Shown: one piece after another, positions 1 to 64,000 of the stretch | Position numbering within the stretch: the stretch's first letter is position 1 | How the letters are laid out: each line of letters opens with the position of its first letter | Assembly (NCBI GenBank): GCA_026874595.1 | Contig: CM049307.1 | Span: forward strand, 28,869,079 to 28,933,078 | Reading direction: 5' to 3' | DNA: 64,000 nucleotides | DNA from: Sipunculus nudus | Lineage: Eukaryota; Annelida; Sipuncula; Golfingiida; Sipunculidae | Notes under the pieces: model-generated | The model's database searches: none | Seen by the model: only the letters and a program-made list of their open reading frames with translations | What the model was told of the DNA's origin: nothing | Program-made: the position numbers and the translations under genes

Positions 1-918
1 CTCTTCCTTTTAACTTATATCCTTGAACTGCAGTTGCCGTTTGTAACAAGAAATTTATATTTTCAGCGTCATGTAGCACAATCAGGTTAAAACGGAATGA
101 TACACGAGGGTTAAATGTTATCAAAGGTCTAATATAATATCTCAAAGCGAAGACCTGAACTATTTTCCGGACATTAATATTGCTGGATCTGTAAATAAAT
201 GTCTTAAATTTGTCTGTATATACGAACAAAAATACATGCACAAATAAATATAAATATATAAGTATAATTTAGCACGAGATATTGCGGATTGATTGAATAT
301 AACATTGACAGAGAGATATGAAGTTATATTAGTTGTTGCGCCATGGTGACCCGCGACCTACCCCATCAGAAAGGTCACCTGACCTCATCATGCCAGTCCA
401 ATAATATACGTAATCACAAGAGGCCAGAGTGGCCATGGTCATCTGTGTCCCCCACCAAATCAATGCCGGCTCCGACAACTGCTTGTTTTTCCTGGGTTTT
501 ATTAAATCTGAAGGTCGCCGTAAGATCACATCCATGAGTATATACATTGTCAAACAATTCTTCTGATTTGTCAGTTTGGATATCTCTTTCGGACAGAGAG
601 CTGAGAGCTCATCTACAGTCTTATCATATACAAACCAATCTTCTTGTGTGGAGAACTTATATTATACACAGATTTCTCAGGAGTGACAGAGGGATGTACA
701 TATTAGATTTAACCGGCACTGATTGAATGCTATGTTTGAACAATATATAAAATGATATCATTTCAAATGCAATGCTTATCAGTACTGTCTCTCTGTTTGA
801 TAGAAATATACCTAAATATTTGTTAATTTATATAATTACCTTAAATTTGGCTTTCAGTTCGCAGACACTAAGCCATTGTTCATTGCCTCAACCGGGAGGG
901 TATGCGTTCATTCCTGTT
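1..918. other. Unassigned AT-rich sequence
   Basis: I recognise no gene or repeat. On the minus strand, reading from about 508 down to 433, an AG is followed by 25 open codons (EKQAVVGAGIDLVGDTDDHG...) ending in TGA. This could be a short terminal exon, but the polypyrimidine tract is weak and nothing supports it nearby. Overlapping frames on both strands at 329-553 look like chance openings. Confidence 0.3.
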
Positions 919-1617
919 CGTGTGTTTGTTTGTGTAGGTGTGTGTTTGTTTGTGTAGGTGTGTGTTTGTTTGTGTAGGTGTGTGTTTGTTTGTGTAGGTG
1001 TGTGTTTGTTTGTGTAGGTGTGTGTGTTTGTTTGTGTAGGTGTGTGTTTGTTTGTGTAGGTGTGTGTTTGTTGGTGTAGGTGTGTGTTTGTTTGTGTAGG
1101 TGTGTGCTTGTTTGTGTAGGTGTGTGTTTGTTTGTGTAGGCGTGTGTTTGTTTGTGTAGGTGTGTGTTTGTTTGTGTAGGTGTGTGTTTGTTTGTGTAGG
1201 TTTGTGTGTTTGTTTGTGTAGGTGTTTGTTTGTTTGTGTAGGTGTGTGTTTGTTTGTGTAGGTGTTTGTTTGTTTGTGTAGGTGTGTGTTTGTTTGTGTA
1301 GGTGTTAGTTTGTTTGTGTAGGTGTGTTTGTTTGTGTAGGTGTGTGTGTTTGTTTGTGTAGGTGTGTGTTTGTTTGTGTAGGTGTTAGTTTGTTTGTGTA
1401 GGTGTGTGTTTGTTTGTGTAGGTGTGTGTTTGTTTGTGTAGGTGTGTGTTTGTTTGTGTAGGTGTGTGTTTGTTTGTGTAGGTGTGTGTTTGTTTGTATA
1501 GGTGTGTGTTTGTTTGTGTAGGTGTGGGTTTGTTTGTATAGGTGTGGGTTTGTTTGTGTATGTGTTTGTTTGTTTGTGTAGGTGTGTGTTTGTTTGTGTA
1601 GGTGTGTGTTTGTTTGT
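919..1617. repeat. Minisatellite, about 20-bp unit (TGTGTAGGTGTGTGTTTGTT)
   Basis: About 700 bp of head-to-tail units alternating TGTTTGTTTG and TGTAGGTG, with 18-22 bp length variants and a few GGTGTTAG and GGTGTGGG variants. The G/T asymmetry keeps the reverse strand open and creates artefactual His-Lys-Gln-Thr peptides. The array starts and ends sharply and has no coding meaning. Confidence 0.95.
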
Positions 1618-2135
1618 TCATAACATAACCCGCGCAAGCATGAACGGAATCCCATGTTATTTAAGGGAAAGGGCCAATGAAAAATGGACTAGGTCTTGGT
1701 TGGGCCTAGCTCATCATCTGGATCCAGGAATGACTTCCAGAAATATTGACGAATGTGCAGTCACTTATGCGCGATTAAACATGTATGGGAAGATGGTAAA
1801 ATAAGTTAATGCAAACACTTCTTGGGGAAGCTTATGCACCAGTGAACCACATGGGAGGCATCCCCGAGAATGTATATTTCCAGTAGGTTGAATGGTAAAA
1901 TTTGATGCGTGCGCACAGCCGTTGGTTGTCTTTTTCCAGCCGTCAGCGTATAGAGCATAAGCATCTTCCTTTGATGTTGATGCAGTAAAAAATCGAATAT
2001 AAATGGGTGTCATTTTTAACTGCGGTCCGGTTGAAAGAAAAGTTCATCAGTGATATTCCCAATTTATATTTTTCTTTGGTAATTTGCTGCTAAAACTTTA
2101 TAATTTTTAAAGGCTCTGTTACGATGTATAACGTA
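1618..2135. other. Intergenic; contains short dispersed repeat near 1795-1900
   Basis: No gene is seen. The stretch around 1795-1900 (AAACACTTCTTGGGGAAGC, then CCCCGAGAATGTATATTTC) resembles 37165-37345 and, less fully, 12750-12800, so it is a dispersed repeat of unknown class. Confidence 0.4.
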
Positions 2136-2560
2136 TATTAACTGAAAAAAAATCCCTCGAAACTTTTATAAAAATAGACCAAGAAAACGCCACTATCACT
2201 GCATACAGGTTGCTCGTTTTGTTCATATTCAAATGTTTACAAAATTTGAGGACAAAGGCATCTGGTGGCAAGTCAACCAAATCAGAGATTTGCGCAAAGG
2301 GAGTTTTGAAACTGGTTACATTGCAGCTTCCACAAATATACAAAAAACCACCTCGGGTTACATGGTATTCCTACCTGCAACCATTGGCGCAAGTATATAC
2401 CGTGTTTTCTACAATATTGTAGATTAACAAGCTCGTACATCTGTCACAGATGCCTTATGAGATGCCTTTTCTTTACAGGAACCACCTGCAGTTCATTTAT
2501 ATGTACAAAGAGTAAGCAAGAATTCACATTAAGTTCAACAGTAAAAAGTAGGTGAATAAC
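2136..2560. repeat. Dispersed repeat shared with 22030-22460
   Basis: Both copies contain, in the same order, a CTTTTATA...AATAG segment, a CACACAGG/CATACAGG...GCTTG segment, a GGCATCTGG(T/C)GGCAAGTCA segment, and a GGTTACATG segment followed by (T/A)TCC. The matched order over about 400 bp with scattered mismatches marks an old non-autonomous element. I see no clear termini or coding capacity; open frames at 2119-2427 are incidental. Confidence 0.55.
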
Positions 2561-2561
2561 T

Positions 2562-2580
2562 CAGGGGCGTAGCCAGGATT
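2562..2580 (+). mobile_element. hAT-like terminal fragment
   Basis: CAGGGGCGTAGCCAGGATT has the CAGGGGCG start typical of many animal hAT-type MITE termini. The rest of the element is missing: an AT repeat follows within a few bases, and the gypsy element is inserted into that repeat. Confidence 0.4.
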
Positions 2581-2606
2581 GAGGAAGGATATATATATAT
2601 ATATAT

Positions 2607-3400
2607 TGTTACAGGTGCTCTTTTTATTATGTGACACGAGCGTAACTCCTGTTGTGGCACTCGTGTCTTGCCGCGTATTATATTCTATGTTTAATCCGTA
2701 CTGGTTGAACTCTCGTTGTCATGTTTAGCCTTGGGATTTCACGCTTGGTCGTGGGTCACGTGATGAGCCTGGTATGTGGAGATACACAGCGCTGTTTTTC
2801 TGGAGAATTCCTGAAACGCGTGTAGACTGTGATGTTCAAGATCTTATAGACTATTCGAGAAGTGGAAAATTCTCGGCTTGAGGTGGGAAGGTATATAAAG
2901 GGGTGTGTTTTGTAACGGAAGAGAACAGCAGAGCAGATTCCAGCGGACGCAGAAGCGTGTGTCAGGACCTTATCCGACGAATGCGGCAATTATAGATATT
3001 CAAAGACCTTCTCCTCGATTTTATGAATTTGGACTTCAGTTTACTTTCTGGGTTGTTGCAAGAACTTTCAACTGGACTGTCATTCTCCGAGAGTTTACAT
3101 TTAAAGGACTTATCGTTGTGATGGTGTTGGTACCCAGGTACTGTGCACATTATTTTCTATGTGATTGTATTTATTTGTTGTTATACCGCTGTTTTACTGT
3201 ATAATTGTATTGATTTAGTGTATTGCAATGATTTAAGAATAAATTATAGTTATTTGTTAACAAAAATCCACTGACTTCTTTATTCATTCCCCTAGACATT
3301 TCACGCTGCCTAGTGTTACAGAATCTGATTTTTTTTATCTTCATTACAAAACTTGTGTTTATCACACATACGTGATCTGTTTATATTAGGTTCCGTAACA
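2607..3400 (+). repeat. 5' LTR of gypsy copy 1 (794 bp)
   Basis: It begins TGTTACAGGTGC and ends GGTTCCGTAACA; the ends form the inverted repeat TGTTAC/GTAACA. A TATATAAA box near 2891 lies in the promoter region. A second TGTTACAG lies inside at 3314. The 3' LTR lacks about 60 bp immediately upstream of that internal motif. The open frames on both strands here are non-coding. Confidence 0.93.
2891..2898 (+). promoter_or_regulatory. TATA box of the gypsy LTR
   Basis: TATATAAA follows GGTGGGAAGG; the same motif stands in the 3' LTR near 8757. The position fits the U3/R boundary of an LTR promoter for RNA polymerase II. Confidence 0.6.
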
Positions 3401-3406
3401 TAAAAT

Positions 3407-3424
3407 TGGGGGCTCGTCCGGGAT
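3407..3424 (+). promoter_or_regulatory. tRNA-Pro primer binding site
   Basis: TGGGGGCTCGTCCGGGAT is complementary to the last 18 nt of mature tRNA-Pro including CCA. It is the same primer site used by several vertebrate retroviruses and gypsy elements. It lies 6 bp after the LTR and starts minus-strand DNA synthesis. Confidence 0.95.
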
Positions 3425-3544
3425 GCTTAATAGTTTTCAAATTTATTAGGCCTTTACCTGGACATTGTTCTATCATACATTGTTTACAAGATTACATATT
3501 GTTTACAGGATTTATCTCAATTTTTTTTGTTATTGTTTTCAAAC

Positions 3545-4850
3545 TGAGACATTTGTTGACGATCCGGACCCTGATCAACTTGAACAGTTGTCAAAAGACC
3601 AGTTGTTGCGTTTGGGACATTACTTGTGAAAAAAGCTTTGAGAAAGCCTGATATCATTGCTAAAATCATGCAAGATCTTATTAGAAAAGGTTTAATTGAA
3701 GAGATTGAAGTTGAAACATAAAAAAAATTATAGCCTTGCTATGCAATTGGAATTTAAAAAGTTAGAAATGCAACATTAGCTAGCATTAAAACAGTTAGAA
3801 TTAGAAAAAGAAAAACAGAGAGAAGAGAGGGAAGAACATGAAAGGTTAGAAAGAGAAAGACTAGAAAAAGAAATAGAAAGAGACAGACTAGAAAAAGAAA
3901 AAGAAATTAAGTTAAGACGACTGGATTTAGAAAGACTTAAAGTAGAACGTAGTCTAAGTGCTGCCCCAACTCACAGTTTTGATGTTACTAAACACATTAG
4001 ACTTGTCCCAACATTTCAAGAAAAAAAGGTTGATAAATATTTCTTACACTTTGGGAAGGAAGCTGAAAATTTAAAATGGCCCTGAGGAAAATTGGACTAT
4101 GTTGTTACAAAGTGTATTGACTGGCAAGGCCAGAGAAATTTATACAGAGCTTTCAGTAGAAGCTGCTGCTGACTATGACCTGGTAAAACGGTTAATCCTA
4201 AAAGGTTACGAGTTAGTTCCAGAGGCTTACCGCCAGAAATTGAGAAATCGGGAAAAGCGCAAAGAACAGACCTACGTCGGGTTTGCTAGGACAAAAGATC
4301 AGTTGTTTGATCGCTGGTGTGGTTCTAAAAATGTAATGAAAGATTATGACAATTTGCGCCAGTTTGATTTTGCTTGAAGAATTTAAGCGCTGCATTAACG
4401 CAGATGTTAAAACTTTTCTCGATGAGAAAAGTCCTAAAACACTTGACATTGCGGCTCAATAAGATGATGATTATTCATTGTCACACAAAAATGTCCTTTA
4501 CTAGCAAATCAAACCAGTCATTCATAAATAAGAATGTAAAACAGTTTGGTTAAAAGAAGTTTACAGCGCAGTCTCTCAGTACTAGTAGTCCTGATAGTTC
4601 AGCAAAGCCTATAGATACATCTCATTCCACGTCCACTGTGTTTTAGTCCAACAAAGACCAGTATTTTCAAAGAAAATCTGTAATTACTGCAAGAAGGAAG
4701 GTCATCTAATATCTGACTGCTGGAAACTTGCGAATAGACCAAATAGCAAACCTTCTGGTTTTGTTTCAAAATCTATGCATAGCATAGTACAAGAGCCAGG
4801 CTCTTTTCATGTAAATAAGGGGTACAACTACTTTATTGGCTCCAGTAAAA
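3545..4850 (+). pseudogene. gag: gag remnant, gypsy copy 1
   Basis: The stretch encodes broken pieces of a Gag polyprotein, the structural protein of the retrotransposon particle. In order these are an N-terminal segment rich in Leu (PDQLEQLSKDQLLRLG near 3570), a long Lys/Glu/Arg-rich coiled-coil-like region (about 3720-3950), a capsid C-terminal segment (QSVLTGKAREIYTELS, YELVPEAYRQ at 4105-4240), and a zinc knuckle. The initiator Met seen in copy 2 at 39071 is lost here and many stops and frameshifts interrupt the frame. The VPEAYRQ-type segment recalls the SCAN-like capsid domain of other gypsy elements; this is family knowledge, not a computed match. Confidence 0.8.
4679..4720 (+). other. 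Gag zinc knuckle CX2CX4HX4C, copy 1
   Basis: The codons read CNYCKKEGHLISDC, a complete retroviral-type CCHC zinc knuckle for RNA packaging. Copy 2 keeps it at 40592-40633. Confidence 0.92.
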
Positions 4851-4874
4851 TAGTTTGATGCTACGGAGGCCCAC

Positions 4875-5135
4875 GTGCCTTCTGAATCCAAAGGAAAATC
4901 CGTAGTTTGCGGGGTAAAAACCTCAGTTGATTCCTGCGAGGGATTAAATAAGGCTAGGTCCTTTCAAGACTCCTGCGAGGAGTGTTCTCTAAATAAGTCC
5001 TTTTATGACTCTTGGGAGAGTATTTCAAATGACGCCAGGTCCTATTATGACAAACAGAAGTTTATTTCTACTGAGGAAAATTCCTCTGTTGACTCCCATG
5101 AGGAGTTTGATGATAAAAAAGATGTAGATCCTTAG
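4875..5135 (+). pseudogene. Gag-protease linker, acidic Ser/Asp/Glu-rich, copy 1
   Basis: An 86-codon open stretch between zinc knuckle and protease is rich in Ser, Glu and Asp with repeated DS(C/W)E units (DSCEGL, DSCEEC, DSWESI, DSHEEF). It probably is the linker between nucleocapsid and protease. Copy 2 has the matching stretch at 40800-41040, where stops cut it. The repeats suggest internal duplication of a short acidic motif; no function can be assigned. Confidence 0.55.
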
Positions 5136-5155
5136 ATGACTCTGAAACAGAGTTT

Positions 5156-5770
5156 ATGACTGACACCTTCAATGTCAGTTCTTTGTTTGATGAAGTTGAA
5201 GTAGTAGATTCCTCTCTTGACTCTAAAATGGAGTTATTTGAACCATTCATATATGATGGTTTTGTATCACTTTCGAGTGATTTTTCAGATTCAACCCCTA
5301 TTAGAATTTTGAGGGACACTGGTTCAGGCCAGACTCTCATGTTAACAAACACTTTGCCATTTTCTGGTAGGTCCTTTACTGGTGCACATGCACTTGTTAA
5401 TGGTGTTTTTTCAGACAGGCACACTTCATTTCCGCTTCACAGTATTCATTTAAATTCGGAATTGATTTCTTGGAATATTACTGTGGGCAAAAGAACTACT
5501 TTACCCTTTAAGGGAATTCAGTTGCTACTAGGCAATGATGTTGCAGGTGATAAAGTGCAGCCTGTAACGATAGTGACAGAAAAGCCGTCACTTGATCAGG
5601 ACACTGATCTGGAAAGTCAGGAAATTCCTGGTTTGTATCCTTCATGTGCTGTAACTAGATCTATGGCCAAGAAAAACACAAATGAGGATAATGGTCCAGA
5701 TTATAACACTCTGGGAGTCACTAGTGACTCGTCTAACGACTCGCCCGTACAGGATGCAGCATTCTCAAGG
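5156..5770 (+). pseudogene. Aspartic protease of gypsy copy 1
   Basis: The best preserved part of copy 1: an open frame runs from 5156 to 5908. The catalytic motif DTGSG lies at residues 54-58 (Asp codon at 5315), and a LLLGNDVAGD segment near residue 124 fits the C-terminal (I/L)LG(N/R)D element of retrotransposon proteases. The enzyme would cut Gag-Pol as a homodimer in the particle. An acidic spacer follows and the frame runs into the start of integrase. Copy 2 has Val in place of the catalytic Asp. Confidence 0.78.
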
Positions 5771-6934
5771 TCAGAACTTATCGCGGAACAGCATAAGGAC
5801 CCTGATATTTCATGTTTGTTTCCCAGGGCAGTTTCTAAAGATGAGCTGTCACAGAACCCAGTTTATTTCTATGTCAAAAATGGAGTGTTCATGCGTAAAT
5901 GGCGTTAGGTATAAATAAAACGTATCAGAAAGTTAGTACACATTTCTATTGGCCTAATCTCAGGAAAGATGTTATCATGCCATACATGCCAGACGGTAGG
6001 CAAGCCCAATCAGAATCCTCCTAAGGCCCCACTTAGGCCTATTCCTGCTTTCGAGGAACTATTCAGTAGGATTATTGTTGATTGTGTTGGACCACTGCCC
6101 AAAACAAAATCTGGACATGCATATTTGCTGACAATTATGTGCACATCTACCAGGTTCCCTTAGGCAATACCCTTGCGCGAAATTAATGCCAAAAGTGTTG
6201 TCAAAGCTCTGACCAAATTTAACTTTTGGATAACCAAAATCCGTTCAGTCTGACCAAGGGTCTAATTTTATGTCTGGCTTATTCCAACAAGTTATGCTTG
6301 AGCTAGTTATAAAACAGTACAGCTTTTCGCCATACCATCCTGAAAGTCAGGGCGCCCTCGAGTGTTTTCACCAGACATTAAAAAAAATGATCAGAACTTA
6401 TTGCTATGACACACAGAAAGACTGGAATAAAAGAATCCACCTATTTCTGTTTGCTGTCAGAGAATCCTTTCAAGAGTCCTTGGGTTTCAGTCACTTTTAC
6501 TGCAGTATGTCTCAGACTTTCGCACTAAACTACACAATGCTTGTGAGATTGCAAAGTCAAATCTAAAATCTGCACAAAGTAAAATGAAAACAAGGTATGA
6601 CAAGCACACTGTAGGTCGAACGTTTGAGCCTGGTGAAAAGGTCCTTGCCTTACTTCCCATCCCTGGCAGACCTCTGCAAGCTAGGTATTTTGGTCCTTTC
6701 ATTGTTGACAAGAAAGTCAATGATTTAAATTACATACTGTTGACACCAAATAGATGTAAGAAGAAACAACTGTGCCATGTTAACATGTTGAAACCATATT
6801 ATGACAGGAACAGCACATCAGATGTTGTACAAAATGTTACAGCTGTTAAATGTGTAAATACTGACCCTGACCGAGTTAAAGTAGATACTGATTGTAAGTG
6901 TGATGTAGACATTCAGTGTGGTACAGTACCATAA
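5771..6934 (+). pseudogene. Integrase of gypsy copy 1, upstream of RT
   Basis: Pieces in several frames encode an N-terminal pre-segment (LIAEQHKDPDIS, YFYVKNGVFMRKW), the end of the zinc-binding domain (CHTC near 5976), and the catalytic core: IIVDCVGPL (first Asp at 6080), QSDQGSN (second Asp at 6252) and the Glu in GALECFHQ (codon 6360-6362). The C-terminal GPF module follows (RYFGPFIVDKK near 6690). About 120-130 bp carrying the two zinc-binding His residues is deleted at about 5908; copy 2 keeps that region. The enzyme would insert element DNA into the chromosome. Its place before RT is the key oddity. Confidence 0.85.
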
Positions 6935-6944
6935 AAAAACTCAG

Positions 6945-7705
6945 ACATACTTAAAAACCTTGATGCCAAACTGTCACACCTTACCGCACAACAACAACAA
7001 GACCTCAAGAACCTGCTGCTGAATTATGAACATTTGTTTAGTGACATTTCAACGCGAACTAACATGTTGTGGCATGACGTCGATGTTGGCGAGGCAAGCG
7101 CAGTCAAGCAACATCCTAATAGACTGAATCCAGAAAAGCAAAAGTATCTACAAGATGAGATTCAATATTTGCTTGACAATGATTTTATTGAACCTAGTAA
7201 CAGTAACTGGAGTTTACCATGTATTCTTGTGCCAAAACCTGATGGAAGTTACCGTTTATGCACAGATTATCGAAAACTGAACTCTGTCACCAAGATTGAC
7301 ACGATCCCGATTCCGAGGATCGATGACTGTATTGATAGAGTCGGTAGCTCCAGATATGTCTGCAAGTTTGACTTGCTAAAAGGATTCTGGCAAGTTCCGC
7401 TGACAGATCGAGCGAAAGAAGTGTCCGCATTTGTGACGCCGCAAGGACTATCCCAGTATAAAGTTATGCCGTTTGGCATGAAGAACTCTCCAGCCACGTT
7501 CCAGCGCCTCATCCATATGGTTGTCAAGGACATTCAGGGCTGCGACGCATATATTGATGACCTTATCGTGTACAGCGACACCTGGGAGAAACATCTGCAA
7601 ATTCTTCGCGACCTCTTCGAAAGACTCAGTGAATCACGTCTGGTCGTCAACTTAGTGAAATCTGAGTTTTGTCATGCACAAGTAACATTTTTGGTTATAT
7701 TGTAG
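6945..7705 (+). pseudogene. Reverse transcriptase of gypsy copy 1
   Basis: An almost uninterrupted frame (224 codons from 7034) holds the Ty3/gypsy RT fingers and palm. Visible motifs are YLLDNDFIEPSNSNW, SLPCILVPKPDGSYRLCTDYR, FDLLKGFWQVPL, TPQGLSQYKVMPFGMKNSPA and the catalytic YIDD at 7550-7561 followed by LIVYSD. Together these are diagnostic. The frame is lost at 7705, inside the segment leading into the RNase H connection. The enzyme copies the element RNA into DNA from the tRNA-Pro primer. A short upstream frame (LTAQQQQDLKNLLL) joins it to the integrase tail, as in a single Pol polyprotein. Confidence 0.9.
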
Positions 7706-8345
7706 GGCAGGGTCAGGTAAAACCTGTTGATGCTAAAATAAGTGCTATTTCTGCATTTCCTAGACCAGAAAACAAAAAGCAAATGATGGGTTTTCTTGGT
7801 ATGGATACTACAGGAAGTTTTGTCCAAATGTTTCTGCTGTAGCTGAACCTTTGTCTAATTTTTTAAAGAAGAAACAAAAGTTTGTATGGAGTGTTCAGCG
7901 TGTAAATGCATTTAAGAATTTGAAAACAATTCTGCAAAGTTCACCAGTTTTAGCAGCTCTAGACTTTTCTGTACCTTTAAAGATAGCTGTAGATGCTAGT
8001 AATACTGCTGCTGCTGCTGTGTTGTTACAAGAAGGCAATGATGGCATAGATCATTCAATTTGTTATTTCTCAAGAAAGATTAATGCAAACCAGAAAAACT
8101 ACTCCACTTTTGAAAAACAATGTTTGGCTTTGATTTTGGCGTTGCAACATTTTGAAGTTTATGTTACTTCATCAGTCAGGCCTATCATTGTCTTCAGTGA
8201 TCACAATCCCCTCACATTCATGAACAAGTTGAAGTGTAAAAATAAAAAAAAAAATGTTGAGATAATGTTTGTTCTTACAGGATTAATCTCTTGATATCAT
8301 GTACATTAAAGGGAAAGACAATGTACTTGCTGATGCTTATCGAGA
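7706..8345 (+). pseudogene. RT connection and RNase H of gypsy copy 1
   Basis: The RT thumb/connection segment (FPRPENKKQMMGFLGM) is separated by a frameshift from an open frame (7851-8294) with RNase H signatures: AVDASNT with the first catalytic Asp, SICYFSRKIN, KNYSTFEKQCLALILAL and VFSDHNPLTF. The usual acidic residue of the KE(C/L)LAL motif is Gln here but Glu in copy 2, so the site looks damaged. RNase H would degrade the RNA strand during reverse transcription. The frame ends in an A-rich slip near 8245. Confidence 0.85.
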
Positions 8346-8422
8346 TGTTTATGAAATGTTGTAAACAAGGTGTTTATGTAATGTTGTTTTTTGAGATGTA
8401 AAAATTTAGTGATTGTGATCGC

Positions 8423-8455
8423 AAAAAGAAAGTTTTCCGTGAAAACTTTCTTTTT
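8423..8455 (+). other. Perfect hairpin upstream of polypurine tract, copy 1
   Basis: AAAAAGAAAGTTTTC, loop CGT, then the exact reverse complement: a 15-bp stem with a 3-nt loop. Copy 2 has the same hairpin at 44464-44498 with a different loop. Confidence 0.9.
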
Positions 8456-8464
8456 TCTTACAGC

Positions 8465-8472
8465 AGGGGGAG
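8465..8472 (+). promoter_or_regulatory. Polypurine tract, copy 1
   Basis: AGGGGGAG abuts the 3' LTR and would prime plus-strand DNA synthesis. Confidence 0.85.
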
Positions 8473-9203
8473 TGTTACAGGTGCCCTTTTTATTATGTGA
8501 CACGGGCGTAACTCCTGTTGTGGCACTCGTGTCTGGCCGCGTATTATATTCTATGTTTAATCCGTACTGGTTGAACTCTCGTTGTTATGTTTAGCCTTGG
8601 GTTTTCACGCTTGGTCGTGGGTCACGTGATGAGCCTGGTATGTGGAGATACACAGCGCTGTTTTTCTGGAAAATTCCTGAAACGCTGTAGACTGTGTTGT
8701 GCAAGATCTTATAGACTGTTCGAGAAGTGGAAAATTCTCGGCTTGAGGTGGGAAGGTATATAAATGGGTGTGTTTTAGAACGGAAGAGAACAGCAGAGCA
8801 GATTCCAGCGGACGCAGAAGCGTGTGTCAGGACCTTATCCGACGAATACGGCAATAATAGATATTCAAAGACCTTCTCCTGGATTTTATACATTTGGACT
8901 TCAGTTTACTTTCTGGGTTGTTGCAAGAACTTTCCACTGGACTGTCATTCTCCGTGAGTTTACATTTAAAGGACTTATCGTTGTGATGGTGTTTGTACCC
9001 AGGTACTGTGCACATTATTTTCTATGTGATTGTATTTATTTGTTGTTATACCGCTGTTTTACTGTATAATTGTATTGATTTTGTGTATTGTAATGTTAAG
9101 GTTGTTTTAAGAAAAAATGTTACAGAATCTGATTTTTTTATCTCCATTACAAAACTTGTGTTCATCACACATACGTGATCTGCTTATATTAGGTTCCGTA
9201 ACA
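8473..9203 (+). repeat. 3' LTR of gypsy copy 1 (731 bp)
   Basis: It begins TGTTACAGGTGCCC and ends GGTTCCGTAACA. It matches the 5' LTR with scattered substitutions and lacks about 60 bp just before the internal TGTTACAG at 9118, which accounts for the length difference. The divergence implies an old insertion. Confidence 0.93.
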
Positions 9204-9257
<54 letters not shown>

Positions 9258-9340
9258 TAGAAGTATATAGGTGCAGAACGAATCTAACAGTGCTCCATTA
9301 GCCTGATGCTAAGAGCTGATACACAGAATTTACAACGAAA

Positions 9341-9439
<99 letters not shown>

Positions 9440-9440
9440 T
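9204..9440. repeat. (TA)n and (GA)n microsatellites
   Basis: (TA)n flanks the 3' LTR, followed by about 90 bp of unique sequence, then (TA)n at about 9346-9394 running into (GA)n at 9395-9436. The left flank of the 5' LTR is also (AT)n, so the gypsy element inserted into a pre-existing AT repeat. Confidence 0.93.
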
Positions 9441-9557
9441 TTTACACAACAAGAAGGCACTTATGTTCTCTAATAAGTTATGGGGCTCAAGTTTCCTGCA
9501 ATGTCTCCAATATTACATCCTAAGGATCGAGCTCAATGTCTCCTGACATCAGTGCTA

Positions 9558-9621
9558 CACTAGATCTAATTGGTGCTCGGTAAAACACCGGTGTTTAACC
9601 GAGCTCCAATTGGATCTAGTG
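9558..9621. repeat. 64-bp near-perfect palindrome
   Basis: Left arm CACTAGATCTAATTGG continues to the centre ACACCGGTGT, and the right arm ends CCAATTGGATCTAGTG. By eye, 28 of 31 positions pair, with three mismatches and almost no loop. It would extrude as a cruciform or fold as RNA, and may be a palindromic MITE. Confidence 0.9.
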
Positions 9622-10140
9622 CAATACCAGTTAGTCTCTCATTCCCAAATTATACGGATGGTAAAACGTGAAACAACAAAACTCCCTCTTCTTTAGAAAA
9701 CTTTATATTGAAATAAGTCCCAAATCTGAGGATACAAGTATAAAGAATTCCCTGTTTTTTTTTTAAGTTTAACCCTAATTATAATAAGTGAAATTGCGGG
9801 AGGACCGTACCAACCGAGAGGACCGGTGGAGGAGGGGGGGGGGGGATAGCCCCTGAATAACTGGCTTTAAATAAGCTACAACGTAAAATCCCGACTACTT
9901 ATTCCGCGTTAATTCATGCGCACACACATTTAGGCCATATATAACCTGGCAGACCGCCGGCTTTGAATATTAGATTTCATTTCATCAAGACTATTCTATA
10001 CATGATGACCACTGACCAGAAAAAAACAACATCGGTTTAGTATTTAGCTAAAATTTCTATTATCCACTCCCTTTAATTATTTAATGATCAGCTGGACTGT
10101 TCTGAACTTCCGTTGCTTGATAAGATCAGCAGCTGCATCA
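9622..10140. other. Unassigned intergenic
   Basis: Holds a poly-G run near 9834-9845 and otherwise nothing I recognise. Confidence 0.4.
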
Positions 10141-10143
10141 CCT

Positions 10144-10174
10144 TATAAAGCAGCAGCCCTTCCGTTGACCAGTC
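10144..10174 (+). promoter_or_regulatory. Candidate core promoter (TATA and initiator)
   Basis: TATAAA at 10144-10149 lies 27 bp before the A of CCAGTC (10169-10174), a fair initiator match, in a locally GC-richer stretch. The spacing is right for Pol II. The signal is short, so this is only a candidate. Confidence 0.25.
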
Positions 10175-10258
10175 GACAGTTCCTGGCTTAACCTAGGTCT
10201 CCCCATCAAATCGTAGACGGTGATAAAGTCTGAGCGCAGCACGCCGATACACGTCTCT

Positions 10259-10408
10259 ATGCTTCATTCAATAAGGCTAACGCTCTCCGTATCAGTGACT
10301 ACACTTACAGTGACCAGCGGGCCAGATCTCAACCAGGCTGATTCCAAGTTCCAGGAAACCCCAACTAATAAAAAATTGATACTCCCGCGAGATGTATGGG
10401 TTCATTAG
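10259..10408 (+). CDS. Possible first exon with signal-peptide-like start
   Basis: About 90 bp after the candidate transcription start, an ATG opens 49 codons beginning MLHSIRLTLSVSVTTLTVTS, with a basic residue followed by a moderately hydrophobic Leu/Val/Thr-rich core. That looks like a secretion signal. An in-frame ATG also stands at 10220. The frame ends at TAG 10408, and I see no strong splice donor that would extend it. No family is recognised. It may be a chance frame: base composition changes little and no second exon is identifiable. Read it only as a lead. Confidence 0.15.
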   Translation: MLHSIRLTLSVSVTTLTVTSGPDLNQADSKFQETPTNKKLILPRDVWVH

Positions 10409-11354
10409 AGTCATTCCTTGTAAAGACCTGAGACTTCATTTGTGTTGCCTGGCTAAGCAGCTGGAGTATATACAGGGCTCCGCGTTCAGCCCTATGAGAC
10501 CTGCACGGCTGTAACGAAAATTTAATAGCCAATGCGATTCTGAGCGGAAGGTTCAGGTCGCCGTATCGCTTTACTTTTGATACCGAGTTGGGAATCGGCG
10601 TAGCGTAATGTGAAGGTCCTTGTTTCGTTAGCTGATTGCGTCCCCCGCGCGTCTGGGCGAACCACACCTGGGTTATTGCTGCGTGTCCAGTCATCTTTAT
10701 GCCTACCTTAAAGTTCCGTCATGTTCCTACAGTGACGTATCACTTCATATCAATTCACCCCCTCACCTTATTCACCTACGCAATCAAGGTGTCAGACAAA
10801 TCACAGAGTTTATTATAAAACCTCACGCCAACATTGTTTGTTATATACCGATATACCAAACATGGTGTTTGAATATTATGATGAGCTTTCGCCATCCTTG
10901 CGAAAAATACCTGTAATTTCTAACATAATTAACTACCTAACAGAAACGTGACTTTACCTTCATTTGACAGGAACAATTATTTTCTTCAGAGTATGATTGT
11001 GTTTGTTTGTATGTGTAAACGAACATGTATAGGCTACATTAAGCTAAGTACTTAATTAAAACACACGCTAGTTTAAGTCAGCAACAGTATGACTTTGACG
11101 TAATATCCCCTGCCGTCACTCCACTAGCTCACGTGTACAACTCTACTGAGACGTTTGAGTGAGAACAAACGAAGAGAAAACAGTAGGTCCTTGATTTTAT
11201 TTCAATACAATATGAATTATATCTTTATGTATTCTTTTCACATCCCCTTATATAACCATATAAGTATCAACGTGCATATTACTATATTACTATATATGCA
11301 TCCATCTACGCATTAAGGTTCTGCCCTACAAACCGGATGAAATTAAAGTAACTG

Positions 11355-11391
<37 letters not shown>

Positions 11392-12021
11392 TAGTATGAA
11401 GAAAATGAAAAAGAGGCTCGTATAGAAACTCTCAGTGTATAATGGTAACGATTATCCAAGCAGCATTCTACTTCTGAGGAGACAAATTGATCATTTGACT
11501 AGTGTGAGAAAACCTGATAAGAGAGATTACTTTTCCTCACAAACCTATTTTAGTCGTGCTTCAGATAAATGTTGGAGCGGCTAAGAGATCAGTCTAAACA
11601 TCTTTGGATGGAGCAAATTAAATTCTCTCTTCTTCCTTGCACAGAGCTTTCCGAGAATACGACCGGAGAGTATTCAGTTAAAACATGTAGGCTGATTGAA
11701 ATCCCTGGAGGGTTGTTCAATCAGCGGGACGCACGCTGACAGATCCAATAGTTACAATCATCATCCAATAAGACTAACTGGGTATTCAGTTTGCCGGAAG
11801 AGCGTCATCACCGGCGTGTGACAAACTGACGACCTGTCATTACTCTGTGAGAGGATTCAAGCCAAAGTTTTATTTGCCCGAAAGATTCTATGATTAGTGT
11901 CATTAAACACTTTAATTATAACGATCTCACTTAAGAACTGGTCTCAAAATAGATATAAACATTAAGTTTACAGATGAGAGCCAATTAGAACTATTGGTCG
12001 GATATCGGACACGAACACACA

Positions 12022-12062
<41 letters not shown>

Positions 12063-13384
12063 AAAAAAAATATTGGCAATATCAATATGTCGTAGCATAT
12101 TTATTTTCAACGATAATGTACCACTTTCCTTAAAAAAATCATTCAAGGTAACGTCAGTGTCCAATCAAAGTTTCCTATCTTGAATGACTAATGTAAAAAG
12201 GGGGCATGACATGAACTGTTGAACATATATATAGAACTATATTATAGGAATAAAATTAAACACAAAAAACCCCAATAGGTCCAATGTCTTCTCATGATTT
12301 TTCATCAAGATCTAGAAGGGACTCACGTGAGGTTTTGGGAAAGAACCCGCAGGGAAAAGGTATTACCATTAAATGTAAAACAAACCATTTTCATTTTAAA
12401 TACATTTATAACACATCAATTACCTTAGTTATTACACTAAATGTAACATTACTACCAAGAATATTCCTCTCAGATCACTTTTCAGCTGTGATTGCTCAGT
12501 ATGAAAATGTCTTAAAGTGAACTGATGATTCAAATGTTGAAATGTTCCAACCGCTCCGTTCGTACATTTAGGTGACATACTTAGGTGCGTTGTATACTTT
12601 GTATTCTCAGGGCATTTCGGATATATCCAATCAAGAATCGATGAGATTTTGATGTGGATCTGGCCCATGCTGGATTCAGAAACGTGACCAAGAAATAGTA
12701 ATAAATGTACAGAACCTGGAAATATGGGCAGAGTAGGTGAATGCGATCACATGGTAGATGCTTGCATTCCTTAGAATGCAGATATCTAGCTAAGGTATGT
12801 TCCTTGCACGCGCTGTTTAACAAAGACAATTTGACCATATAAAGGGGACATTCACCGTGGGACCTGCTGAGCTGGTATATTTCAGGAAGAACGGCAGAGC
12901 TTACACTTTACTTGTCCACTCATGGAGACGCAACTCTGTGAATAACATACGAGACAGTTAAACACAGCTATATCCACGATCAATCAGAGATTCACTGGCT
13001 AAAATCTTAACTTGCAGCCAACCGGGCCTCTAAAAAACCCCACCCCTACGCACCAAATAACGTTAGACATTATGGTGTATTATTTCTAAAAAAAACCGGG
13101 CACGTTTGAAATGTTGCTACAGCGCTCTGTGTTTTGTAAGTATTTTGAAAGTTTCTTTAGTATTCATATGATCTTAGATACCATCTGACGATTAGATCTG
13201 TTGGAAAATGTATCGTGAATTAGACCAGAAAAGCAGCGTGGTTGGCATTATTTTACTTAAGAATTGAGTGAAATAGGAGGCATTAGGAACAGGTTGACCG
13301 ATAAAGCACGTGTATGTTACAACGAAAGCTGAAGTTAAGTACAGCTTAGCATTCATTAGGTAAAGAAGGTAGTACCTTTCGAGG
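10409..13384. other. Intergenic with microsatellites
   Basis: Contains (TA)n at about 11360-11386 and (CT)n at about 12021-12058. A 109-codon minus-strand frame at 10365-10694 has no recognisable motif and I do not call it. The stretch near 12750-12800 resembles the dispersed repeat at 1860 and 37310. Confidence 0.5.
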
Positions 13385-14935
13385 AAGACAAACAGGAATA
13401 TCAGAGGTAGTGAGGTATAGGAGCGGGAAGATATAGGTCAGTCAGGTAAGGAAGTACACAGGAGGTTGTGAGGTAAATGAAGACATAGATAGACCAGAGA
13501 AAGAAGAACACAGGAAGTTGCGAGGCACAGGAACACATAGATAAACCAGAGGAAGAGGTACACAGAATGTATGTTGTAAGTAAAGGAAGACAAACAAAAG
13601 CAAGAGAAGGAAGTATACAGTGAGTTGTGAGGAAAAGGAAGACATCCACAGGCCAGAGAAAGAGGCACACAGGAGGTTGTGACGCAGAGTCAGATATAGA
13701 TAAGCCAGAGAAAGAGGTACACAGGAGGCTGCAAGGTAAAAGAAGATAAACATAAACCAGAGAAGGAAGTACATATGAGGTTGTAGGGTACAGGAAGACG
13801 GAGTTAAGTCAGAGAAGGAAGTACACACTAGGTTGTGGCGTACACGAAGACATAGATAAGCCAGAGAAGGAAGTACACAGGGGGTTATGAGGTACAAGAA
13901 GACATAGATTAGCCAGACAACCAGTTACACATGCAGGTGATTGTGATGTACAGTAAGACATAGATAAGCCTGATAAGGAGATACACAGGAGTATGTGACG
14001 TACAGAAAGACATAAATAGTTCCGATAAAGAGGAAAACAGGAGGTTGCTAGGTAATGAAAGACAAACATTAGCCAGAGACGGAAGTATACAGGAGGTTGT
14101 GACGTACAGGAAGACATAGATAAACCAGAGAAAGAGGTACACATGAGGCTGTAAGGTAAAGGAAGATAATAAACATAAACCAGAAAAGGAAGTACATATG
14201 AGGTTGTAGGGTACAGGAAGACATAGTTGAGCAAGAGAAGGAATTACACAGGAGGTCGTGGCGTACACGAAGACATAAATAAGCCAAAGAAGGAGGTAAC
14301 CAGGAGGTTATGAAGAACGGGAAGACATAGATTAACCAGACAAGCAAGTACATATGCAGGTGATAGTGAGGTACAAGAAACATAGATAGGCCCCAGAATG
14401 AGTAACACAGGACGTTGTTAGGTAAAGAAAGATAAACATTAGCCAGAGATGGAACTATATAGGAGGTTGTAACGTTCAGCAGACATAGATAAGCCAGAGA
14501 GGGAAGTACACAGGTGGTTGTGAGGTACAGGAAGACATAGAAAAGCCAGAGAAGGAAGTACACAAAAGGTATGTTGTAAGGTAAAGGACGATAGACAGAA
14601 GCCAGACAAGCAAGTACACATGCAGGTGATTGTGAGGTATAGTAAGACATAAATAAGCTAGATAAGGAGATACACAGGAGTTTGTGAGGTACAGAACGAC
14701 ATAGATAGCCCTAGAAAGAGGTACACCGGAGGTTGTTAGGTAAGATAAACATTAGCCAGAGAAGGAAGTACATAGGAGGTCGTAACATACAGGAAGACAT
14801 AAATAGGCAAGAGAAACAGATACACATTTTTTTTAAGGTAAAGGATGATAAACATAAGCCAGCGCTTGAAGGTTGTGAGGTACAGGAAGACAGATAACCC
14901 AATTAAGATGTTGTGAGGTTCCAAAAGAGATAAAT
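13385..14935. repeat. Satellite/minisatellite, unit about 52 bp
   Basis: About 28-30 diverged head-to-tail units with consensus GGTACAGGAAGACATAGATA then AGCCAGAGAAGGAAGTACAC then AGGAGGTTGTGA. Some units carry insertions such as GTATGTTGTAAG. The array is purine-rich on the plus strand, and the minus strand stays open for up to 193 codons. A 52-bp unit is one base more than a multiple of three, so every long frame cycles through all three phases. Confidence 0.93.
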
Positions 14936-15716
14936 TGAAGTACGAGTTTCACCTTAGGTAGTGAGTACAGCCAGCCACAGCTCCAGCGTGAGGTACACCA
15001 GAGTTAAAGATGTACGGGAAGACTGGGGTTGACGTTCGAGAGTCAGTAATGAAAGGTGGGCTTTGGACTTGGATGGAACTGGGCCAATTACCTTGAACTT
15101 TGAGGGCAGGTGATTGAGAGCAAATGAAGACCAGCATATCTACGATTTCTGACAATGGTTTACAGAAAAGCTGATGTCCGCATTATTAATACAATGGCAG
15201 GTAAGGCAAGTTTCCAAGGTTTTAGGTCCAAGAGAAGTGATATTGGGACAGTTTGAGGTTAAAAGCTCTTAGCAAAGCACTCACACCTGAGACTTGCCTT
15301 CACGGTAACGTCGGTAACGGCGGAGACAAACTTGACGCAACAAATTTAGCTACAGACTTGTACACGCCCTCACAGTGACGGGGCAAGCATTGTCAGCACT
15401 TACGTCTCTAGACGACGACGGACACTTACGTGTGTTATGTATTTTATTGGATCTTGTGCAATGATTTTTTTTTATAAATGTGTTAGCCTAGATATTCAGT
15501 AGAAAAACTTCTCAATAACCATTGGGTTATTGAAAATAATCTAAGAAAACTTACGATTATTGATTTGGCACCAGTAGGAAAGTGTAACACTGAGTATAAC
15601 TGACCCTCGCGCTTTCCAACAAGTGACCGATGGGTCAGCATGCTCACTGGAACAGTTATGGCCTTAACACAAATTTTTTGTCTCTCAAAGAAACACATGC
15701 CAGTAGGTGTAGATAG
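14936..15716. other. Unassigned intergenic
   Basis: No gene or repeat is recognised. Near 15480-15806 a minus-strand frame runs into the next element and has no motif. Confidence 0.4.
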
Positions 15717-16607
15717 TAGGGCTGTGTATCGGTCCGCCTCTTCCGGTACAATACGTATTGCGATACAGTTAATTCGATACCGATACGTATTGACGATACG
15801 TTTCATTTTTCTTCGTATATCATTCCTAGATAAAAGTTCTGTTTCTTGTTTTTATATGTTTTTTTTTTTTATTTTAACATACCACGTATTAAGTATGCTA
15901 TGCTCTTAAGCAGCTTAAGTTTGATGTTAAATAAATAAACAAACCAGTTGATTTTAATTATCAAATTCTATCTTATCAAGACTAACAAAAAGCCTTTTTC
16001 ATCCCCCCCGAAATTATGCACAAACACTGTTTCATTGCATTTGGTTTGGAGGTTCTTAGGCTATATTTTTTATGTTATGTAATTACACTGTTTTGTTTTA
16101 CATCTATTGTCGAACCCGGGAGTTCCGAGTAACCTTTGACCGGCTGTGTAAATAAAAAAAAAGTTGGAGATAAAATGATTTATCATAAGCGAATAAGTGC
16201 CCTGCTCAGGTCACAGAATTGAAATATATATATATATAATATAAAGATAGGATATATAGGTGAATGTACCTTATTCCTAATAACAATATGTGATGTGAAT
16301 ATCAGTTTCATTAATAAAGAGGAACGTCAGTATCATTCTTTTTTTATCGCTAACATGCGCCTGTTTGTTATGGAAATACTGACGTGCATGCGTATGTACA
16401 TTTATTGATGGGTCTTAAAAGCCAAAGCAACAAATATACAGTGCATTTAGATTTATAAATCGTCATGGTTATATTCAAGTAAGAGTTATATCTCTATTCA
16501 TTAGCAATCAATCGATACGACCAATACAGCATGCAACGCATTTCGGTTATCGTATCGACGCCGTGTATCGATTCGTATCGATATATCGATATATTGATAC
16601 AGCCCTA
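15717..16607. mobile_element. Non-autonomous hAT-type element with exact 8-bp duplication
   Basis: The left end TAGGGCTGTGTATCGG and the right end GATACAGCCCTA form terminal inverted repeats. The flanks are GTAGATAG (15709-15716) and GTAGATAG (16608-16615), an exact 8-bp target duplication as made by hAT transposases. Subterminal regions are rich in TATCG and CGATACG motifs in both orientations, which may be transposase sites. Length is 891 bp and I see no transposase frame, so it would depend on a partner. Confidence 0.9.
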
Positions 16608-16627
16608 GTAGATAGCAAAGGAGTAGA

Positions 16628-17480
16628 TAGTGTATACGGTTATGTCTTTATTTTGAATTTTCATATAGATTTTTGCAAACATACTTTTTTCATAACTTTG
16701 GATAATAACTAAAAATCGATGTTTGCATTTTGCCTTCCGTCATCTTGTATAAATGGCGGCCACATTAAAACCAGGGTTATATATCACTCAAACCCGTCAT
16801 TTTAGACCAGGGTAAGGCAAGAACAATTTGATAATCCTCAATATAAAAAACTTCTATTGGTTGATTCCGGGAGGTTTTTCCTGTAGAATAAATTTCTGCT
16901 ACCAAAAATGTTGTACTGTACATATTGAATTAGATAATTTGCATAAATTTGCACATTTAAATGAAACAGTTTAATAAATCATATAATAAATAAAACTATT
17001 AAATAATTAGCTTTTAATAGCAAGAGTAAAGCATTTTGGATACAAAATATTCAAATTAGATTGGATATAACGTGTATCTATATAATTTATTTTAATTTTA
17101 AATAATAAAATATGCAAATTAGACAGATTTTTGAGATTGAAGTAGCGTCTTTTAATAAAATCATAATGACGGAAACAGATGTTAAATAATTCACTTTTTA
17201 AGTAATATGTGTTGTTTCAATTTTAAAGCTAATTTACATATTTGTGTCATTTTTTTTTTTATCTAATATGCATATACAATTACATTTGCATATATTTGTC
17301 CAATGGGAACAGCGATGCTCAGGCTAATTTGACTTTTTTAAAACTGAATGTAATTTAGAAACATATACAAGTATTAAGCGTGGTTTGTCTACTTCCTTGG
17401 GTAATTGGTCATCCCCTTAGTTGTCCAATGAATAAAAAATTATTATATAAAAAGTATATAACAAATGAGCCGCGTTTTAA
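16628..17480 (+). repeat. Left arm of a large inverted repeat (partner 22530-23735)
   Basis: From GTGTATACGGTTATGTC onward, the sequence matches the reverse complement of 22530-23735. Shared landmarks are CAAACAT, CTAAAAATCGATGT, AACCAGGGTTATATATCACT, TTTAGACCAGGGTAAGGC, TACTGTACATATT and ACAAAATATT. Inner ends are AT-rich and hard to delimit. The arms are about 5 kb apart. They may be two copies of one repeat family in opposite orientation. Confidence 0.7.
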
Positions 17481-17881
17481 TTGGTCTTACCCTCCAGGAG
17501 ACCACTGAATATGTAATAAGCTAATTAGCATATGTAAGGGGCGACGGGTCATATATTACCACAATATTTTACCATAAGTGAGCGGTTATGAGGTGTAGAG
17601 GGTGTTAAACTCATGTCTGGTGATGCCTTGCTGAAAAAGAATGAATATTTATCCTTTTCAGGTTTTAGGATGTGTGATGCATATGCCTTCGATCATGTTC
17701 TTTTATTCCGATTCTTCTCAGGGCAACCGATAATTATACCAAATATCAATAACATCGATTATTGATTCTTGTCAAAGCTATGGATTATCATATGTGTCTT
17801 CTTGTATCGACTGATACATCTGGGCTATATAACGAGCCAGCTTATACATGTGAATGAAAGTCTTAAAAGGCACATATACTA

Positions 17882-18038
17882 TGTTGGGGAACCTAATATA
17901 AACAGATCACGTAGTCGTGACGAGCATAAATTCTGTTATGGAGATAAAAAAAATCAGATTCTGTAAAACTAGGAGGCGTGAAATGTCTTGGGGAATGATT
18001 AAAGAAGTCATTGGTTTTTGTTAACAAATAATTATAAT
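17882..18038 (-). mobile_element. Fragment of gypsy LTR (3' end)
   Basis: On the minus strand this matches the last part of the gypsy LTRs (TTTGTTAACAAAAACC ... AATCTGATTTTTT ... ATATTAGGTTCC). The terminal CGTAACA is mutated. It stops abruptly at 18038, where another repeat begins. Confidence 0.85.
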
Positions 18039-18354
18039 ATACTAGCAAATACCCGTGCTACGCACGGTTTTGGGCGAGCATTTAGTTCTGATGTCAAATA
18101 GTCTGTCATAGTTTCTGTCTTGGGTGTACAATGTTACTGTCTCTTTAAATCTGACATTTGGTATAAGTGTTCTGTCTCTGAGTTAACCTTAATTGTGTCG
18201 GAGTCTGAATGACCTGGACGAATACGTTCTTGTCCGAATGTTGGAATGTTTTCGGACAACCCAGAGCATATGTATGTCAAAAATCACGGCAAACCGTAAT
18301 GTCAGAGGAGACATGTAAATTCACACATATCGCGTTACGCTATTAATATATAGA
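18039..18354. mobile_element. Unclassified element beginning ATACTAGCAAATACCCG
   Basis: The stretch starts with ATACTAGCAAATACCCGTGC then TACGCACGG, a start seen in many eukaryotic interspersed repeats, and ends with CGCGTTACGCTATTAATATA then TAGAT. It abuts the broken gypsy LTR exactly, consistent with insertion or truncation there. I cannot place it in a superfamily. Confidence 0.4.
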
Positions 18355-18772
18355 TCCATTATATGCATGGTGTTATGCATAAAACTCTAATTGAAGCCGA
18401 GAGGTTGGCCGGAGAATTTTCGAAGAATTTGATATGTTAAATAAAATCATTTTTATACGAAAATATATATTATGCTGAACATCGCCATTTAAAGTTGCCC
18501 TCCGCGCCCGTGAATCCGCCAGTAAAGGAACCTGTTATCTTGCATGGTATAGTACAGTACAGCGCTGAGACGTGATCTCGATAATTGCATTCCGCACAAA
18601 AACGCACAAAAAATGAGCACTCACATGGTCGGGCAATCCCGCTGCGCAAAAGTTCGTGGTAGCATTATATTATGTGGTACATTTAATGGCTGTATATATT
18701 TTTAAATATCACGCACTCCTTTCTGTTTGAAAGCTGAGCCAATGTTTTCCAGTGAGACAGTCACTGCGTTCA

Positions 18773-19743
18773 GGCAGTGTGTTAAACCCGGATCCCACTC
18801 CGGATCCCGGAACCCAAGAAAAATTTGTAATTCTTAAACTCTCATGGTAATTTGTCCAGATATTTTAGCATAATCGAATCTAAACACATATTTTATATTA
18901 TGTTTGGTTAAAACATAAAAAAATAGTCTGTTTTGCAACAAAATTTGATAAAAAAAAAACTTACGGACCCTGGGGTACGGACCTCACGGATTACACGGAC
19001 CCCGTTTTCTCGTTGTTTTACCATTTCTTTAGTACATACATGTATTTGACATCACGTTTAGCCATGACACATTTGTGATTTATTATTGTGTTTGTATCTG
19101 TATTTTTACATTTCTGTCATAATTTTATATTTGCTATTTATTTCATTTGTGTAGCGATTTAAAAAGTATTATAATTTAAAACATTTACAAAATCATTATT
19201 TTGGAACCTGTAGTTGCTTGAAATGCAAGTAATCAACAATTCCTTTCGGTATTTATATTATTGCCAACTTTAAAATTGCATGGTTGTTATGAACGGTGCA
19301 CGAAACCTGTTGTTATGTGGAAGTGCTCTGATATATCAGTCTCAGGTCCGCTCAACTGTTAGTGCACTTAAAATTAAATCTCCCCCACTGTGTCCGCACT
19401 ATTATATTTTTATTTAAAATATCAAAAAAATATATTTAGTGTGTGACATGAATGCTATTTTTGTCCTCTTTAAGTCATAAATAAAAATATGAGCGGTGGT
19501 TACTGGGTTCCGTCAAAATTGAACAGTCGGCAAATTCAAGTAAATGAGGTCCGTCTTCATCGAAATATTTTGTAATTATAAATCTTTCAGTGAATCGGTC
19601 ATTTACAAATGTGCAACATTTAGGGACTTTGCTCTGTCCTTACATCAACAATAGTGGTGTTTTTATCGGTATAAATAATGGAAAATGAGGAAATAGGTTT
19701 ATGGGGTCCGGGGACCGTGGGGTTCGGGTTTTACTCACTACCC
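18773..19743 (+). mobile_element. Family A DNA transposon, 971 bp, non-autonomous
   Basis: Ends GGCAGTGTGTTAAACCCGG and, on the other strand, GGGTAGTGAGTAAAACCCG form imperfect terminal inverted repeats. The flanks TGCGTTCA (18765-18772) and TGCATTCA (19744-19751) match at 7 of 8 bases, an 8-bp duplication. Many ACGGACC/GGTCCG motifs are spread along it, in both orientations, as candidate transposase sites. A second copy spans 58150-62396 in the opposite orientation with insertions. No transposase frame is visible. An 8-bp duplication fits hAT, P or Merlin; the GG start argues somewhat against hAT. Confidence 0.75.
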
Positions 19744-19751
19744 TGCATTCA

Positions 19752-20086
19752 CTACCGCTCGGAAAATTTTCATTCTTTGAAAGATCCCTCTTTTGAGCAT
19801 TTCCCTCACGCGAGATCTCCTTGTGCACAATAGACCTTTTCGCTGCGCGGAGGTTGCCTTTTGAGAAGGGATCACCAATGGGGATTATTTCGGGCCGGTC
19901 ACCGCAAATTTAAGAAAAGCCCAGATAGGGCCCCCGGAGAAAAACTCTGTACCGCCATGAAACACTCTGTGGCCATTGTGTTACCAGGCCCGAAGACACA
20001 AAGAAAAGAGGCGCCCGCGGGGGAGCAAATATTAAAATTATTAATTATGCAGGTAATACGCAAATATTGCAAATAAAAGGGGGCGG
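19752..20086. other. Unassigned, GC-richer
   Basis: No gene is recognised; an open frame at 19861-20076 has no motif. It ends where the LTR fragment begins. Confidence 0.35.
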
Positions 20087-20727
20087 ATTCTTAAAACAAC
20101 CCTAACGTTTCAATACACTAAATCAATACAATTTCACAGTTAACAACAGTACAATAGCAAATCAATACAATTACACAGTTTAATATATAAATTGTACAGT
20201 ACCTGGATACCACCACTGTCACAGCGACAACAAGTCCTTTAAAACCAATAATCCACGTAAACAGTTCAAATAATCCAAAGTAAAGCTCTTGTAATAATCC
20301 CGAAAGCAAACTGGAGACAGGCCGCACTAAATCTGCATAGAATTCGTAGAATCCCTGAAAATACCGCATTTATCGGATAGGTCCAAAACTGACTCACACT
20401 CTTCTGTGTCCGCTGGAATATTTCTCTCTCCGCTCCCTCACGGGTCTAAACACAGCCCCTTATTCATAACTTTTTACCTCAAGCCGAGAACTTTCCATTT
20501 CACGAACTATCTAAAAGAACCCAACAATACATAATACACACGCCTAAAGAACATTACAAGACACGCGCTCATTGAGCGCGACCAGCCAAGAAAGTTCCAG
20601 ATCAGCATGAACGCTGTCAGACCCCACGTGTGGGCCGGGCCAGCTCGCGCGTCTCCCATGGCAACGGACAATGCTAGCGCTACACAGACACATGTAAGAC
20701 TGCTGCATAAAAAAGACATCTGTAACA
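20087..20727 (-). mobile_element. Truncated gypsy LTR
   Basis: On the minus strand it starts TGTTACAGATGTC at 20727 and follows the LTR through the TTCTCGGCTTGAGGT and GGACTTGTTGTCGCTG regions to GTTGTTTTAAGAAT, then breaks off at 20087, lacking the last ~150 bp. The start resembles copy 2, but the upstream half is a third sequence variant. Confidence 0.88.
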
Positions 20728-22029
20728 ACTGTTAAATATAATATGCGGATAAATACTTTTTAGTTTTTTTTTTTTTGTTTCTTAACCCTGATTTATTTAG
20801 TTTATTTCAAATCCTTATCTTAATGTATGATATTGAAGGTGCTATAGATTACGAATTTTGTACATCCTTAGTTTATCTGTGGAAACTTAACTGTTCTGGA
20901 TAAATGGTCAAGTACATGTATAATTTGTTAGCTACGTTTTCAGCGTTCTATAAATCCTGAAGTATACTTCTCTATCCATAAGTAACATTTAAGCAAAACG
21001 CTTCATTATATAGCTATTTTATTTGATACAGAGTGATGCATGATGTGATCACATTTGCGATCACTTATACATTACTCGTATGAAAATATACGTTAAATCA
21101 CATCATAATAAATTTGTTATTTTATTGATCAAATTAAATGATATGTAATATATTATTTCATCGCAAGGCGCCAGATACCTATTATTGAACTGTACAAGAA
21201 GAAGGACAGGAAGTGCAGGCGGTCTTGGGTTATTAGGCGGTCTCTTTTAGACTTTATCATGTTCTGATATACATGTAACGAATGGACTTTTATATGACGA
21301 AAATATATGCACTCGCGTATACAGTATGTTGAAATCAAAGTATGACATGTAGGGTATTCATTAAATGCATAGGTCACAATGTGTTCAGAAAATTGTAAAC
21401 TTAAAGTTTATATTTCTGTAAAATGTGACGTGATAATATGTTTAATTCCAGGGCATACCTTCTGGCTTGTCAGAGTTATTAGACTCTAGTAGAACTTACA
21501 GAAGCATGAAGTAGTCTTTTATCCAAAAACACCGGCACTCATATATTTCTATATATCTTCAAGAGTCGGTAATTTATAAAACGTCAATTTCATTAAGCGC
21601 TTATCACCCTTGTCAATGACGTTTACTCAAACACTGTCAATTTTTTTTTAATGTATACGCTAGAGTGACCAATATCCAATACCCGTTACTGCATTAAGTT
21701 CTATTTCTTTTCTTGCTCAGATGGTTCACAGTGTTATCATTCTTTGATCACATTGGCTTATTACTTGGATACGGAACAAGCATTTTCGCACGGTTAATAT
21801 GCCTAATGGCAATCATCCAAACTTCAGTGCAACTGGAAAGAACATTATATTCATTCAGTTTCAGCCAAACATCCCACGAACATGAGTTGGCATTCTTTGT
21901 TCCATATTTATATTAATTTATGCTGTTACGCATGAATTAAAATATTCCCTTAAATTGATGCATCAAGTTAATTTGTTTAGTGTTTAATGTAGTGGTTAAA
22001 GGGGTCCAATCACCTATCTAACCTTTATT
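20728..22029. other. Unassigned intergenic
   Basis: AT-rich; no gene or clear repeat is seen. Confidence 0.4.
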
Positions 22030-22460
22030 AATTAAAGGAAATCCCTTGGAGCTTTTATATAAATAGGCCGGAAAACTTGGATATAACCGCACACAGGCTG
22101 CTTGTATTGTTTATATCAACGTGTTTATAATATGTAGAGGCCCGCCAAAATAATCGAAACAAATTCAACAAGGGCATCTGGCGGCAAGTCAGATTATAAG
22201 CCAAAACTTTGCAAATGGCGTTTTGCAACAAGTGACCTTTCTACCTCCGCATATATGCAACCTGCCACCTTAGGTTACATGTTTTTCCCGTTTGTCAACA
22301 TTACTTTGTTTACAAACATGTTGTTGATATTAAAAAAAAACATGTTGTTGATAAACAAGTAAGACTTTTAATGACCAGCATTACCCTTAGATCATTAATA
22401 TATACACAAAGGAAGCCAGAAATCACATAAATTTATTTTTCAAAAGGTGGGGTGAATGGA
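22030..22460. repeat. Dispersed repeat, second copy of the 2136-2560 family
   Basis: Shares the ordered segments described for 2136-2560 (GGCATCTGGCGGCAAGTCAG, GGTTACATG) in the same orientation. Confidence 0.55.
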
Positions 22461-22529
22461 CACCTTTAAATCTTTGCATCTCACACCTTGGCAATAACGA
22501 ATGGATGTATTATTTTGCACCAAACACCC

Positions 22530-23735
22530 CACAACTGATCACGATTGGACCAGCTGCTCATTGCATGTGCAAATTAGTAAATTGTTCATTAACTAGACAA
22601 CTTTATTGGAAGTATGTAAACCATTTAATCACATTACTGAATAAATACTCTCAAATAACATCAATTCTTTTTTTTCCAATCAGTTTCGCTATTTAAATTT
22701 GTTATACATACATATATATATATGTAAATTAGTGAATAAATAATAGAAATATGTAAATTAAAAACAACACATATTACGGTTAATAACTGAGATAATAAGC
22801 AACTATTGAAATAGACGTAAAGTTAACTATTTAGCAGCTGTTCAAGTTATAATGTTCTTATAAAAAGACCACTACCTTTAATCCAATTTGCTCATTACAT
22901 TTGCAAATTAGTTAATTGTTTTTTTTTCACTCGACAAGTAGAGGGAAAGACTAATTAACTAAGTAAGCGGATATTTAATCATTTAAATATATCTTTCTCA
23001 ATTACTTTCAGTTAAAAAAAAACAATCCAATCAGTACCGCTATTCTCGTTCAAAAAGTTCATGCAAATGTTCATAAATGTGAACATTATTTAATAAATAA
23101 CACAAATATAAAAACTAGCTTTAAAATAAAAAAAAAAAAACAATTATTACAATTAATAAGTGGACATATTACTGTTTATAAGTGAATTATTAAGCAACTA
23201 TTAACGTTACGATGTTCTGATGAAAAAACCACTACCTGGAATCTCAATAATTTTATAATTTGTCTAATTTTCATAATGTATCTGCATTTTTATATTTTAA
23301 AAAAATATAAGATTTTAAATAGACATACGTTATATCTGATCAAATTTAAATATTTTGTACCCGAAATACCTCTATTCTTTCTATAAAAGCCAAATAATTC
23401 CACTCATTCTTTCAAATATGCAAATTATCTAACTTAATATGTACAGTACACCATTTATGGTAGCAGGAATTGGTTCTACAGGAAAAATTGCCCCAGAATC
23501 AACCAAGAAAAGTTTTCTATTGAGGATTATCTAATTACTCTCGCCTTACCCTGGTCTAAAATGACGGCCTTCAGTGATATATAACCCTGGTTTTAATATG
23601 ACCGCTATTTATCTTAGATGGCAAAAGAAAAACGCATACATCGATTTTTAGTTACATTATAATCTAAAGTTATGAAAAAAATATGTTTGCAAACATCTAT
23701 ATGAAAATTCGACAGAATGACACAACCGTATACAC
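22530..23735 (-). repeat. Right arm of a large inverted repeat (partner 16628-17480)
   Basis: Reads, inverted, the landmarks listed for the left arm and ends with ATGAAAATTCGAC then ACCGTATACACTAAG. Within it, a segment with TTGCTCATT(G/A)CAT(G/T)TGC occurs twice (about 22550 and 22885), so the arm also has internal duplication. Confidence 0.7.
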
Positions 23736-26278
23736 TAAGAGAGGAAAGATTTTGTCTTACTAGACATTTTACAGAATGTTTTCAACATGATTATTGAGAT
23801 AAATGATTTCAGTAGGAGTAAATTATTGTGGAACTAACTGGAACATGGTTTTTTTTAGAAATACAATGACTACAATTCAAATCATGGACTCTTCAGTAGT
23901 GATATTTAAGCATGAGAGATGTTTGAAAACACAAGAATAATACAACTTCTACAATCACGTATCCATAACCACATGACCACATATCAGTTAAAAAACGTAG
24001 ACAAGGTAGGTTGTGCAGTAGATGTGATTGTCAGAATACATGATTAATATTTTTGTTACTGCGGCTGCTGATATCCAAATTGATCGCACAGCCAAAATTG
24101 TCGCATGACAAATATATATTTTTCAGTTTCAATATTAATAATAATCTTGTGTAACTAATAAGAAAGTCAACGTCATTGGTCTCATATAGCCGGTAAAACT
24201 ATCCAAGGGCAACGAACAGTAAGGCGATCCATTGCATGACTTATTGACAAACTGGTCTTTTCGGCAATGGGTGCTGCTTTGTGTGAGTTCGTACTTATAT
24301 TTGACTACTTATGGTCAAATGTCATAACTGTTAGTGAAAGATTCGAAAATTAAGTTGAAAATTTAAAGAGTTAAAATGTACTTGAGGTTCACTGTTTCAT
24401 TCTCATGATAAAATGCGAACTACATAAGTAACATGAGTAAAATTTCATATGATTTATATAAGTCAATTGCAAAACTTGTGTAATAATATATAGAATTATT
24501 TCCCTATATTATAACCGAAACTAAGATATAAAACTGTACATGATTAACACGCCTATTTTACTCGACATTAACACTTTTTTATGTTTACGTTTGCACAATC
24601 TGGATAAAACGTAAAATGTGTTTTACTTGAAGACCCGGATTGGACGGTTCTTTTAAAACTTTGCGTGGGAAAACGTGAGTAATATAAATGTCATTTCAAT
24701 TCAGTTTATACAGGAAAAAAATAGTTTTGCAGCAACCTTGAAAACAAGAGTCTGATTTCAAGGATGTTCTATATCGTATTCCCCAACCCCTATTTCAACC
24801 TTGTTCCAAGGAAGTACCACGAAGTCCTCTCTGAATATTACGTTAGTGTTCATGTCGCAAGGGATGGGATATTGTCCTGATGACGGACAACGGGCGAAGG
24901 CCAGCGATATGTCTCATATGTGTTTCGTACATCTGAGCTGGAATTTTATTTAAGCTTTGAAATCAGACTTAAAGGACTCACACATAAATATTAAAATCAG
25001 CTATATTCATTTTATACAAGGTCAACAAAACTGATCAGTTGTAGCCCGTGATTTCGGTGTGCCAATTTTGGTATCTGACCGAGTCTAGTAATACCGTGCT
25101 AACGTGCATAACGGGTTGAGGCTAGGTACAGCCATCGTCTGAGCCAAAGTTTGAAATCGATAAAACACAGCTTACATTAGTTAAAATGTATAACTACATT
25201 AGATGCATTGTGAATAATAACGCACTTGTAAGATTTTCATGATTACAATGCCGATGATGATTTAATTCATATGTAATTACTCTAGAAAAGGGGGTAGATA
25301 TTTAAACTGTCGATCGTCCATGGTGCCTTCACTTAAAATAGACCGTGTGGGACATTATCAAAAATTACTTGAAAGTGTCGCAAGAAATTAAATATTTTTT
25401 TACGCAAGCATATCTGAATGTAATAACTCTTGTATTCATAAAATAGTGTTACTATTAGATATCGTGATTTTCACCATTTTTTTATTTACAAAGTGACAGT
25501 TGAGAGTATTTACGTAAATAAATCAAATCTAAATGTTTTCATATATATTATAGTTTACGTGCCGTGGTGAAGTATTTACCACTATATTTCCATGCACAGC
25601 ATTCCGCTGTTAAAGCAACGCTTTTCTAGACATAGGGCTCATAAAGGTGTTTACATTTAACATGAACAATGAAGCAAACCTGAATGGAATATATATATAA
25701 AAAGATGCAAACCTGGTTGATCGTATGCAAAAATAGTTATTTACGATATTTTCAATTCATAACCTTAAATTAATATTTGCTTGTCAGTGCTGAGTTTCAC
25801 ACTTGAAACTTCCATTTGATTTGAATGCTGCACGTTTTTATTGAAGTGTCCTTCATGCCAATCATTTCATACATATTTATACGAATATTTGCAGAAATTT
25901 TTAAGTTTTAAAAATAAAAAAAATTAATACGATTTAGACATATGATTGTAAATATCAATATATAGAAAGCTTCAATTTTCCAATGATATGTTTACAGAAA
26001 AATAACAAATCCCATTATTGTGTATCCCACGCTACATGGCATTCAATGTTAATGCAAACTCTTTGCAAACACTCATAAATGTACACATGTGACCTGTGGA
26101 ACGTTTAGTCGAAGCTACAGATCATATTTAACCCAAATTGTCATCTTTTGTGAATAAATGCCAACATAAACCAAACCATTTGTATATATTGGTAATATGG
26201 TTTCACCGGGATCCATTTTATGACGTAATATTGATGTACACGAAGCTGGCAAGAAAGATACTTCATGGCACTTCATAA

Positions 26279-26316
<38 letters not shown>

Positions 26317-27245
26317 TTCTACAGCTGTAAATGTTACAATAATTACATTTAAATCCTAGAAATTATTTTTATAATTTTTATTCCTCTTGTCTCATCATCA
26401 TCAAGGAACTGTTAGTATATCACAATAATGAAATTACCGCGAAGTATGAAAATTCAAGACACTTAAACCATTCATGATCTCAGTCACACAACAAACAAAT
26501 CATGTGTTATATTTCTTTATAATCAATTGCTGGATCACACAAGAATGAATAGTGTAAAATATTAGTGAATAATAACATGATTTAAATACTACTTACTGTT
26601 CTTATATACATACCTCAGCTGATGCGTTGTGTACATAGTCCGCCAGTGATTGTATTTATAGCCAAAAATTTCATGGCATAATCAAATGTGTTTTTCATTG
26701 GTTTGCATTTTGTGTGATTGAGCGTGTGGTGTACATGGAATTTTTTTTATTATGACAGATGTTTAGAGGGTGTTAAATAACAGATTATCATTACAATCAG
26801 CGGGCGCTGTGAATCCCTATTCTTCATTAAACTTTCATCAGACATCTGCCGTTTCATTGTTTTACTGCAAGGTATGCTCCACTAGTCTGACTCGCTTCAG
26901 AATCTGTTATTTTAATGATACGCGGGTGTTGAATGAATGTTTCACGCATCTACATCCGTTATTGATTATACAATTCACGTACAAATGTTGCCCAGTGAAA
27001 AGAGGAGTTAACGATAAAAAATGGATTTACCTTTTAAGGACTGTGCAAATCCCTTTGCATAAAATGCTCTCCCCAATCAAACAAATGAAGATAATATTTT
27101 AATTTTTCTTTTTATCATTTTCAAACGACATATATCATAATTGAGGGAGGTTAACTTACCGGTATTGAATCAAGATAATATCATTTTAATTATTCTTTTT
27201 ATCCTTTCTAACAACACGTATCATGCAAGACCAAAGCTAACTTAC
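23736..27245. other. AT-rich intergenic
   Basis: No gene is recognised. (TA)n followed by (GT)n lies at about 26279-26318. Near 27110-27250 a ~75-bp segment ending in AACTTACCG is duplicated in tandem beside the candidate exon at 27246. Confidence 0.45.
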
Positions 27246-27308
27246 CGTTATGAGTGATGCTGTCCAGGCCCATCTCGATGCGTTTGAGCTTGAAAGTAAA
27301 ATCTCGGC
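27246..27308 (-). CDS. Candidate internal exon (63 bp)
   Basis: On the minus strand, a CACTGCTTTAG acceptor precedes 63 bp, and a GTAAGTTAG donor follows, a near-ideal 5' splice site. One phase reads RDFTFKLKRIEMGLDSITHN without stops; another phase is also open. No family is recognised. It is the 3'-most of several open stretches on this strand (27674-27862, 28121-28250, 28428-28518), two of which also end at good donors. A decayed or divergent multi-exon gene is possible. Exon size and splice sites are seen; coding status is inferred. Confidence 0.3.
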
Positions 27309-27673
27309 CTAAAGCAGTGAGCGTTATTTTACGCTAAATCTCTGCACGCGTGATGATATCAGCTCTGCTAATCGCTGTCACATAGATCGGCGCTTCCAGT
27401 GCACAGTTCCTTAAACATGATATTTGTAGCCAGGTTATTTTTCGGCAAATGAACAGCATAAATATTTTGGCCAGAATGTGGTCAATCGAATTGCCCTTTA
27501 TCAACAGACACAGGTGGTCCGCGTAGATCAAGCAACATGGAAACTTGAAAAGAGCGACCGCTGCAGCATTCTGGCAAGAAAACGTATCTATAATGAATGG
27601 AAAAGAGAGTCGCAAAACCTTTTCCTAAACAAACACGCATAACAATCATTTAAGGATAAATCTGTACTAATTA

Positions 27674-27862
27674 CCCAAGTAAACACACCTCTGTGGTCAC
27701 TGAATAACAGCAAGGGCGTGTCTCGTCTAGAATCTGATAGTCCAATCCCTGAGCAAGCAGTCCCGCCGCAGGGGACCCGCCAGTCAAAATATCTTGGATT
27801 GCCATACCGTGAGCTGACACAAATATTGGTTCTGTAAACTTGTGGGAGAGTCCCTTGAGGTT
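27674..27862 (-). CDS. Candidate exon or pseudo-exon
   Basis: Sixty-three codons are open on the minus strand without an ATG start, reading NLKGLSHKFTEPIFVSAHGM and then AIQDILTGGSPAAGLLAQG. The composition is protein-like and the region is richer in GC than its surroundings. No strong splice sites frame the whole stretch, and an 80-codon plus-strand frame at about 27883-28122 is as open, so the strand is uncertain. No family is recognised. Confidence 0.2.
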
Positions 27863-28120
27863 TTAGCGACTTGATGGGTAATCCCTGACAGGGGGAGATA
27901 CAGGCCTATCCGGGGAAACCGAGAAGGGTCCTTCTGTACCTTCAATAGATCAGGCTGGATCGGTGCTGGTCGATACGTGCAGGGACATCATTGAAGAAAA
28001 AGACAAGAACCACATTGTCAGACCCTATGCTATCCCCCGATTACCATATTCAAATCACGGAGAAGAAATAAAGACATTAATTCCATTGATAAATGTGAAT
28101 ATTAGTGGGATTTATAATAC

Positions 28121-28250
28121 CTAAACCAGGTGTTAACGCCGCCAGCCGTTCATCTGCAAAGACGGCAAATTTATCTGCAAAATCAATGTCGTCCCGATTG
28201 AAGATATGTATATATCCAATCGCACTCCAGGGCAAAAAGGATGGGTTGGT
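28121..28250 (-). CDS. Candidate exon with GAF-like sequence
   Basis: The minus-strand frame reads NPSFLPWSAIGYIHIFNRDD and IDFADKFAVFADERLAALT up to a GTATTATAAA donor. IGYIHIFNR...FADERLAAL...GLGI loosely resembles the end of a GAF domain as in cyclic-nucleotide phosphodiesterases (IG-VVN...DE--F--F--GLGI). Upstream, another frame reads TETDDNGMNQPILFALE, which would fit if a frameshift separates them; that would make this a pseudogene. The resemblance is by eye only. Confidence 0.25.
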
Positions 28251-28427
28251 TCATTCCGTTATCATCTGTCTCCGTGCGTGGGATAGTTAATACAGGAAGA
28301 CGCCTCGCATTACCTTGCGACTAAATCACAACATCTTCCCTAATACATCATCCAAAACCATCAGTTTTTTGTCAGAAGCTTTCGTTTCTTTTGGAAGCAC
28401 TTAAAATCAAAGACATGTTAATCTTAC

Positions 28428-28518
28428 CAAAAAGTAAGTCGCATCTTTCTGGTAGCATTTCTTCCTTCGGTTTATTGATATTGATTTCAAGCAATCCGTG
28501 GTTATAACCCAACAACGG
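28428..28518 (-). CDS. Candidate exon ending at GTAAGA donor
   Basis: Thirty codons on the minus strand read YNHGLLEININ, then KPKEEMLPERCDLLFG, directly before GTAAGATT, a good 5' splice site. The upstream limit is a stop codon, and no clear acceptor is seen. It lies in line with the other candidate exons on this strand. No family is recognised. Confidence 0.25.
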
Positions 28519-29261
28519 TTAATTTAGTCATAGTATCAAGCAATGGGTGTTGTACACCTGCCCGAGGTCAGCTGATCAGAAAAGCAGTCAGCCACAATAA
28601 GCAGTCCACAACTTGTGTAGCGCGACTGGACATTTGTTGTATCGTGCAAGAGAGGCTTCCTCTTTATCCTATCACGAACGGCTGGTTGTGAGGGGCCTAC
28701 CACCTGCCTCCCCGCTGGTTAAAAGATAGTCTCTATGCGTGTTTCCTTTAACTCACTCTGTTTAAAGTCACTAATATGCAGTTTCCTGGGCTCACACCGG
28801 TTTTTCTTCTTAGTTCATGGTTAACATTGTTATAAGTGTCCGATTCATCGTTTGATGGATTATACAGGACATGAGTTGTGCCACATTAGACAGATTATGC
28901 TCACATAACTTTTGCTGTTTGTAACTGATCATCTAACTGTGTTCATTAATAATTACAATATTTTCAGCAGGCGGATGTTTTATGATGCTATGGCAGTCAT
29001 AAAATAATTCTGTCTGATATCAGTTTACTTCATTACACATTAATTAGAATACGAAAGCCCACCGTGTGTTATAATATTCTCTTTAATCAGGAGTTTGCAG
29101 GTTTTGCTTGTTTTCTGGCGTACAGTCATACCGAGTGAATGATTACCTTGGATCTACATTTTATATTGTGACGTAAGAATATCCAACGTTACGTTTGACA
29201 TAAAGTATGTGCTGTTTTACTAATGAATTCCCCAAAAAACACTCCCAAGAGTAACATGTTA
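28519..29261. other. Unassigned intergenic
   Basis: No gene or repeat recognised. Confidence 0.4.
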
Positions 29262-29660
29262 CAGCTTCGACATATGTAATGACTTTAGGAGTCGGTGATC
29301 TGTCGTGCGTGCACTTACAAGCTTCGACTTATGTAAATACTGTACTTTAAGTAGTGGAATATCCGTAGTACCTCCACTTTTTAGCTTTAAGAATTGTTAT
29401 GACTGTACTTGAGGAATAAATGATCTTTAGTCAAGTTTAGTGCCTGCACTGTTAAGCTTCGACAAATGCAATGATTGTACTTGAGGATTCGATGACCTGT
29501 AGTGCCTGCACTTTTAAGCTTCTAAAAATTTGTAATGTTTGTGCTTGAGGATTCCATGACCTGTAGTTCCTGCACTTTGAAGCTTCTAAACATTTGTAAT
29601 GTTTGTACTTGAGGATTCGATGACCTGTAGTGCCTGCACTTTTAAACTTCGGCAAATATT
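29262..29660. repeat. Tandem repeat, unit about 60-66 bp
   Basis: Six to seven units: AAGCTTCGACAAATGTAATG, then TGTACTTGAGGATTCGATGA, then CCTGTAGTGCCTGCACTTTT. The last three are well conserved and the first ones degenerate. A frame across it is an artefact. Confidence 0.88.
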
Positions 29661-30662
29661 ATTACATTACGTTAGGAGTAGGTGTTACATTACGTTAGGA
29701 GTATTGCAGGTGCGGAATCCTGACACTCCGTAAAACATTTCATACACACGGAGATACTTTAATTAAGGAATGTTGATACCGAGAGATTGAGAGATTTAGA
29801 GAGATTTATACAAGCTAATGTAAGTGTAATGAGATACATCCATATGCTGTTCATTGTCTCCATTTGTAATAAGGTGTAGATTTTCTCGAGGTTTTGCATC
29901 CAAGCTTTGGACCCTAAGTGATACTTGCTGTCAAGTGTTACGACGGAGAACTTAACGCTTGTCATCACGTCGGCCGAGTGTCCTGCGCTTGTGGTTGCTT
30001 TGAGGGAAACAGTTACAAAAGAAAATGGTGAACATTCAACATAACTTTTAGCAGAAAGACTGGGCAAGTGACACTTCATAATACAGTGGTTTATCTTAGG
30101 CTCAGAATGAGAGCATCGCCTTGTGTTTAGAACAAAACTGCTCTTTCGTCCGATATGCCTGTACGGCGTCTGTGTCCTTTGTGTAAACTAGACTTCGTCG
30201 GGATCACCTTATACATTATTACCCTTGAGGGAAGATTTCAGTGCCAGCTTTCCTAACCTCATGTGAGTGCATGATCAGTCGGCCTGAAGAAGGTTGTCGT
30301 GAAAACAATAGTTTCACGTATGCAAAATAGAATGGAAAAGAAAGTGTATCCTGGGTGTTTAAAGCCTAGAGCTATGATGCATAGGCTTTCGATTAGGAGC
30401 CTAGTTCTTTTAATTTCATAAAGTACAAGTATTTTTTATTTTTTATGTACTTGAGAAGTATGTTGAGAATCTCTTTAATAACGAACTTTGCAATAGGTGA
30501 AGTACTTTGCTAAAACATAAGTGTTTTGCAGTGGTATATGTACCTGTAAGTGGTGCAAGTACTTTAACTAGTGTAAATACTGTATATTGGTTTAAGGACA
30601 CATATTTCTTTCAGAGTATTAAAATATACGTTTGGTGTAAGTGATCTGGTGTGTGTCTGTAT
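29661..30662. other. Unassigned intergenic
   Basis: TGTTACATTACGTTAGGAG is duplicated at about 29663-29702. A 106-codon minus-strand frame at 29759-30079 has no recognised motif. CCTGAAGAAGGTTGTCGTGA near 30283 is a common repeat motif without further context. Confidence 0.35.
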
Positions 30663-30734
30663 TGTTACGAAGACAAATTTTGAGGGGAAAACATTGGGCC
30701 GATCCCGGTTTCGAACCCATGTTGGTGGCGCACA

Positions 30735-30798
30735 TTAGGGGTATGATTCTCCATTTGGGTGCGAGAGGTCCCGGGTTTATATCCCGGACGAGCCCCCA
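30735..30798 (+). pseudogene. Retrocopy of mature tRNA-Pro (UGG), 5' truncated
   Basis: TAGGGGTATGATTCT, then TTTGGGT (anticodon TGG), GCGAGAGGTCCCGGG, and CCCGGACGAGCCCCCA follow tRNA-Pro from about nucleotide 12 to 76. The 3' end includes discriminator C and CCA, which animal genes do not encode, so the template was mature tRNA. The anticodon stem has two mismatches; T-loop positions 56 and 58 are altered. The 5' acceptor strand is missing, so it cannot be a working tRNA. Confidence 0.88.
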
Positions 30799-30801
30799 TT
30801 T

Positions 30802-30957
30802 TGTTACGAAGACAATTTTTTGAGAGAAAAACATTGGGCCGATCCCGGTTTCGAACCCATGTTGGTGGCGCACAAGTCCGGCGTACCAACCGCTTCGCTA
30901 GAAAAGCAAGCTTCACTAGCGAGACAGTTCGGACTGCTTTTATGTCACCCCGTAACA
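30802..30957 (-). repeat. TRIM LTR (156 bp) with Pol III boxes
   Basis: TGTTACGGGGTGACATAAAA starts it at 30957 and CTTCGTAACA ends it. A box TAGCGAAGCGG is at 30900-30890; the B box is GGTTCGAAACC at 30857-30847 (one base off consensus); a T5 run follows. Confidence 0.88.
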
Positions 30958-31548
30958 GTATTAACTGTCCAACTTGCCACAAGAACCGTCTGTACTTTGT
31001 GTTGAGAGCAACTGGTTGAGTCTTTAGTCTGTTTTAAGTGTATTTTGTAGCGTTTGTCGTGTAATCCTTAAATGCGACTAAGGAGATGTACAGATTATAA
31101 AAATATTTCAAGCTGTCAGCTTAAGGGGGCCTGGGACGGAGCAATGGACCTAAAGTCAGTCGTCACGGCCTAGATTTATACTCTGTGTATTCGTACGAGA
31201 AAAAAGTTAAGGCCATACCCAAAAAGAAATTGTTCTACAGACTTTAGAACCAAAATATAGTGCGAGCAAGTGATATTTTATATTTTATTATTTTTTTTTC
31301 ATAATGACCGGTCGAGAAACTATGTGACATTTTGCAAGTTTTTTTTTTTAATCGGTTCGGTTCCTAAACATGGTGCATCCTCAGGTAAGTTGAGGATTTG
31401 GGCGTGGTAAAAAATGAAATAAAAAAATCTGCTCTAAACTTTGCTGACACACGCTCCCATGCCACCGAATTCTCTATACAAATAGATATTCGCCGGGATG
31501 CTTTCCGTGGAGTTCTTTCGTGTAGCATCCCCGTGCCCTCTAACAAGG
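30958..31548. other. Unassigned intergenic
   Basis: No gene or repeat recognised. Confidence 0.4.
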
Positions 31549-31550
31549 TA

Positions 31551-32757
31551 CAGTAGAGCGTCGTTTATCCGAAAGTGTCAAGGGACAAGCTTTTTGTTCG
31601 GATGAATGATCGTTCGGATGAACGATTTCGCATAAAATTGCTCTGGGAATCACCGTGATAAGGCCTTCCTCCGATTTCGGGACATTACCAGATACTGACC
31701 GACAAAAATTGATTAAGCTATCCCCTGATAAACGTGTGGCAATATATTATAACATTTTTGATCGATTTAATAAATTTATCATATAGAACACATTATTTTA
31801 TAATCAATATTATTATTGGCGAACAGCCCTGCGCTGGAAACAATCGGTATCGTACCTACATCATGTCACGCGTGGCTGCCATGATAACTGGAATGACCTG
31901 CCATGACCTCGAAAGTGCTGCCATCTCTCGGCAGATAGGTTAACTACGGGAACCTTTATATTTGTACTGTATTTTTTTAAATGACAAGCGAGATGATCGA
32001 TGATGCACAAGTTAACAAGTTTATGTACACAGTTTTATTTCAAATAATTCAAACAAAACGTAAATGTCGCTGATCGTAGATCTTTCGACGTTGAATTGGC
32101 TTGTTACACATGTCAAGTCTTGCAAGGATCGACAACTTGTAATCAACTGACAGGCCATGGCGCTTACGTGACTCCATTGAGGAGTACGAGTTTACAGTAT
32201 GTAAAAATTCACGTGGAGAATAACCAGGATGAGCAGTAAATCGTGTAGACATTGACTATCACAATGGTTTATAACGGAGGTGCACATTAACTCAAATAAT
32301 GCTCACCCTTATAGTCAAGGCCTTGGCGACGACCGGAACGAAGATCATGGCTATCCTTTAAAGCCACCCTAATCAAAGCTGAGCCGAGGACTGCACGGAT
32401 CGGCGAGGCCGAGTTTATCACACCTACAGCCTGTTATGGTGTGTTGAAACATTTTTTTTGTAGAGGTTAATTACTCAGGCCTGGGCATTCTGATTAAAGC
32501 CAGGACAACCCGCCCGGCGTGGCGGTGTTTGAAAACCTAGTGCCAACGCCGGGGTGCACTAATCAGTCGGCAATATGTATCACCCCTGAGGTGGCTACTT
32601 TTATTTTGAATCAGACAATCTTATATACAATTTTAATTTTAGATTTTTTTTTAATGTTAAGATTTCGGATAAATGGTCAGAATTTCGGTTCTCCGTATTT
32701 TATTTCGGATGAACAATTATTCGGATAAATGGTGTTCGGATATTCGACGTTATACTG
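31551..32757 (-). mobile_element. pogo/Tigger-like DNA transposon, degenerate
   Basis: The ends CAGTAGAGCGTCGTTTATCC and (inverted) CAGTATAACGTCGAATATCC match, and TA flanks both sides (31549-31550, 32758-32759), the mark of Tc1/mariner/pogo insertion. The CAGTA...CGTCG...TATCCGAA pattern is typical of Tigger termini. TTCGGAT(A/G)AA motifs repeat near both ends. A transposase remnant lies on the minus strand. Confidence 0.85.
32049..32252 (-). pseudogene. N-terminal remnant of pogo/Tigger transposase
   Basis: A 67-codon frame contains MESRKRHGLSVDYKLSILAR, then CNKPIQRRKI. The (K/R)KR..LS...KL.I......K...I pattern fits the first helix-turn-helix of pogo/Tigger (CENP-B-like) transposases, which binds terminal inverted repeats. 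The rest of the protein, including the DDD/DDE catalytic part, is not recognisable. It lies inside the element defined by the terminal repeats and TA duplications, which supports the call; on its own the similarity would be weak. Confidence 0.5.
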
Positions 32758-32759
32758 TA

Positions 32760-34262
32760 TATGGCTCCCAGTTTCTCGAAACCCCTCCTGTGGGATGTCA
32801 TTTTGCGTACAAACTAAAAGCAAGAAGTCACATGTCCCATGTCGAAATATTGGGTTTTACGCTAGAATAATCAAACACAAAACATATCCCACCGGGACCG
32901 GTAGTCTTCTGGAACGGGCTACCCTAAAGAATGCATTAATAAATAAATATAAATCGTATTTTTTCTAATCTTTAAGGAATCCTTCAAGGATTTAAGACAA
33001 AAGCATAAGTTAGCTACACTACCGGACTGGTCATTTGCAGAATAAATTTTCCACGTAAACAGTAGCGGGGAATTCGTCTAACAACTAATTTCTATTGTGT
33101 GGCCTACAAGAAGGGCAGGGTAATAAAAACCTTGAGTATAAACTAATAATTGAATATAATTCCCTAATGAAACGGTTTGAAGAAAAGGTCGTTTAGAAAA
33201 TAGTTAAGATACACTTCTATATTTCCACAAAATGCACTAGTACCGTTCATGTTCTATAGATTAATTGCCACTTGAGGTACCTGTAAAATAACCCGTACGA
33301 CGGGACAATCACCGGCACGCTCAAAGGTGTACGTCAGCAAGTCTTACATTAAAGATAGTAACTGACATAAAACCTTTACCGCAGTCATTTAAGCCGTTTG
33401 CTTGTCAATATTGTGATTGCTAATAGGTTTTTATGTTTGAAATATTCACCGGCACATCTTATAAAATTCTCTATTAAAGAGTTTTACAATTGCGTTAAGC
33501 TTTTGAACGGTACCATACATACAAGCATTGTCAGCATTGCGCTGCTCGGTTATATGAATAAAATGTCTGTTGCGTCACGAAGCACCTAGAATACAAGAGA
33601 TAAATGACTTGTAGTCAGCAGGAGGCCAGGCAATACAAATAAATATTCATGTTGAATGTTTAGTAATGGAAAAGATCATACAACTGAAGCGTTAAATCCC
33701 CTCTCAGAGGAACTGTACTATAGTTCTACTCGATAGCAGTACATTCAAATACTAGTATGTATAAACCATAATTGTGCTTAATTGATATCAAAACCGACCA
33801 CGATTATCAGTCCTTCAGTTTTTACTGTAAGTATGTATATGTCAGTAACGAGAGAATAAAGGCACTGAAGGGGACTCGGGTAAATCTATGTTTTTTTTTT
33901 TTTTTTTTTTTTTGCTTTTTTTGCTTTTCCTCGTTTAAACGACACTGCCGACCTAAACCCTCATAAGAAATAAATCATTGTTCAAGTCAGGTGTGTTCAT
34001 TAGAGTTCGTTCAGATGACGTACAAATGTCTTTTCATGTGCGGAAAACAGACTGCGCATCAGAGTACACTATATAGTACACGTCAAGGAAATAGTTATGG
34101 AATGGAAGATTATTGTGTTTTCTTTACAGAATAATTGTTAGTTATGCTGCTGTATAAATGTAAAACGTAAGCAATGTCGGTATACGTTTGTTATGTTTAT
34201 TTATGCATTGTCTTAAAATTATCCATACGCCTGCGCCTGAGGCCTTTTATTTCAGAATAAAG
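32760..34262. other. Unassigned intergenic
   Basis: A poly-T run lies at about 33890-33913. No gene or repeat is recognised. Confidence 0.4.
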
Positions 34263-34420
34263 CAGAAGCGGATCCAGGGGGTGGGGGGTCCCCCCTTTCA
34301 GCAGAAGCAACCTTCTTTTAAGGATTTCAGACCGATTTTGTGGCCTGGACCCCCCCCTTATTCTGGACCTTCGCACATTGGTTAGACCCCTCCTTTTCCT
34401 AAATCCTGGACCCGCCCCTG
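34263..34420. mobile_element. Small hAT-like MITE (158 bp)
   Basis: The left end CAGAAGCGGATCCAGGGGG and the right end, inverted, CAGGGGCGGGTCCAGGATTT form terminal inverted repeats of the common animal CAGGGGCGG(A/G)TCCAGG type. Internal copies of the GTCC(A)GG motif occur. A clear 8-bp duplication is not seen (GAATAAAG versus TAAAGTAT). Confidence 0.6.
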
Positions 34421-34483
34421 TAAAGTATTTCATTTTTTTTCTTTATGCCAAATTCTTTCGTCTTTTTTAGTTACTGTTTTTTT

Positions 34484-35706
34484 AGCTCAGCTGACTGTAA
34501 GTCAGAATGTAAGGATTTTTTTCTCTATTTTTTGAGAACTTTAAAAATGAGAACATCTGTTAACAGGGCACAAATCGTAAAGACTGGACCTAGAATCTTT
34601 ATTCTTGACACACGGAGAGACCTATAAAAAGTCTCAATTGAAACAAGAAATTAGGTCTCTGTTACCCATATCCTTCAAGCTATGGGGCCCCAAAGTAGCC
34701 CCCCCCCCCAGAATAATGGAAAATTTTATTTAAAAAAACTGCAACATCTCAATAACTACAACACTGATGGTCATGATTTTTGGCATACATATTGATCATG
34801 AGGTGTTCCATCAGTTCCTGTAGACTGGTGGCGCCACCTGTATTTTTTCAATTTTTTTACAATTTTTTTCTCAATTTTTGAGACCTTTAAGAATGTAGTT
34901 ATCTTTCAACCAGGTACAAATCGTAACGACTGGACCTAGAATCTTCATTCTTGACACACAGGGAGACCCATGAAAAGTCTCCATGAAAACCTAAAATTAG
35001 GTCTCTGTTACCCATATCCTTTGAGCTATGGCACTCCAAAGTACAGCTCAGAATAATGGAAAATTTGATACAAAAGCTGAAGTATATGAACAACTAATGC
35101 AGAGAACATCATAATTGTTTGCATGGATATTGATCATTGAGTGTTTCATCAGTTTCTGCAGAATGGTGGCACCATCTGAATTTGTTCGGGTGTTTTTACG
35201 AATTTTTTTCTCAATTTTTGAGACCTTTAAAGATATGAACATCTGTTAACAGGGCACAAATCATAACAACTGTACCAAGAATCTTCATTCTTGACACACA
35301 GGGAGACCCATGAAAAGTCTCCATGGAAACCTGAAATAAGGTCTCTGTTACCCATATCCTTCAAGCTACAGGACTCCGAAGTATCCCTCAGAATAATGGA
35401 AAATTTGATACAAAAGCTGAAGTATCTAAGCAACTAATGCAGAGATCACCATGATTCTTTGCATGGATATTGACCATGTGTTTTTATTAGTTTCTGCAGA
35501 CTGGTGGAGCCACCTGTATTTTTTTTAAAGTTAACGCATTTTTTCTCTATTTTTGAGATATATAAATACAGACACAATCTTGGCCTGTTGGTTAATCTGT
35601 TTGATGCTTCAGTTGAATGGGTATATACTACCATTCAGATGATAAAACTTCCTTTTGCGAATCTCTTCCCAGTCAGCTGAGCGTCATGACCCATGGGTCA
35701 CTTGTC
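34484..35706 (+). mobile_element. Family B element with ~340-bp internal tandem units, copy 1
   Basis: The left end AGCTCAGCTGACTG and the right end CAGTCAGCTGAGC form inverted repeats, and the sequence closes with CCCATGGGTCACTTGT as in copy 2. Inside are about 3.5 tandem units of 332-346 bp, starting near 34517, 34863, 35203 and 35535. Each has TTTTTGAGACCTTTAA, CTAGAATCTTCATTCTTGAC, GGTCTCTGTTACCCATATCC and AGAATAATGGAAAATTTGAT. The palindrome GGTGGCGCCACC is intact at 34827-34838 and degenerate in other units. No protein is recognised. Confidence 0.8.
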
Positions 35707-38341
35707 ACAACGGAACTTACTCGTAATCAAAGTACAATATCACACATAGTTAGCATATAAACTAAATTTTTTTTATAAAATTGGTATAAAAAGTGTACAG
35801 GATCTATTTGATGAATGGGACCATATAATCTCTGAAAATTGGAAGTCAACAGGATTAAAAGGGGCTCATTTCCTTCATTGGTACACATTGGTAGTTCAGG
35901 TAATTAAATTACAGTTGAATAGAGAAAAGGATACTTCCAGTACTGAAACTTAGAGGAATGACAGCAAAGAATGTGAAGTAAGTTTCCAAAATGAATCAGT
36001 TGCATTCCCGTATAAGTTTGTACAATTTATTTCATTGAATAATTGTTGGCTAAAAAATTGAAAATTCAAGATTCTGATTAAAAAAAACTTAAATTTTATA
36101 ACATTTACTGTCGAAGGGTTTTATTTACGGAGAACTTAATTGAATTCATAGCAAGGGGACACATTAGCCTTTTATAGACATGTGTTAAAACGACAGCCGA
36201 GATCTGACAATATAGTGTTAAATATACCTAACAATATTTACACGTGTAATTTATTATCTTCCTCTAAACCACCTTTCAAGCGGCTTTGTCAAAGCGCGTG
36301 AACGTCCGCCTCCGCCATCTACTCGCCCTCATTATTAACAGCTCACTTAACATTTAATGGACCTCATCAATTTTTACACGTCATCATAACGGGAGCGGGC
36401 ACTTTTCCTAAAAATCTGGACATTATATTGATGATTACCACACACCTAATGCGGAAGACAAAAACAATTCAACGCAAGGACGCCCGTTGTCATTTTGTTC
36501 ATAGCGTTTCGGATGATATTTGCAGCGCATACTATTATTTCTCTTATGTTTTTACTGTTTATTTTATTTCTGATTCTGCAGGATTATTTAATATGGCATA
36601 AAATTCATGATACTGATGTATATATTCATGCAGATATCTCGAATCCTGATGTGATTTAGGGGTTGGGAGAATGACAACGAATCATAACATTTCATCATAA
36701 TAATAAATGTTTATGACTGTCAGGTTTTATACAGAGAATGCTTTGTGTTTCGGAATTCTGTGAAGTTTGACTTTCGTGATGGTGCATCAATTGCCACAAA
36801 GCATGAATATATTCGATTTTCCTCAGAGGAACTGATAGGTTTTGGCCGGAGCCTTATATATAATATAACTTATAAAAGCATTATATCTTGACTTAAGAGG
36901 GTTATCAATAAGGCATTCACAGTAATTTGCTGCATATTGCTACAACTGACTCTCTTAAAATAGGTATGATCAACATATGTTCCTGACGTTTTGATCTTAG
37001 CACCCATGCATTTAACCCTTATTGCCTTATAGCCACAACAAAACTCACGCAGTCATGGGGAAATGAAAAATCGATAAGATTTTATTTGATCATTATCCGG
37101 ATTCAGAAAGGACTTCCATCATTATTCACCAATATGCCGTTCCATGTACCCGACTGATATTGAATATGGGCCAAATGCGTGAATGGAAACACTTCTTGAG
37201 TGAACTTATGCCTCAATGAACCCGGGAAAATAATTGATAGAAAACACGAATTGCGGAGTGTCCCCGCATTGAGGACCGCCCAGATGGCGGAGGCCTGTAT
37301 TCCTGAGAATGCATATTTCTAGTTAGGTTTGCTTTCTACCTCGGTTCATACCAGGTAATGATTATTTTCTTCAAAGTATGCTTATTCAGGCCAATTACCT
37401 ACACGGACCTGCTGTGAATGCATGTTCTTTATGTTGTTTTGGTGATTACAACGATTACACACCCGTAATCCTTACAAGTTATATAATGCAAAATGAATGC
37501 AAACGATTATCTAAAAAATGAGCATATAAAATTACATTACATATTATATTTAAAATATTCAAGATGCCTCATTTTCTGACAGTATATTCCATACAAGCGA
37601 TACAATAGTACACACCAAACATGAAGAAGAAAAACAAACAACGTAACCTTGCAGTGGTTTTCACATCGCTTTGCCATACATGTGGTCAACATTTACCCAT
37701 TTCTTTTCAAATGTTAAAACTTCAAACAATCAGCCCTGTATTTGTTGAAGCAGCTTCAAAACTATCACGCACAATCTGTCCTTTTGGTTGTCTTCAAAGG
37801 CAAAGCTCAAGGTCCACTGGGTAATTTCTTTGTAATGTACAGTTTATATATGTCACGATGACGTACCATCTTCTGCCCTGCCAGAAACAATTGGGAAGGA
37901 AAAGAAACCACCTGATTAGAAGAAAGGGGGAACTGGTTTATGGCAAGAGACGTTTAACATGCTATCCATCCAGACTTGCTGAATGTTTTTGTTTTTAATT
38001 TCTGAACCACCTGCTGTCGTTTTAATATATATTTCCTCCGCCTGATGGCGTAACCACTGGCATTGTCCGTTTGCTGTTGCTTGTCAGATGTACAGACACA
38101 AGAGAATCTGAATCAAGGTCATCTTAATTTAACCTATAATTATTATAACTTCGTTACCCAATGTTTTGAAAGGTAAGGAAAAGGTGTTCAGTTCGCTTAT
38201 ACATATTTTAAAGTCATTAAAAAGGGGCGTTGGACGTTGCCTTGTGGGTCAGACGGCGGAGGTTCGTGTGCTCGGATCTCTAGGGCTATGTTTTTAAGAT
38301 CTCTGAATAATCACTTATAACAGAACAGAACCTCATTACTG
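35707..38341. other. Unassigned intergenic
   Basis: The dispersed repeat at 37165-37345 matches 1795-1900. A 67-codon frame at 37621-37824 has no motif. Nothing else is recognised. Confidence 0.4.
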
Positions 38342-38937
38342 TGTTACAGATGTCTGTTTTATTGTGAGCTGTTGACATATCTCTTTTATTGTTCGCTGTT
38401 GACATTCTGATTCGTGTTTGGGTCAAGCCCTGGGCGTTGCTATGCTACAGCGTTCCGTGTTCTAGCTGGCCGGGTGCGGCCAAAGTGTGAAAAGACAGCG
38501 GTCATGCTAGTCTGGGGCTTTATCGCCTGGCCGGCCCACTGGTGAACCCTGATATGTAGAAACACAGCATTCATTGTTCTAGATATTTGCTGTAACGTGT
38601 GTACTATTGGGTTCTTTGGATTGTTCGAAAAATGGAAAGTTCTCAGCTTGAGGTGAAACGTTATTAATAAGGGGCTGTGTTTTAGAGCCAGGAGAGAGAA
38701 GAGAAATATTCAGCGGACACAGAAGTGTGTAATTGTATTGATTTAGTGTATTGTAATGTGAGGATTGTTTTAAGAATAAATTATAATTATTTGTTAACAA
38801 AAAAACACTGACTTCTTTATTCATTCCCCTAGACATTTCACGCTGCCTAGTGTTACAGAATCTGAATTTTTTTATCTCCATTACAAAATTTATGTTCGTC
38901 ACGACTACGTGATCTGTTGATATTAGGTTCCGTAACA
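38342..38937 (+). repeat. 5' LTR of gypsy copy 2 (596 bp)
   Basis: It begins TGTTACAGATGTCTG and ends GGTTCCGTAACA. Compared with copy 1, about 300 bp are missing after GACACAGAAGTGTG, where the sequence resumes at TAATTGTATTGATTTAG. Confidence 0.9.
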
Positions 38938-38943
38938 TAAAAT

Positions 38944-38961
38944 TGTGGGCTCGTCTGGGAG
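38944..38961 (+). promoter_or_regulatory. tRNA-Pro primer binding site, copy 2 (15/18)
   Basis: TGTGGGCTCGTCTGGGAG differs from the copy 1 site at three positions, probably decay after insertion. Confidence 0.8.
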
Positions 38962-39070
38962 GCATAATAGTTTTGAAAATTTATTAGCCCTTGCCCTAGA
39001 CACATTGTTTACATAGCATTGTTTACAGGATTTATCTCAGTGTTTTTTGTAATTGTTTTAACATCTTAAC

Positions 39071-39769
39071 ATGGCAGATTTCAAACCTGAGACATTTCTT
39101 AAAGATCCCAACCCTGATCAACTTGAACAGTTGACAAAAGATCAGTTGTTGCGTTTGGGACAAGACTTAGGGCTAGGTGTGAAAAAAGCTTTGAGAAAGA
39201 CTGATATCATTGCTAAAATCATGCAAGATCTAGCAAATGTTTAATTGAAAAGAGTGAAGTGGAAACATAAAAATGACAGCCTTGCTATGCAGTTGGAATT
39301 AAAAAAAGATAGAAATGCAACACGAGCTAGCATTAAAGCAGTTAGAATACGAAAAAGAAAAACAAAGAGAAGAGAGGGAATTAGGAAAACAAAAAGAAAT
39401 AGAAAGAGAAAGACTAGAAAAAGAAAAAGAGTTAAAACGACTGGAGTTAGAAAAGGAATATTGGACTATGCTATTACAAAGTGTATTGACTGGAAAAGCC
39501 AGAAAAATTTATACAGAGCCTTCCGTAGAAGCCGCTGCTGACTATGACCAGGTTAAACGGTTAATCCCAAAAGGTTATGAGTTAGTTCCGGAGGCTTACC
39601 GCCAACAATTCAGAAAATTATGAAAGATATGAAAGATTATGACAATATGCGCCAGTTGATTTTGCTTGAAGAATTAAAGCGCTGCAGTAACGCAGATGTT
39701 CAAACTTTCTGGATGAGAAAACCCCTGACACTTGACATTGCTGCTCAATTAGCTGATGATTATTCATTA
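39071..39769 (+). pseudogene. gag: gag remnant, 5' part, gypsy copy 2
   Basis: An ATG at 39071 opens MADFKPETFLKDPNPDQLEQ, then LTKDQLLRLGQDLGLGVKKA, up to a break near 39240. This is the natural Gag start, lost in copy 1. A Lys/Glu-rich coiled-coil-like stretch follows (39315-39460), then a direct jump to the capsid C-terminal piece QSVLTGKARKIY...YELVPEAYRQ; about 180 bp present in copy 1 are deleted here. The reading frame shifts repeatedly. The coding stretch is interrupted at 39774 by the TRIM insertion. Confidence 0.8.
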
Positions 39770-39773
39770 ACAC

Positions 39774-39931
39774 TGTTACGGGGTGACATAAAAGCGGACC
39801 GAACTGTCTCGCTAGTGAAGCTTGCTTTGCTAGCGAAGCGGTTGGTTCGCCGGACTTGTGCGCCATCGACCTGGGTTCGACTCCCGGATCGGCCCAGGAA
39901 TTTTTCCCCTCAACAATTTGTCTTCGTAACA
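39774..39931 (+). repeat. TRIM LTR 1 (158 bp) with tRNA-like Pol III unit
   Basis: It begins TGTTACGGGGTGACATAAAA and ends CTTCGTAACA. A box TAGCGAAGCGG (39831-39841) matches TRGCNNAGYGG at every position. B box GGTTCGACTCC (39874-39884) matches GGTTCGANTCC at every position. TTTTT (39901-39905) follows as a terminator. The D arm GCGAA/TTCGC and T arm CTGGG/CCCGG pair, with a 7-nt T loop; the anticodon stem does not pair. Confidence 0.92.
39831..39905 (+). promoter_or_regulatory. Internal Pol III promoter (A box, B box) and T5 terminator
   Basis: The boxes are 32 bp apart, as in tRNA genes. The loop CTTGTG suggests a tRNA-Thr(UGU)-like ancestor, which is inference. The second LTR (B box changed to GGCTCGACTCC) and third LTR keep A box and T5, and the third keeps a perfect B box. 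Confidence 0.85.
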
Positions 39932-40037
39932 AAATGGGGGCTCGTCTAATGTGACAATTAACTTTGTGGCCCAGGAAATAAGCCCACCAAAGTGTGACTC
40001 ATGGGATAATTAGGCAGAACGCTCTTAAAAGGGGGTG
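39932..40037 (+). other. TRIM internal region 1 (106 bp)
   Basis: AAA, then TGGGGGCTCGTC (primer-site core, 39935-39946), then a non-coding segment, then AAAAGGGGGTG as the purine tract before the next LTR. The primer-site match stops after 12 nt. Confidence 0.85.
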
Positions 40038-40171
40038 TGTTACGGGGTGATATAAAAGCGGACCGAAGTGCTAGCGAAGCGGTTGGTTCGCCGGACTTGT
40101 GCGCCACCGACCTGGGCTCGACTCCCGGATCGGCCCAGGATTTTTCCCCTCAACAATTTGTCTTCGTGACA
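40038..40171 (+). repeat. TRIM LTR 2 (134 bp)
   Basis: Begins TGTTACGGGGTGATATAAAA and ends CTTCGTGACA. It lacks about 25 bp before the A box. Confidence 0.88.
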
Positions 40172-40288
40172 AAATGGGGACTCGTCCTACGTGACAGTTA
40201 ACTTTGTGGCCCAGGGAATAAGCTCACCAAAGTGTGACTCCTGGGATAATTAGTCTTGTTCTGATAGCAGAACGCTCTTAAGGGGGGG

Positions 40289-40393
40289 TTTGCTAGCGAA
40301 GCGGTTGGTTCGTCGGACTTGTGCGCCACCGACCTGGGTTCGACTCCCGGATCGGCCAAGGATTTTTCCCTATTACAATTTGTCTTCGTAACA
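40289..40393 (+). repeat. TRIM LTR 3, 5' truncated
   Basis: Starts directly at the A-box region (TTTGCTAGCGAAGCGG) after AAGGGGGGG and ends CTTCGTAACA. A and B boxes and T5 are intact. Confidence 0.88.
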
Positions 40394-41085
40394 ACACACA
40401 AAATGTCCTTTACTAGCAAATAAAACCAGTCATTCACAAACAAGAATGTAAATCAGTAAGGTCAAAAGAGGTTTAAGGCGCAGTCATCCAGTACTAGTAG
40501 TCCTGATAGTTCAGCATAGTCCATTGCTACACCTCAGTCCACGTCCACTGTGTCTGAATCGAACCAAGGCCAGTCTTTTTCAAAGAAAATTTGTAATTAC
40601 TGCAAAAAGGAAGGTCATCTAAAAATCGACTGCTGGAAACTTGCAAAAAAAACAAAATGTAAAGCTTCTGGTTTTGTTTCAAAATCTATGCATAGCAAAA
40701 TACAAGAGCCAGGCTCTTTTCATGTTAATAAGGGGTACAACTCCTTTATTGACTCTACAAAAGAGTTTGATGCTACGGAGGTCAACGTGCTGTCTGACTC
40801 CTAAGAAAAATCCGCAGCTTGCGGGGTAAAAACCTCAGTTGATTCCTACGAGGTATTTAATAAGGCTAGGTCCTTTCAACTTCTGCGAGGAGTATCCTTT
40901 AAATAAGACTAAGTCCTTTTATGACTCTTGCGAGAGTATTTCAAATGAGGCCAGGTCCTCTTATGACAAACAGAAGTTTGTTTCTGCTGAGGAAAATTCC
41001 TCTGTTGACTCCCATGAGGAGTTTGATGGTAAAAGGATGTAGATTCCTCTAATAACTCTGAAAAGAGAGTTTATGACTGACACTA
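40394..41085 (+). pseudogene. gag: gag remnant, 3' part, gypsy copy 2
   Basis: Continues Gag after the TRIM. A frame from 40550 holds the zinc knuckle CNYCKKEGHLKIDC (40592-40633) and a Lys-rich tail. An acidic linker with DSCE/DSHE units follows to about 41040, cut by stops. It corresponds to 4490-5135 of copy 1. Confidence 0.8.
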
Positions 41086-41650
41086 TCAGTGACAGTTCTT
41101 TGTTTGGTGAAACTGAGGTAGTAGATTCCTCTCCTGACTCCGAATTGGAGATATTTGAGCCATTCATACACTTTTAAGTAATTTTTCAGATTCTACCCTA
41201 TATGAATTTTGAGGGTCACTGGTTCAGTCCAGACTCTCATGTTAGCGAACACTTTGCCATTTTCTAATAGGTCTTTTACTGGTGCACACGCACTTGTTAA
41301 TGATGTGTTTTCAGACAAACACACTTCAGTTCCGCTTCACAGTATACATTTAAAGTCAGATTTGATATCTTGGAATATTACTGTTGGCATAAGAACTGCT
41401 TTACCTTTTAAGGGAATTTAGTTGCTGCTAGGCAATGATGTTGAAGGTGACAAAGTACAGTCCGTACCAATAGTGACACAAAAGCCGTCACTTGATCAGG
41501 ACACCGATCCTGAAAGTCAGGAAATTCCTGGTTTGTATCCTTCATGTGCTGTAACAAGATCTATGGCCAAGAATAACACATATGAGGATAATGGTCCAGA
41601 AAATAACACTCTGGGAGTCACTAGTGACTCGTCTAACGACTCGCCCGTAT
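41086..41650 (+). pseudogene. Aspartic protease of gypsy copy 2, catalytic Asp lost
   Basis: The frame around 41209-41421 reads RVTGSVQTLMLANTLPF where copy 1 reads RDTGSGQTLMLTNTLPF: the catalytic Asp codon is GTC (Val). The C-terminal LLLGNDVEGD lies just after a stop at 41419-41421. The enzyme would be inactive even without the stop. A spacer matching copy 1 follows. Confidence 0.8.
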
Positions 41651-42830
41651 AGGATGCAGCGTTTTCAAGGTCTTTCAAGAAATTATCACAGAACAGCATG
41701 AGGTCTCTGATATTCCATGTTGGTTTCCCAGTTTCTAAAGATGACCTGTAACAGAACCCAGTTTGTTTCTATGTTAAAAATGGAGTGCTTATGCGTAAAT
41801 GGCGACAACCTGGTGTATGTGATGATGAGTGGGCCATCAAACATCGAATAGTAATGCCCAAAAGTTATCGCAATTAAATTGTAAGCATGGCACATGAGGC
41901 TCCTTTGTCTGGCCATTACGGTATAAATAACTCTTATCAGAAAGTTAATACACACTTCAATTGGCCTAACCCTAGGACTGTTGTTGTAAATCATGCCATA
42001 CGTGCCAGATGGTAGGCATCCCAATCAGAATCTTCCTAAGCCCCACTTAGGCCTATTCCTGCTTTCGATGAACCTTTTAGTAGGATTATTGTTGACTGTG
42101 TTGGACCACTGCCCCCCCTCCCCCCCCCCCCCCCAAAAAAAATCTGGAAATGAATACCTGCTGACAATTATGGGCGCATCTACCAGGTTCCCTGAGGCAA
42201 TTCCATTGCGCAAAATTATTGCCAAAAGTGTTGTCAAAGCTCTGACCAAGTTTATTACATCTTTTGGATTACCAAAATCCGTCCAGTCTGACCAAGGGTC
42301 TAATTATATGTCTGGCTTATTCCAGGAAGTTATGCTTGAGCTAGGTATAAAACAGTACAGCTCTTCGCCATACCATCCTGAAAGTCAGAGCGCCCTCTAG
42401 CATTTTCACTAGACATTAAAAAACATGATTAGGACCTATTATTATGACACACAGAAAGACTGGGATGAAGGAATCCACCTGTTGCTTTTTGCTGTCAGAG
42501 AATCCTTTCAAGAGTCCTTGGGTTTTAGTCCCTTTGAACTAGTTTTTGGACACTCAGTTCTCGGTCCATTCAAACTGCTTGAAGAAAAACACTTGTGTGA
42601 AAATCCTGATTCTCTTAGTTTGTTGCAGTATGTCTCAGACTTTCGCACTAACCTACACAATGCTTGTGAGATTGCAAAGTCTTATCTACAATCTGCACAA
42701 AGTAAAATGAAAACAAAGTATGACAAGCACACTGTAAGCAGGACGTTTGACCCAGGTGAAAGGTCCTTGCCTTACTTCCCATCCCTGGCAGACCTCTGCA
42801 AGCTAATATACAAGTAGGTATTTAGGCGTA
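41651..42830 (+). pseudogene. Integrase of gypsy copy 2, catalytic Glu replaced by stop
   Basis: This copy keeps the N-terminal zinc-binding region deleted in copy 1 (AHEAPLSGHYGINNSYQKVN near 41890-41950). The core has the first Asp (IVDCVG, codon 42094) and second Asp (SDQGSNYMSG, codon 42290). The position of the catalytic Glu is TAG at 42398-42400, and a second stop follows five codons later. A poly-C/poly-A run near 42112-42141 adds a frameshift. Downstream FAVRESFQESLGFSPFELVF and the tail are well preserved. The integrase again precedes RT. Confidence 0.85.
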
Positions 42831-42959
42831 AGAAGAAACAACTATGCCATGTTAACATGTTGAAACCATATGATGGCAGAAATAGCACAACAGATGTTAT
42901 ACATAATGTTACTGCTGTTAATTGTGTAAAAAATGACCCTGACCCAGTTTAAGTAGATA

Positions 42960-43745
42960 CTTATTGTAAGTGTGATGTCGACATTCAGTGTGGAACAGTA
43001 CCACTTAAAAACTCAGAAGTGCTTAATAACCTGTCACACCTTACCGCACAACAACAACAAGACCTCAAGAACCTGCTGGGGAATTATGAACATTTGTTTA
43101 GTGACATTCCAACGCGAACTAACATATTGTGCCATGACATCGATGTTGGCGAGGCAAGCGCAGTCAAGCAGCATCCTTATAGACTGAATCCAGAAAAGCA
43201 AAAAGTATCTACAGGATGAGATTCAGCATTTGCTGGACAATGATATTATTGAATCTTGTAACAGTAACTGGGGTTCACCATGTATTCTTGTGCTAAAACT
43301 TGATGGAAGTTACCGCGTATGTGCACACATTATCGAAAACTGAACTCTCTCACCAAGACTGACACGTTCTAAGGATCGATGATTATATTGATAGAGTCGG
43401 TAGCTCCAGATATGTCTCCAAGTTTGACTTGCTAAAAGGATTCAGGCAAGTTCCGCTGACAGAACGAGCAAAAGAAGTGTCCGCATTTGTGACGCCGCAA
43501 GGACTGTACCAGTATAAAATTATGCCGTTTGGCATGAATAACTCGCAAGCAACGTTCCAGCGCCTCATCCATATGGTTGTCAAGGACATTCAGGGCTGCG
43601 ACGCATATATTGATAACCTTATCGTGTACAGCGACACCTGGGAGAAACATCTGCAAATTCTTCTCGACCTCTTCGAAAGACTCAGTGAAGCACGTCTGAC
43701 CATCAGCTTAGTAAAATCTGAGTTTTGTCATGCACAAGTTACATT
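42960..43745 (+). pseudogene. Reverse transcriptase of gypsy copy 2, YIDD changed to YIDN
   Basis: Frames at 43019-43219 and 43429-43749 encode LTAQQQQDLKNLLGNYEHLF, VGEASAVKQHPYRLNPEKQK and, after frameshifts, FRQVPLTERAKEVSAFVTPQ and MPFGMNNSQATFQRL. The catalytic box reads YIDN (43606-43617): the second metal-binding Asp is Asn, which would inactivate RT. Three or more indels lie between 43200 and 43380. Confidence 0.88.
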
Positions 43746-44390
43746 TTAGGTCATATTGTAGGGCAGGGTCAAGTAAAACCTGTTGATGTTAAAATAGGTG
43801 CTATTTTTGCATTTCCTAGACCAGAAAACAAAAAGCAAATAATGCGTTTTCTTGGTATGGTTGGATACTACAAGAAGTTGTGTCCAATTTTTTTCTGCTG
43901 TAGCTGAACCTTTGACTAATTTGTTAAAGAAGAAACAAAAGTTTGTATGGAATTTCAGAATTTGAAAGCAATTCTGCAAAGTTCACCAGTTTTGGTAGCT
44001 CAAGACTTTTCTGAACCTTTTAAGTTAGCTGTAGATGCTAGTGATACTGCTGGTGCTGTGTTGTTACAAGGAGGCAATGATGGCATAAATCATCCAATTA
44101 GTTATTTTTCAAGAAAGTTTAATGCAAACCAGAAAAACTACTCCACTATTGAAAAGGAATGTTTGGCTTTGATTTTGGCATTGCGTTATTTTGAAGTTTA
44201 TGTTACTTCTTCAGTCAAGCCTATCAATGTCTTCAGTGATCACAATCCCCTTACGTTCTTGAACAAATTGAAGTGTAAAAATCAAAGATTGCTGGGATGG
44301 AGTTTGTTTTTACAGGATTACAATCTTGAAATCAGACACATTAGAGAGAAAGACAATGTACTTGCTGATAGCTTATCGAGATGTTTTTGA
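43746..44390 (+). pseudogene. RT connection and RNase H of gypsy copy 2
   Basis: After a stop/frameshift at about 43749, the connection (FPRPENKKQIMRFLGMVGYY) and RNase H follow. The frame 43947-44390 reads AVDASDTAGAVLLQ, PISYFSRKFNANQKNYSTIE, KECLALILAL, VFSDHNPLTFLNKLKCKNQR and ends KDNVLADSLSRCF, a natural C-terminus. The catalytic acidic residues look intact, so RNase H is the least damaged domain of this copy. Confidence 0.88.
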
Positions 44391-44463
44391 AATGTTGTAA
44401 ACGAGATGTTTATGTAATGTTGTAAAGTGTTGAGATATTGTAAAGATTTAGTGATTGTGATCG

Positions 44464-44498
44464 AAAAAAGAAAGTTTTCCGAGAAAACTTTCTTTTTT
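44464..44498 (+). other. Perfect hairpin upstream of polypurine tract, copy 2
   Basis: AAAAAAGAAAGTTTTC, loop CGA, exact reverse complement: 16-bp stem. Both arms equal those of copy 1 while the loop differs by one base. Confidence 0.9.
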
Positions 44499-44504
44499 CT
44501 TACA

Positions 44505-44514
44505 GAAGGGGGAG
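44505..44514 (+). promoter_or_regulatory. Polypurine tract, copy 2
   Basis: GAAGGGGGAG directly precedes the 3' LTR. Confidence 0.85.
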
Positions 44515-44801
44515 TCTTACAGATGTCTGTTTTATTGTGAGCTGTTAACATGTCTTTTTTATTGTGCGCTGTTGACATTCTGATTCGTGTTTGGCTCAAG
44601 CCCTAGGCGTTGCTATGCTACAGCGTTCCTTGTTCTAGCTGGCCGGGTGCGGCCCACGTGTAAACACAGTGGTCATGCTAGTCTGGTGCTTTCTCGCCTG
44701 GCCGAGCTTTGACGGCCCACTTATGAACCCTGATATGTAGAAACACAGAATTCGTTGTTCTAGATGTTTCCTGTAACGTGTGCTATTGGGTTCTTTGGAT
44801 T
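44515..44801 (+). repeat. 3' LTR of gypsy copy 2, truncated
   Basis: Begins TCTTACAGATGTCTG (first G mutated) and follows the 5' LTR to GGGTTCTTTGGATT, where it breaks into a satellite. Confidence 0.88.
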
Positions 44802-45240
44802 CGGTAGGAGGATGTTCAAGAGTCGGTAGGAGGATTGTATTTGATCATCCAATCAGGTGCTATACATAGGGACACAAAGTCAAATATCGTATCGGTATCG
44901 TCATATGTCCCAGAGTCGATACGAGGATGGTATTTGATCATCAAATATAGACCAATACATAGGGACCTAAAGTCAAATATCGTATCGGTATCATCAGGTG
45001 TTCCCGCGTCAATTCGAGGATTGTATTTGGTCAACCAATGGGTCCTATACATAGCTACACAAAGTCAAATATTGAATTGGTATCGTCAGATGTACCAGAG
45101 TCAATACGAGGATGCTATTTGATCATCCAATGGGGACCTATACATGGTGCCACAAATTCAGTTATAGTATGGGTATCGTCAGATGTTCCTGCGTCGATAC
45201 GAGGATGGTATTTGATCATCCAATATAAAGCGACGTGCCA
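44802..45240. repeat. Tandem repeat, unit 92 bp, about 4.7 copies
   Basis: Units start GGAT(T/G)GTATTTGATCATC at about 44831, 44923, 45015, 45107 and 45199, a regular 91-92 bp spacing. Each contains AAAGTCAAATAT, TATCGTCA and TCGATACGAGGATGG-like parts. Repetitive frames such as PESIRGWYLII arise from it and are not genes. Confidence 0.9.
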
Positions 45241-45416
45241 CATTTGAAATAGGCTACCAGCGCCATGTAAGAAATCTTAGGTTAAAGGTCATTGGTGAAC
45301 AGCTTCTTATTGGATATTCGTCTGGAAATGAATGTTATTTATGCTTTAGAAAAACGTTTTATTAGCTTATATACATTCCTATATACAAAGGATAATTCGC
45401 ATTTTGAATCTATATT

Positions 45417-45465
<49 letters not shown>

Positions 45466-45584
45466 TATTTTGTATGGGATCGTGGGCTCAATAACGCGAT
45501 ACATGTGGTATCATGAGATAATGGACGTGTTTACTGCAGCCCTATTCCCTTGGCCAATGAACCACCCTGATGATCGTATAGAAC
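45241..45584. other. Short unassigned stretch with (TA)n
   Basis: (TA)n at about 45419-45459; otherwise unrecognised. Confidence 0.5.
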
Positions 45585-46165
45585 TAGAGCCCGGAGTCGA
45601 GTTATAGACACAAATGCGACTGGCTTAGACAAAAAGACGGCTTGCTTTTAGAGTAAGCCAAGTTTCGTGGCTTGGTTCGACTCGGTCTGCAAAATGTCGG
45701 CTGGCTTAAAATGACCTGAAAGCTTATTAATTTGACAATATTATAAAGTATCCACTTGATGTTATAAAGTATCCGTTTTATTTGAACAAGTTATCTATAT
45801 TACGTGTGACTTTTTGCATCCATTTTACATTTAACCTTCTTATGATTAAATATCGAGTATAGTTTATCCTGGTGGTTTCATAAGCCAACATTTTCATACT
45901 TAAACAATCACACCCGGACCGTTTCTTTTCAGCGACAAGAAACAAAGGAAAAAACAAAACCTGGACATTTGTTTTGGGCAATTTTTATTGTTTTTTTTTT
46001 TATTTATATTTTGCATTTTTTTTTCTCAAGCCAAACTGAGCTGCACAAAATCGGCTCACTTTTGCTTAATGAAATATCGGCGGCGCCTCCTGATAAACTC
46101 GGCTGGCTCAGCTAAATCTTAACTCGGCTGGCGGCGGCGCAAAATGGCGGCGGCCCCGGGCTCCA
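45585..46165. mobile_element. hAT-like MITE (581 bp)
   Basis: The ends TAGAGCCCGG and, inverted, TGGAGCCCGG, with flanks TATAGAAC (45577-45584) and TGCAGAAC (46166-46173), match at 6 of 8 bases. GGCTGGCTTA/AACTCGGCTGGC motifs recur near both ends. No transposase is seen. Confidence 0.55.
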
Positions 46166-46173
46166 TGCAGAAC

Positions 46174-47198
46174 TGTCATTCTCTTGTGCCGAAGTGTAGG
46201 TCCACACACAAATTACAGGATGCAAAGGGAAATTACTTGCACAACATTTAAGTAAATATCTTATTAATATTAATATATATCTCATAAATTCATTTTTTGA
46301 AGTTACATATATGATAAAGAATTGTTTCACATAAACATATACACTAGTAAATGGCAGTTGTGTTTAGGCCATGATAAAAAACCTGAACGTACTAGCGCAA
46401 TAACCTGTATTTAACAGGCTCTTTTTAATCAGGAAGGATTTCCATTGTTAGTTTCGACCTAAGTGGCCGGTGTTGTTCATGAATGTTATTTACATGTCAC
46501 TCAGCAGTTGTTTGATTGTCACTTACGTTTGTTTGCATGTCTATTAACGATCCACCAAATAACCTCATAGCGGACTGGTCGTTCACTACGTATAAATAAT
46601 AAACAGTTATTAAGCTTTTACACAGATTATTGAACCACTAACGCAGTCCTGCTTGTGGACTAACTCCCTTCTTAATTCAGTCTTTATTGTCTCTTCTCTG
46701 CCCCTGCTGTAGTTCGCTCGGTCGATATATGGAAGCTGAGAGCTCCCACTCAATAAGAATTATTGCCCAGCCATTTCTGAACGTTTCGCGGAGTAGTTTA
46801 TGTGTAGGTCCGACTACACAGCGTACCCTGGACGGAGAACACCAGACTACCGTTTAAGTGTGTAATCTGTATCTTAAGCCCTTTTGAACCAAGAGGTCCT
46901 CAATTAGCCGGGACACCGGAGCCACCATTGATAACTCTACGTTAATCTTTATCCCAGATTAGATTATCATTTCATGCAAGGATAAGAATCAGGGGATAAT
47001 CTAAACAAATAAAACACAAGTAAACACACTAGAAATGACAGTCATCCTGGCACAAAAGTTCGATAAAAACATGGTTTGTAACATGTCACAATATAAGTTA
47101 AACGTTAAATTCCAAAATAGGTTGTTATAATTGTCATATTAAGTATTTAAAAATATGTATCTTAATGATGATTTCAGCAATGAATAAGGAACTATAGG

Positions 47199-47254
<56 letters not shown>

Positions 47255-48391
47255 GTGAAGGATATGAAGCATAGAAGAGTTTGGTCAACTTCAATGTTCC
47301 CGGGGTTATTTCGTTATCACATGATCAACAAAATTATGTTTTCTTTTTATTTGTTTAGTCTATTACGTTGGAATAAAAGGACACATCTAGAGCACAGCTT
47401 TTAAGCTCATGCAATTGACTGAAAGTGAACTGAAGTATAGCGATGGCGCTTTCTTCGTCGTCCGTCCAGCCGTCCGTTAGTGCAGTAACTGCTAGATTCT
47501 AACTTGGAAAATTCAGATTGGGTCACTGCTACATAGATGGAGCCATGGGATTTGTTTGTGCATCCAGGATCACCAATAAATTGTTACAAAACCTCCAGTA
47601 TCCCGATAAGTTTTGCATGACCTGCCTTGATTTTCGCTTAGCTCATTGGCCATGGAGAGTTTCAGCAGCTGCTTAAGACTGGTGACGCTGCCTGTATTTT
47701 TTCCTGATTTTTACGAGTTTTTTCTTTATTTTTGAGACCGTCAAATGTCAGCACATCGTGTCAGTTTCTCAGCTGTGGTTTCATGTTGCTTAGTTGCTTA
47801 CATAGATCTGATTTAATTAAACGAGAAATAAGCATGCAACTTGCACACAGTCCTCAGTTACTACACACACAGCATAAAACATTAATTTGCCACTTCAATT
47901 TATGAACACTTGAGATAAAAAAAACCGGGGAGAATTACAGCTCTGTCATAACAGTCATAACCCTGGTTTATACATCACTATCCCACTTCAGTGGCTGTCT
48001 AAAAATCTGTCCGTTCGTGATCGTCACATAGCCTGTATTCTCATCCAGGCTTTCCAGGAAACACTTTCAGAAAACATCTGCCTGTTTATATTCCACCATG
48101 TAGGTTATTTGTAGGTTTTTAGTTATTTTTTCATCAAACAGTTACAAGTTTAGCTACCTTGTCTGTACTAAACCCAACAATTGTCTGTTCCCGCAAAGAA
48201 GCGTCACACAGAAACGGTTGAATTAATGCATCAAAGGCTACGTAAAAATCTATGTCACCGACATATCAATAAAATTATTTTATTACAAAAGACTGGAGTC
48301 ATATTCGCATTTTGATCCCTGTTTATATATTTATTCACAGCCTATATCTCCACCTTAGTATACCTCGTCTCACTTCTACACTTGCACCAGA
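46174..48391. other. Intergenic with (TA)n and a family B fragment
   Basis: (TA)n at about 47198-47252. The stretch 47440-47770 has the family B order AAGACTGGTGACGCTGCCTG then TTTTTGAGACC, so it is a diverged B fragment. No gene is seen. Confidence 0.5.
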
Positions 48392-48570
48392 CAGACCTGG
48401 GGTGATTACTTGATATATGTAATCGATTACGATTACAATTACTTTAAAAGTAAATGATTTCGATTACGATTACGATTACCAACATAATTTCATGTAATCG
48501 ATTACGATTACAATTACTTTATGATAACTTCAAAAAGTAATCACGATTACAGCCATGATTACAAACCTTA
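48392..48570. mobile_element. hAT-like terminal fragment rich in CGATTAC
   Basis: CAGACCTGGGGTGATTACTT looks like a hAT-type end, followed by repeated AATCGATTACGATTAC motifs on both strands. The partner end is not found in the window. Confidence 0.4.
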
Positions 48571-49029
48571 ATATTGCCTAAATCCTACACAAGAATTGCA
48601 TTTTATACCTTTATTCAAATGCATCAAAGGAAAGAAAATGTTTTCAAAGCATTGACAGAGTAGTTAGTCTCATCAAGATATGAAATAGATGAAATAGTCT
48701 GAAGGAATTATTTACATCACTTCAAATGCTTGCTGCACTTTATTGTTGATTTGCTCATATATATATATACAAATGAGGGGGTTGAATAGCTGAGTGTTTT
48801 AATGCTCTAGAGCTCTAAGTTGGCCAGAAACCGCCCCCTGGCTGCGGGTCTGTTGCCTATCCCGCCCTGCAGGCCCTTGAAGGTTGACTTTTTCATTATT
48901 TTGCAAAAAATATAAAGAATATATATGATTTTTAATGCGGTTTCTGTGGGCCAAAAGTATGGTTGTTGTAACATTGAGGAGATTGTTACACCAGATGCGT
49001 GACTCGGCACATGCAAGCCTTATAGCTTC

Positions 49030-49165
49030 ATTACAGCTTCATACATACAGCACAGTGGTTTCAGCTCAGCTGCACCGGTGCCTAGGTTATGGAACAATGT
49101 CTCTTATAATCTGCGACAAACTGCCAAATTTGAAATTTTCAACAACAAAAAATCTTAATTTACTG
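49030..49165 (+). pseudogene. Possible LINE ORF2 C-terminal remnant
   Basis: One frame reads SAAPVPRLWNNVSYNLRQTA followed by KFEIFNNKKS. It resembles the APRLWNSLP...LR....F...L end of CR1/L2/Jockey-type reverse transcriptase proteins. The match is short and upstream sequence does not extend it. The AP-LWN motif is seen; membership in a LINE is inferred. Confidence 0.35.
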
Positions 49166-49341
49166 CTCTTTTCTCGCGCCAGTAGTATAGCACCACACAA
49201 CCGCGCACAGACATGTCATATATATTTGTGCTTTGTTATGGGTTCATTACTGAAATGAGATTTCATTTCATTGAGTATGACCCGGGTCCCCCGGTGTGTA
49301 TTCTCAGCCTTGCACCAAGGCAAATTTGTGCTTTGTTAATT

Positions 49342-49437
49342 AATAACCAACGAACCCAAACACATAACCCCCACACGGGTTTAATATTAAATATTATAAT
49401 CCGTGCAAGGGTTATGTGTTTGGGTTCGTTGGTTATT
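49342..49437. repeat. Perfect 29-bp inverted repeat with 38-bp loop
   Basis: Left arm 49342-49370 begins AATAACCAACGAACCC, and right arm 49409-49437 is its exact reverse complement. The loop has a further weak stem (CACACGGG/CCGTG). The perfect arms suggest recent origin or correction; a short palindromic MITE is possible. Confidence 0.93.
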
Positions 49438-49719
49438 CTGTTAGCAACATTACTCAAAAAGTTATTTACGGTTTTTATCAAACTAATTTTGGGTGATTCA
49501 TGCGTAAATAATCCCGGAACGTTTTATTATTGGTTTTTATAGTACATTTGTTTACGCGGAGAGATAGCATTTGACGATATGACCATCTTTGGAGTGCGAG
49601 ACGTGACGTAACAGACCTGACGTCAAAGAGGACAATAACGTTACTCCACATGTACGTGCCGTTTCCCTGAACGGTGTGAGTAAATCAAGCATGCGAGTCA
49701 TTTTTATTTAAAGATATAT

Positions 49720-50160
49720 GAAAAGATAAGATAAGATAAGATAACATTTATTAGCCTTCAGTTCCAGGAATTTGTCGTTGACTTGCAATTCATTACATAG
49801 AAAATAGATAAGTAAATAGATAAATACATAAAAATAATACATAAACATACATTAAAAATAACACATAACATATTGACTATGCATGTAAAAATAGGCATGT
49901 AAAAATGATAGAACGGATAATTCTGCAGGTAAAAACACATAATTCAAAACATTAAATATCTAAGAGGGTTGTGAGTTAAAAAGTTTAATACTGTTTGGTA
50001 CGAGAGATTTTTTAAAACGAGTTGATGCATTTCTGACATTGCCATATGGGGGTAATGACCTGCCTTGGTGGAGGTCTGCACTGACTGAGCACATTTTAGT
50101 TATTATTATATTTATGACACAACTCTTGTCAGACTGATATAAAGTAAAATGCCTCGCTTA
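49720..50160 (-). mobile_element. 5'-truncated LINE with (TTATC)n tail
   Basis: On the minus strand, the C-terminal codons LPPYGNVRNASTRFKKSLVP then NSIKLFNSQPS end in a stop at about 49961. A ~220-bp AT-rich tail follows and ends AATGTTATCTTATCTTATC. The RF(K)KSLVPNSIKLFN pattern matches the end of non-LTR reverse transcriptases, and a TTATC tail is a known LINE 3' end type. The family is not resolved. Confidence 0.6.
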
Positions 50161-51687
50161 CTCCGCCTGAGAAATTTAAACTGATTTGCTGAGAGATTAA
50201 AACATGGTCCACATCATTTTTCCATTTATTTTGTTACAAACTAAATTTCAGGTTTCAGAATTGCAAGAACGAACAGATGTGAGAGGCAAAAAAAAAAACT
50301 ATTAACATCCCTGCCAAAAGAGGCCTCAGTGCACCTTCCAAGTACCATGAGCAAGGACCTGACAAAATTGTCGTTTGGCATAGTCGAGCTTCTGTGACGT
50401 CATACTTCTCCTCCCGCTATGGTTGCCGCATGACAAGGTTCAGTGATGCTGCGTTAAAAGTGACCGCGTCTTTAGGTAATATGATTTTATTTCATCAATA
50501 ATTTTAATAAATTACAAAATAAATTACAAAATTATATTAATTACAAATAGGAGTGTTCAGTGAATGGGCTTATATAGATTATGCTCTCAAAACATGCCTG
50601 GTTAAAATATTGTATGGGCCTTCAACAGGAGCAACTTCTCACAAACGTCCCTCAGTACGGGGGAATGTCGGGCCTATATATGCTTGTTCCAGTGATCATG
50701 GCCCATACAAACATGTTAAACATTAGTTATATTTATTATCTGCTCTTTGTCCTTTCATCAGTCATACATTTATACCTCTTCTAATTAAATTTACATTATA
50801 AATTGGATTTATAAATATATGTAGATCTATTCTAATTTACGGTCATCACGGTCAACAACACGATATGTCACCACAGCACAGGAACAACATGAACTTTTCC
50901 AGCCAATACAAGCGCCTCTTGGAGAAACTGTCGCAAAGTTTGTAGACTGATTCTCACATTTCAGAAAAAAATCTATTGTGAAAACAACATGCAAGGTACA
51001 GTGTCATATATATGATGGAAAATTAGGTTGATGTTTCTTCTACCCTCATTTGTAAGATTTGTTATGATATCTAACTTCACATTTTTTCTCGCAAAAAAAC
51101 GGGTGGATCATGGTTTATGGAACGGAATATAATTACCTCCTGCAGAGCTTCCAATAGACATAACATTTGATGAGTCCAGGACGCTCGGTCCTCAATTTTG
51201 AAGAGCAACGTAAAATTTTCGAAGCATCCCAAGAGAGGGAGAGAGTAGTATATTTTGAAGAGTCTACATTTATAATACTATTAAAATAATATGTATCACC
51301 GATGTTCTCTTTTAGTAGGTTGTGATATGTAGATACTGAAATTCATACTTAGAATATTATCCGCTAGTATAATGAATCCATTTACAGATTTGCACTACGC
51401 CACAATGCCGTAAAATGTCTCTTATCTGTTCATCTATCCCTGACTTCCTCCACACTAGTGCTCCCTACGGCCAGTGTTAATTAACCAGTCAGCGACTAGC
51501 CCCCTTCAGATATTAGCTCCTGATTTATAAGGTTAATCAGAAAGATTAAAGAAAAACGATTTATGAATAGGTGTATACAATGTTAATCAGTTATCTAGAG
51601 AAAAGACTAAGAAATGGCTAATATATTTTATTGAACTTTAAATCTTGTGTTGCAATTAATTAGCTTATTTAATTTTTTTAAATATAC
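50161..51687. other. Unassigned; one stretch similar to 59060-59290
   Basis: Around 50940-51130, GTAGACTGATTCTCACATTT and AAAAAACGGGTGGA resemble GTAGACTGATTTCTCATATT and AAAAAACAGGCGGA in the insertion at 58376-59299, so both belong to one unnamed repeat. No gene is seen. Confidence 0.4.
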
Positions 51688-52521
51688 TGTTACGGAACCT
51701 AATAGCAACAGATCACGTATGTGTGATGGACATGATTTTTTTCAAGGAGATATAAAAAATCAGATTCTGTAACACCAGGCAGAGTGAAATGTCTAGGGGA
51801 ATGAATAAAGAAGTCAGTGGTTTTTTTTGTCAACAAATAACTATAATTTGTTCTTAAACAACCCTAACATTACAATACACTAAATCAATACAATGACACA
51901 GTATAACAGCAAATCAATAAAATCACACAGTGAAATAAAATGAGTGCACAATACCTGGATACCACCACTGCCACAACGATATAGGTCATCTAAAATGTAT
52001 AAGCCGGCGAAGAGTTCACACGAATTCTCCCGGAGAATAACAGTCCAATGTAAAGCTCTTGTAACAATACAGAAAGTAAACTTGAGACAGGCAGCACTAA
52101 ATTGTAAAGTGTTAGTAATAGTAGAATCCCTGAAATTACCGGATAATCGGATGATCCCACACGTCTGTGTCCGCTGGAATATTATCTCACCTCTCCCCGC
52201 TTTAAAACACAGCCCCCTATTTTATAACTTCTCGCCCCAAGCCGAGAATTTTCCACTTCTGGAACAGTCTAAAGGATCTAACATAATACACAGTAAACAC
52301 GCGTTACAGGAATCATCTAGAAAAAAACATCACTGTGTCTCTACATACCGGGGTGCACACGTGAGCTCGCCACGGCTCGACCAGGCGAGAAAACCCCAAG
52401 CTAGCATGACAACGAGAGTTCAACCAGTTCGGATTAAACCGAGAGTGCAACACGCGGCCAGGCAAGAGCGCTACAACACGAGTTACGCCCGTGTCACACA
52501 ATAAAAAAGGGACCTGTAACA
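51688..52521 (-). mobile_element. Solo gypsy LTR (834 bp) with exact 4-bp duplication
   Basis: On the minus strand it begins TGTTACAGGTCCC and ends TTAGGTTCCGTAACA, matching copy 1's LTR type. ATAC flanks both sides (51684-51687, 52522-52525). It formed by recombination between the two LTRs of a complete element. A 186-codon plus-strand frame inside it is antisense and not a gene. Confidence 0.93.
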
Positions 52522-52525
52522 ATAC

Positions 52526-53449
52526 ATTCAGCTTAATTAGTCAACAATAATAAAATTCCCTTATGCCGTAAATAGACTCACAGAAAGCCTTTCATGAATG
52601 CACTTGTCCGTGCTAAAAGCGCACAAGTCAGATCGTCATCACGATATAGATCTTGTTGATTGACCTATTTTCAGTTTCCTGCAGCTCCAGACCTGTGGCA
52701 TGTGCTGACCAGTTTCAAAAGTTAATTTAAAAATTAAGACAAACGGCACTCATAGTACTTATAATATCTTCAAACTAAATTATACAGCAAAACATTGTCT
52801 ATCCCCCCCCCCCCCCCAAACTAAATGGAGATGACAGGGGATCGATTTATTGTAATCCTGTGGAACCTCGCGACACGCGTGATACATACTATACACATCC
52901 TTGATTTTAACCCTAAGCTAAAGTTCAACTGTGGGTGTGTTCCTCAAACATGCATGTGGTATTTAAAGTGAAAAACAAATAGATGTGTCGGGTCATACAC
53001 AATCGTTAAAAGGACACAAATACATCTCTAAACAAAAAAGAAATCTACCTTGCCTTCGAGTACAAGGAGAAAGTTTCAGTTATATTCTGCCTAAAAGTTT
53101 AGTGATTTATTTGATACCTACAATGTAACACAAATCGAGAAACTACGTGTACATTTTATACATTTTTTTACATAGTATGTTTAGTTTATTAACTTTACAT
53201 AAAGTTTGTACATCAGAGGAGATACGCGTCTAGCATGTAACTAGTGAGGAGATATATATGCAAGCCGACTTTTTACATTTCCTTAGTAGGGAGAACATTT
53301 GCCACAAGAATGGTACAGATGGTCTTTAGAATATATCATAATTTTCCTTACCTATACCTTATTACATGTATACAAAGCATCGCAAGATGGTAGTGTATAC
53401 CATGCGTCGTTACACACTGATTCATGTCAGTGGACCTGTAAACATGTTG
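52526..53449. other. Unassigned intergenic
   Basis: A poly-C run at about 52804-52817; no gene or repeat recognised. Confidence 0.4.
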
Positions 53450-53800
53450 GGAGGGGTTTTAAAAGGAGGGTTATGAAGGGAAAAGCAAAGGAATACAAAG
53501 GAGGAAGAATATTGGACTAAGAAGGAAAGAGCAAAGGAACACAAATGAGGAAGAGGGAACTTCGGAAGGAAGAACAACGGGATACAAAGGAGGAAGAGAG
53601 GACTGGAAAGGGAAGAGTAAAGGAACCAAGGAAGAGAGGACTATTGAGAGAGACAAAGGGTTTCAAAACTGAAGAGCAAATCTACATAAGGAGGAACGAG
53701 AAATTCCAAAGGTGAAAAACAAATGAATTTAAATAGGTAACAACAAGTAGGGATGGAGACGCGAAGAAGGATATTGAGTATTTCAAATGGGAAGAGAAAA
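53450..53800. repeat. Purine-rich degenerate minisatellite
   Basis: Irregular repeats of about 36-45 bp built from AGGAAGAG, AAAGGAA(C/T)ACAAA and GGAAGAGCAAAG on the plus strand. Strong strand asymmetry could favour triplex or G/A-rich structure. Boundaries are approximate. Confidence 0.65.
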
Positions 53801-56800
53801 AAAAATAAAAAAAAATAAAATCAGATAAAATTTTGTTTCTGCAGAAGAAGATATCTTATTGGGCCGTGTTTTATATCACCACTCACATGGATTATAGGAT
53901 TTATAGACGCTCTTTGACCAGCTTCACGCTTGATTTATGTTTTCATCACATCTAAATGTGGCACCATGCCTTACTCTATGACCTTCATAACTCCTGGATA
54001 TCTATGAACGTTACACAGTATTCACAACACAGCTAAGATAATGTCTTCATTTCTGAAGAAATCGATAATAGCTTGCCTTATTTCCGAAAATTAGCTTTTT
54101 CATGTGACATAAATATAAATAAAACGGAATCAGGTAGCGATATATAATCACTAGTGTGGCAGCAGAGAAGCTTCATTTGATTTCGCTGTTTACTCCTGCT
54201 TTATTGTTTCTGCGAAATACAATTCAAATTTTGACTTCCTCCCATACGTCTCCAAAATACAATTTGTACAGCATGCCGCCACTAGATGTCTCTGTGTATC
54301 ACACGCCCGAGAGAAGCTCTTCTTTCTCACTGGCAACTTGGAAGTTAATCAAACATTCAAGTCTTTTCCATTTGTCATTATATTATCAAAATACATCGAT
54401 GTAAATTGTCAGTGTAAACTCTGAAACAACCCACCCCATTTCCTGATGAACATATATTTTAGTTTAACGCTCTATAATTGACCAGCACTCTCTCCAAATG
54501 CATTACAGTATCGTACATCATAGACCAAGGCTGTAACAAGTAATTTACGCCCAATTAATACTATATTTTGCCCTCTTTGTACATTCTTTTCAAATAGCTA
54601 CAGACTGAGGTGTGTCACTAACAACATAAATATTTTGCCCATGTCTTCTTTACGAGCTTCAAGCTAGTCAGCAAGGATATTAAAATCCCGCTTTGTATAG
54701 GTTTTACTGCTCTATTGATTTATTGTTCGCTTTAGGGAGGGAAGGATTGTTGCAGTAACAGTTGGCGGATGTGTGATAACAAGGACTTGGATGACGCTTG
54801 TTCAGTCAAGATCCAACTGGAACAGATGGCAACAGGGTTTCATATCTAAAACATATATAAATATTACAATGATGTTTACATCGTTTTCACTTTTAAAGAG
54901 GGCGTAAGGACTGCAGTATGTGCCACTGAAAAATTTCTAAATATTATATTTGAATAATATAAACCTCTATGCATCTATATAGCTTTTAAAGGAGTGTCAT
55001 AGAGCTGTTATGCTGTGTTATACGTACGGCACAATTTTAATTTTTTTTTCTCCATTGTGAAGCGCCATGATCAGTGGTTAGATTTGGTGGGGTGCTAGTG
55101 TGCATTATTATCCAAATGTTATTATTGCTAGATTTAGGGTGGGTGGGAAAACAGGGTACATATAAGGCAGAAGTTTGTTATTTCATACCCCACACGACTT
55201 TGCATATTAGAACAGACATTAGGAACCACCAAAGGGATGGCCAAGACGCAGCGCCAAGAAGTCTGGAACAATGTATGAGATGAGATTGGGACCGTCTTTG
55301 TAAACAAGAGAACTTAGGCGTCTATACTTGGTAACAAGGGAGAAATTACGATTTACTTGTAGGCGTGTGCATCAAATGGTCGTGTACCTGTTCCTCTACT
55401 ATCAGAGAACTAGCCAAACTATCGTTACTCCTTGGGGCTCGGAATGAATTAAACGGAGGTATTTCGTTCAGTTTTATTATTTTTAATCAAATTAAATAAA
55501 ACGTGGAAATATGTTTACTCTCACTTCACTCCCTCATGATAAATCAATCAAAATAAAATTCACATTGCGTGTTAAGACTTTCCATTGAACGAATGATTAC
55601 TCTTTAAGAAGCGGCCCTGATTATCCTCAGTGGAATACCTCTCACGGACCATAGGTTAACAGAAGTACCAGTTGAATATACGCACGTCAGTAAGATCCGT
55701 ATATAAATATTCTCAATGCGTGAGCAAAATATGTAATTTTTCCTGATCAGCAGAAAAAATAAATACGTGTTCCTGAACTCTATGACACTCGTTCAGTAGG
55801 CTTCCACAGTTGACTTAGTTTCCGAGACCTCCACTTTAGAATTAATTTTTTTTGGTACTGAAACGAGAAAGAATCTGTCAAATACTTATCTCTCAAATTA
55901 TTTATCTTATTTTTTCTTCAAGGAGGGACCAAACGTACTATAGTGACATTTTACCTATTAAAAGGAAAATGGGGTGATTTTTTGTTCAACAGAGATAAAG
56001 ATATAAGCTGACTGCATGCATGAGGAGTGCTTCGGCGCATCCGTTCAGGTTCATTAAATCTGCTGTGCCATGCAGATAAAAAAAAATCCGTTTTTGATAT
56101 TTAATATTTCATGCTCTCTGATAGGCCTAGTACTTTTACATCAACTTTTCACATCAATATTACCAGAATCTAATTCGGTTTAAGAACTGCCCGCGTCTAT
56201 ATTTTGGCCTCATTATACCAGAGTGCTCTTGTATACTTAACGCGTACAGAACTGTCCGTGTATCATATCTGACGTCACACATTGCTCCCCTGGACACCGT
56301 ATGTCTACTGGGGGGCTTTAATTTTATCTTATTTGGATGGATTAACCAACAGATTAAAAAAGAAATACTTGCCTGGATCAGTTACATTTGTATATACTTT
56401 ACCCCTGGAAAATCGCAAGCACTCATATATGTATACAGAGTTCAAGGGCTAAAGTCGCGGCAAATTAATGATATATATGATTATGCTGTCTTTATATCTG
56501 CACGCATGGGTGTCTTACTAGGCTACATGTCTTACAAAAACAAATCCAAATGCAGACTGACTGAATTATATGCATTTTATACAAATGCAAATTAATTTGA
56601 CATTGAGATCAGGCGGCAACCATGGTTGAATCCCTCACATTTAAAACCGATTCGGCGGTCATTTCTAAATCAATATGTTATACACTCCCTAAAATATTTT
56701 AGTTTAAATCTAGAACAATGTTCCTTTCAATGCTATATTTATTTTATTAAGCATTAATGACATTTTATTTTCATATGATGTTTTGATATTATTTACTTTT

Positions 56801-57636
56801 TACATTTTAAACGCGCATAAGCCACGTTAGCGGACTCATATTATATTGCGTGTATCTATCAATATGATTTTGAAATGGATTTGAAACTTTGTTTTTAAAT
56901 TTGAACATTTTATTACGGAAAATTTAAATATATGTTTTATTGGAATGTCTGAAAATTCTTCAACAGTAAAGATTTCTTTTAAATTTTATACAAATTCTAA
57001 AAAGGCACTAGTATTTGTATTACATCACTATCTGAGAAAATAAGTGATAGAAAGCCCCCCTGGGTCAGATCTGGTCATCATCCCCCCCCCCCCCTTTTTC
57101 AATTAAACAAATGGCGGGAACATAAAGTTTGCTTTTCACAGTAGGTCTACTGTCCATCGAAACTGACCATCTCAAAGTAGTGTAAAATCCTCTCACAAGG
57201 TTCAGTTTTATGACGCAGGTACACAGCATGTCGAGGTACACAGCTATAAAATGCCGGTCCATGTTTGCTAATGAGCGTCATAGCCCGGGCAGTTAAAAGA
57301 AATCAGTACTCCCTTTTCCATGATTTTACCTATAGACCTGGCATCTATATGCTAGCCATGATATCTTTCAGTTGTTTTAATATTTCATTGATGACTTTAC
57401 TTTGTTGGTATATTAAATTAATGTATAATAAGCACTGAACACCGATGTATTATTCGGCAAATCCCGCCGTCTTCTGGGTGGTTATGTTCTTCTACAATAC
57501 CGACATATATATTGTTCCTAAATACGGTACATTTTTTTAAAATTCCTCAGAATATTTGAAGACCTTTCGTAATTTTGAGGTTTTGTCTTGATTTCTTGTT
57601 GCCTCATAGATAATAAAATGTTCTTCTTCATCTTCT
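53801..57636. other. Unassigned intergenic
   Basis: A frame near 54245-54300 reads KIQFVQHAATRCL, loosely like the LQ-VQNAAAR motif of LINE reverse transcriptases; this is weak. A poly-C run lies at about 57081-57094. No gene is recognised. Confidence 0.35.
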
Positions 57637-57690
57637 GAAGGAATGAATGAATTAATGAATGAATAACAGAAAAATGAATTAATGAATGAA
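57637..57690. repeat. (GAAT)n microsatellite
   Basis: GAATGAATGAATTAATGAAT and a second imperfect block. Confidence 0.8.
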
Positions 57691-57970
57691 GATATCTCCT
57701 AAACTGAAAGTTCGAATTTATTTTCCTCTTTTCTTAAGCAGAAATAGATATAAAGCTTCGAGTTAATATCCTCTGCCTGTAATTTGTTACATAAAGTGTC
57801 CGCATACACATCTGCGAGCCATGTATCAATTCAAGCTCAGTATCGCCGTCTACTGGTGCGTTTGTGAAGTCGGGGATACCGTGACGTCATAGTGAGGGAT
57901 GCCCGTGGCCGCGGACCAGAACTGAAAGGTAAACACCAAGTGACCCTGATCCACGGTGATACATGGACAT

Positions 57971-58064
57971 GGACCTCAACGTTCTCCGATATATATCTCT
58001 GCTGGACGGACATTCAGTAATGTTGGTACAGCAGAAATATATCAGAGGACTTGATGGTCCATGA
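57971..58064 (+). other. Imperfect hairpin of pre-miRNA size
   Basis: Left arm 57971-58006 (ATGGACCTCAACG...CTCTGCTG) and right arm 58031-58064 (CAGCAGAAAT...GATGGTCCAT) pair over most of their length with bulges, around a 24-nt loop. Total about 94 nt. It may be a hairpin MITE or a pre-miRNA-like foldback; no evidence of processing exists. Confidence 0.55.
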
Positions 58065-58375
58065 CTACAAGTTGCCCTTGGTGGTATTACTCCGTGCTTG
58101 CTGTCTCATAGTGTTTTTATAAAGTCTTAATCCGCACAGCTCGAGCTGTGGCACTGTGTAAAACCCGGAGCGCACGGACTCCAGTTTCCATATTTTCCGT
58201 TATCCATACCGATAAGAGCACCATTTTTACTGATTCAAGAACAGTAGACAGTCCTTAAATGTTGCGGCTTTGTAATCCAGGCCCTATTAGTTCATTTCCG
58301 CAGGCCTGAGTGTCATGTGGTCATGGTTAGCTTTGTTAATGACCGAATCGGTGAGTAATTTATGACTATATTATA

Positions 58376-59299
58376 GTCCATTTCACCACCTGCTGTCCAC
58401 CTGTTTTTAGTAGATAATTTACTTAAAGGTTTGTATTTTTCAATATTTTCCAAGTAAACAACATATGGAAGTGACAACCTAATATGGCAGTTCAGAATTT
58501 TACAATAATTCCCCCATTCATGTTTCACAACATTTTAGTCTTTTTATCATGATCTGGCAGATATTGTGTGTCCCTCCATAAGTAGCCATCTTTGTTTTAG
58601 CTGGTAATATTTTTTAGAGTGTTTACATGAGATCATCCAATCAGCAGCTGTCAGTTTAGTCTCTCCAACAGGTGCCGCTACCGCTCTTGCACCAGTACGT
58701 CTGTTATTGGACGCCATTTTTTTTCAAGAATCTTGAAAAACGGAAGTGCCGTTGGGCATGCGCAAGGAAACCCCCCTAGCATCTGGAGGTGAAACCAGAA
58801 TAGATGTTGCCCTTGCACAAACCGGGCAGACCCCTATAAAGACAAGTAAACAATATTGTTTGGTTGTGTGGCAAATATATCCACTTTTGCTTGTCTATTG
58901 CAAGGGTGGTATAGTAGGGGGATTCCTTGTGCATGCCAAACAACACTTCCGTTCCTAAGAAAAGTGGCGTCCAATAACAGACGTACTGGTGCAAGAGCGG
59001 TAGCGGCACCTGGCGTCTGTTGGAGCGACTACTGCCAGTTGAGGCTGTTTTTGCATGTGACCAATGACCTTGACTGCCATAAATGGGTCTGATATGTTGT
59101 AAAATGTAGACTGATTTCTCATATTTTCAGAAAATTCTGTTACTCAAATATGGCATAAGGTAGGAATTTAGTTACCTAGTTGAAAATTAGGTTCTGTTAT
59201 CCTCTCCTCTACACTATAATTGTATCTCTTGAAATGAACCTAATAAAAATTTTCATAGCAAAAAACAGGCGGACATGAGGGGATGAAACGGACTTTAGT
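58376..59299. mobile_element. Insertion into family A copy 2 containing a long palindrome
   Basis: Absent from the 18773 copy. Its core is the palindrome 58650-59042, and its right part resembles 50940-51130. Termini are not resolved. Confidence 0.5.
58650..59042. repeat. ~390-bp imperfect palindrome
   Basis: Left arm CTCCAACAGGTGCCGCTACC then GCTCTTGCACCAGTACGTCT pairs with the right arm AGACGTACTGGTGCAAGAGC then GGTAGCGGCACC...TTGGAG. Inner segments CGGAAGTG...GCATGCGCAAGGAA and TTCCTTGTGCATGCC...CACTTCCG continue the symmetry to a centre near AACAATATTGTT (about 58850). A foldback-type element is likely. Confidence 0.85.
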
Positions 59300-59462
59300 A
59301 TACAAAATATGGTGAAGACGGACACCATGAACTGCTTGCATTTGAGAACCATTAATTTTGGTGGACTCCCACACTATTGCAGTAACCACTGCTCATAATT
59401 TTATTTATGACTCTATGAGAAATGGATTAGCACTCATGTCAATCGATCATCACATATCATTT

Positions 59463-61675
59463 TTAGCTCAGCTGACTGAAAGTCATCTCCAAAGTACAGC
59501 TCAGAATAATGGAAAATTTGATACAAAAGCTAGAGTATCTGAACAACTAATGCAGAGATAACCATAATTGTTTGCATGGATATTGATCATGGAGTGTTTC
59601 ATAAGTTTCTGCAGACTGGTGGCACCACCTGTATTTGTTCAGTTTTTTTTACGAAATTTTTCTGTATTTTTGAGACCTTTAAAGATATGAACATCTGTTA
59701 ACAGGGCACAAATCATAAAAACTGGACCAAGAATCTTCATTCTTGACACACAGGGAGACCCATGAAAAGTCTCCATGGAAACTTGAAATTAGGTCTCTGT
59801 TACCCCATTCTTTAAGCTGTATGGGTCCAAAATAACCCCCCCCCCCCCCCAGAATAATGGAAAATTTGATACAAAAACTGCAGTATTTCAATAACTACAA
59901 CACTGATGGTCATGATTTTCGGCATACATATTAATCATGAGCTGTTCCATCAGTTTCTGCAGACTGGGTGTGCCACCTCTATTTTTTTACAAATTTTTTC
60001 TTTTTTTTGAGACCTTTAAAGATGTGGTTATCTGTCAACAGGGTACAAATCGCAACAACTGGACCTAGAATCTTCATTCTTGTCATGCAAGGAGGCCCAT
60101 GAAAGGTGCCTGTGGAAACTTGAAATTAGGTCTCTGTTACCCATATCCTTCAAGCTATAGGACTCCGAAGTATCCCTCAGAATAATGGACAATTTGATAC
60201 AAAAACTGAAGTATCTGAACAACTAATGCAGAGATCACCATGATTTTTTGCATGGATATTGACCATTAAATGTTTTTATTAGTTTCTGCAGACTGATGGA
60301 GCCACCTGTATTTTTGTATCTGCCAAAACGAAGTTTTGCGGATACTATGTTTTTGACCGAGTTCCTCCACCGCGGCGGCGTTCGTTTCCAGAGAGCTCCT
60401 CGGAGACAAATGGACCGATTTTTCCCAAACTTACACCTATTATCGGGTCACATGTGAACTGGTGCCTAACCAATTTGCGTTGACCTCTGACCTTTCCTCT
60501 CTATCCAGTGTCCATTTGTGAGTCTGTTTCCACTCATAAACCCTCATATCTCGGGAACCGTTTGACCGATCAGGAAATAAAATTGATACAAATGTAGCCC
60601 TTGGATTGCTTTATAACATACACAAAAAATGGTGGCGCCACCTGTAACCATGTTTGCACAGTGTCCATCTGTTCATCTGCCTTGGGTTAAAATCACTCAT
60701 ATCTCTGCAGTGAATTGACTAATTCACCTGAAATTCGTCATGCGTATACATCCAGGATAGCTTTCTTGATTTTATGACAGGTGGCGCCACCTACGTTCAC
60801 GTTCACGCTGATGACATCCAAGCTTATATCTTGGGAACTGTTTGACCGATCAGGAAATAAAATTTATACAAATGTAGCCCTTTGATAGCTCTGTAACATA
60901 CACAAAAAATGGTGGCGCCACCTGTAACAATGTTTGCACAGCGTCTGTCTGTTAGTTTGCCGTGGCCTAAAATCACTCATTTCTCTGTAGTGGTTCGACA
61001 TAACTGCCTAAAATTTTACAGGTTTATACATCGTGGACAGCTTTCTTGATTTTATGACAGGTGGCGCCACCTACATTCTAGTTAACGCTGCACACATCCA
61101 AGCTCATATCTCAGGAACCATTTGACCGATTGGGCCAAAATTGTGCATGTGTTTAGATCTCACATAGGTCTTTATCATACACAAAACTGGAGGGGTTACC
61201 TGCAAAGATTTTTGCACAGTGTTTGTCTGTTTGTCTGCCATGGGCAAAAATCGCTCATATACATGTAGTGGTTTGACTTTTCTGCCTAAAATTTTGCAGG
61301 TGTATACAACTTGGACAGCTTTCTGGATTTGTGGTAGGTGGCACAACCTACATACACATTTAGGCTGCAGACATCCATGCTAATATGCAACATACCTCAC
61401 TCTATTTCCCCTTGCCACTCAATCCATGCCTCACTATCCGATTTTGGCAGATACATGTAGTCACTTGTCGGTTACCCGTATTCTAGTTTTAAAAGTTTAC
61501 ACATTTTTCTCTATTTTTGAGATATATAAATACAGACTAAATCTCGGCCTGTTGGTTAATCTGTTTGATGCTTCAGTTGAATGGGTATATACTACCATTC
61601 TGATGATAAAATTTCCTTTGCGAATCTCTTCCCAGTCAGCTGAGCGTCATGACCCATGGGTCACTTGTTTGTTTA
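59463..61675 (+). mobile_element. Family B element, copy 2, with nested family C
   Basis: Starts AGCTCAGCTGACTGAAAGTC and ends CAGTCAGCTGAGCGTCATGA then CCCATGGGTCACTTGT as copy 1. Two and a half ~335-bp units remain (starts near 59663 and 59999). The left end is joined directly to the middle of a unit, so part is deleted. Family C interrupts the last unit. It is itself inserted in family A copy 2. Confidence 0.8.
60316..61454. mobile_element. Family C element with ~280-bp tandem units
   Basis: Starts GTATCTGCCAAAACGAAG and ends GATTTTGGCAGATAC, inverted termini. The left end is itself a hairpin (60316-60345, GTATCTGCC.../...GCGGATAC). Three units of about 280 bp follow (near 60545, 60828, 61105) with TTTGACCGATCAGGAAATAA and GGTGGCGCCACC. 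No protein is recognised. Confidence 0.75.
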
Positions 61676-62404
61676 TATTTTAAGTGAAATTAAATATAAC
61701 AGTGGGGGCATGCTGAAGGAGCTAGATTTATTTGACAAAGTGTGTCAATGACAAGTCATTGCGGACCTGAGACTGATATTAGAGGCTTTATTTAGAGCTC
61801 CTCCACATAACACAGGTTTTGTGTTCCATTCATCTTTCTTTAAATTCAAAAAGCTCTGAGATTTGAATTTTGCAATGACATTATTACCTGAAGGAATTGG
61901 TGAATATAAATGAATTACAAGCGAAGTTATTTATAAGAATAATGATTTTATCAATTTACTTTTATTTTTCTAACATACTGAATTAATAGCAAATATATAA
62001 ATATGAATAATAAAAAGATATAAATGCTAAAAGTACAGATAAAAAAACACAATAACTAAAAAAATTAAATTACATGGGTTTTTTGCCTGAATGTGGTGCT
62101 AAAATATGTACCAGTACCATTAAGAAATGGTAAAACAATGAGTGAAAGGGGTCCGTGACTCACAGACCTTTTTTACTCCTTGTTTTACCATTCTAAGACT
62201 GTAAGGTATGTGTGTCAGGGTCCATAAATGTTTATTGTAAAAGTATGTTGCCAAACAGACTTATGTTTTTAACCAAACACAATAAACAATATGTCTATAG
62301 ATACTTTTCTGCTTAAATATCTGGTCAAATTACCATGGGAGTTTAAGAATGATAAATTTCTCTTCAGGTCTAAGGTCCGTGTTTTACACACTGCCTTGAG
62401 CTGT

Positions 62405-64000
62405 CCACTAGGTCATGTATGATCATTGTCTGTTGGCACCTGAGAGGTTGTCAGTGTCAAGGAAACATGGGGCAGAGCCAGAGTGCCAGAAAAAAAGGCA
62501 TGGGTTATGTATGACAAAGGCAAAACTACGCCGCACATCTGTGTAATACAGTGTTGTAATTCAGTCACCCTGTGACCCCCTAACCTTATTTAATTGGACT
62601 CTGTATTATTTGACCCTGCCATATATTGAGTCCGATACTGAGCCCATACAGTGAGAGTTTCTACAAGACACGGGATTAAACTATTATGACACCAATAAAT
62701 ATGTTTCATGGTTTCGATAGCAACTAAAATAAAACTTGGATCATTATTTTTAAACATTTACTGACCTTTTTTTATCAGGGGCATATCAGCAAGTTTAAAA
62801 AGGACTATGAAGAACATGGTGTTATTGTAGTCCATGAGCCAGACCCCCCAAAAAATGGGGTTGACTACCAAATAGGGGGACTATATGCTGTTTTGTTTTT
62901 CAGTTACTACAGCATCTGAACTGTATGAAAACGTGTGATGGACGTGCAGCATGCCCAGCTAAATGTCTTTTTGGCGGCCATCATTAAAATATGTCAGTTT
63001 TTCTTGTGTACATGCAATTTAATTTTTGGTAATAATTTGGTTTTTGATCGGTCTTGGCCACATTATATTTACCAAGTGCTAATAAAATGGCGAAATATGA
63101 CTTTCTACAGATACCCAAACAAATTTTGATTAATTATTTTAGATGAATATTAAAATATTGATTCATTTTGTATTAACAACTGAAAATAAAAACATTTTTG
63201 GAATATATTTATATATGTATTGCAAAATAATTATTATATTCCAATAATTTGAATGCCTTACACATATGTATACAAAAAAATTAAGATATGGCACATTTTT
63301 TAGCAATATTTAATAGTTTTTAGGCTTTTGAAGTGATGCTGTGTAATAACAAGAGTAATATCACCTAATATTCAGCATTCAAGTTATTGTAGTTTAAATC
63401 AATCATTAAAGTGGTCAAGAGGTCACCTTTTATCATCCTATATTGTCAGAATGTTGAAAAATCTATTATTAGACAAGAATCAGGATTTCATAAAAAAAAC
63501 AAGGCCAGCAGGCCTAATACCTACCTGTGCAATGGGATATACATCAGTTACAATAATGCTTCCATGATAACATGCTTGATCAATCTACGAAAAGTGCTTG
63601 ATTGCTTTTCAAGTACATGTGTGACACGTACATGTACATAACAAGTACCAAACATTTTGAACCCAATTACACAGGGTCACTCTTGGTAAAAAAGCTTATA
63701 TACAACACAAAACTAATTGTAATTGGCACCCCAAGTTTTGTGTATAAGAAAGCCATTCAACATGTATAGACATACAAATTCCATGAAGATAATTCAAACC
63801 ACTCTTAGGCTATATGCACAGATACATGAAACAATTGTAGATGGCACCACAGGTATTGTACATGACGGAGCTGTCCAAAATGTACAGATATGCTTAATTT
63901 CAGGCTGATATATAAAATCCCAACTGTTTTAAACAGGAACATACACTGCGCAAAAATCATTTGGTGTCATGCAGCCATCAATGATGCATTGACATGCCAA
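62405..64000. other. Unassigned; diverged inverted family C unit near 63690-63890
   Basis: Read on the minus strand, 63890-63690 gives TTTTGGACAGCTCCGTCATG, ACCTGTGGTGCCATCTAC and TATACACAAAACTTGGGGTG, in the order of a family C unit. No gene is seen. Confidence 0.45.

Follow-up and report, generated by a model that had tools for sequence, protein, structure and literature searches.

A Helenus-type miniature LTR element in Sipunculus nudus and genomic traces of its probable tRNA-Pro primer and Gypsy partner

Background

What transcribes, primes and copies a short non-coding LTR element whose LTRs contain the promoter boxes of a tRNA gene is the question raised by positions 39774-40393 of the 64,000 nucleotides of Sipunculus nudus DNA analysed here (the window). 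A previous reading from the letters alone (the sequence-only reading) had described a miniature LTR element (TRIM) at this place, with a tRNA-like Pol III-type promoter in its LTR, and the sequence, a shuffle test and copies elsewhere in the genome all uphold that description. The same reading had treated a transcript that begins within the LTR as a puzzle, but this is a general feature and not specific to this TRIM: the RNA of LTR elements runs from within the 5' LTR to within the 3' LTR, and complete LTRs are restored during reverse transcription. It is probable that the element is a Helenus-type TRIM, presumably transcribed by Pol III, copied by Gypsy enzymes with tRNA-Pro as primer, and integrated with a 4-bp target site duplication (TSD).

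Layout of the element and its copies in the genome

Sequence and self-comparison resolve 39774-40393 into LTR-int-LTR-int-(5'-truncated LTR) with an ACAC duplication on either side (Table 1); since three LTR copies are present, this is a three-LTR array and not a simple LTR-int-LTR element. The array sits within the second of two copies of a Gypsy-type element in the window. The following landmarks that had been picked out by inspection are present: the TGTTACG...CGTAACA termini, the primer site, the purine tract, and the T5 run just after the promoter boxes. Self-comparison of the window also gave a tandem satellite-like repeat region (13406-14900) and two related repeated blocks about 80% alike (34515-35566 and 59487-60318), and simple repeats at 880-1617 yield long spurious open frames.

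Table 1. Features of the TRIM array, of a second TRIM copy and of the Gypsy-type elements (positions in the window)
Feature	Position	Strand	Basis or remark
TSD ACAC, left	39770-39773	.	equals 40394-40397
First LTR, 158 bp, TGTTACG...CGTAACA	39774-39931	+	sequence, genome copies
TATA-like ATAAAAG, LTR positions 15-21	39788-39794	+	sequence; conserved among LTR copies
57-nt hairpin over A box region, LTR positions 21-77	39794-39850	+	z -5.8; deletion hotspot in copies
A box TAGCGAAGCGG, first LTR	39831-39841	+	sequence, genome copies, shuffle test
B box GGTTCGACTCC, first LTR	39874-39884	+	sequence, genome copies
T5 run, Pol III-type terminator, first LTR	39901-39905	+	sequence
Internal domain 1	39932-40037	+	self-comparison
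Primer binding site (PBS) TGGGGGCTCGTC, 12 nt complementary to tRNA-Pro 3' end with CCA	39935-39946	+	host tRNA-Pro genes
Polypurine tract (PPT) AAAAGGGGGTG preceding second LTR	40027-40037	+	sequence
Second LTR, 134 bp, hairpin region 24 nt shorter	40038-40171	+	self-comparison
Internal domain 2	40172-40290	+	self-comparison, copy comparison
Third LTR, 5'-truncated (LTR positions 53-158, without first 52 nt)	40289-40393	+	self-comparison
TSD ACAC, right	40394-40397	.	equals 39770-39773
Second TRIM copy: LTR 30802-30957, captured tRNA-Pro, partial LTR 30663-30734; TSD ATAC	30663-30957	-	
L179, reverse complement of mature tRNA-Pro(UGG) with CCA, 63 nt, 59/63 identical	30736-30798	-	
Candidate autonomous partner, Gypsy-type; LTRs 2607-3400 and 8473-9203	2607-9203	+	self-comparison, domain search
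Gypsy PBS TGGGGGCTCGTCCGGGAT, 18/18 to tRNA-Pro with CCA	3407-3424	+	
Gypsy integrase, C-terminal part, upstream of reverse transcriptase	6431-6934, within 2607-9203	+	
Gypsy reverse transcriptase (RVT_1)	6935-7705, within 2607-9203	+	
Gypsy RNase H	7764-8294, within 2607-9203	+	
Second copy of same Gypsy, short open frames only; contains TRIM array	38342-44801	+	

The genome (1.43 Gb in 153 contigs) was searched with three queries, of which the entire array gave 2649 first-look candidates, a single LTR 2547 and a single internal domain 612; the best 40 of each were scored, and the sampled copies are the nearest relatives of the queries. Copies of the family were seen at more than 100 places, and 162 of the 181 fetched loci, some of which overlap, have an LTR match over 60 nt. 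Many copies have the form LTR-int-LTR with a length of about 400-430 bp (LTR about 158 bp, internal domain about 119 bp). One array, L010 (C17:41308538-41312758), comprises nine LTR pieces with eight internal domains between them.

An exact 4-bp TSD flanks 53 of the 74 distinct elements that have both ends, whereas 1000 shuffles of left and right flank pairs among these 74 gave a mean of 6.0 and a maximum of 15. The many LTR-bounded copies with 4-bp duplications that the sequence-only reading had called for as a test do exist. TSDs are found for arrays (16/20), single elements (36/52) and solo LTRs (1/2), and for 31 of the 44 elements with letters other than A and T in the left flank; the commonest is ATAT (15/53).

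In 32 elements, identity is 0.909 between an element's own two LTRs and 0.892 between LTRs of different elements (permutation p 0.0005), and the own partner is the best match of an LTR in 1 of 32 elements. The proposition that LTR pairs are too dissimilar for LTR replication was rejected on this difference, and the low similarity within elements is read, from sequence divergence, as the mark of an old burst. A genuine bias between 5' and 3' LTRs would likewise speak against LTR replication. Among copies found with the full-length query, deletions of at least 6 nt affect 25 of 30 3' LTRs vs 3 of 34 5' LTRs, a bias that stems from the shorter second LTR of that query; a systematic difference was rejected as a query artefact because it is absent from the samples obtained with the internal domain or the LTR (5' 7/27 vs 3' 6/21, and 5' 2/24 vs 3' 5/22).

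Promoter, fold and hairpin of the LTR

The A and B boxes of the first LTR begin 43 nt apart and are followed by a T run. When the dinucleotides of this LTR were shuffled 1,028,000 times, an A box and a B box at tRNA spacing followed by T4 turned up in 4 of the shuffles. The description of the boxes as perfect is true of the first LTR only, because the second has a damaged B box (GGCTCGACTCC) and fails the A box/B box/T4 pattern. Among 198 LTR copies, the A-box pattern is found in 139, the B-box pattern in 151 and both intact in only 97, of which 90 keep the distance of 43 nt between box starts. A T run of at least 4 lies near the terminator position in 178 of the 198, and ATAAAAG lies within the first 30 nt of 163. 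From this promoter sequence we infer transcription of the TRIM by Pol III.

The tRNA fold fared less well than the promoter. The D and T arms had been said to pair, and the T arm can, but the predicted Pol III transcript of the LTR is no more stable when folded than shuffled sequence (z -0.07), ARAGORN found no tRNA in the element or the window, and the Rfam tRNA family was unmatched over the element at E values up to 10, as was 5S rRNA. The nearest Rfam match was that of the third LTR copy to the tRNA-like mascRNA (17.5 bits vs a threshold of 42.5; E 1.1), and at gathering scores Rfam matched nothing anywhere in the 64-kb window. Within the B box, conservation among LTR copies is lowest at the two N positions (108 and 109), and common variants at LTR positions 98 and 112 break pairs of the T stem, which are kept in 148/195 and 129/191 copies, respectively. 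These two patterns of variation suggest that the promoter, rather than the tRNA fold, is what persisted, and retention of the promoter but not of the fold seems to characterize the LTRs of this TRIM, although the contrast is small.

The same data bear on an alternative in which the TRIM, the Gypsy element and tRNA-Pro keep their roles, with Pol II transcribing from the TATA-like box at LTR positions 15-21 and the tRNA-like unit a passenger or the relic of a SINE insertion. The frequency of ATAAAAG, at a distance suiting a start near position 45-50, fits this alternative, as does the failure of ARAGORN, Rfam and folding against shuffles to detect a tRNA fold; and in 54 of the 198 LTRs a TTTT, which would be awkward for Pol III, precedes the terminator region. 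Yet the spacing of the boxes is kept, the variation at positions 108/109 and 98/112 is as expected if the promoter matters and the fold does not, and the internal domain is nearly free of TTTT (6 of 132 copies, which share ancestry and are not independent, vs 31% of mononucleotide shuffles). Transcription by Pol II is thus possible but distinctly less likely than transcription by Pol III.

The strongest structure of the LTR is a hairpin at positions 21-77 (z -5.8 for 60 nt); in the second TRIM copy of the window, a 133-nt stretch that includes the hairpin gives just z -1.5. In a tally that left out LTRs broken near an end, deletions of at least 6 nt fall into 60 distinct spans, and 49 of the spans reach positions 21-77. 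Such deletions occur in 13 of the 54 LTRs of the internal-query sample, and all 15 elements with deletions in the full-length-query sample had them in the 3' LTR only. Of the 32 elements that the internal and LTR queries yielded, 20 lack deletions, 10 have them in one LTR only, 2 have different ones in both, and none has a deletion common to both LTRs; the deletions thus probably postdate copying and originated in the hairpin. The region 21-77 is therefore likely to be a hotspot of host-side deletion.

Primer site and genomic copies of tRNA-Pro

TGGG is found near the LTR end in 126 of 143 LTR-internal junctions, and in 81 of these 126 it forms part of exactly TGGGGGCTCGTC, beyond which most junctions diverge from tRNA-Pro. 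In most TRIM copies only 12-13 nt of the PBS match tRNA-Pro, and the full 18 nt match in 6 of 143 junctions. At PBS positions 13-18, most sampled copies have TAACGT-like letters and a minority have CGGGAT, the letters of tRNA-Pro; these two versions may possibly represent an RNA-copied and a tRNA-copied site, respectively.

The second TRIM copy of the window carries a reverse-complemented tRNA-Pro between its LTR pieces (L179 in Table 1), and a genome search with this internal part hit host tRNA-Pro genes. ARAGORN called a tRNA-Pro in 6 of 6 fetched loci (L143-L148), and 38 of the 40 scored matches begin right after the letters complementing CCA. The captured tRNA-Pro pieces include TGG, the complement of CCA; the host genes at L143, L144, L146 and L147 do not encode CCA.

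A whole-genome pattern consisting of the PBS continued by the tRNA-Pro body matched 4 sites (L178-L181), with no match to a reversed-pattern control. The 20 nt after the PBS agree with tRNA-Pro at 18-20 positions in these 4 sites and at no more than 10 in the other 59 examined, and ARAGORN found no tRNA gene in the four capture loci. L178 has 38 nt of tRNA-Pro without mismatch after a TRIM LTR-int-LTR, L180 has 39 nt without mismatch after a Gypsy LTR end, and L181 has 39 nt with a single mismatch, at nt 19. The mismatches of L179 are at nt 19, 21, 46 and 47, of which nt 19 lies opposite A58 on the assumption that the 72-nt tRNA-Pro gene is one base short in the D loop. Thus L179 and L181 have A in place of T opposite A58, whereas L178 and L180 read A58 correctly; the other three mismatches of L179 are at neither A58 nor G37. 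L180 and L181 stop exactly before the complement of G37, and L178 stops one base earlier. G37 of tRNA-Pro is known to carry a methyl group (m1G37). On visual inspection, no clear TSD could be made out past the captured tRNA in L178 and L181, and the sequence after the 39 nt of L180 (C10:39754219) resembles a degraded TRIM LTR end.

A58 is described as methylated in primer tRNAs, including tRNA-Pro, and as the normal stop of plus-strand DNA, and reading through it has been studied in retroviruses (PMC13191261). A retroviral A58U mutant is reported to have given no extra tRNA sequence (PMC1785368), and reverse-transcribed tRNA-Gly is reported to adjoin HIV proviruses (PMC12220202). In the titles and abstract openings surveyed on primer-tRNA capture, A58, and palindromic or inverted LTRs, no TRIM case appeared beyond PMC10886601 itself.

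The Gypsy partner and a TRIM-Gypsy chimera

The Gypsy-type element at 2607-9203 has LTR ends TGTTACAGG...TTCCGTAACA and a purine tract before its 3' LTR; its flanks are AT repeats, so its TSD cannot be verified. In the second Gypsy copy, an rve domain (41990-42400) likewise precedes RVT_1 (43363-43749). The TRIM and the Gypsy element have in common TGTTAC/CGTAACA ends, the PBS and a purine tract, and comparison of their LTR bodies and internal regions found no similarity beyond the ends and the PBS region. The LTRs of a fungal Helenus element and its partner are described as likewise dissimilar (PMC10886601).

CGTAACA followed within 0-8 nt by the 18-nt PBS occurs 316 times in the genome and not at all in the control. 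From the first 100 of these, 40 regions with spacers other than TAAAAT were fetched; 30 lead into the TRIM internal domain and 7 into an inverted LTR, and in the remaining 3 the PBS is followed by a repeated LTR fragment (L105), belongs to a TRIM LTR without recognised internal domain (L132) or belongs to Gypsy (L136). One fetched copy, C4:64292367-64294037 (L156, L169 and L173), is a chimera consisting of a TRIM LTR (87% identity), PBS, Gypsy leader/gag (75-88% over about 1.2 kb), TRIM internal domain (93%) and TRIM LTR (85%), with TRIM LTRs outermost and CAAG on both sides. Judged by eye, its second switch falls near CTCGTCC, in a brief run of letters common to both families. A chimeric copy with its own TSD ties the TRIM and the Gypsy element together, and on such sequence evidence the Gypsy element probably moves the TRIM. 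In L159, a Gypsy LTR end and leader are joined to a PBS in inverted orientation together with a partial TRIM LTR.

Inverted-LTR copies

An inverted LTR was sought anywhere after the PBS in 53 fetched full-PBS loci (L103-L142 and L156-L168). Fourteen match an inverted LTR, of which 7 show just the hairpin of the LTR itself (positions 21-77, 74-82% identity) and 7 an inverted LTR proper; the latter represent 6 distinct loci, since L106 and L107 look like a duplication, and the 13 loci of the second batch contributed none. These loci were picked by the exact 18-nt PBS from the first 100 of the 316 occurrences, and 7/53 is accordingly a rate for this selection and not for the family.

In all 6 distinct loci the inverted LTR starts at LTR position 115 and touches the end of the PBS. 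The PBS end TCCGGGAT is complementary to the LTR sequence ATCCCGGA (8 nt) or TCCCGGA (7 nt), so that the junction falls exactly where the primer site matches the T-arm of the LTR; the full 8 nt are found in only 11 of 198 LTR copies and the 7 nt in 99. The 18-nt PBS joined to NNNAACCC after CGTAACA has 15 exact genome sites, including two of the tRNA read-throughs and the 7 inverted loci, and ATGGGGG...TTCGAACCC has 10, partly the same as these 15. Outer TSDs are present in 3 of 3 assessable inverted loci (TGGC in L150, AGGA in L154, ACAG in L155 with L172); L151, L152 and L153 each have one end of the inverted copy that could not be assigned and lie outside these three.

Could the inverted-LTR copies and the tRNA-Pro pieces be host rearrangements or neighbouring insertions, and not products of reverse transcription? 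Such an origin could accommodate the unassignable ends of L151, L152, L153, L178 and L181, and selection by the exact 18-nt PBS would miss inverted copies with other left junctions. It is nevertheless quite improbable, because 6 of 6 distinct loci begin at position 115 although the search would have revealed other starts, because all three assessable copies have 4-bp TSDs outside both arms, and because the tRNA pieces are colinear with the PBS, contain the CCA complement and in part change at A58 or stop at G37.

Relationship to known elements

The claim that no animal family of this kind has been named did not survive: Helenus ("TRIMp3"), described by Kojima in 2024, occurs in fungi, a plant and six animal phyla, with 4-bp duplications in animal families (PMC10886601). 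By its described features, and with the published description rather than the Repbase family sequences as the standard, the TRIM at 39774-40393 fits Helenus as a new member: it is a short non-coding element of about 400-430 bp with two LTRs, A and B boxes within the LTR that are tRNA-like rather than a recognised tRNA, a PBS to host tRNA-Pro and a PPT between the LTRs, and the 4-bp TSD of animal families in 53 of 74 elements. As described, Helenus likewise combines tRNA-like A and B boxes in the LTRs with a PBS and PPT, 4-bp TSDs in animals and a Gypsy-type PBS, with tRNA-Pro among the primers of bivalve families and tandem arrays in the zebrafish family LTR-11_DR; its transcription by Pol III is proposed there and also unproven (PMC10886601). 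What is reported for animal Helenus is PBS similarity to Gypsy, whereas a Gypsy recombinant and tRNA-Pro captures are found here; and whereas the description of the animal families, as far as it goes, gives no complementarity between LTR unit and PBS, a T-arm/PBS match of 7-8 nt is found here at inverted-LTR junctions (PMC10886601). The literature on Helenus or TRIMp3 since 2024, as far as it was surveyed, yielded a meeting report citing that paper.

Cassandra, a plant TRIM, shares the Pol III-type promoter in the LTR and the tandem LTR-int arrays (PMC7215508, PMC10886601), and the parallel drawn with it in the sequence-only reading is apt as an analogy; unlike Cassandra, which has 5S rRNA in its LTRs, the element studied here has a tRNA-like unit and no 5S. 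The biv-TRIM of bivalves is also an animal TRIM with solo and tandem forms, and is described with TDRs of 202-218 bp, an internal region of 77-80 bp, no canonical PBS and no partner found (PMC6934838). Identity with biv-TRIM was rejected on these described lengths and the PBS only, the present element having an LTR of about 158 bp, an internal domain of about 119 bp and a clear tRNA-Pro PBS. The partner element has its integrase upstream of reverse transcriptase and resembles Gmr1-like Gypsy elements (PMC8220671, PMC3587641) in domain order only.

That a SINE or tRNA pseudogene was inserted once into an unrelated repeat whose LTR form is accidental, the case named by the sequence-only reading as fatal to its own proposal, is extremely improbable and, for the sampled copies, already refuted by their alignments: the unit is tRNA-like and a SINE insertion has been proposed as the distant origin of such LTRs (PMC10886601), but sampled two-LTR copies align over the unit in both LTRs, truncations and small deletions apart, and have fixed 4-bp TSDs, a PBS and a PPT.

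Proposed mode of replication

For a Helenus-type TRIM transcribed by Pol III, the following course of events is envisaged. Guided by the TATA-like box and the A and B boxes, Pol III would start near LTR position 40-48, sometimes pass the 5' T run and stop at the one in the 3' LTR. The RNA would then begin with the first LTR's tRNA-like unit and end at the last T run, and, if the 5' T run is read through, the unit would serve as the terminal repeat R at each end. According to the genome record, this RNA would be copied by the enzymes of a Gypsy element with integrase upstream of reverse transcriptase, as in the Gmr1-like order; mature tRNA-Pro would prime, with plus-strand DNA normally halting at its A58, and the product would be integrated with a 4-bp duplication. 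Hopping between co-packaged RNAs would give TRIM-Gypsy chimeras.

The by-products may be explained by the T-arm that the promoter has in common with the primer tRNA. Plus-strand DNA stalled at the methylated A58 and failing to transfer would land on the matching T-arm sequence of the LTR's tRNA-like unit and be extended there, giving inverted-LTR elements that Gypsy integrase inserts; where the stop itself fails, the DNA would continue through the body of the tRNA, as far as the methylated G37 or past it, and leave copies of the primer tRNA in the germline. The promoter would thus shape the by-products too, an explanation that we favour with less assurance than the overall reading of the element.

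Conclusions

The kind of element found here, Helenus, was already known; what appears to be new is a genome record of its primer, its partner and its inverted-LTR junctions. The primer and the autonomous partner of animal Helenus were formerly inferred from short PBS similarity (PMC10886601). In S. nudus, genome copies record the primer, as reverse-copied mature tRNA-Pro that is changed or stopped at two methyl-bearing positions, A58 and G37, and the partner, as a TRIM-Gypsy recombinant. The copies suggest that there is a cost in having a promoter of tRNA type next to the primer site for a tRNA. They also make the m1A58 stop, a subject of retroviral studies, visible as fossils in the germline, which other genomes would allow to be counted as well.
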